IMG/VR virus record: IMGVR_UViG_3300031670_000658
Location: 1 to 27,282 of that record
Reading direction: 5' to 3' (one strand)
DNA from: a virus
DNA: 27,282 bases
The notes beneath the pieces were generated by a model. It was not told the origin of the DNA. It made no database searches and saw only the letters and a program-made list of their open reading frames with translations. This document shows, piece after piece, positions 1 to 27,282 of the stretch. Within the stretch, counting starts at the first letter, position 1; each line of letters starts with the position of its first letter. Position numbers and translations under genes: made by a program.

Positions 1-1524
1 GGACATGATCCCGAAACCGTTCGCAACCTCCTGAATGAAGTCGAGAGCTTCGTCCGCTCGCTAGCGCACCCCATCGTAGTCGAGGATGAAGTCGATCTGT
101 TCGATCTCACCTCGACCGAGTGGCGGCTGACGCTCGAATTCGACAAGCTGCTTTTTGAAGCCTGGAATCCAAGCCGTTCTGTGGCGCGGCGGGTGGAAGA
201 ACTGGCTTATCGCGACGGCGGGAAGCTCGGCCTTTTTGTGCGGCGTCCTCATGCCAAGGCATCGAGCGTTCTGGAATTTCGTGAACTCCATCTCGCCGAG
301 CGCCGGGGCAGGGAAGAGGGCAGGTCTGTTTTCCGCAGGGAGTTCGTGGCCATGCTCGAACGAGAGTATCCCGGCTGGCGGCGTGAATACGTCAGCAATC
401 GCTCCGACCGCGAGCATTCTTTCTCCACCTGGTACACCCGAGGTTTGGCGCGGCAGGGACGGACTGCCTGGGCTTTTATCGGACTCAGCGAGGACGAGGC
501 CGTTGCAGCCGCTGACGCTGCGTTGGCGTTCGGCTTGATCTGGCTCGACTGGCTGCGAAGCCGGTCAGACAAGACCGTGGTTTCTAAGCTCCGGGTTTAC
601 ATGCCGCGCGAGGCCGTTGAACTCAATGCGCAGCGAGCGAAGTGCCTCAACCATCGGGCGGTGCAGTTGGAACTGTTCGAATGGAACCGCGGCGACCCGC
701 ATCCCCGATTGCTTGATCTCGAAAAGTATCGCAGCGTCGAAACGCGGCTTGTGCCCCGCCGGTCCAGCGAATCGCTGGTCAATAGGCACCGCGATATGCT
801 GCGCAATTTTCTAGGAGACAAAGTGGACCGGCTCGTGATCGTGGCCGATGCTGCCGGAGGTTTTGTTTCCGTGCGCGTCGAGGGCCTTGAGGTGGCGCGC
901 GTGGAAGGAGACCTTTCGCCGCGGGTTTATTTCGGCCTGGAGGGAAGCGTTCGGAGATTGGACGAGGCCGGCCAGGAGGAATTTCAGAACTTCATTTCCC
1001 TGGTGCTCAGCCGCCGTAACGCCGCCGGTGCCGATACTTCCGATCAATTCTACCGTCTGCAATCCGAGCGTTGGCTTGAAAGCTTGCTGGTGAGGGACAT
1101 TACCAAAATTGATCCCAGCCTTTCCCCGGACTTCGTATATCCGCAAGTGCCGGCATTCTCCCGAACGGATCGCGGCGTGATTGACATCCTGAGCGTCACG
1201 CGGGGCGGCAGGCTGGCGGTGATTGAACTGAAGCTTCAGGAAGAAATCAATCTGCCTTTCCAGGCGCTCGATTATTGGCAGCGCGTGGAGACGCTCCGCC
1301 AACAGGCGAAGTTTCAGGACTTCGGATACTTTTCCGGCTTGTCACTCACGGGCGCACCGGCCTTGCTGTATCTGGTCGCGCCCGCCTTCCGGTTCCATTC
1401 CACGACCGCTCGCCTGCTTCGTTACCTTGATCCCTCGATTGCCGTGATCCAGGTGGGAATCAACGTTCAGTGGCGGCGGGGCATCAAGATCCTCTTCAGG
1501 CGCGAAGGGCGCAAGGCCTCCTGA
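1..1524 (+). CDS. Partial protein with PD-(D/E)XK nuclease-like C-terminal domain
   Basis: The frame is open from the first base of the window, so the true start lies upstream; 507 codons are visible before TGA at 1522-1524. I do not recognise the full-length family. The last third has the layout of a PD-(D/E)XK nuclease core: an Asp in GVIDILSV (near visible residue 395), then a hydrophobic strand ending in IELK (near residue 410), followed by a helix (FQALDYWQRVE). That is the D...ExK pattern of restriction-like and NucS/DUF91-like endonucleases. The preceding region is charged, without signal peptide or membrane segment, so the protein is predicted to be cytoplasmic. It converges on dtd and is probably host chromosome rather than phage. 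A nuclease role is inferred from the motif only. Confidence 0.7.
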   Translation, partial: GHDPETVRNLLNEVESFVRSLAHPIVVEDEVDLFDLTSTEWRLTLEFDKLLFEAWNPSRSVARRVEELAYRDGGKLGLFVRRPHAKASSVLEFRELHLAERRGREEGRSVFRREFVAMLEREYPGWRREYVSNRSDREHSFSTWYTRGLARQGRTAWAFIGLSEDEAVAAADAALAFGLIWLDWLRSRSDKTVVSKLRVYMPREAVELNAQRAKCLNHRAVQLELFEWNRGDPHPRLLDLEKYRSVETRLVPRRSSESLVNRHRDMLRNFLGDKVDRLVIVADAAGGFVSVRVEGLEVARVEGDLSPRVYFGLEGSVRRLDEAGQEEFQNFISLVLSRRNAAGADTSDQFYRLQSERWLESLLVRDITKIDPSLSPDFVYPQVPAFSRTDRGVIDILSVTRGGRLAVIELKLQEEINLPFQALDYWQRVETLRQQAKFQDFGYFSGLSLTGAPALLYLVAPAFRFHSTTARLLRYLDPSIAVIQVGINVQWRRGIKILFRREGRKAS

Positions 1525-1525
1525 T

Positions 1526-1594
1526 GCGAGGCGCGCCTCGCCCCGAAGTGAATACCAAGGAGCAAGGGTGAGTTATCGTTTGGGCGTTCACTTC
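1526..1594. terminator. Inverted repeats between two convergent genes
   Basis: Just after the stop of the first gene there is a perfect 16-base palindrome, GCGAGGCGCGCCTCGC (1526-1541). It is followed by GAAGTGAA (1545-1552), which pairs with TTCACTTC (1587-1594) at the 3' end of dtd. The position between two convergent genes suits a bidirectional terminator, but there is no clear T-tract, so this is a weak call. Confidence 0.3.
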
Positions 1595-2042
1595 AAAAGG
1601 CTCGGTCGGAATCGAGCAGCAAGGTTACCGGCCCGTCGTTCGTGAGTTCAACGTCCATCGTGGCCTGGAACTCACCTGTTTCAACTTTCACCCCCATTGC
1701 TGCGATGGATTGCGCAAAGGCGTGATAGAGCGGCCGGGCTTCGTCGGGCGGTGCAGCCTGAAGGTAACTTGGCCGGCGGCCCTTGCGGCAATCGCCGTAG
1801 AGGGTGAACTCCGACACCACCAGCGCTGCGCCGCCAGCTTCGCGGAGGTCGCGGTTCATCCGGCCCCGATCGTCATTGAATATCCGTAAGCGCACGATCC
1901 TCTCCGCCAAGAGCTTTCCAGTCTCCCGCGTATCGTCCTTGGCGATCGCGACCAGCACCAGCACTCCCGGCCCTATTCGGCCAATCGTTTGCCCTTCCAC
2001 CCGTACCTCTGCGCGCTTCACGCGCTGGACCACGGCTCGCAT
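1593..2042 (-). CDS. dtd: D-aminoacyl-tRNA deacylase
   Basis: Encodes a 149-residue protein matching the usual DTD length of about 145-150. DTD hydrolyses D-amino acids (and Gly from mischarged tRNA-Ala) off tRNAs in the cytoplasm, a translation proofreading step. Recognition rests on the N-terminus MRAVVQRVKRAEV, the catalytic-site motif SEFTLYGD (SQFTL in E. coli) near residue 79, and the C-terminal cis-Pro motif NDGPVTLL near residue 136. The frame stays open 20 codons further upstream, but the family start is MRAVVQRV at 2042, preceded by a GGAGAGG ribosome-binding site. It is a host housekeeping gene, divergent from the phage late genes and convergent with the nuclease-like gene. Confidence 0.95.
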   Translation of the reverse strand: MRAVVQRVKRAEVRVEGQTIGRIGPGVLVLVAIAKDDTRETGKLLAERIVRLRIFNDDRGRMNRDLREAGGAALVVSEFTLYGDCRKGRRPSYLQAAPPDEARPLYHAFAQSIAAMGVKVETGEFQATMDVELTNDGPVTLLLDSDRAF

Positions 2043-2112
2043 AAGTTTTCGCTCCTCTCCAACTCCCATGTAAACTTTACCCGGTGTTGCGGATATGAAC
2101 AATATTGCACAT

Positions 2113-2142
2113 TTCGATAAGTTGGATCTTGCGCATTATAAT
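2113..2142 (+). promoter_or_regulatory. Possible promoter in AT-rich divergent gap
   Basis: The gap between dtd and the endolysin is much richer in A+T than its surroundings. It contains a perfect TATAAT (2137-2142) with a poor -35 candidate TTCGAT (2113-2118), spacing 18. Because the core reads ATTATAAT, a minus-strand -10 for dtd overlaps it. This is a plausible divergent promoter region, and also where host sequence gives way to phage sequence. Confidence 0.25.
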
Positions 2143-2297
2143 CTTAACTGCTTGATAATAAAGCGCCTATAAATTTCCTTCAAAAACGTCCCAGAAATCC
2201 CCATCGTCCCATTTCCAGGCGGTAGGCTAGAGTTGTGGATGGGACGAGGGCAGGGCCACCGAGGGTGGCTGCTTGAGGACACGTCCGTCCGATCCCA

Positions 2298-2305
2298 GGG
2301 GAGGG
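2298..2305 (+). promoter_or_regulatory. Ribosome-binding site deciding the endolysin start
   Basis: GGGGAGGG lies five bases before TTG 2311. It is the only strong Shine-Dalgarno match near any of the candidate starts of the endolysin gene. Confidence 0.5.
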
Positions 2306-2310
2306 TGTTT

Positions 2311-3036
2311 TTGCAGACGCATTCGAGTCCAGTCCAAGTTCCCTCGCGGCCCGTAGCGGGCTTGTTGCCGCCGGCTCAGGCTGCCGCGCAGACGCTTTCC
2401 GAGCAGCGGATGGTCGAGCGGGTTTTTGAACAATGTGACGCGGTGATTCGGGGAGCGTGCCAGTCATCTTCGGTGCCGCCCGAATTCCTCGGGGCGCTCG
2501 CGGCAAACGAATCGGGCGGCCGGGCGGACGCGACGCGTTTTGAGCCTGCGGTTTACCGGCATCTTCAGGCGGTGGCGAGCGGCAAATCGCCGGCCTTCGG
2601 AAGCCTGACGCTCCCCGCCCTGGACGCCGAAGCGGCCGAGCTTCTGCCGCCGAGCGACGCTGCGCTCCACGCACGCTATCTGACCCCGGCTTTTGGGGCG
2701 AACCACAAAGAGCAGATTCAAAGTTGTCCCGATGAAGTTTTGCGCGAGCTGGCGACCTCCTGGGGATACACGCAGATCATGGGCTACCACATGGTGGGGC
2801 GCGCGGGCACGGTGCGCGATCTTGTGGAGCCGCCCTTTCACTTCCGCGTGGCGATCGAGCTCTTATCCGAATTTGCGGCCGACTACCGGCTCGATCTCGG
2901 CCATGAAATTTCTGAGATGTTCCGCTGCTGGAACACCGGCCGGCCTTACGGCAAGACTTTTGACCCGAACTATGTTGAAAACGGGCTGCGACGCATGCGG
3001 ATTTACCGCGAGCTTCAGGCGGTTGCGGCCCGGTAA
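2311..3036 (+). CDS. Phage endolysin, lysozyme-like muramidase (putative)
   Basis: A 241-residue protein likely to cleave peptidoglycan at lysis. The lysozyme-like signature is a candidate catalytic Glu in LAANESGG, closely followed by RFEPAVYRHL. Downstream comes SWGYTQIMGYHM, equivalent to the SWGxxQIMG motif of the N-acetylmuramidase (DUF3380-type) and SLT/goose-lysozyme superfamily. A late RCWNTG...Y segment fits the same fold. I chose TTG at 2311 because GGGGAGGG (2298-2305) sits five bases upstream. The frame is open back to TTG 2233, but that extension lacks a good ribosome-binding site and looks non-coding. ATG 2410 is a third option. There is no signal peptide, so export would need a holin; holin-like genes follow directly. 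First gene of the phage block. Confidence 0.75.
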   Translation: MQTHSSPVQVPSRPVAGLLPPAQAAAQTLSEQRMVERVFEQCDAVIRGACQSSSVPPEFLGALAANESGGRADATRFEPAVYRHLQAVASGKSPAFGSLTLPALDAEAAELLPPSDAALHARYLTPAFGANHKEQIQSCPDEVLRELATSWGYTQIMGYHMVGRAGTVRDLVEPPFHFRVAIELLSEFAADYRLDLGHEISEMFRCWNTGRPYGKTFDPNYVENGLRRMRIYRELQAVAAR

Positions 3037-3054
3037 CCGGAGAGGAGAAGATCG

Positions 3055-3198
3055 ATGCCCTATTTGCTGACCTTTGTTTGCGGACTTGCGGCGGGAGTTG
3101 TGCTGAACGCACTGCTTGAGAAGCGGGCCGTTGGTGAAATCCAGAAGCTGCACGTTTTTGTAGCGGCAGAGCTTCAGAAGCTTGCCGCCAAGCTGTAG
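3055..3198 (+). CDS. 47-residue membrane-anchored small phage protein
   Basis: A short ORF starting at ATG 3055, 18 bases after the endolysin stop, with a strong GGAGAGGAG ribosome-binding site. The protein begins MPYLLTFVCGLAAGVVLNAL, a single hydrophobic N-terminal segment, followed by an amphipathic Glu/Lys/Gln-rich helix of about 25 residues ending KLAAKL. The position in the lysis cassette and the topology suggest a holin/antiholin accessory or small scaffold peptide, but there is no recognisable family. Good start signals, coding-like composition and tight spacing support it as real. Confidence 0.6.
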   Translation: MPYLLTFVCGLAAGVVLNALLEKRAVGEIQKLHVFVAAELQKLAAKL

Positions 3199-3210
3199 AG
3201 CCCTGCATCC

Positions 3211-3280
3211 GTAGGGGCGGGTTTCAAACCCGCCCCGGCACGAACCCTGACGAAAGGGCGGGTCGGAGACCCGCCCCTAC
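3211..3280. repeat. GTAGGGG-type palindromic repeat, two-arm form
   Basis: A 70-base element: a left palindrome starting GTAGGGGCGGGT, a spacer containing CACGAACCCTGACGAAA, and a right palindrome ending ACCCGCCCCTAC. It is the first of ten copies in the window and lies between the 47-residue protein and the holin-like gene. Confidence 0.9.
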
Positions 3281-3317
3281 CAACGCGCGGCGGGGATGCC
3301 GCAGGCATAGGAAAGCG

Positions 3318-3539
3318 ATGCGATTTATCAGCCAGCTTTTTTCGGAATCCGGAGAGGCAAGTTACGGGCGTACGGCGTCATTTATAACGCTCTTGGTGGC
3401 GATGGGCTGGATTTCTTACCTTGTCTGGAAGACTCATGAGCTTCCGCACCTTGAGGGCGTCACGGCATTCATTTCCATGCTTTACGGCCTCAGCAAGACC
3501 GGAGAGACCGTACAACGCGTGATGGGGAAAAAACAGTGA
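3318..3539 (+). CDS. Small holin-like membrane protein
   Basis: A 73-residue protein with one clear membrane span (ITLLVAMGWISYLVW, residues about 23-37) and a second weaker hydrophobic stretch (GVTAFISMLYGLS, about 47-59), ending in basic RVMGKKQ. Size, two potential spans, charged C-terminus and position between the endolysin and a spanin-like gene fit a class II-type holin. The stop overlaps the GTG start of the next gene (GTGA), so the two are probably translationally coupled. ATG 3318 has an AGGAAAG ribosome-binding site. The holin role is inferred from position and topology. Confidence 0.6.
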   Translation: MRFISQLFSESGEASYGRTASFITLLVAMGWISYLVWKTHELPHLEGVTAFISMLYGLSKTGETVQRVMGKKQ

Positions 3540-3991
3540 ATTTGAAGTCTTGGGTCAATCCGATTGTCGTATGGCTGAATCCGTTCCTGGGCCTGGCCCG
3601 GCGGATTTCCGTGTGGGTTGGGGCGGCATGTCTCGGACTCGCCGTCCTTTGGTTGCACCAGCATGACGCGCGGATTCGCCAAAACGCCGTGCTGGCCCAG
3701 GCGCAAAGCGCAACGGCCGCCGAGGTTGCAAACCTCAAAAAGCAAGCCACGGCAAACGTTGAAGCGGCGAACGTCGAGAACGCCCGGACGATCCAGAAGC
3801 TCGAGGCGCGCCGCCAGGAGCTTGAGCAACAAGACCAGAAACTTACGGCGCGGCTTGCATCACTCGGCAAAGCAGAGCAGGAGCAAGCCCAGCGGGTGGC
3901 CACCCTTCCCACATCGGAAGTGGTGACACGGGTGGCCGCCCAGCTTGGGCTGGGTTCGGAAGACCTCGCGCCCGCTGTCGGTGCGCGGTAG
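3536..3991 (+). CDS. Spanin-like coiled-coil protein, N-terminal piece (interrupted)
   Basis: 151 residues starting at GTG 3536 inside the previous stop. A membrane anchor (residues about 25-42, VWVGAACLGLAVLWLHQ) is followed by a long Ala/Gln/Glu-rich coiled coil (about 48-130), the layout of Rz-type inner-membrane spanins that bridge the periplasm at lysis. The reading frame ends at a TAG (3989-3991) that belongs to a palindromic repeat. The same frame reopens after the repeat pair and continues into another helical segment (4166-4504). I read this as the N-terminal part of one gene broken by repeat insertion. Whether this part still works alone is unknown. Confidence 0.65.
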   Translation: MNLKSWVNPIVVWLNPFLGLARRISVWVGAACLGLAVLWLHQHDARIRQNAVLAQAQSATAAEVANLKKQATANVEAANVENARTIQKLEARRQELEQQDQKLTARLASLGKAEQEQAQRVATLPTSEVVTRVAAQLGLGSEDLAPAVGAR

Positions 3992-4058
3992 GAGCGGGTT
4001 CGAAACCCGCCCTGACACGGACCCTGACGAAAGGGCGGGTCACAGGCCCCGCCCCTAC
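3988..4058. repeat. GTAGGGG-type repeat, first of a tandem pair
   Basis: A diverged copy (starting GTAGGAGCGGGT) whose TAG ends the upstream spanin-like reading frame. It also contains two in-frame TGA codons. A 21-base spacer separates it from the next copy. Confidence 0.9.
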
Positions 4059-4079
4059 GGAAGCGGACCGAAAGGAACA

Positions 4080-4149
4080 GTAGGGGCGGGTTCGAAACCC
4101 GCCCCGGTACGAACCCTGACGAAAGGGCGGGTCACAGACCCGCCCCTAC
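4080..4149. repeat. GTAGGGG-type repeat, second of a tandem pair
   Basis: A two-arm copy. In the frame of the interrupted spanin-like gene it is fully open and reads RGGFETRP-GTNPDERAG-HRPAPT before rejoining the gene, so this copy could be tolerated as coding sequence. Confidence 0.9.
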
Positions 4150-4165
4150 AACCTCGGAGATTTCC

Positions 4166-4504
4166 GTGCTTCCCTTAAGCGCGTCCGGCGCCCGCAAGGT
4201 TGAGACGGCGCTGGTGGAGCTCGATGCCTGCCGGAGCGAGAGCCAGGTTGAAGAGCAGCAGATCTCGAACTGCCGCGAACGCGCGGCGACAGACGCTGCC
4301 ACGATCGAGCAGCAGGGAGACTCGATCGGCAAGCTGAACCAGGCGCTTGCGGCCAAGGACCGGATTCTCGCGCGGCAGGAAACCTTGTACAAGGCTGAGT
4401 TGCAAGCGGCGCGCGGAACCTTTTGGGGCCGCCTGGCGCGCACGTCGAAGCACGTCGCAATCGGCGTGATGGTGGGCGTGGCCATCGGGGTGGCCGTCCG
4501 ATGA
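4166..4504 (+). CDS. Spanin-like protein, C-terminal piece downstream of repeat insertion
   Basis: The frame is shared with the 3536-3991 piece and opens upstream of GTG 4166 (acc tcg gag at 4151). The protein reads LPLSASGARKVETALVELDAC, then a charged coiled coil with paired Cys (DAC...SNC), then a C-terminal hydrophobic Gly/Val/Ala stretch (AIGVMVGVAIGVAVR). Conserved-looking helix register and low stop density suggest genuine former coding sequence. The GTG lacks a good ribosome-binding site, so it may be untranslated remnant. Its stop overlaps the ATG of the next gene (ATGATG), a remnant of operon coupling. Confidence 0.55.
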   Translation: MLPLSASGARKVETALVELDACRSESQVEEQQISNCRERAATDAATIEQQGDSIGKLNQALAAKDRILARQETLYKAELQAARGTFWGRLARTSKHVAIGVMVGVAIGVAVR

Positions 4505-4848
4505 TGCCGGAAGACTTGACGCAAATGGCGTTGTGGTGGGGGCCCGGGGTGCTGTTGCTTCTGACGTTTGCCTACGGGTTTTTGCATCTGGCGCGGGTTT
4601 GGATTGAGCGAAGCATGGACACCAAGCGCCAGCAGATGGAAAGCGCGTTCGGAATGGCGGAACAGTACGTCAAGCAGTTCTTGAACGCGCAGAGGTCGCA
4701 GGCCGACGCGCTTTCGCGGCTTGCCACTTCGGTTGAGCGGAGCGATTCGCGCGACAGCCTTGAGCACCAGCAGATCCTGATTGCGCTCCGGGCGATGCAC
4801 CAGGACATCGAGCGCCTGATTCGCCAGCCGGTGGAACCGCTCGGATAG
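4501..4848 (+). CDS. Membrane protein with coiled coil (Mu DUF2730-like position)
   Basis: 115 residues from ATG 4501, overlapping the previous stop by four bases. The longer open frame back to 4423 overlaps another gene and lacks a start signal, so I reject it. A membrane span (residues about 11-30, WWGPGVLLLLTFAYGFLHLA) is followed by a long helical region (RQQMESAFGMAEQYVKQFLN to AMHQDIERLIRQP). Mu-like phages carry a comparable small membrane coiled-coil protein (gp25, DUF2730) just before the gp26/gp27 packaging genes, and the position here is the same. The family assignment is by position and architecture only. Confidence 0.6.
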   Translation: MMPEDLTQMALWWGPGVLLLLTFAYGFLHLARVWIERSMDTKRQQMESAFGMAEQYVKQFLNAQRSQADALSRLATSVERSDSRDSLEHQQILIALRAMHQDIERLIRQPVEPLG

Positions 4849-4869
4849 TCGATTGGAGGAGAAGAGCCG

Positions 4870-5253
4870 ATGCAGGGCAAGACGGTTCAAGAGGACCAAG
4901 CTGAAGGCTTGAGCCAAACCACCAGGAGTGAACACCCCATGACGAGCACCTTGAGGCAGATGGAAATCATACGAGGCAAGATTCTGTATTACCTGAAATT
5001 GATCTATCCGCAGTCGGCAACCCTTCCGTTGCTGCAAGGCGAGCTGGACATCTTCGGCTATCCGGTGCCCATGGAGGATCTGGATTTCCATGTTGCCTAC
5101 CTGTCCGAAAAGGGTTTGGTCAATCTCGAAAACGTCCGCGGACCCCAGGCTCGCCGCTACGTCACCCTGGTCAAGATTACCGCCAAGGGCATTGATTACT
5201 TTGACGGGCGCTTGCCCGCGGACGAAGGGGTTTATCTGGAGCCGGGGCAATGA
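4870..5253 (+). CDS. Winged-helix phage protein (Mu gp26-like position)
   Basis: The conserved-looking core TLRQMEIIRGKILYYLKLIYP, LPLLQGELDIFGYPV and EDLDFHVAYLSEKGLV resembles a winged helix: three helices and a recognition-type segment, then a wing with YVTLVKITAKGIDYFDG. Mu-like late operons carry a small winged-helix protein at this place, ahead of the small terminase. Its role is unclear, possibly DNA binding or regulatory. Two starts are possible: ATG 4870 (127 residues, GGAGGAG ribosome-binding site), used here as the longest, and ATG 4939 (104 residues, AGGAG eight to nine bases upstream). The core begins at the second, so 4939 may be the native start. Confidence 0.65.
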   Translation: MQGKTVQEDQAEGLSQTTRSEHPMTSTLRQMEIIRGKILYYLKLIYPQSATLPLLQGELDIFGYPVPMEDLDFHVAYLSEKGLVNLENVRGPQARRYVTLVKITAKGIDYFDGRLPADEGVYLEPGQ

Positions 5254-5257
5254 ACTT

Positions 5258-5333
5258 GTAGGGGCGGGTCTCTCCGACCCGCCCCTGTCGATGGCACGGA
5301 TGGGATCTGGGCGGGTCACAGACCCGCCCCTAC
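5258..5333. repeat. GTAGGGG-type repeat, diverged
   Basis: A two-arm copy with a divergent spacer (TGTCGATGGCACGGATGGGA) in place of the usual CACGAACCCTGACG. It occupies almost all of the gap upstream of the small terminase gene. Confidence 0.85.
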
Positions 5334-5344
5334 GGGTATCGAAC

Positions 5345-6160
5345 ATGGAGCAGAAGAAACGACAAATCGGGAAGACGGAAAAGGCGCAAGAGGCCAAGGC
5401 TGCAAACGCACCCATTGCGGACCTTACTGTAGCGGCGGTCTGCGACCGGCGGCCGTCCGCGGCCGTCGTCGACGGCAAGCCCTGCTTACTTGATCGCCGG
5501 ATTGACGAGCCGGCCAACCCGGAGAACAAACCCGCGAGCGATGTGGCGCAACTTCCCGCCGATCTCATGGAGCTGGTGGAGCGCATGCTGACCGAGGGCG
5601 CAACTTTTGAAGATGTGTATGAAGCGGTGAACGAGCGCGGCGGCCCCACCGTGACCCTCCAGGCGATCCAGAATTTTTACCGTGGAAACCTGGAGCTGCA
5701 GAAGCAGCGCATCCAGTTCCAGCTCGAACGCGCCCGGCAATTGAAAGAATCTTTTGCGCATCCGGAATCGGCGGAGGCGCAGCTTGCGAGCGCCGCCATC
5801 CTGACGGGGCTTCAGAGCCTGACGCGCAAGGGCGCGGAACTGACCCTGCGCGATTCCATGCGGGCAAGGCTCGAGCGGGAAAACCTGCTTCTGAAACAGG
5901 ATTTGCTGCGGCTGAAAGTGGCGCGCGAAGCGGAAGACCAGCGCTTGCGGCGCACCAAAATGTACGCGGAACTGATCAAGTGGCAGGCCGCAAAGATCAA
6001 GCTCCAGCAATTGCGCCGGCAATTGATGCAGGAAGGCAAAAGCAAAGTGCTGGGCCCGGAAGCGATGGAGAAAATCCAGGAGATTTACGGCCTGCTGCGC
6101 ATTCCGGTGGTGGCGCGCGACCCGGACCGAAAGGAACAGCCGCCCGGCGGGCAAGGGTAA
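5345..6160 (+). CDS. Small terminase subunit, Mu gp27-like (DUF3486)
   Basis: 271 residues from ATG 5345. The core QLPADLMELVERMLTEGATF...VTLQAIQNFYRGN (residues about 73-118) matches the DNA-recognition helix-turn-helix of Mu gp27-type small terminases: LP-xx-L, a helix, then a Y-containing recognition helix. It is followed by a very long charged helix (about 115-255) expected to oligomerise. It would bind the packaging site and load the large terminase. The first 70 residues are poorly conserved-looking and include a repeat-derived stretch (VAAVCDRRPSAAVV). No strong ribosome-binding site precedes ATG 5345 because a palindromic repeat lies there. The frame is open further upstream through that repeat, but only as overlap with the previous gene. 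Confidence 0.75.
   Translation: MEQKKRQIGKTEKAQEAKAANAPIADLTVAAVCDRRPSAAVVDGKPCLLDRRIDEPANPENKPASDVAQLPADLMELVERMLTEGATFEDVYEAVNERGGPTVTLQAIQNFYRGNLELQKQRIQFQLERARQLKESFAHPESAEAQLASAAILTGLQSLTRKGAELTLRDSMRARLERENLLLKQDLLRLKVAREAEDQRLRRTKMYAELIKWQAAKIKLQQLRRQLMQEGKSKVLGPEAMEKIQEIYGLLRIPVVARDPDRKEQPPGGQG
5427..5475. repeat. GTAGCGGCGG-type repeat inside the small terminase gene
   Basis: CTGTAGCGGCGGTCTGCGAC followed by CGGCCG-rich inverted sequence. The same opening CTGTAGCGGCGG recurs at 6161 outside genes. Here it is translated in frame near residues 28-44 of the small terminase. Confidence 0.5.
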
Positions 6161-6230
6161 CTGTAGCGGCGGCACGGGTTTTGTGCCGTGGGCATTTGGA
6201 TGAATTACGAATTACGAAGGACGAATTGCA
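6161..6230. repeat. GTAGCGGCGG hairpin and AATTACGAATTACG remnant
   Basis: Directly after the small terminase stop. CGGCAC (6170-6175) pairs with GTGCCG (6183-6188), and GAATTACGAATTACGAAGG follows from about 6202. These are partial copies of two repeat families found elsewhere in the window. Confidence 0.6.
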
Positions 6231-6289
6231 AAAAGAAGAGCAGCCTCGCGCAAAGTCGTCAAGGCGCAAAGAGACGAGCCCCCTGAATT

Positions 6290-6359
6290 GTAGGGGCGGG
6301 TTTCGAACCCGCCCTGGCACGAACCCTGACGAAAGGGCGGGTCCGAGACCCGCCCCTAC
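6290..6359. repeat. GTAGGGG-type repeat, two-arm form
   Basis: A 70-base copy ending 15 bases before the large terminase ATG, leaving little room for a ribosome-binding site; none is obvious. Confidence 0.9.
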
Positions 6360-6374
6360 AGAAACGGATTTGTG

Positions 6375-7061
6375 ATGGCGCGAAAGAAATTACAGCCCGG
6401 CAATGCAAACGAAGATCTGCGGCCCTCGAAGCGCCGGAAAGCGCGATTGGAGGCGGCGGCCGGAATCCAGGCCGGCACGGTGCGCCTGCTCGAATACCAG
6501 CGCCGCTGGGTGGAAGACGATTCTCCGCTCAAGATTGTGGCGAAAGCGCGGCAGATCGGCTATTCGTTCTCGGCAACTTTGCGCGCCATGCTCCGCTGCC
6601 TCGACCGGAAAACCACCTGGATCTTCCTCTCCAAAGGCGAGCGGCAATCGCGGCTGCTGATGGAAAAAGTGCACGAGCACATCCACTCCTGCGGGATTGT
6701 GGCCGACGTTTTTGAGTCTACGTTTTTCGAAGGGACCAGTTTGAAGCAACTCGAGGTTCGTTTCCCGAACGGCTCCGTCATTTACGGCTTACCCTCGAAT
6801 CCGGACACGGCGCGCGGCTATTCCGGCAACGTCACGCTCGATGAGTTCGCCTTCCACGCCGACGCCGACAAGATTTACGCGGCGCTTTTCCCCACCATCA
6901 CGCGAGGCTTCAGCCTGGAAGTGATTTCCACGCCCAACGGGCAGCAGGGCAAGTTTTATGAATTGGCGAAAGCGGCGGGGTTGGTGGAGCAGGGGTTAGG
7001 GATTGGGGGTTGGGGATTAGGGAAAAGAGACAGAGAACAGGGATTGGGGATTAGGGATTAG
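6375..7061 (+). CDS. Large terminase, ATPase part (Mu gp28-like), truncated
   Basis: 228 residues from ATG 6375. This is the packaging motor ATPase. LLEYQRRWVEDDSPLKIVAK is the N-terminal adenine-binding/Q region and ARQIGYSFSA the Walker A variant used by Mu-type terminases (near residue 57). Walker B with catalytic Glu is VTLDEFAFH (near residue 154), and coupling motif III is ISTPNG (near residue 181). After YELAKAAGLVE the sequence dissolves into GLGIGGWGLGKRDREQGLGI, which is translated GGGGATTAGGG-type repeat, and stops at TAG 7059. A full Mu-type large terminase of about 500-550 residues would continue into an RNase H-like nuclease. That part is found in another frame from 7100. Probably inactive for packaging unless the pieces assemble. 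Confidence 0.85.
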   Translation: MARKKLQPGNANEDLRPSKRRKARLEAAAGIQAGTVRLLEYQRRWVEDDSPLKIVAKARQIGYSFSATLRAMLRCLDRKTTWIFLSKGERQSRLLMEKVHEHIHSCGIVADVFESTFFEGTSLKQLEVRFPNGSVIYGLPSNPDTARGYSGNVTLDEFAFHADADKIYAALFPTITRGFSLEVISTPNGQQGKFYELAKAAGLVEQGLGIGGWGLGKRDREQGLGIRD

Positions 7062-7197
7062 GGAGGGATCTCAAATCTGAGATTTCAGATTTGAAATTGA
7101 TGAATCATCCACCATCAATTACCAATCAGCGATCTCCGAATCCCTCGGCTAATCCCCAATCCCCAACCCCTAATCCCTATCTCTTAGCCCCTAATTC
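6987..7197. repeat. Composite palindromic repeat splitting the terminase gene
   Basis: The left arm is rich in GGGATTGGGG/GGGATTAGGG (6994-7065). The centre holds CAAATCTGA (7072-7080) pairing with TCAGATTTG (7085-7093). The right arm carries CCCCAATCCCCAACCCCTAA (7155-7180). It is similar in plan to the elements at 9634-9827 and 12692-12800. Confidence 0.8.
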
Positions 7198-8194
7198 CTG
7201 GTCGGCCCATTGGTGCGACATCTACGAAGCGATCCGCCAGGGGCTGAAGATCAATCTCGAACTGCTGCGTTCCGGCTGCGACGATGAACCTACCTGGCAA
7301 CAGGAATTTTGCTGCCAGTTTGTTTCGACTGCGGAAAACTTCTTTCCTCCCGAACTCCTAGCCGCCTGCCTAAGCGCCGAGGCCAGAGCTGACACTCCGC
7401 CCTTCCTGCTGGCCTCGGCGCGCGGCACAGGTGATTCCGGCACCCGGTTTGGTAGGGGCGGGTTTCAAACCCGCCCCTACAGCGAATCCGACGGCAATGC
7501 GGATTTGTCCGAGTTCTTCCTGGGCATCGATATCGGGCGGCAGCACGACCGGACGGTGTTCTGGCTGGATGAGGTGCAGATTGTAGGGTCGGGTTTCCAA
7601 CCCGCCCCCGGCACGAACCCTGATGAGAGGGCGGGTCAGAGCCCCGCCCCTACAGAGAATCGGCTCTCGATCACTCGCATGGTGCGCACGCTTGACCGCG
7701 CGCCCTTTGCCGAACAACTGGCGTTTGCCCGCGAGCTGCTTTCCCTGCGCCGGGACGATGGCACGCTGCTGGTGCGCCGCGCGGCCATCGATTCGACGGG
7801 AATCGGCGCCATGCTGGCGGAAACTTTGGCGGCGGAATTCAATCCGCGGGTTGAGCCGGTGACGTTTACGGCGGCCCGGAAAGAAGAACTGGCTTTCCGA
7901 ACCAAACGCCGGCTGGAAAATCAGCTATCGCTGCTGCCCGACACGCGGGAAATCCGGCGCGCCTTCAGCGCCGTCAAGAAACTTGTTACGCCGAGCGGCA
8001 ACCTGCGCTTTGACGCGGTGCGCACCGCCTCGGGCCACGCGGACGAATTCTGGGCCAAGACCCTGGCGGACCTGGCGGCTGCCGAAGAAGAGCCTAAATC
8101 GAGCGCCGCCGACGCTTATCTCGCGGCGGGCACGCCCATCGTCAACCCGCGGGCGTTTACGGAGTTGGAAGCGGGATGGGCCAAACTTTTGTAG
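7100..8194 (+). CDS. Large terminase, RNase H-like nuclease part
   Basis: 364 residues from ATG 7100 (TTG 7091 also possible). No ribosome-binding site lies within usual distance. The first about 33 residues (QRSPNPSANPQSPTPNPYLL) are translated repeat. Genuine terminase starts at SWSAHWCDIYEAIRQG. The nuclease acidic residues appear as FFLGIDIGRQHD (first Asp), RRAAIDSTGIG (second Asp) and GHADEFWAKTLADL (third Asp), the order seen in terminase nuclease domains that cut concatemers. Two palindromic repeats are embedded in frame, one before the first acidic motif and one between it and the second. The stop TAG (8192-8194) is supplied by a further repeat, so the C-terminus may be shortened. 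The frame is -1 relative to the ATPase part. Confidence 0.8.
   Translation: MNHPPSITNQRSPNPSANPQSPTPNPYLLAPNSWSAHWCDIYEAIRQGLKINLELLRSGCDDEPTWQQEFCCQFVSTAENFFPPELLAACLSAEARADTPPFLLASARGTGDSGTRFGRGGFQTRPYSESDGNADLSEFFLGIDIGRQHDRTVFWLDEVQIVGSGFQPAPGTNPDERAGQSPAPTENRLSITRMVRTLDRAPFAEQLAFARELLSLRRDDGTLLVRRAAIDSTGIGAMLAETLAAEFNPRVEPVTFTAARKEELAFRTKRRLENQLSLLPDTREIRRAFSAVKKLVTPSGNLRFDAVRTASGHADEFWAKTLADLAAAEEEPKSSAADAYLAAGTPIVNPRAFTELEAGWAKLL
7452..7480. repeat. GTAGGGG-type repeat translated inside the terminase
   Basis: A perfect 29-base palindrome (14-base arms around one base) read in frame as RGGFQTRPY just upstream of the first nuclease Asp motif. Confidence 0.9.
7583..7653. repeat. Second GTAGGGG-type repeat translated inside the terminase
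   Basis: A 71-base two-arm copy read in a different phase as VGSGFQPAPGTNPDERAG and then QSPAPT. It lies between the LDEVQI strand after the first Asp motif and the RLSITRMVRTLD segment. Confidence 0.9.
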
Positions 8195-8260
8195 GGGCGG
8201 GTTTCAAACCCGCCCCGGCACGAACCCTGACGAAAGGGCGGGTCACAGACCCGCCCCTAC
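8191..8260. repeat. GTAGGGG-type repeat providing the terminase stop
   Basis: A two-arm copy. Its second to fourth bases (TAG, 8192-8194) are the stop codon of the terminase nuclease reading frame. Confidence 0.9.
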
Positions 8261-8281
8261 AGAAGCGGACCGAAAAGAACA

Positions 8282-8310
8282 GTAGGGGCGGGTTTCAAAC
8301 CCGCCCCTAC
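8282..8310. repeat. GTAGGGG-type repeat, 29-base single palindrome
   Basis: A perfect palindrome separated from the previous copy by a 21-base spacer nearly identical to the spacer at 4059-4079. It ends 14 bases before the portal start. Confidence 0.9.
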
Positions 8311-8324
8311 GGAATGCAGGACAA

Positions 8325-9662
8325 ATGATGAAACTTGGACCGATTGAAATCGCCTGGAACCCGGGAATGCTAGCTGAATCGCAGGTGAACGTTCCGCTGG
8401 AGCGGACCCGTGCAAGCGCGGAGACGCTGCCCGCGGGACTGCCGGGGACGCCCATCTTCCACGGTTTTCTGGAAGATTTCGGCGAGTACAATCCGCAGCT
8501 TGAAGGGCTCACTGCCATTCGGACCTATGAAAAGATGCGGCGCTCGGACGCGCAGGTGGCGGCCACACTGCTCGCTTGCGAACTGCCCATCCGCGCCGCC
8601 AACTGGGACGTGCTGCCGGCCACGAGCAATCCGCTTGACCAGGAAATTGCGCAGTTTGTTAAAAACAACCTTTTTGGCGGCCTCGAATACGTATCGCCCG
8701 GCGGCGTGAAGTCTACCCAGTGCTGGGACGACGTGCTGCGGAACGCGCTGCTGATGCTGGCGTTTGGCGCCGCAGCGCACGAAGATATCTACGCCGTGGA
8801 TGGCGACCGGGTGCGTCTGGCGCGCCTCTCGCCCCGGCTGCCCATCACCTTTTACCGCTGGATCACGGACGTGGACGGCGAAACCCTGGTGGCCCTCAAC
8901 CAGTACGGCTACCGCAATTCAAACTTTGAGAGCGTCGAGATTCCGGTGGACCGCCTGACGGTTTTTACCTTCAACCAGGAAGGCGCGAACTTCTTTGGGC
9001 GCTCCATGCTGCGTCCCGCCTACATGCACTGGTACATCAAACACCAGCTCTACCGGATCGACGCCATCGCCGGCGAGCGGAACGGCCTGGGCGTGCCCAC
9101 CATCGAGCAGGGACCGAACGCCTCCAAAGAAGACCGCCTGGCCGCCCAAGCCTGGGTGACACAACTCGCCGCGCATGAGAAGACCGGCCTGGCGCTCCCT
9201 GCCGGGTGGAAGTTTACCTTGCAGGGCGTGCAAGGCCAGGTGCGCGACCTGTTCAATTCTATAGAACACCACAATGTGGAAATATCCAGAACGGCTCTCG
9301 CCTTTTTTATGAACCTGGGACAGGGCCACTCGAGCGGCAACCGGGCGCTGGGGCAGGAATTGACCGACTTCTTCTTCCTGGCCGTGCAGGCCACCGCCGA
9401 CCAGATCGCGCGAACGATTTCGGCAACGTCGGTGAGGCGGCTGGTGGACTACAACTGGGACGGCGTGGAGCGGTATCCGACGCTGACGGTTTCAAACCTG
9501 CGCTCGCGGAACCTGGATCAGACGCTGACCGCCTTGAGCCAGCTTGCGCAGGCCAACGTCGTCGCGCCCTACCCGGAACTCGCGCAACACATCGCGCGCG
9601 AGCTGGGACTGCCGCAGCCGCCACAGACAGGGAATGGGGATCAGGGATTGGGGATTGAGTAA
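8325..9662 (+). CDS. Portal protein, Mu gp29-like (DUF935)
   Basis: 445 residues. DUF935 portals form the dodecameric ring at the capsid vertex through which DNA passes. Support comes from the order of conserved-type segments: YEKMRRSDAQVAATLLACEL, RAANWDVLPA, LLMLAFGAAAHEDIY (the portal GFSxxE-like region), LPITFYRWITD, FNQEGANFFGRSMLRPAYMHWYI, GLGVPT, and a helix-rich C-terminus with FFLAVQATADQIARTI. ATG codons at 8325 and 8328 follow a GCAGGA ribosome-binding site. The last residues (TGNGDQGLGIE) are translated GGGGATT-type repeat, so the natural C-terminus has been replaced. The MuF/gp30 head protein normally following is absent. Confidence 0.9.
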   Translation: MMKLGPIEIAWNPGMLAESQVNVPLERTRASAETLPAGLPGTPIFHGFLEDFGEYNPQLEGLTAIRTYEKMRRSDAQVAATLLACELPIRAANWDVLPATSNPLDQEIAQFVKNNLFGGLEYVSPGGVKSTQCWDDVLRNALLMLAFGAAAHEDIYAVDGDRVRLARLSPRLPITFYRWITDVDGETLVALNQYGYRNSNFESVEIPVDRLTVFTFNQEGANFFGRSMLRPAYMHWYIKHQLYRIDAIAGERNGLGVPTIEQGPNASKEDRLAAQAWVTQLAAHEKTGLALPAGWKFTLQGVQGQVRDLFNSIEHHNVEISRTALAFFMNLGQGHSSGNRALGQELTDFFFLAVQATADQIARTISATSVRRLVDYNWDGVERYPTLTVSNLRSRNLDQTLTALSQLAQANVVAPYPELAQHIARELGLPQPPQTGNGDQGLGIE

Positions 9663-9827
9663 TTGGAGATGGAGGGATTGATGATTTGCGATTGAGTGAT
9701 TGGAGATGGAAGGATTGGTGATTTGCGATCGGAGGATTGGGATCTGTGATTGGTGTTTGAGATTCTCGAATCTGAAATCTCAAATTTCAAATGACAAATT
9801 CCTAATCCCCAAGCCCTAATCCCCGGT
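9634..9827. repeat. Composite palindromic repeat in portal-protease gap
   Basis: The left arm GGGGATCAGGGATTGGGGAT overlaps the end of the portal gene. The middle holds two degenerate copies of GATTTGCGAT-GGATTGG. A central inverted repeat pairs TTTGAGATT (9756-9764) with AATCTCAAA (9776-9784). The right arm is CCTAATCCCCAAGCCCTAAT. No coding sequence is seen in the gap. Confidence 0.8.
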
Positions 9828-9844
9828 TTCGAGAGGAGAACGAA

Positions 9845-10996
9845 ATGCTGAGCACCTTGGAGCTAGAGACAACACCTCGATTTATGGCCACGCTCGAACC
9901 CCAGGCGGGCAAGAGCGCGGGACGAGTTCGCATTCCGCTGGCCATCGCCGGAACCTGGGCGCGCGGAACCCATAAGTTTTCCATCACGCCGCAGGATCTC
10001 GAATCGATTGGGCGCAACTTTCGCGAGCGACAGAACGGCGAAATCAACGTGGACTATGACCACGCCAGCGAAATGCCGGAAGTCGCCGCCGGCGGCCCGA
10101 TCCCCTCTGCCGGACGGATCGTGAGCATCGATCCGCCGGAAACCTCGGGCCGCCGCACCATCCTTTGGGGGTGGTTTGAACCCACCGAGCGCGCCCGCGC
10201 GCTGATCCAGAACCGCGAGTACCGGTACATCTCTCCCGCGATCGACTGGGGAGCCCAAAACAAACGGACCGGCAAAGCGCAAGGCGCCACGCTCACTTCC
10301 GTGGCGCTCACCAATCGCCCGTTTCTCGAAGAAATGCCGCAAATCCGGCTGGCCGACCCGGCGTACCGCCTGGTCGACAGCACGGCCGGAGTATCGGATG
10401 CCGGCGTCCCCGAGGACGCCCAACCTACAGGAGGTTCTATGAAAAAAGTTCAGCTTTCCGTCGCCGACGGAAAAATCAAAATCAACCATCCCGACCTTAC
10501 GGACGAGTACTACGCCGATCCGGACGACGTTGCAAACGCCCTGACGGCGCTCGGCAACTCGCCCGACGCGACACCCGCCGCAGACACCCGTGAAGTTCCG
10601 CTGGCCCAGGCGGCATCGGTGCTGTCCGAAGCCGAGGCCCAGGGCAAATCCATCGCCGCCGTCGAGTTCTTCCGCGCACGCGTCGAACAGGCGCTCGACG
10701 ACGCGGTCCGATGCGGCAAAGTTCTGCCGCGCCGCCGCGAGGACTGGCGCCGCATCGCACTCGCGGATTTCAACACCTTTACAAGACTGATGTCCGAGCA
10801 GACGGCCCGCATCCCGCTGCGGCCGACGGGCTTCTCCGGAGGTATCCCGGAGAACGTTCAGGCGCAGGTGAAGTTCCTGGCGGAACAGCGCATGCGCGAA
10901 CGCAGCATCAGCTACGGCCAGGCGCTCAGCGAAATCGGCCGGGAACAGCCCGACTTGATCCATCACTATCGCCGCGCCGTGAGCGGGGGCGAGTAG
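9845..10996 (+). CDS. Capsid maturation protease/scaffold, Mu gpI-like
   Basis: 383 residues from ATG 9845 with a GAGAGGAGA ribosome-binding site. The N-terminal half matches the Mu prophage I protein family (head maturation protease): RVRIPLAIAGTWARGTHKFSI, the catalytic-region motif INVDYDHASEM (near residue 70), SAGRIVSID, and YRYISPAIDW...GATLTSVALTNRPFL. After a linker (STAGVSDAGVPEDAQPTGGS) comes a helical scaffold-like half. An AGGAGG four bases before an in-frame ATG at 10439 suggests a separate shorter product. The enzyme would cleave scaffold and capsid during head assembly. It lies directly upstream of decoration and capsid genes, as in Mu. Confidence 0.88.
   Translation: MLSTLELETTPRFMATLEPQAGKSAGRVRIPLAIAGTWARGTHKFSITPQDLESIGRNFRERQNGEINVDYDHASEMPEVAAGGPIPSAGRIVSIDPPETSGRRTILWGWFEPTERARALIQNREYRYISPAIDWGAQNKRTGKAQGATLTSVALTNRPFLEEMPQIRLADPAYRLVDSTAGVSDAGVPEDAQPTGGSMKKVQLSVADGKIKINHPDLTDEYYADPDDVANALTALGNSPDATPAADTREVPLAQAASVLSEAEAQGKSIAAVEFFRARVEQALDDAVRCGKVLPRRREDWRRIALADFNTFTRLMSEQTARIPLRPTGFSGGIPENVQAQVKFLAEQRMRERSISYGQALSEIGREQPDLIHHYRRAVSGGE
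10429..10434 (+). promoter_or_regulatory. Internal ribosome-binding site for the nested scaffold start
   Basis: AGGAGG inside the protease gene, four bases before ATG 10439 and at the junction between protease and scaffold-like halves. Confidence 0.5.
10439..10996 (+). CDS. Nested in-frame scaffold protein (Mu gpZ-like), putative
   Basis: 185 residues sharing frame and stop with the protease gene, beginning MKKVQLSVADGKIKI. The start is preceded by AGGAGG (10429-10434), the best ribosome-binding site in this part of the window. In Mu, gene Z is an in-frame 3' section of gene I that encodes the scaffold, so the arrangement is known. Here the product is mostly acidic and helical (QAASVLSEAEAQGKSIAAVE), suiting a scaffold. 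Not proven; the whole gene could also be made only as the long form. Confidence 0.55.
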   Translation: MKKVQLSVADGKIKINHPDLTDEYYADPDDVANALTALGNSPDATPAADTREVPLAQAASVLSEAEAQGKSIAAVEFFRARVEQALDDAVRCGKVLPRRREDWRRIALADFNTFTRLMSEQTARIPLRPTGFSGGIPENVQAQVKFLAEQRMRERSISYGQALSEIGREQPDLIHHYRRAVSGGE

Positions 10997-11035
10997 CAGG
11001 CTCGAAAGTTCGATCAGGATGAAATGCTAGTTGTT

Positions 11036-11090
11036 GTAGGGGCACGGCATGCCGTGCCCAAACCACCGGGCCGACACGGTCGGTCCCTAC
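11036..11090. repeat. GTAGGGGCACGG-type palindromic repeat
   Basis: A variant family: GTAGGGGCACGGCATGCCGT (self-complementary GGGCACGGCATGCCGTGCCC core), a spacer, then GACACGGTCGGTCCCTAC. The element abuts the AGGAGG of the decoration gene. Confidence 0.75.
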
Positions 11091-11102
11091 AGGAGGAAAT
11101 TC

Positions 11103-11513
11103 GTGGCAGGAGCAACCTATGTTTTGGACAAAACCTATAAGGTGACGAACGCGAGCGGCGTCACCGAGTACCGCGCAGTCGTGCCCGCAACGAACGACGG
11201 CGAGTGCCAGTTGCCCACAGCGGCCAACCAGCTCTCGTGGGGAATCACTCAGGAAGACCAGCCCACCCAGAACGAAAACGTCAGCGTGCGCAAGTACGGC
11301 ATCTCCCGCGCTTACGCCGCTGGCACGATCACCAAGGGCGAGTACGTTGAAATCGCGGACTCGACCGGGGCGCTCAAGGCATCCGACCTCGCGACGGTGC
11401 CGGCCACCGCAACGCTCCACAACATCGTGGGCGTTGCGGAGAGTTCCGCTACCGCCGGAGAGGTGTTTTTTGTTTTCCTCTCGCCCGGTCCGGTTGTGGT
11501 GCCGGTCAGTTAA
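11103..11513 (+). CDS. Capsid decoration/head-stabilising protein (DUF2190-like)
   Basis: 136 residues from GTG 11103, with AGGAGG at 11091-11096, six bases upstream. The longer frame from ATG 11049 is translated repeat and is rejected. The protein is beta-rich: YVLDKTYKVTNASGVTEYRAVV, AAGTITKGEYVEIAD, ASDLATVPATATLHNIVGVA and AGEVFFVFLSPG. This resembles small beta-barrel head decoration proteins, which sit on the capsid surface at three-fold points. The position between protease/scaffold and major capsid protein is the classical one. The family name is a judgement from fold pattern and position. Confidence 0.7.
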   Translation: MAGATYVLDKTYKVTNASGVTEYRAVVPATNDGECQLPTAANQLSWGITQEDQPTQNENVSVRKYGISRAYAAGTITKGEYVEIADSTGALKASDLATVPATATLHNIVGVAESSATAGEVFFVFLSPGPVVVPVS

Positions 11514-11588
11514 TTGATCCATTGACCCATTGACTCATTGAAGCAATGAATCAATGAACCCATCAAGCAATCAGCCAATGGGTCAATG
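11514..11588. repeat. CATTGACCCATTG multi-hairpin repeat
   Basis: Outer arms CATTGACCCATTG (11520-11532) and CAATGGGTCAATG (11576-11588) are a perfect 13-base inverted repeat. Inside are further CATTG/CAATG pairs. The remaining gap up to 11752 shows no gene. It could act as a terminator or attenuator between decoration and capsid genes, but has no T-tract. Confidence 0.75.
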
Positions 11589-11752
11589 TTCTTGCGGGTT
11601 AGGCCCCGGGGGTCAGCCGCCGGGGTACGACGACCCACTTTGAGTGGAGCGACCCGCTGACGGGTCTCCGCGTTCCCTGCAAGGGAGGCGTGAAACGCGC
11701 CCTTGCTACCCGCGCGCGGAGCGCAAACTCGAAGTGGATTTGGAGAATTGAC

Positions 11753-12688
11753 ATGCCCGATATTTCGATGGTTCATGTTGATCAAGCTCTGACCAATGTT
11801 TCCATCGCATACCACAACGCCCAGTTCATCGCGGACCAGGTCTTCCAGCCGATCCCGGTGAGCAAACAGTCCAACAAGTACTTCATTTACTCGAAGGACC
11901 GATTCCGCATTATGGATGACGCCCGGCGGCCGGGAGCGCGCGCCAATGAAATCAATTGGACGCTTTCGACCGACACCTACTTTGCCGAAGGCCACGCGCT
12001 GGCGCAAGCCATTCCTGACGAACTTCGCGCCAACGCCGACCAGGCCATCGACGTGGACGTGGACACGACCGAAACGCTTACCGACCTCATCTATCTTCAG
12101 CGTGAGATACAGGTGGCCTCGGTGGTGACCAATCCCGCGTTGGTGACGCAAACCGCCGCACTCTCGGGAACCAGCCAGTGGTCGGACTTTGTAAATTCCG
12201 ATCCCATTGCCGCGATCGAGACGCAGAAGGCGACCATTCAAAAGCAGATCGGGCAGCCTCCCAACGCGCTGCTGGTGGGCTATCCGGTGTTTCTGCAACT
12301 CCGCCAGCACCCCAAGATCATCGACCGGTTCAAGTACACGCAGGTCGGGATCTTGCAACCCGACCATCTGAAGTCAGTGTTCAACGTGGATTACTTCCTG
12401 ATCGGCGGGGCCATCGAGAACCTGGCGAAAGAAGGCGACCCGGACAACTTCGACTACATCTGGGGCAAGAATGCGGTGTTGTTCTACAAGCCCCCAACTC
12501 CGGGGCGGCGAACCGTCTCGCTGGGCTACCAGTTCACGTGGCTGTTTGGCGCCAACACGGACGGCTTCCTGGTCAAACGCTATCGCGACGAGGCGCGCAC
12601 GGCGGACGTGGTGGAAGTCCAGCTCTATTACGACTCCAAAGTGGTCGCGGCAAACGCCGCCTATCTTTGGCAGTCGGCGGTCGCGTAA
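11753..12688 (+). CDS. Major capsid protein
   Basis: 311 residues from ATG 11753 (GGAGAATTGAC upstream; the frame open to 11690 lacks a start signal). Features fitting HK97-fold major capsid proteins of Mu-like siphophages are an N-terminal arm (NVSIAYHNAQFIADQVFQPI), an E-loop-like region (YSKDRFRIMDDARRPGARAN), and a long spine helix (ETLTDLIYLQREIQVASVVT). The A-domain follows (SDPIAAIETQKATIQKQIGQ, ALLVGYPVFLQLRQHP, GILQPDHLKSVFNVDYFLIG), then a beta P-domain with LFYKPPTPGRRTVSLGYQFT. It is the main head building block, preceded by protease and decoration genes. The size is typical. Confidence 0.85.
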   Translation: MPDISMVHVDQALTNVSIAYHNAQFIADQVFQPIPVSKQSNKYFIYSKDRFRIMDDARRPGARANEINWTLSTDTYFAEGHALAQAIPDELRANADQAIDVDVDTTETLTDLIYLQREIQVASVVTNPALVTQTAALSGTSQWSDFVNSDPIAAIETQKATIQKQIGQPPNALLVGYPVFLQLRQHPKIIDRFKYTQVGILQPDHLKSVFNVDYFLIGGAIENLAKEGDPDNFDYIWGKNAVLFYKPPTPGRRTVSLGYQFTWLFGANTDGFLVKRYRDEARTADVVEVQLYYDSKVVAANAAYLWQSAVA

Positions 12689-12691
12689 AGA

Positions 12692-12800
12692 ACAGGGATT
12701 GGGGATTAGGAAACAGGGACTAGAAAACCGGGAGTAGGGGGCAGGGGGCCAGGCGCAATCCCTAACCCCCAATCCCTAACCCCTAATCCCCAAACCCTGA
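12692..12800. repeat. Composite GGGATTGGGGATTAGG palindrome after the capsid gene
   Basis: The left arm GGGATTGGGGATTAGG is followed, after a G-rich centre (CGGGAGTAGGGGGCAGGG), by a right arm with CCCTAACCCCCAATCCCTAA and CCCCTAATCCCC. It can form a long stem between the capsid and connector genes. Confidence 0.8.
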
Positions 12801-12822
12801 AACCGCAGATGGAGGAGTCTTC

Positions 12823-13308
12823 ATGAGTTTCACAACCCTTGACGCCGTTGCCGCGCACTATCCGGGTTTTCAGCGCGGCGTGACCAACCAGAATCCCTCG
12901 GACGCCCAGATCCAGGCGTGGACGGACAACCAGAGCGCCCGGATCACGGCGATTGCCGTAGGCCGGGGCTACGATCTTACAAACCTCGACACGGTGAATC
13001 CGCAGGCATACGCGCTGCTGGCGCTCATTAACGAAACAGGGGCCGCGGCGGACCTGGGGGACGCGTTGTTCTCGCTGCTGGGGCCCGGCAGCTCGGCTCA
13101 AGGATGGGCCAACCCCAATACCCTGCGCAAGACCTACGAAAGCATGATGACTGAGTTCGGCCAGGGCACCTACGACAAGCTGTTTGTCGAGACGGCGCGG
13201 ACGGGAGACGTCTCTCCTTTGTTTGGCGGCGTCGCGGGACAGGAAACCGACCCAACCGACCCGGAGACGGACAGCAATCTGTCGTTCCGAAAGAACGACG
13301 TTTATTGA
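12823..13308 (+). CDS. Head-tail connector protein (Mu gp36/DUF1320-like position)
   Basis: 161 residues from ATG 12823 with GGAGGAGTCTTC upstream. The N-terminus SFTTLDAVAAHYPGFQ and the helical middle (AQIQAWTDNQSARITAIAVG, NPQAYALLALINETGAAADL, YESMMTEFGQGTYDKL) resemble the all-helical gp6-like/DUF1320 neck adaptors that dock under the portal. A Pro/Asp/Thr-rich segment (QETDPTDPETDSNLSF) forms the tail. The position directly after the major capsid gene supports the connector role. No motif proves it. Confidence 0.65.
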   Translation: MSFTTLDAVAAHYPGFQRGVTNQNPSDAQIQAWTDNQSARITAIAVGRGYDLTNLDTVNPQAYALLALINETGAAADLGDALFSLLGPGSSAQGWANPNTLRKTYESMMTEFGQGTYDKLFVETARTGDVSPLFGGVAGQETDPTDPETDSNLSFRKNDVY

Positions 13309-13313
13309 ACCAC

Positions 13314-13342
13314 GTAGGGGCGGGTTTTAAACCCGCCCCTAC
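13314..13342. repeat. GTAGGGG-type repeat, 29-base single palindrome
   Basis: The last copy of this family in the window, filling the gap between connector and gpG-like genes. Its centre is TTTTAAA instead of TTTCAAA. Confidence 0.9.
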
Positions 13343-13362
13343 AACTGCCCGGGAAGAACACC

Positions 13363-13896
13363 ATGCTGCAACTTGACGGTTCAACCAATTCGCAGGATGT
13401 CCAAAATGGACTCGCAAGCTTCGAGGCATCCCTCGGCGATTATTCCGGGGCGCTTGCCTCGATCGCGGAGGACTTCCGTCAGATGGTTGCCGAGCAATTT
13501 GCGACCCAGGGGGAATCCGGCGGCACTCCGTGGGCGGACCTTGCTCCTTCCACGCAGCGGCGCAAGAAGGGCGGCGGAAGCATCCTCCAGAACACGGGCG
13601 CGCTGCTTCAGTCGCTTACCGACGCCGGATCGCCGGACCACGTGCAGGCCGGCGACAACCTTTCGCTCACGATGGGCACCGACCTTCCCTACGCAGTGTT
13701 TCAGCAGAAGGGCGCAGGCTGGGGCCTTGGTGAAACGTCACTGCCGCCCGCTCCCCGGCACGGTCCCGGCGTTCCGATGCGCCCGCTGCTGGTGCTGACC
13801 GCGGATGCCCAGGACCGCTGGGTGGGTTTTGTCGCCCAGCAAATCCAATCGCAATCGTCTTTACTTAGTGTGGGGGAATTGGGATCGCAATTCTGA
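13363..13896 (+). CDS. Virion morphogenesis protein, Mu gpG-like
   Basis: 177 residues from ATG 13363 with GGGAAGAA upstream. It matches the phage virion morphogenesis (tail completion, gpG/gpS) family: SIAEDFRQMVAEQFATQGES, the signature GTPWADLAPSTQRRKKGGGSI, LQNTGALLQSLTDAG, TDLPYAVFQQKGAG, and near the end HGPGVPMRPLLVLT (the family PxRPF-like motif). It acts in head-tail joining. In Mu this gene lies before the protease; here it follows the connector, a different order. Confidence 0.88.
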   Translation: MLQLDGSTNSQDVQNGLASFEASLGDYSGALASIAEDFRQMVAEQFATQGESGGTPWADLAPSTQRRKKGGGSILQNTGALLQSLTDAGSPDHVQAGDNLSLTMGTDLPYAVFQQKGAGWGLGETSLPPAPRHGPGVPMRPLLVLTADAQDRWVGFVAQQIQSQSSLLSVGELGSQF

Positions 13897-13916
13897 AGGA
13901 TGAAGGATGAAAGGGA

Positions 13917-14080
13917 AGAAATTACGAATTACGAAACCAGTTCAAGGGTGGCCGTGGCAACTCGTTATTCGTAATTTCAAACCGGCGTTGGGATGAGAGG
14001 AAAAGAAATTGGGAATTACAAATTACAAAACCAGATCAAAGCAGGATTTAGTAACTCGTAATTGGTAATTCGTAATTCTT
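13917..14080. repeat. Two tandem AATTACGAATTACG palindromic repeats
   Basis: Copy 1 (13917-13980) runs from AATTACGAATTACGAAACCA to CTCGTTATTCGTAATTTC. Copy 2 (about 14006-14080) runs from GGGAATTACAAATTACAAAA to CTCGTAATTGGTAATTCGTA. Both share an AACCAG-TCAA inner segment, so one is a diverged duplicate of the other. Confidence 0.8.
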
Positions 14081-14102
14081 ACCTCGGTATTTGGAAGAGC
14101 AA

Positions 14103-14657
14103 ATGATTCAAAAATATCAAGCCCAATTCGCAAAGCCGTTAGTCGATCAACTGATTGCCATCTTCCAACGCGACCAGCAGGCGGCGCTCGATATTGTCAA
14201 CGCCGCGCGGCCGGCGGGACGCCCGCTCGGCGCCTTTGCCGCATTCTTAAAAGAAGCAGCGCCGATTCAGAACTGGCCGGCCCTGGTTCTGGTCGCTCAG
14301 CAGGTGACCTTCGATCTTGCGAGCGACCTCGATGTGCGGAGCGAGGCCCTGCATTTCTTTTGCGCCGCGGCCCTGGTGGGCACAGACCCTGAATGGATGG
14401 CTGAGGACGCCATGGACACGCTGCGGGTTGTCGATATCGTTCTAACTTCCGTGCCGCTTTCGGACTTTTACACGCCGCTGGCCATCAGCCACACGACCGT
14501 CCCTGGCGGCCTGACACCGGGGCTTGATCCGGCGGTTTCCAAAATCCTGGATCTCCAAATCATCCGGCACGACCTGGGCGCCCTGGTTGCGCGGCGGGGG
14601 GGGGCGCTGGCGCGCGGCCCGCAAATCGAATTCGTAATTGATTTGGAGGAACGATGA
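14103..14657 (+). CDS. Neck/tail completion-type phage protein, function unassigned
   Basis: 184 residues from ATG 14103, with GGAAGAG six bases upstream; TTG 14091 is the longer alternative. Helical N-terminus (QFAKPLVDQLIAIFQRDQQA), then alternating strands (WPALVLVAQQVTFDLASDLD, ALHFFCAAALVG, LRVVDIVLTSV) and a C-terminal ALARGPQIEFVIDLEE strand. The fold pattern and position, after gpG and before the tail tube (interrupted by a beta-helix gene), suggest a tail terminator/DUF1834-like role. I cannot name the family from sequence. A G-run (GCGGGGGGGGGCGC near 14600) is a place to check for sequencing slippage. Confidence 0.6.
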   Translation: MIQKYQAQFAKPLVDQLIAIFQRDQQAALDIVNAARPAGRPLGAFAAFLKEAAPIQNWPALVLVAQQVTFDLASDLDVRSEALHFFCAAALVGTDPEWMAEDAMDTLRVVDIVLTSVPLSDFYTPLAISHTTVPGGLTPGLDPAVSKILDLQIIRHDLGALVARRGGALARGPQIEFVIDLEER

Positions 14658-14688
14658 TGAGAACGCGCTTTCAAAGGCTTGGCGACTG

Positions 14689-14770
14689 GCGACGTGGGAT
14701 TGAAGGATTGGAGATTGGGCGATTGAAGGAATTGGCGATTGAAAGGTGGATGACTGAAGGATTGGAAATC
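14689..14770. repeat. GATTGAAGGATTGG low-complexity repeat
   Basis: A string of GATTGAAGGATTGGAGATTG-like units between two genes. It keeps the frame of the beta-helix gene open upstream, which creates a spurious N-terminal extension (to 14654). Confidence 0.7.
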
Positions 14771-16762
14771 ATGAAATCAGCAAATCTGGCAATCGGTAAA
14801 TCCCTGCTTCTCGCCTCGCTTTTCCTGGCGCTGGCCGGCAACGCACTGGCGCAGACCAAGACCACGGTTACCGACACTCTCTACTCTCCTGCCGGAAACA
14901 CACTCTCCGGCACGATTACCATCGCCAACAACGCCACCTTTACGGCTGCGGATGGCACGATTGTGCCCAAGGGGACTATCGCCACTGCCACAGTCGCCAA
15001 TGGAACTTTCTCCGTGGCGCTCGTGCCAAACACAGGCTCCACGCCGTCTGGCTCAAGCTACAACGTCATCTACAGCTTAGGTAGCGTCTACCTTAACGAG
15101 ACTTGGGTTGTGCCGTCTTCCGGTCCAGTGGGTCTGGCTGCCGTGCGGACTAGCCCTCCACCATCCCTTAATGTGCTGATTGCGGCATCGCAATTGCCGG
15201 CGACAATTAACGGATCGGCCATTGAAGACAAGGGCGGACAAGTCTTCAATGTTAAATCCTATGGAGCCGCAGGCGATGGGACAACGAACGACTCAACAGC
15301 GATTGCGGCGGCGGAGACGGCTGCTGCGGCTTCGCACGGTGTGGTCTTTTTCCCTTGCGGAACTTACGAAGTAGCCTCGGGACTGACGATTTCCGGCTCG
15401 CTCAGCTTTGAAGGCAGCGGGCAATCCTGCTCGACTATCCAGGCGACTGCGGCGCTTACGGGCGACGAAATCTCCGTGGCAGCTTCCGGCGTCACGTTCC
15501 GCCACATCACTATCGACGCCGCGCAACACGCTTCCCACGCCATTGCTGTTGCCGTAGCTGCGTCGAACGTTACGCTGGAGCAAGCGACGGCGGAAAACTC
15601 GCAAGGATTTAATTTTTCTGCATCGGGTCCGGGTATCTCCAATCTTCTTGTAACGGATTCCACTTTTGTGGGCGGAGGCCCTGGGGATTTCTATTTTGGG
15701 ATGTCGGGAAGTTATTCGGCGTCGAACGTCCGCATCGTCAACAGCACGTTTGGGAGCACCGCAGCGCCGTCGAATCTCGATGCGGGCCAAGCGCACGTTT
15801 CTCTTTACGTCACCACAGCATCGGGAGCGGCACTTTCCGGGGTAACCATTGCCAACAACCAAGTCTACTTCCCGATCCTGGCCGCGCAAGAGTCAGACGG
15901 CATCGTCGTCGCGGCAGGGCTGACGAGCGTTGGAACACTTTCCAACGTCACCGTAAGTTCGAATCTCATTGAAGGAACGCCGGGCACGAATCCCGCCTAT
16001 TACTCCAATGGTTTGGAAGTGGGAAACGCCGATGCGGTGACGATCTCCAGCAACGTCCTTATAAACGGGCAGCACGGTATTTTGGTAGAGCCGGACACGG
16101 CCAACGATGCGATTCATGGCAGCATCACCGGCAATTATGTGAGCGACGCGCTGACCGGAGCGACCAACGCCATTGACATCAGGGGCTACTGCTTATATTC
16201 GGCAGTCGGGAATTATGTTCAGTCGGGAACTGCTGGCGCGGCCATCAGCCAGGCGGGGCAAGGAGCCGTCTCCGGCAATCAGATCATTGCCGGTCAGCAT
16301 GGCATCATCGTCAACAACGGCGGGGTGCCCGTCAGCGGCAACACGATCACAGAAAGCTCTGCAACCGGCTATCCCATTGAGATGCGCTGCCTTCAGGCGT
16401 CCGCATGCCTCAGCAATTCGGTGACCGGAAACACGATCCACGGGCACGCGAGCGGCTACGGAATTTACTTCGTCAATTCCACGCAGCCCTTCGCCAACCT
16501 TTCGGTTTCAGGGAATACGATCGACAGTTCGTATTACGGCATTATTTTTAACACCACGGGCGATTCCGGGATCATCGGCAACAACAGCTTTTCTTCCGTC
16601 ACCAAGCCTTATTATGCCATTCCGGCAGCGGTAGTGTCTGCACAGGTTGGCTCCGCCGCGCCCAGCGGATCGTGCGCGAACGGCAGCCGCTACGTTAATA
16701 CAGCAGGCGGCTCGGGAACTACGTTCTACGGCTGCGAGGCTGGTGCGTGGGCGGCGAAGTAA
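14771..16762 (+). CDS. Secreted-type right-handed beta-helix protein 1 (tailspike-like)
   Basis: 663 residues from ATG 14771; the open frame to 14654 is translated repeat. A classical signal peptide (KSANLAIGKSLLLASLFLAL, then AGNALA/Q) opens the protein. Next is a beta domain of about 100 residues (SGTITIANNATF...). Then DKGGQVFNVKSYGAAGDGTT begins a pectate-lyase-type right-handed beta-helix, the entry motif shared with many phage tailspikes, with many NNxI/SGNxI coils up to about residue 620. The last 37 residues (SAAPSGSC...YGCEAGAWAAK) recur in the second beta-helix protein. It could bind or degrade surface polysaccharide. A signal peptide is odd for a virion protein, and so is the position inside the neck/tail genes. 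Confidence 0.8.
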   Translation: MKSANLAIGKSLLLASLFLALAGNALAQTKTTVTDTLYSPAGNTLSGTITIANNATFTAADGTIVPKGTIATATVANGTFSVALVPNTGSTPSGSSYNVIYSLGSVYLNETWVVPSSGPVGLAAVRTSPPPSLNVLIAASQLPATINGSAIEDKGGQVFNVKSYGAAGDGTTNDSTAIAAAETAAAASHGVVFFPCGTYEVASGLTISGSLSFEGSGQSCSTIQATAALTGDEISVAASGVTFRHITIDAAQHASHAIAVAVAASNVTLEQATAENSQGFNFSASGPGISNLLVTDSTFVGGGPGDFYFGMSGSYSASNVRIVNSTFGSTAAPSNLDAGQAHVSLYVTTASGAALSGVTIANNQVYFPILAAQESDGIVVAAGLTSVGTLSNVTVSSNLIEGTPGTNPAYYSNGLEVGNADAVTISSNVLINGQHGILVEPDTANDAIHGSITGNYVSDALTGATNAIDIRGYCLYSAVGNYVQSGTAGAAISQAGQGAVSGNQIIAGQHGIIVNNGGVPVSGNTITESSATGYPIEMRCLQASACLSNSVTGNTIHGHASGYGIYFVNSTQPFANLSVSGNTIDSSYYGIIFNTTGDSGIIGNNSFSSVTKPYYAIPAAVVSAQVGSAAPSGSCANGSRYVNTAGGSGTTFYGCEAGAWAAK

Positions 16763-16764
16763 GG

Positions 16765-16790
16765 CAATTATGAATTACGAATGAGCTCTG
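16765..16790. repeat. AATTATGAATTACGAATG remnant
   Basis: A short one-armed piece of the AATTACG family in the gap before the tail tube gene. Confidence 0.5.
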
Positions 16791-16806
16791 CAAAAGGGAG
16801 GAATTT

Positions 16807-17406
16807 ATGGCTAATGTGGATGTAACAAAAATTCATCAGGGGCCTGGGAAACTGTGGCTTGACGTCACCGTCCCGACCAGCGGCAACCGCTTGGTGATCG
16901 ATTCCAGCGGAACACCCACGGTCGGTACCCCGCTCTTTGCGGGAGCAACCGACGGGGCGGCGACGATTGTTCTGACACCTAAGCTGGCGGAGATCAACGC
17001 CGATCAGGTGGCCGGGCCGGTGGACGTGGTGATGACGGCTGAGGCCGCAGATATCGAGGTCACGTTGATGGAGTCCGACCTGGCCAAGCTGAAGAGCTAC
17101 ATTGTCAACGGGTCTTTCACTACCGGGACGGACAGCACGCTGCCCGCAGGCTCGCAAACCTATGAAGAGATTTCGTTCGGAGGCTTGATCGCGATTCCCA
17201 AGACCTCCGTGGCGGTGATTTCCGCGCGGCGTGACGCCTCGGGGAAGTTCGTCGTGGCGCAACTCTACCAGGCGTACCAGGCTGAGGCCGTGCAAGTGCC
17301 CTTCCAGCGGGCCAAGGTGACCACTTACAAGGTGAAGTTTGCAGGACTTGCCGATCCCACTCGCCCCATCGGCGACCAAGTCGGCAAGATTTATCGCCAG
17401 ACATAA
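16807..17406 (+). CDS. Major tail (tube) protein
   Basis: 199 residues from ATG 16807 with GGGAGGAAT upstream. The protein is strongly beta: KIHQGPGKLWLDVTVPTSGN, FAGATDGAATIVLTPKLAEI, ADIEVTLMESDLAKLKSYIV, PKTSVAVISARRD and AKVTTYKVKFAGLADP. This matches siphophage tail tube proteins, which stack as hexameric rings. The following chaperone and tape measure genes place it firmly. No sheath gene accompanies it, so the tail should be non-contractile. Confidence 0.75.
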   Translation: MANVDVTKIHQGPGKLWLDVTVPTSGNRLVIDSSGTPTVGTPLFAGATDGAATIVLTPKLAEINADQVAGPVDVVMTAEAADIEVTLMESDLAKLKSYIVNGSFTTGTDSTLPAGSQTYEEISFGGLIAIPKTSVAVISARRDASGKFVVAQLYQAYQAEAVQVPFQRAKVTTYKVKFAGLADPTRPIGDQVGKIYRQT

Positions 17407-17451
17407 TCCGGGATTACCGGCTGGCCAAAAACGCAGGTTGAGGGTGTGCTG

Positions 17452-17937
17452 ATGTCCAAAGGAAACCACATCGCGACGGCGATGGACTGGCGAGCGGCAA
17501 CGCAGGCTGAGCGCGAGGCTCGCGCCGAACCCCTGGTGCTGCCAAGCGGCGCCACGATTCTGGCTGCGCGGCCGGACCCGCTCGAATGGATCATTTCCGG
17601 CCGCATACCCCAAGGGTTGCTGGGAGTGGCGCTCGACGATCCGCACTCGTCGCTCGCGCGGCGGGACCGGGAACTGACCCGGGAGGAAATTATCGACCTG
17701 GCAAAATTTGCGGCCCGGCTGGTCATCGCGAGCGTTGTCGATCCGCCCATCGGAGACGGGCCGGACGAGCTTCCGCTCGACGAGATTCCGCTCCGCGATC
17801 GTGCTTATATCTTTGAGTGGGCGTGTCGCGGCTTGAGCGGAACAAACGGCAACGGCGCGAAATCGGAAAGTCCGGCGAACAATTCAACCGAGGAGGACCT
17901 CTCCAGCGACAAGCTGGAGGGGTTTCGTCAGAAGTGA
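17452..17937 (+). CDS. Tail assembly chaperone, short (G-type) product
   Basis: 161 residues from ATG 17452 (GAGGG seven bases upstream; GTG 17446 is an alternative). Sequence: an N-terminal LPSGATILAARPDPLEWIIS strand/loop, then helices (REEIIDLAKFAARLVIASVV, LRDRAYIFEWACRGL) and a Ser/Asn/Glu-rich tail. The layout resembles G-type tail chaperones that coat the tape measure before tube assembly. Between tube and tape measure genes this is the expected gene. The end overlaps an open +1 frame that continues as a T-type extension; see the frameshift site. Confidence 0.72.
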   Translation: MSKGNHIATAMDWRAATQAEREARAEPLVLPSGATILAARPDPLEWIISGRIPQGLLGVALDDPHSSLARRDRELTREEIIDLAKFAARLVIASVVDPPIGDGPDELPLDEIPLRDRAYIFEWACRGLSGTNGNGAKSESPANNSTEEDLSSDKLEGFRQK

Positions 17938-18142
17938 CAATTTTATCCTGCTGGCCGTGGCCGCAGAAAAATTCGGTTGCCGTCCAAGCCGCATGGCGGG
18001 CCTCCGCGATCCCGTGCTGGCGCTCGATTTTGACCTGGCGGCAGCGGCAAAATTGCTGGAGGCAGAGCGGGCCAATGCCTTGATGGAAGATCCGGCGGAG
18101 GAAGCGTTCGCGCGCCGGCAGACACGGAATGTTCGATGGTGA
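17837..18142 (+). CDS. Tail assembly chaperone extension frame (T-type), reached by +1 shift
   Basis: The open frame runs from after TGA 17834-17836 to TGA 18140-18142. The part that looks like protein begins at about 17927: VRSDNFILLAVAAEKFGC, then RPSRMAGLRDPVLALDFDL, AAAAKLLEAERANALMEDPA. Coding-like composition starts before the first possible starts (GTG 17957, ATG 17993), neither of which has a ribosome-binding site. That favours synthesis as a 229-residue fusion with the upstream chaperone: 158 residues plus 71. Tail chaperone pairs made by frameshift are conserved in long-tailed phages. The tape measure gene follows after 47 bases, as expected. Confidence 0.55.
   Translation, partial: AEQTATARNRKVRRTIQPRRTSPATSWRGFVRSDNFILLAVAAEKFGCRPSRMAGLRDPVLALDFDLAAAAKLLEAERANALMEDPAEEAFARRQTRNVRW
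17923..17928 (+). other. Candidate +1 ribosomal frameshift site TTT CGT
   Basis: In the zero frame the chaperone ends GAG GGG TTT CGT CAG AAG TGA. A +1 slip of tRNA-Phe from TTT to TTC here continues as GF|VRSDNFILLAVAAEK. TTT CGT is the same heptamer core as the influenza PA-X +1 site. No ribosome-binding site precedes the downstream frame. Confidence 0.5.
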
Positions 18143-18189
18143 TGCACCTCAAAACGACCCATGGCTCTCCCGAGCCCCAGGAATAAATT

Positions 18190-19053
18190 ATGGCTGGAAA
18201 TAACGCTGCTGAGCTTCTAATTCGTATCGCCGCCGATCCTTCCCAGGCGGAATCGAGCATCCAGGAATTCCGCTCGAAGTTCGGGTCGAACTTGAGCGGT
18301 ATGACCTCGGATATCTCGCAATGGTCGAGCCAGGGGACGAAGAATTTCGGGGGCGTGCAGCAATCCCTCGGAGGACTGACCACCAGCTTCGGCAGCAGCC
18401 TGGGCAGTCTGAATACTTCCTTTAATCAGAGCCGGCAAACCGCCACGCTGTGGAGGTCGGATATCTCGAGCGCTTTTACGACGGCCATGAGTGCATCCGG
18501 GGCTTTGCAAACGAGCCTTCTGGGAAGCTTCCAGTTATTTGACTCCGCCCTGGTCCGAAACATCGGCAATGCGAGCGTTTGGCAGAAGAGCGTGGGCCAG
18601 GCTTTCGAGAAGGCTGCTTTGACCTCCATCAGCGCCATCGCCAAAGAAGCGATTGTCCGAGCTCTCTTTTCGACCGCGCTGGGTTTCTACATGCTTGCTG
18701 TAGGCGACTTCGCGGGCGCGGGCCAGGCGTTTGAGGCAGCAGCGGTATTCGGGGCCGTGGGTGGCGCCGCGGGGCTCGCGAGCAGTGCGCTCGGAGGGGG
18801 AAGTTCCTCATCAAGCAAGAGCTCATCGGGCAGTACGTCCAAGACCAGCAAGTCTTCAACCAGTGCGCAATCGACCAGTTCCAAAACCTCTTCTTCTCAG
18901 CAACAGACGGTCCAGATCATTTTCCAGGGCCCGATTTACGGAGGTCAAGCGGGCATCGATCAGCTTACCCAGGAGATTTCGAGAGCCGTCCAAGAACGTG
19001 ATGTAAATCTTGTTGCCTACACCACCGTGCGGCAACCGGCAACGCGAGCATGA
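18190..19053 (+). CDS. Tail tape measure-like protein, very short
   Basis: 287 residues from ATG 18190. The N-terminus AGNNAAELLIRIAADPSQAE is typical of tape measure proteins. It is followed by Ser/Gly-rich heptad-like sequence (SSLGSLNTSFNQSRQTATLW), a central hydrophobic, Ala/Gly-rich stretch (about residues 150-205: ALFSTALGFYMLAVGDFAGA and AAAVFGAVGGAAGLASSALG) that could insert in the host membrane, a Ser/Lys/Thr-only linker (about 205-240) and a C-terminal strand VQIIFQGPIYGG. Tape measures usually exceed 600 residues; at roughly 0.15 nm per residue this one implies a tail near 40 nm. It may be an internally deleted form. Confidence 0.65.
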   Translation: MAGNNAAELLIRIAADPSQAESSIQEFRSKFGSNLSGMTSDISQWSSQGTKNFGGVQQSLGGLTTSFGSSLGSLNTSFNQSRQTATLWRSDISSAFTTAMSASGALQTSLLGSFQLFDSALVRNIGNASVWQKSVGQAFEKAALTSISAIAKEAIVRALFSTALGFYMLAVGDFAGAGQAFEAAAVFGAVGGAAGLASSALGGGSSSSSKSSSGSTSKTSKSSTSAQSTSSKTSSSQQQTVQIIFQGPIYGGQAGIDQLTQEISRAVQERDVNLVAYTTVRQPATRA

Positions 19054-19062
19054 AGGAAATTG

Positions 19063-19135
19063 AAGGATTGTTTGATTGAGCGATTGTTCGATTGAAAAAA
19101 TGATTCAATCATGCAATCACTCCATCGCTGAATGA
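19063..19135. repeat. GATTGTTTGATTGAGCGATTG palindromic repeat
   Basis: The left part TTGATTGAGCGATTG and the right part CAATCATGCAATCACTCCAT are imperfect inverted repeats around AAAAAATGATT. It is related to the GATTG-type elements at 11514 and 14689. Confidence 0.65.
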
Positions 19136-19139
19136 GCTT

Positions 19140-19526
19140 ATGGCAAACCCTAAAATCGTTTACACACCGGCGGGCGGAACGGAGCAGACTTTGAACTTCT
19201 CTTCTCCTCCCAGGCAACAGCCCGGATACCTGAAGACCGCCATCCGGCATGACAACATTTCAACGGCCGGCGTCCGTGAGTCGGTCCTGGAGCGGATCGA
19301 CGCCTTCCTGGAATTTACGATGGATTACCTCCAGGCGGGAACAGACTTGGCGAACTGGGCGGCGTTTCTCGACTATGCGCTCACCGGAGGTCCGTTTGCG
19401 TTTTATCCCGATGCGTCCCAGATGGGGTACGTCAACTGCATGCTCGAAAATACGGACGCGCAAATTGCCTACAAGGCGCCGGGATTGTATTCGCTCACGC
19501 TGAAACTCCGGCAGCAAGTTACATAG
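19140..19526 (+). CDS. Distal tail-type phage protein, function unassigned
   Basis: 128 residues from ATG 19140. Beta-rich N-terminus (PKIVYTPAGGTEQTLNFSSP), a conserved-looking RHDNISTAGVRESVLERIDAF helix-strand, and an aromatic stretch (FLEFTMDYLQAGTDLANWAAFLDYALTGGPFAFYPD), ending YSLTLKLRQQV. The position directly after the tape measure and before the hub is that of the distal tail/baseplate ring protein in siphophages, and the strand-rich ends agree. No diagnostic motif, so the role is positional. Confidence 0.6.
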   Translation: MANPKIVYTPAGGTEQTLNFSSPPRQQPGYLKTAIRHDNISTAGVRESVLERIDAFLEFTMDYLQAGTDLANWAAFLDYALTGGPFAFYPDASQMGYVNCMLENTDAQIAYKAPGLYSLTLKLRQQVT

Positions 19527-19596
19527 GGCAAGGCGCGACTGCCGGGCTTGCGCGCGCCCGGCGCTCGAAAGAATTATTGTACGCACGAGAGATTCT

Positions 19597-19779
19597 ATGG
19601 CGATTCAAACGAACCCCAGCTTTGACACGAACAACGCGGCGCTGGTCAAACGTCCGCTTTACGTCCTGATGATCGAAGGCATCGCGTCACCCCTTACAAC
19701 GTTCCGTCCCCAAGACATGCAGGTTGCGGTCTCCGGTTACGGAATGAGCGGATATGGGACGACGGGATACGGCTACTAA
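19597..19779 (+). CDS. Probable N-terminal fragment of the tail hub protein
   Basis: 60 residues from ATG 19597: AIQTNPSFDTNNAALVKRPL, YVLMIEGIASPLTTFRPQDM, then a Gly/Tyr repeat SGYGMSGYGTTGYGY before TAA. The first strand-forming part resembles the very start of central tail hub proteins (about 500 residues) of related phages, which continue after the Gly/Tyr turn into a DxGxxPYLxVPxG segment. Exactly such a segment (DFGRMPYLKVPQGV) lies 2.7 kb downstream inside the 1328-residue protein. I infer that a large module was inserted between the two. It could also be a functional small tail protein. Confidence 0.5.
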   Translation: MAIQTNPSFDTNNAALVKRPLYVLMIEGIASPLTTFRPQDMQVAVSGYGMSGYGTTGYGY

Positions 19780-19809
19780 AGGCAGAGGCCTGCAAAGAGA
19801 GGAGAAATC

Positions 19810-19885
19810 CAATTACGAATGACGAATTACAAATTACAAAAGGCAACATCTAAGAACGGAAATGCGTAATTCATAATTCGTAATT
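19810..19885. repeat. AATTACGAATGACGAATTAC palindromic repeat
   Basis: The left arm AATTACGAATGACGAATTAC, the centre AAAAGGCAACATCTAAGAAC, and the right arm GTAATTCATAATTCGTAATT lie in the gap between hub fragment and large fusion protein. The fusion gene has no visible ribosome-binding site because of it. Confidence 0.8.
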
Positions 19886-19893
19886 TTGCGATC

Positions 19894-22800
19894 ATGTCGG
19901 AAGTCAACGATTATTTTCCCGGAAACCTTGACGCTACACTCGACGGCACGCTTGGTTGGCTGGTGGAGCGGATGAATGCCAACGTGTCGCCGTTCGCAGG
20001 AAACGCCGTCCAGACCCCGACCTCGGCAACCTTCATCGAAGGCGCAATCGACGCACTTAGTGTTTCCTACGCTAACCTGGCACAGGTTCAGGCGCCCAAC
20101 ATTGTCCTCTACCCGCTGGCGACGGCTCCCATCGATAACGCGAGCGGGCCTGACGGTTTCCCGGTCAATTACAGTCCAACGCCGCTGCTTTCGGGAACCT
20201 TGTTCGTCAACGTCCTTGAGATCACCGCCGCAGCGACCGTTAGCGGACGAGTTTTGAACCTTACATTGCCCGCTTCAAACTATCGGGTCGATGTCTATAG
20301 CAAGACCGGCGCGTTCTATTACCAGGGTTCAGCCACGCCCGCCGCGGACGGCACGTGGTCGGTCTCGATCGTTGCCGCGGGTTCGGTGATCGCCTTCCTG
20401 ATGCCCACCACGTCGTCGCAGCCGGCAGCGGGCTCGCAGGCTGCAAGCGTGACGGGGTGGGTTGCACACTCGAATATGGGTGTGGGGGCACAGCTTCAGG
20501 ATTACTTTGTCCGGGTCTATGTAATGACGGATGCCGAAGCTCTCCAGGAAGACAATATTCCGATCATGGTCCAAGACAGCGAACATGCGCGGTTTGGCTC
20601 GAGTATCGCCGTCGCCTCGGGCACGCCGGTTGCTCACGTGATCTACAACGACCCCACGCTCGGGCCCGTGGATCTCTACTCGACCCTCCAGCACGCCGCA
20701 GTCTATTCCGGCCTGCCGAGATCGATGGAGGTTTCGCCCGGTGATCCGGATTTTGTGAGCGGCGGTGAATTGACCAGCACAACGATGCCCGCCCTTCAAA
20801 ACCGTTGCTCGATCTATGATGCCGCGCTCGCGATCATCGCCTTTTCTCTCGCGGGACTGTGGGATTTGGCGGGAAACATTGTCACACGGCTCAACGATCT
20901 GCGGCTGAGCCCTGGTTACCTTCCCTCGGCGATGCTCGAAGACGCGCAAGACGGTTCAACGGCGCGATGGTCGCTCGCTTCAGGCAGCGGGTCCGTTACC
21001 AACGTCTTTGACCCAACAGAGCCGCCCGCCCAATCCGGGGGTTCGAACGTTATCACGTTCACCAACACGACCAACGCGAACCCTGCCGTCGCTGCTACGT
21101 GGAACTTTGCCGGCATCGAGCTGCCCGACGGCGTCGATTCGATTCTCGAATGGCGATTCAAGAGCGCGGTGGACTTCGACTTTGTTGTTGGCGTCACAAC
21201 GTCTACCGGCAAGATTACAACTTTGCGCTTTGCCTCGAGCGGAACTTCGGGTTACGACGCAGCCTCTAAAACGGCCACGCAGGTCTTATCGTTGGCGCAA
21301 AATACCTGGCAGATATTGACCCCGAACCTTGACGCTCTCGCGGCAGGTTATGTCGCCGGAGAAACGTTGACGTCCATCACTTCTTTTTCTGTCACTCTCG
21401 CGGCTGCCGGCGCCCTGAGCTTGGATGATCTCTCCGTGGGCGCGCCCAAGCCCGCCGGCTCCCTCAGTTTCTCCTACGACGTGTACAACGGCCAAGCCGA
21501 CCAGATTACCATCCGTTCCGGGCCGGTAGCCTGGCTTGCTTACGCCTATGGTATTTACATGGAGCGTACCGGCGACTTCAGCGGCGCTGCCGCCGGACTT
21601 CAGGACCTGCTCAATTTCCTTTTCTCGCTCCAGTCGACGGCCTCCGATCTGACTCAAAATCTGATGACGCTCGGCTGGGGACTCTATCAGGACCCAGGTT
21701 ACCAGTACGTGCCGGGGCGGATTGCAAGCGTTTCCACCGAAGACAACCTCGGCTGCTACTTCGCATTCGATAAGGCAGCCCGCGTCTTGCCGGCCGCGGC
21801 GCAAGCGCTCCTGACGAGCGAGCTGATTACGCAGGCCCAGTACGATGCTCTGGTCAATACGGCGAGCAACGCTTCCACCAAGGCCCAAGAGGTGAAGAAT
21901 GCCATCCTTAACCAGCTTTGGATTCCGGCCGCGGGAAGTGTTAAAGGGCACTTCGCCGAAGGAGCGTCGGCTTCGGACCTGACGGACTCTTACGGCTTGG
22001 AGCCTTCCGGCTCGTGGGCGGCGCTTTTCTGTCACGAAACCGGCGACGACGTGAAAGCAGTCTCCTCGCTGGAATTCGCCTACGAGAACTTCTTCCTGGC
22101 CGGCCAGCAGATTTTGCCGAATTCGACTGCCAACGGCTATAACGAAACCTACCAACAGCTCACGCCCTTTGACGGCTTCAAGCCGTATGCGGACTCGGCG
22201 AGCGGCTATGCCGGCTCGCCGAAAGCGATCTGGGCGGAAGGAAGCTGGGGCGCGATCGCCGCGTATCTCCGGCTCAGCGACAACAGCGATCTCGAAACCT
22301 ACTTCAGCTCGGCTTATCCCGGGGGGCTGGCGTCATTCCTGACAGACCTGGTCGCAAGCATGGCGACGATGGCCGGCACAACCAGCTCCAGCGGCGTCCT
22401 TTCATTCTCGCTTGCTTCGCGCGCGTTGCCCTGGGAAGTTTCGGTGCGCAAGACCGTAGCCTCCACGGCCTGGCTATGGATCACGGCAAGCCGCAATGAC
22501 ATCCTGTTCACAACGCTCACCACAGACTTTGGCCGGATGCCCTATCTGAAGGTGCCGCAGGGCGTGCAGCAGAACATCAGCCTGCTGGGCGGCACAACGT
22601 CCATCGGCTCGCTCCAACTTGAGGTCATTGACGGCCGCGGTTCTATGACGGCGCTTGCGAGCGGCGCGAAACTGGAAGGGCGCATTGTGAGCCTCGAAAT
22701 CGGCTACCCCGGAATGGGGTCAGCGGATTTCGTGACGGTGGCGACCCAGCAGATCGACAACATCCAAATCTTGAATGACGCGACGGGTTTCCAAATTAAC

Positions 22801-23880
22801 TGCACGGACTTAAAGCGCACGGCGAAGTCGCAGATCTTCCTTACGGGCGATGATGGATCCCCCATTTCGAAGGACCACCCCAGGCAGCTTTCAGCCAACC
22901 CGATGGATATCTGCCTGATGGTTTATCAGAACGAGCTGGGCCTGGGCCAGGCGCCGGAGTTGCCCGATTCGGCATGGAAGATTTACGATCCCGCGCAATG
23001 GTCCGGCGATACAAACCCGACACTGATCACGCCGAATCCCTTCCTTGACCTCGATCAGTTTCTGTTCTATCGCAAGGGCTTTTTCGCGGGCTACATTTTT
23101 GAGTTCACCCTGGAGCAGGCTGTGGAGGCCAAACAGTTCCTGGATTACGAAGTTTTCAAAACGCTGGGCGGCTATCTGATCGTGCTTTCCGATGGCCGCC
23201 TTTCGCTGCGCTTTTTTACGCCGCCGTACGACTTTTCAAACCTCTTCGCATTTAACGACCGGAACGTCACCGCGCTGCCCAAGGTGGACCGCCAGCCGAT
23301 TACGAACCAAGTCACCTTCCGCATGGACTACGACGGCTCCAAGTTCCTAACGGAGATGGATTACGAAAACGCTCCTTCGCTCCAGCGCTTTACTCTGGCG
23401 GGTGAAGACATTATCGAATCAAAAGGCATTCGGACGGCGCGCGGCGGCGCTGCGCTCGCGGGGATCACCGCCCGGCGCATTTTCAGCCGTTTTTCCGGAA
23501 TCGATCCCGTGACGGACCGGCCCACAGGAGGCGCGATGGTTCTGACGGTCACCGCGCAATATATGACGCTGACCGTCGAGGTGGGGGACTTGGTGTACTT
23601 TTCGCATCCCCTCGTGCCCAACCTTCGTACCGGGCGCCGGGGAATCTTTAACGAGATTTTTGAAGTCATCGACAAGCAGCCCGACTATTCAAAAGGCACG
23701 ATGACTTACAAGCTGTTGGATACGAGCTGGCTCAGTTCCAAAATTCTCTCGCTCATCGCTCCCGCGGGCACGCCGCCCTGGACCGCCGCCACGAGCGCCG
23801 AACGGAACCGTTACATGTTTCTTTCCAGCTCGGCAACCGGGGCGTATTCGGACGGGACTTCAGGCAAGACGGTCTGGTGA
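19894..23880 (+). CDS. Fusion of glycosidase-like module and central tail hub
   Basis: 1328 residues from ATG 19894. Residues 1-345 are beta-rich and unrecognised (LPASNYRVDVYSKTGAFYYQ). About 346-520 look like a carbohydrate-binding jelly roll (AMLEDAQDGSTARWSLASGS ... GALSLDDLSVGAP). About 525-860 resemble an (alpha/alpha)-barrel glycosidase: SGPVAWLAYAYGIYMERTGD, VSTEDNLGCYFAFDKAA, SPKAIWAEGSWGAIAAYLRL. From Asp878 (DFGRMPYLKVPQGV) to the end the sequence is tail hub-like: LGGTTSIGSLQLEVIDGRG, EGRIVSLEIGYPGM, KSQIFLTGDDGSPISKDHP, FEFTLEQAVEAKQFLDYEVF, LVYFSHPLVPNLRTGRRGIF. The hub closes the tail and holds fibres. The enzyme-like part may digest or bind host surface glycans. Domain calls are by pattern, not alignment. 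Confidence 0.7.
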   Translation: MSEVNDYFPGNLDATLDGTLGWLVERMNANVSPFAGNAVQTPTSATFIEGAIDALSVSYANLAQVQAPNIVLYPLATAPIDNASGPDGFPVNYSPTPLLSGTLFVNVLEITAAATVSGRVLNLTLPASNYRVDVYSKTGAFYYQGSATPAADGTWSVSIVAAGSVIAFLMPTTSSQPAAGSQAASVTGWVAHSNMGVGAQLQDYFVRVYVMTDAEALQEDNIPIMVQDSEHARFGSSIAVASGTPVAHVIYNDPTLGPVDLYSTLQHAAVYSGLPRSMEVSPGDPDFVSGGELTSTTMPALQNRCSIYDAALAIIAFSLAGLWDLAGNIVTRLNDLRLSPGYLPSAMLEDAQDGSTARWSLASGSGSVTNVFDPTEPPAQSGGSNVITFTNTTNANPAVAATWNFAGIELPDGVDSILEWRFKSAVDFDFVVGVTTSTGKITTLRFASSGTSGYDAASKTATQVLSLAQNTWQILTPNLDALAAGYVAGETLTSITSFSVTLAAAGALSLDDLSVGAPKPAGSLSFSYDVYNGQADQITIRSGPVAWLAYAYGIYMERTGDFSGAAAGLQDLLNFLFSLQSTASDLTQNLMTLGWGLYQDPGYQYVPGRIASVSTEDNLGCYFAFDKAARVLPAAAQALLTSELITQAQYDALVNTASNASTKAQEVKNAILNQLWIPAAGSVKGHFAEGASASDLTDSYGLEPSGSWAALFCHETGDDVKAVSSLEFAYENFFLAGQQILPNSTANGYNETYQQLTPFDGFKPYADSASGYAGSPKAIWAEGSWGAIAAYLRLSDNSDLETYFSSAYPGGLASFLTDLVASMATMAGTTSSSGVLSFSLASRALPWEVSVRKTVASTAWLWITASRNDILFTTLTTDFGRMPYLKVPQGVQQNISLLGGTTSIGSLQLEVIDGRGSMTALASGAKLEGRIVSLEIGYPGMGSADFVTVATQQIDNIQILNDATGFQINCTDLKRTAKSQIFLTGDDGSPISKDHPRQLSANPMDICLMVYQNELGLGQAPELPDSAWKIYDPAQWSGDTNPTLITPNPFLDLDQFLFYRKGFFAGYIFEFTLEQAVEAKQFLDYEVFKTLGGYLIVLSDGRLSLRFFTPPYDFSNLFAFNDRNVTALPKVDRQPITNQVTFRMDYDGSKFLTEMDYENAPSLQRFTLAGEDIIESKGIRTARGGAALAGITARRIFSRFSGIDPVTDRPTGGAMVLTVTAQYMTLTVEVGDLVYFSHPLVPNLRTGRRGIFNEIFEVIDKQPDYSKGTMTYKLLDTSWLSSKILSLIAPAGTPPWTAATSAERNRYMFLSSSATGAYSDGTSGKTVW

Positions 23881-23947
23881 GAGGGAGTCAATAGTTCGGC
23901 TCAGGTTTATTCATGTTTTCGACTCATTAGCGATTGAGGAGTTTACG

Positions 23948-24433
23948 ATGGCTCAAATGACCTTTGCGACGATGCCCGGCTTCGTCGATATCCCCGATGG
24001 GAATCTGGCGGCCGACCAGCCACTGACCGATTACGACCTGACCAAGATCTCGAATAATGCCAAATTTGCCGCCGTGCGCCCGGAAACGTTTTACGGCTGG
24101 TACAAGAACGGCGAAACGGTCCTAATCCCCGTCAGCCCCGTCGATGGCTACGTGTACGCTCGGGCGGAACTTGGATACGAGGTGGCCGCGTGGTGCTCGC
24201 GCTCGCCTGCCGGAGGGGCCGCGACGAATGGGGCCCTCTCGAAACCCGCGCTGGCGGATGTGAACGACGGCCCCGGCACCCTGTTTCTGATGGACTTCTG
24301 GGTTGAAGAGAAAAACGAGGCCAATCCCGGCCTGGTTCACTGCGAGGTCCACTATTGGAACAACGGAACGGAAGTTTACACGAACGGCGGGTTTGTAAAA
24401 GTGCGAACGATAGCGGCCCGGCTATCCGGTTAA
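23948..24433 (+). CDS. Tail tip protein, function unassigned
   Basis: 161 residues from ATG 23948 with GAGGAG nine bases before. Contains PGFVDIPDGNLAADQPLTDY, ISNNAKFAAVRPETFYGWYK, SPVDGYVYARAELGYEVAAW and a C-terminal beta run (LFLMDFWVEEKNEANPGLVH, VHYWNNGTEVYTNGGFVKVR). Rich in aromatic residues, with no signal peptide or transmembrane span. The hub gene upstream and fibre gene downstream suggest a tail tip or fibre-attachment protein. The family is not recognised. Confidence 0.6.
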   Translation: MAQMTFATMPGFVDIPDGNLAADQPLTDYDLTKISNNAKFAAVRPETFYGWYKNGETVLIPVSPVDGYVYARAELGYEVAAWCSRSPAGGAATNGALSKPALADVNDGPGTLFLMDFWVEEKNEANPGLVHCEVHYWNNGTEVYTNGGFVKVRTIAARLSG

Positions 24434-24502
24434 CGTGGCCGGCAAATACAATTCATCATCCGGGAATGACTTTGCATCTAACCTAAACGCATTGAGGTTC
24501 AT

Positions 24503-25168
24503 ATGGCAGTCGTCAGAACAGTTCTTCCGCGCAAGGGAATCATCGAACCGCAGCACGGCGCGAATTACGAAACCGATCTTGATACGAATTGACAGATTAT
24601 CGACAGCCTGTTGCAGGACGCCAATGACGTCCAGGCGGCGATTTCGGCGGCTCCAACGGTTTCGGCTTGGGTGTCGGACCGCGGGATCTCCGGCGTGGTT
24701 TCGGGGTTCACCCTCGCGACCTCTGCAACCCTGGTGCCGGGGCTGGTGGCGGGCGTTCTTTACGCCCAGGGCGCCCGCTTTGCGCCGACTTCGTCGCTTG
24801 CGCTTGCTGCGGCCCCCGCAAGCTCGACAAGCTACCTCTTTTATAACGCCACAGGGGGTTTCTATTACAACCTGACCGGCGTGGCGGGGACGGCGGGCGA
24901 CGCTTTTATCGGAGTGGTAGTAACGAACGCCACGGCCGTGACGTCGGTCGCTCAGGCCACCAAGATCTGGGGACAACTGCTGGTCGCCCCGGGTGTGGCG
25001 GGCAACTTCAGCGTCCCCCACCTGCTGGGGCGCACGCCCGTCGGCGCACGGGTTCAGATGACGGCGAGCGGCGCGATCTGGTTCCAGTCGCTCGCGATGT
25101 ATGACAATACGAATCTCTATCTGGTCGCTTCCGATCCCGGGGTGACCGCAAAGGTACAGATATGGTGA
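24503..25168 (+). pseudogene. Tail fibre/receptor-binding adaptor gene with in-frame TGA
   Basis: ATG 24503 (GAGG five bases upstream) gives AVVRTVLPRKGIIEPQHGAN then YETDLDTN before TGA at 24590-24592. The same frame continues QIIDSLLQDANDVQAAISAA and on through a 185-residue remainder to the TGA at 25166. Such proteins usually have a Trp where the TGA is (TNW-x-IIDSLLQD), so a TGG-to-TGA change is the simple explanation. Without it the product would be 221 residues. The C-terminal part (GNFSVPHLLGRTPVGARVQM, ASGAIWFQSLAMYDNTNLYL) is the strand pattern of short fibre-tip domains. A restart at TTG 24611 has no ribosome-binding site. Its end overlaps the next gene (ATGGTGA). Confidence 0.7.
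24590..24592 (+). other. Premature TGA replacing an expected Trp codon
   Basis: Codon 30 of the fibre adaptor gene. The reading frame on both sides is protein-like and unshifted, so a single base change (TGG to TGA) accounts for the break. Confidence 0.65.
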
Positions 25169-27078
25169 AAATTATGAATTATGAATTGCGAATTGCGAAC
25201 TGGGCAGCGGCGCGAGTCCTTCTTGCGATCTGCGTCTTGTTATGGGTCATTTGTGATTCGTCATTTCTTTTTGCGCAGCAACCGCAGGCGCCGGCCGGTA
25301 CGCCCCTTTACTCGGTGAATGCCAAGTATGTGAACGGCATGGCGCCCGGCTACGGGCCGACTGCCGGAAACGGTCTCGCACTGAACCTCAGCTCCGGTAC
25401 GGCTTATTGCGGCAATCCTCCGAGTCCGGCGCCCTATGCGGGCGGCACCCTGACCCTGAGCCCCAGCACGACGAATTACGTTTATCTCGATCCCGCCGCG
25501 AGTTGTGCGCCTGCGGTTAGCACCGCGGGTTTCTCAGTGGGCGCGATCCCGATCGCGGAAGTTATCACCGGAGCCTCCTCGATCACAACCCTCACTGACG
25601 AGCGGACCTGGTCCAGCCCGAACCCGGCAGCAATGAGCAGTTCGGGAGCGGTTCAGGTTTCTGCCCTCGGCACGAATCAGAACATTACGCTCTCGCCGAG
25701 TGGAACGGGAGCGTCGGTGATTACAAACTTGGCCGACAAGGGCGGACAAGTCTTCAACGTGAAGGCTTATGGAGCGCTGGGCGACGGGACAACGAACGAT
25801 AGTCCGGCATTTCAGGCGGCTTATAACGCGGCGGTTGCGGCGGGCGGTGGCACTGTTCTGATTCCTCCCACCAGTTCCTGCTACCTTTTCAATCAAGCGA
25901 TCAACATGACCTCGACGGCGGGTCTCGCGATGCAGGTTATCATTCAAGGCACAACTCGAGGACGGGGCGGTGCCGGGTCTGGCGCTACGGACTTAATCTG
26001 TGCCAATACTGGCGGGATCGTCTTTGACTTGGCGGGCTCTAACGGAATCAGTTTTTACAATATCGCTGTTACATCGCAGCACGGGGTAACGAATCCCAGT
26101 TTAATAGGGATTTACGTTGCGAGGGATTCCTCCGGAAACGGTGGACAAGGCATTAAGGTGATTGATTCCGTGTTTGATATGGTAACGCATTCGAGCGGCA
26201 CGACTTATTCTTTTGGCGCTTATCTTTACGCCTCGGAAGACGACTATTTTACGAGAGATGTGTTCGATGCCGATTATCCGCTGGTTGTCTCCACGACGAA
26301 CGATTTTACCCAAAACAGCGCGTTCATCACCGAAGCCACAGGTGCACACTCGGAAACTCAGGATTCGTTCACAGACATGGAATTTGGCTCTTCGGGCCTT
26401 GGGCCAGCAGCTTATTTCAACGGCACGGCCGATATGACCTTGACGGGCCACGTCTGGAATTTTGGGCAGGCAAATCCGTACCCAGCAGCACTCTATAATT
26501 ACGCATTGGAGTTTAAGGGATCGAATAGCTCGGCATTCGTCAAATTCCGGCAGGAGGGTTATCCTGGCTGGGCTTCCGTCACCCTCAGTTTGCATAACTG
26601 TCAGTTTTACGGGACAACCGCGCCGGGGGCAACAACTCCCCTTTATGGTATCTCGTTCGCCGATTCTTCCTCGATTCTCTCGGGCGATGTATTCCATATC
26701 AGCGATGAGTACGCCTCGGCGTCGTCGAATGCTTATTACTACAGCAGCGGCGGCGTAGCGGTGTTGGATGATGTGAGTTTCTATTGCGGCAATGAGACAA
26801 ACTGCGGCAACATTCCAGTAGGGAACTATCAGCCGGGAGGATGGTCACTCTATCAGGCAGACGTTCGCTACAGCGGCAGTCAGGTTAATGAGCATCCCAC
26901 TTTTACAACCACGGGATCGGGCATCCTGACGAGATTTCCAAACAGCGCGGCGACGATCAGCTTTGGAAGCGGCGCGCCATCGGGAAGCTGCGTCACGCCC
27001 TCTCTTTATCTCAGAACGGACGGCGGGACTTCCACAACGCTCTACGTCTGCGAGTCAGGCGCCTGGGCCGCGAAGTGA
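25162..27078 (+). CDS. Secreted-type right-handed beta-helix protein 2 (tailspike-like)
   Basis: 638 residues. The start used is ATG 25162, overlapping the preceding stop; ATG 25174 is an alternative. The N-terminus MNYELRIANWAAARVLLAIC, VLLWVICDSSFLFA/QQ works as a signal peptide but is encoded by an AATTATGAATTATG-type repeat. Residues about 55-170 are a beta-rich stalk (GGTLTLSPSTTNYVYLDPAA). DKGGQVFNVKAYGALGDGTT (near residue 192) opens a pectate-lyase-type beta-helix running to about 590. It ends in GAPSGSC...YVCESGAWAAK, as in the other beta-helix protein. Last gene of the tail block, the usual place for a receptor-binding spike. Polysaccharide binding or cleavage is inferred. Confidence 0.8.
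   Translation: MVKIMNYELRIANWAAARVLLAICVLLWVICDSSFLFAQQPQAPAGTPLYSVNAKYVNGMAPGYGPTAGNGLALNLSSGTAYCGNPPSPAPYAGGTLTLSPSTTNYVYLDPAASCAPAVSTAGFSVGAIPIAEVITGASSITTLTDERTWSSPNPAAMSSSGAVQVSALGTNQNITLSPSGTGASVITNLADKGGQVFNVKAYGALGDGTTNDSPAFQAAYNAAVAAGGGTVLIPPTSSCYLFNQAINMTSTAGLAMQVIIQGTTRGRGGAGSGATDLICANTGGIVFDLAGSNGISFYNIAVTSQHGVTNPSLIGIYVARDSSGNGGQGIKVIDSVFDMVTHSSGTTYSFGAYLYASEDDYFTRDVFDADYPLVVSTTNDFTQNSAFITEATGAHSETQDSFTDMEFGSSGLGPAAYFNGTADMTLTGHVWNFGQANPYPAALYNYALEFKGSNSSAFVKFRQEGYPGWASVTLSLHNCQFYGTTAPGATTPLYGISFADSSSILSGDVFHISDEYASASSNAYYYSSGGVAVLDDVSFYCGNETNCGNIPVGNYQPGGWSLYQADVRYSGSQVNEHPTFTTTGSGILTRFPNSAATISFGSGAPSGSCVTPSLYLRTDGGTSTTLYVCESGAWAAK
25174..25275. repeat. AATTATGAATTGCGAATTGC repeat encoding a signal peptide
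   Basis: The left arm is ATGAATTATGAATTGCGAAT. A weaker right arm lies at GTCATTTGTGATTCGTCATT (25246-25265). Unlike other copies it sits inside a gene and is translated. Confidence 0.6.
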
Positions 27079-27090
27079 ACTGGGCGTCTT

Positions 27091-27182
27091 GGTACAGAGC
27101 TCTCGTGACGATCTTGATCAGGGGTAGTGACTCAATTTAATTTTTTCTTTCGGAGTCTTGACCTGCCCCCGTTCTCTGTACC
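27091..27182. repeat. Inverted repeat GGTACAGAG ... CTCTGTACC
   Basis: A perfect 9-base inverted repeat with arms 27091-27099 and 27174-27182, enclosing an AT-rich T-run (AATTTAATTTTTTC) and GACCTGCCCCCG. It resembles a small non-coding element or the border of an insertion. No gene is visible here. Confidence 0.4.
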
Positions 27183-27228
27183 AATCATAATGCGAGTTCC
27201 GGGGTAGTTTCTTGCTTTTGCTCTTCTC

Positions 27229-27277
27229 TGCGGTGCGGCTCGAAGGGAGCCGTAGGCGACCGGAGAGCTGCACCGCA
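27229..27277. repeat. Hairpin TGCGGTGCGGCTC / GAGCTGCACCGCA
   Basis: Inverted repeat with 12 of 13 bases paired, around GAAGGGAGCCGTAGGCGACC, at the right edge of the window. It is either a palindromic repeat of yet another family or the start of a structured RNA; the window ends too soon to tell. Confidence 0.45.
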
Positions 27278-27282
27278 CGTTG

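Follow-up and report, generated by a model that had tools for sequence, protein, structure and literature searches.

A tail hub probably assembled from two gene products

The virus examined here, which belongs to a family of uncultured phages, likely builds its tail hub from two pieces, the larger of which would present an exchangeable, N-terminal carbohydrate-active cassette at the tail tip. The window, that is, the whole 27.3-kb virus record analysed, carries a head block (terminase, Mu-like portal, Mu I-like protease, capsid and virion morphogenesis genes) followed by tail genes. Among the latter, a 60-residue protein (19597..19779) is separated, on the plus strand, by a 114-nt spacer (19780..19893) from a 1328-residue open reading frame (19894-23880). 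The small protein consists of a split-off N-terminal piece of the hub (residues 1-43) and a GYG-x3-YG-x3-YG tail (residues 44-60), while the large one consists of a module of about 870 residues (1-876) and the rest of the hub (residues 877-1328 plus the stop, 22522..23880), with homology to one-gene hubs starting from PYLKVPQG (22540). An earlier note on this DNA had proposed that the 60-residue protein, ending in SGYGTTGYGY, and a hub-like region starting at TDFGRMPYLKVPQGV would join to a hub of about 510 residues. The coordinates and residues of both frames proved correct, the hub-like part starts at 22522, and the joined length computes to 512 residues, as compared to mostly about 440-465 residues for natural one-gene hubs, which have no GYG tail.

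The surrounding genes are shared with relatives. The order of the genes starting at 18190, 19140, 19597 and 19894 is conserved, the first encoding a presumptive tape-measure-like protein of 287 residues and the second a 128-residue, probable distal-tail (Dit-like) protein (19140..19526, plus strand), whose role is suggested by gene order. The 128-residue gene lies upstream of the hub in most relatives, is conserved at 64-73% in the close ones, and had no match in Pfam and PHROG searches. Downstream, a 161-residue gene (23948..24433, plus strand), encoding a probable tail component, comes next after the hub in nearly all relatives, at 80-86% in the close ones. The tape-measure-like protein (18190-19053) is short, with 287 residues versus about 586-798 in relatives with one-gene hubs.

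The spacer does contain the AATTACG-type heptamers to which the earlier note had drawn attention, but a role for this repeat was rejected: similar heptamers occur at at least five other intergenic sites of the window, and the spacers are not conserved, those of the relatives being quite different and unrelated from phage to phage.

The 60-residue protein corresponds to the start of one-gene hubs

The family was opened by a scan with the portal protein, followed by scans with growing alignments; a single-protein scan of viral contigs with the window hub returned no matches. This approach recovered the relatives with an intact hub that the earlier note had called for, in 18 contigs. In the best cases, the start of these one-gene hubs reads TNxxFDAKNAALxKxPIYxxxI, resembling the 60-residue protein, and continues directly into WLKxPxGAxQ, which matches the window protein from residue 883 onward. 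A profile built from 17 split-off 60-residue proteins was then searched against all 5,097 open frames of at least 30 residues from these 18 contigs. All matches with E<=1 fell in the hub open reading frame, in 15 contigs, at the hub start and over profile positions 2-44, with the exception of an extra 9-residue secondary stretch in one contig (L052), and the GYG tail of the profile was never matched among the 5,097 frames. These data demonstrate, at the level of predicted proteins, that the 60-residue protein is homologous to the N-terminus of one-gene hubs, in agreement with the suggestion that it and the hub part of the large protein are two pieces of one hub. The first ~45 residues of the hub are now a separate protein of 60 residues, and the seam between the pieces is a loop of variable length, with a spread of about 11 residues across one-gene hubs. 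At the gene level the hub thus comprises two products, which would come together in the particle.

To describe the fold, the intact hub of a relative (L028) was modelled with AlphaFold2 from an alignment of 27 rows that included the hub part of the window protein (pLDDT 86.7, pTM 0.85). A Foldseek search with this model returned 57 PDB matches at E<=0.001, down to 4.6e-12, mostly hubs and VgrG proteins, including the MuSo2 43-kDa tail protein, Mu gp44, VgrG, pyocin, the T4 (gp27), lambda and T5 hubs, and the NF5 tail-associated lysin. The hub-like character assigned earlier to this region is therefore supported as a gp27/gp44-like fold, in which the equivalent of the 60-residue protein forms a helix (6-12) and two strands (20-25 and 30-33). 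A match of the hub profile to PDB entry 6f45 (E 0.64) was taken as chance.

Distribution and maintenance of the split

The 60-residue protein is encoded by its own gene in 18 distinct split phages, of which 15 carry the barrel module described below, two a GH18 module and one a small module. The GYG-x3-YG-x3-YG end is found in all 18 (slightly altered in L055 and L073) and in no one-gene hub. The motif was also scanned for in phage proteins at large, with a one-base spacing offset as out-of-frame control (48 stretches). Among the matches listed, in-frame copies are common in unrelated phage proteins, so that GYG alone is no marker of the split-hub system. These matches (L128-L207) are often in proteins of about 500 residues, with the pattern DITPxGFT..GYGxxxYGxxxYGxxRPD, and by profile they are unrelated to the 60-residue protein.

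In the hub tree, a single, weakly supported change (66/63) separates one-gene from split hubs, while at least two changes are required to account for the barrel-module label. The ratio dN/dS is about 0.28 for the 60-residue protein, 0.23 for the module and 0.15 for the hub, values showing that all three evolve under apparent purifying selection. As judged from these gene comparisons, the split is old, fixed and common to the 18 phages. The idea that the hub had been opened by an insertion holds as far as the break in the hub is concerned, but an old, fixed gene split bearing an exchangeable cassette describes it better.

Two other origins of the arrangement were weighed. The two open reading frames could be joined at expression into one hub chain, by frameshift, bypass or splicing, in keeping with their correspondence to one polypeptide in relatives. 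However, the relative frame of the two is 0, 1 or 2 depending on the phage, the stop codon of the small gene is TAA, TGA or TAG, and the spacers are unrelated, a variability that argues against frameshifting or splicing; in one phage (L040, 7672-8749), a stretch of ~1.1 kb with a membrane-protein-like open reading frame even lies between the two genes. Such joining is very improbable. Alternatively, the arrangement might be an assembly error or a decayed prophage peculiar to the window contig. Indeed, the window terminase (6372-8194) is split into two open reading frames by a GGGATTA/TAATCCC heptamer array at 6990-7180, whereas it is a single frame of 629-746 residues in three relatives. Yet 15 independent contigs with the barrel module share this gene order and these gene sizes, with purifying selection, which leaves this explanation with a negligible probability.

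Architecture of the N-terminal module

The module consists of a beta-rich N-domain (residues 1-302, 19894..20799), kept in all barrel-module relatives and with no known match, followed by an (alpha/alpha) barrel with a CBM-like sandwich inside. The barrel starts at residues 303-345 (20800..20928), a part that is modelled with helices at 307-337 and matches the YDxAL helix of stand-alone phage homologues, is interrupted by the CBM-like beta-sandwich (residues 346-520, 20929..21453) and resumes at residues 521-876 (21454..22521). The model of the module is of moderate quality (pLDDT 70). With it, Foldseek matched the barrel best to a glucuronyl C5-epimerase (2e-9, at a low TM-score) and then to GH116 (1e-3), and the sandwich to CBM11 (9e-5), CBM4, CBM30, CBM29 and CBM61. 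The two domains announced in the earlier note are thus both present, but not in succession, the barrel beginning before the CBM, which is nested within it.

A barrel profile deprived of the CBM matched a stand-alone protein of 668 residues in Coprococcus phage NatCom_10489 (E 5.6e-53), as well as Thermus phage phiYS40 gp30 (7.7e-16) and Microbacterium phage A3Wally gp84 (6.8e-15), while the sandwich profile matched none of these three homologues. Because the CBM-less profile matches a stand-alone phage protein, we consider the CBM to be an insertion inside the barrel. Eleven to twelve of the 14 module members match PHROGs families of phage tail proteins, some of them named tail fibre, and a BFVD fold search of the module returned tail and tail-fibre proteins at low TM-scores, with no single family. 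Sequence searches with the 1328-residue protein itself against Pfam, PHROGs, NCBIfam and the PDB gave nothing useful; Pfam had no match in it or in the members of the A4 alignment, and NCBIfam none in the 14 members. A distant homologue (L003) scored 24.8 bits against TIGR01577, below the cut-off of 820.7. The resemblance to GH15 or another (alpha/alpha)6 glycosidase is therefore one of barrel fold (pLDDT 70, low TM-score), with no family profile above its cut-off.

In two relatives, a second GYG-x3-YG-x3-YG motif, like the tail of the 60-residue protein, occurs in a loop inside the barrel (L076, 10175-10230; L078, 10067-10122). In L078, the module is also interrupted by ~1.3 kb with a transposase-like frame, resembling an insertion sequence (8709-10001), and this copy seems inactivated.

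Exchange of cassettes at the seam

Different modules occupy the same seam in relatives. In L024 and L025 it holds ~1,110-1,150 residues, which begin with a short PgaB-like segment and include a GH18 domain (PF00704, 1.3e-13 in L025). A polysaccharide deacetylase at this N-terminus was rejected as weak, the PgaB match covering ~80 residues and no NodB-type TFDDG being seen by eye. In L055/L056 the seam holds a 248-residue module with no known match.

Exchange is also visible among the barrel modules. Two phages, L022 and L075, resemble the window group at 62-71% in the hub and 60% in the 60-residue protein, and at ~45% in the module, with a switch at residue ~877. Compared with the window group over 60-residue windows, they are about 25-60% identical as far as residue ~870 and mostly 56-78% beyond it; with the other group, the values are about 30-64% before this point and 24-55% after it. 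Their 60-residue protein is 60% identical to that of the window group versus 31% for the other group. The module tree places both phages outside the window group (100/100), and forcing the grouping of the hub tree on the module data costs 183 log units (p-AU 3e-87); for the hub data, a window group without these recombinants was only marginally rejected (p 0.057). A faster clock in the module was rejected as the cause of this conflict: module and hub are equally conserved within the window group, and the distance of L022 and L075 from the other group does not exceed that of the window group. On this phylogenetic evidence, L022 and L075 are recombinants, carrying a foreign barrel module between a local 60-residue protein and a local hub. 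Since the 60-residue protein tracks the hub in these phages and the module and hub trees conflict, the small protein appears to belong to the hub and the module to be a swappable cassette. These comparisons demonstrate that the seam acts, as read from the genomes, as a recombination site at which whole cassettes are exchanged, while the 60-residue protein, the hub and the flanking genes stay.

This pattern bears on whether the small protein still serves the hub. The hub might work without its first hairpin, the 60-residue protein being a leftover or having another job, such as assembly chaperone or plug; its presence in the particle is a prediction from gene comparison, and the GYG tail, absent from one-gene hubs, is something extra. 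We regard this as unlikely. A leftover would decay, and the retention of the gene under purifying selection, as a full-length frame in 18 of the 18 split phages, counts against it, as does the fact that in L022 and L075 the protein follows the hub and not the module (60% versus 31% identity).

Is the module an enzyme?

The fold matches support the view that the module adopts a carbohydrate-active fold. By the earlier note, a fold search pointing to a structural and not an enzymatic domain would have refuted its proposal; the closest solved folds, glucuronyl C5-epimerase and GH116, are those of enzymes. Within the barrel, Glu782 of the W-x-EG-x-W motif (22237..22239) shows no variation among the aligned relatives or the three distant phage homologues, and the candidate catalytic residue Glu616 of STEDN/STEHN (21739..21741) is found in 13 of the 14 members and in the three distant phages. 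The exception, L020, has an arginine at this position and also reads EET for EGT. The fold matches make enzymatic action likely. The term glycosidase-like stands for the fold, but glycan degradation would be a further step, the top match being to an epimerase and L020 having an arginine in place of Glu616.

The module could instead be an adhesion device only, with the barrel a dead enzyme that holds polysaccharide. The substitutions in L020 are in line with this proposal, and 'evolved' Dit and Tal proteins that bear CBMs serve as binding devices. The near-complete conservation of Glu616 and the invariance of Glu782 speak against it, however, and so does the presence in relatives of a GH18 domain at the same seam, a domain whose DxE motif is retained in L025; this suggests that enzymes are the usual cargo. 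Pure adhesion is the less likely reading, but a substantial alternative.

Proposed arrangement and comparison with known systems

We propose that the 60-residue protein provides a gp27/gp44-like hub with its first helix and beta-hairpin and would complete the ring non-covalently, residues ~880-1328 of the large protein supplying the remainder. The chain end freed at the loop would bear the N-terminal cassette, composed of the beta domain and the (alpha/alpha) barrel with its CBM-like insert. Three hub subunits would close the tail, with one 60-residue protein filling each first hairpin, and three cassettes would lie on the axis at the tail tip. The cassettes may bind a host surface polysaccharide through the CBM-like domain, which the barrel would probably cut or modify before DNA entry, and the GYG tail may dock the small protein to a neighbour. 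A plausible starting point for the fusion is provided by the Coprococcus phage, in which the barrel gene directly follows the Prophage_tail hub gene. On balance, we favour the reading that the hub has been turned into a two-chain docking platform, in which the hairpin is provided in trans and the chain end can bear one of several cassettes, be it the epimerase/glycosidase-like barrel, GH18 or a small beta module, swapped exactly at the seam.

The earlier note knew of no phage with an enzyme fused to the central hub in this way, but hub-borne enzymes are already known in kind. In RcGTA and roseophage R4C, the central hub derives from two genes, hub and megatron; the megatron, of ~1300-1450 residues, has N-terminal adhesin-like and peripheral domains before the hub-ring 'central' domain, and in R4C inserted carbohydrate-binding domains too (PMC7296036, PMC10276861). 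The authors of the T5 study noted that hub and megatron together align with the T5 hub (PMC10038345). In RcGTA and R4C, the product of the first gene has ~290-300 residues and combines an attachment domain with oligosaccharide-binding and Fe-S cluster parts; RcGTA also has a peptidase gene (g14) between hub and megatron (PMC7296036, PMC10276861). Compared by description, the present system likewise has a two-gene hub, the second, large gene bearing N-terminal domains ahead of the ring. It differs in that the first piece has 60 residues, with no cysteine, instead of a ~290-residue product with oligosaccharide-binding and iron-sulfur parts, that the cut lies inside the first ring domain, that the barrel is of the (alpha/alpha) type and that the cassette varies between relatives.

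Tail-associated lysins also combine a hub and an enzyme-fold domain in one polypeptide on the tail axis, as found here. In 80alpha gp59 Tal, the hydrolase-like domain is C-terminal to a gp27-like hub that is unbroken (PMC7048315), whereas here the module is N-terminal (residues 1-876, before the hub at 877-1328) and the hub is split. Evolved Tal and evolved Dit proteins carry CBM insertions on a gp27-like hub or on Dit, in unbroken chains, and are described as binding modules (PMC7291167); they share with the present hub the decoration by a carbohydrate-binding domain, but not the split. Finally, stand-alone barrel tail proteins (PHROG 7032, 13714 and 37493; Coprococcus XTK82734, phiYS40 gp30) belong to the same barrel family, but are encoded by a separate gene, with neither CBM insert nor hub fusion. 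The present system stands apart in where the hub is cut, in the very small size of its first piece and in the exchange of cassettes.

The arrangement suggests how large enzymes can be mounted in nature on the tail axis of a phage with the hub fold unbroken: the hub gene would be severed at a loop, its small part retained and the newly created N-terminus made to serve as a socket. One socket with at least three different cassettes amounts to a natural experiment on the tail-tip enzymes needed for different hosts, and the two-piece hub lends itself to testing whether protein fragments complement each other in a virion.

Host and additional observations

The host probably belongs to the Acidobacteria (Acidobacteriota), as suggested by one near relative (L002) in the metagenome-assembled genome DBS1-3.bin89, on a contig of 1.25x coverage. 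Among 396 genomes of this phylum, the hub was found only in that genome and the barrel in none. At about 10001-10020 of the L002 contig, the terminase is joined to the end of the hub at a shared 11-mer, ACGGCGCGCGG; compared with window positions 6818 and 23434, this junction represents either a 16.6-kb deletion or a misassembly.

Elsewhere in the window, a 447-residue protein (181-1524) matches the PADLOC candidate defence family PDC-S11 in its C-terminal part (E 1.9e-6). Two pectate-lyase-like spike proteins (14654-16762 and 25162-27078) flank the tail block, and both end alike, with CESGAWAAK/CEAGAWAAK at the C-terminus.
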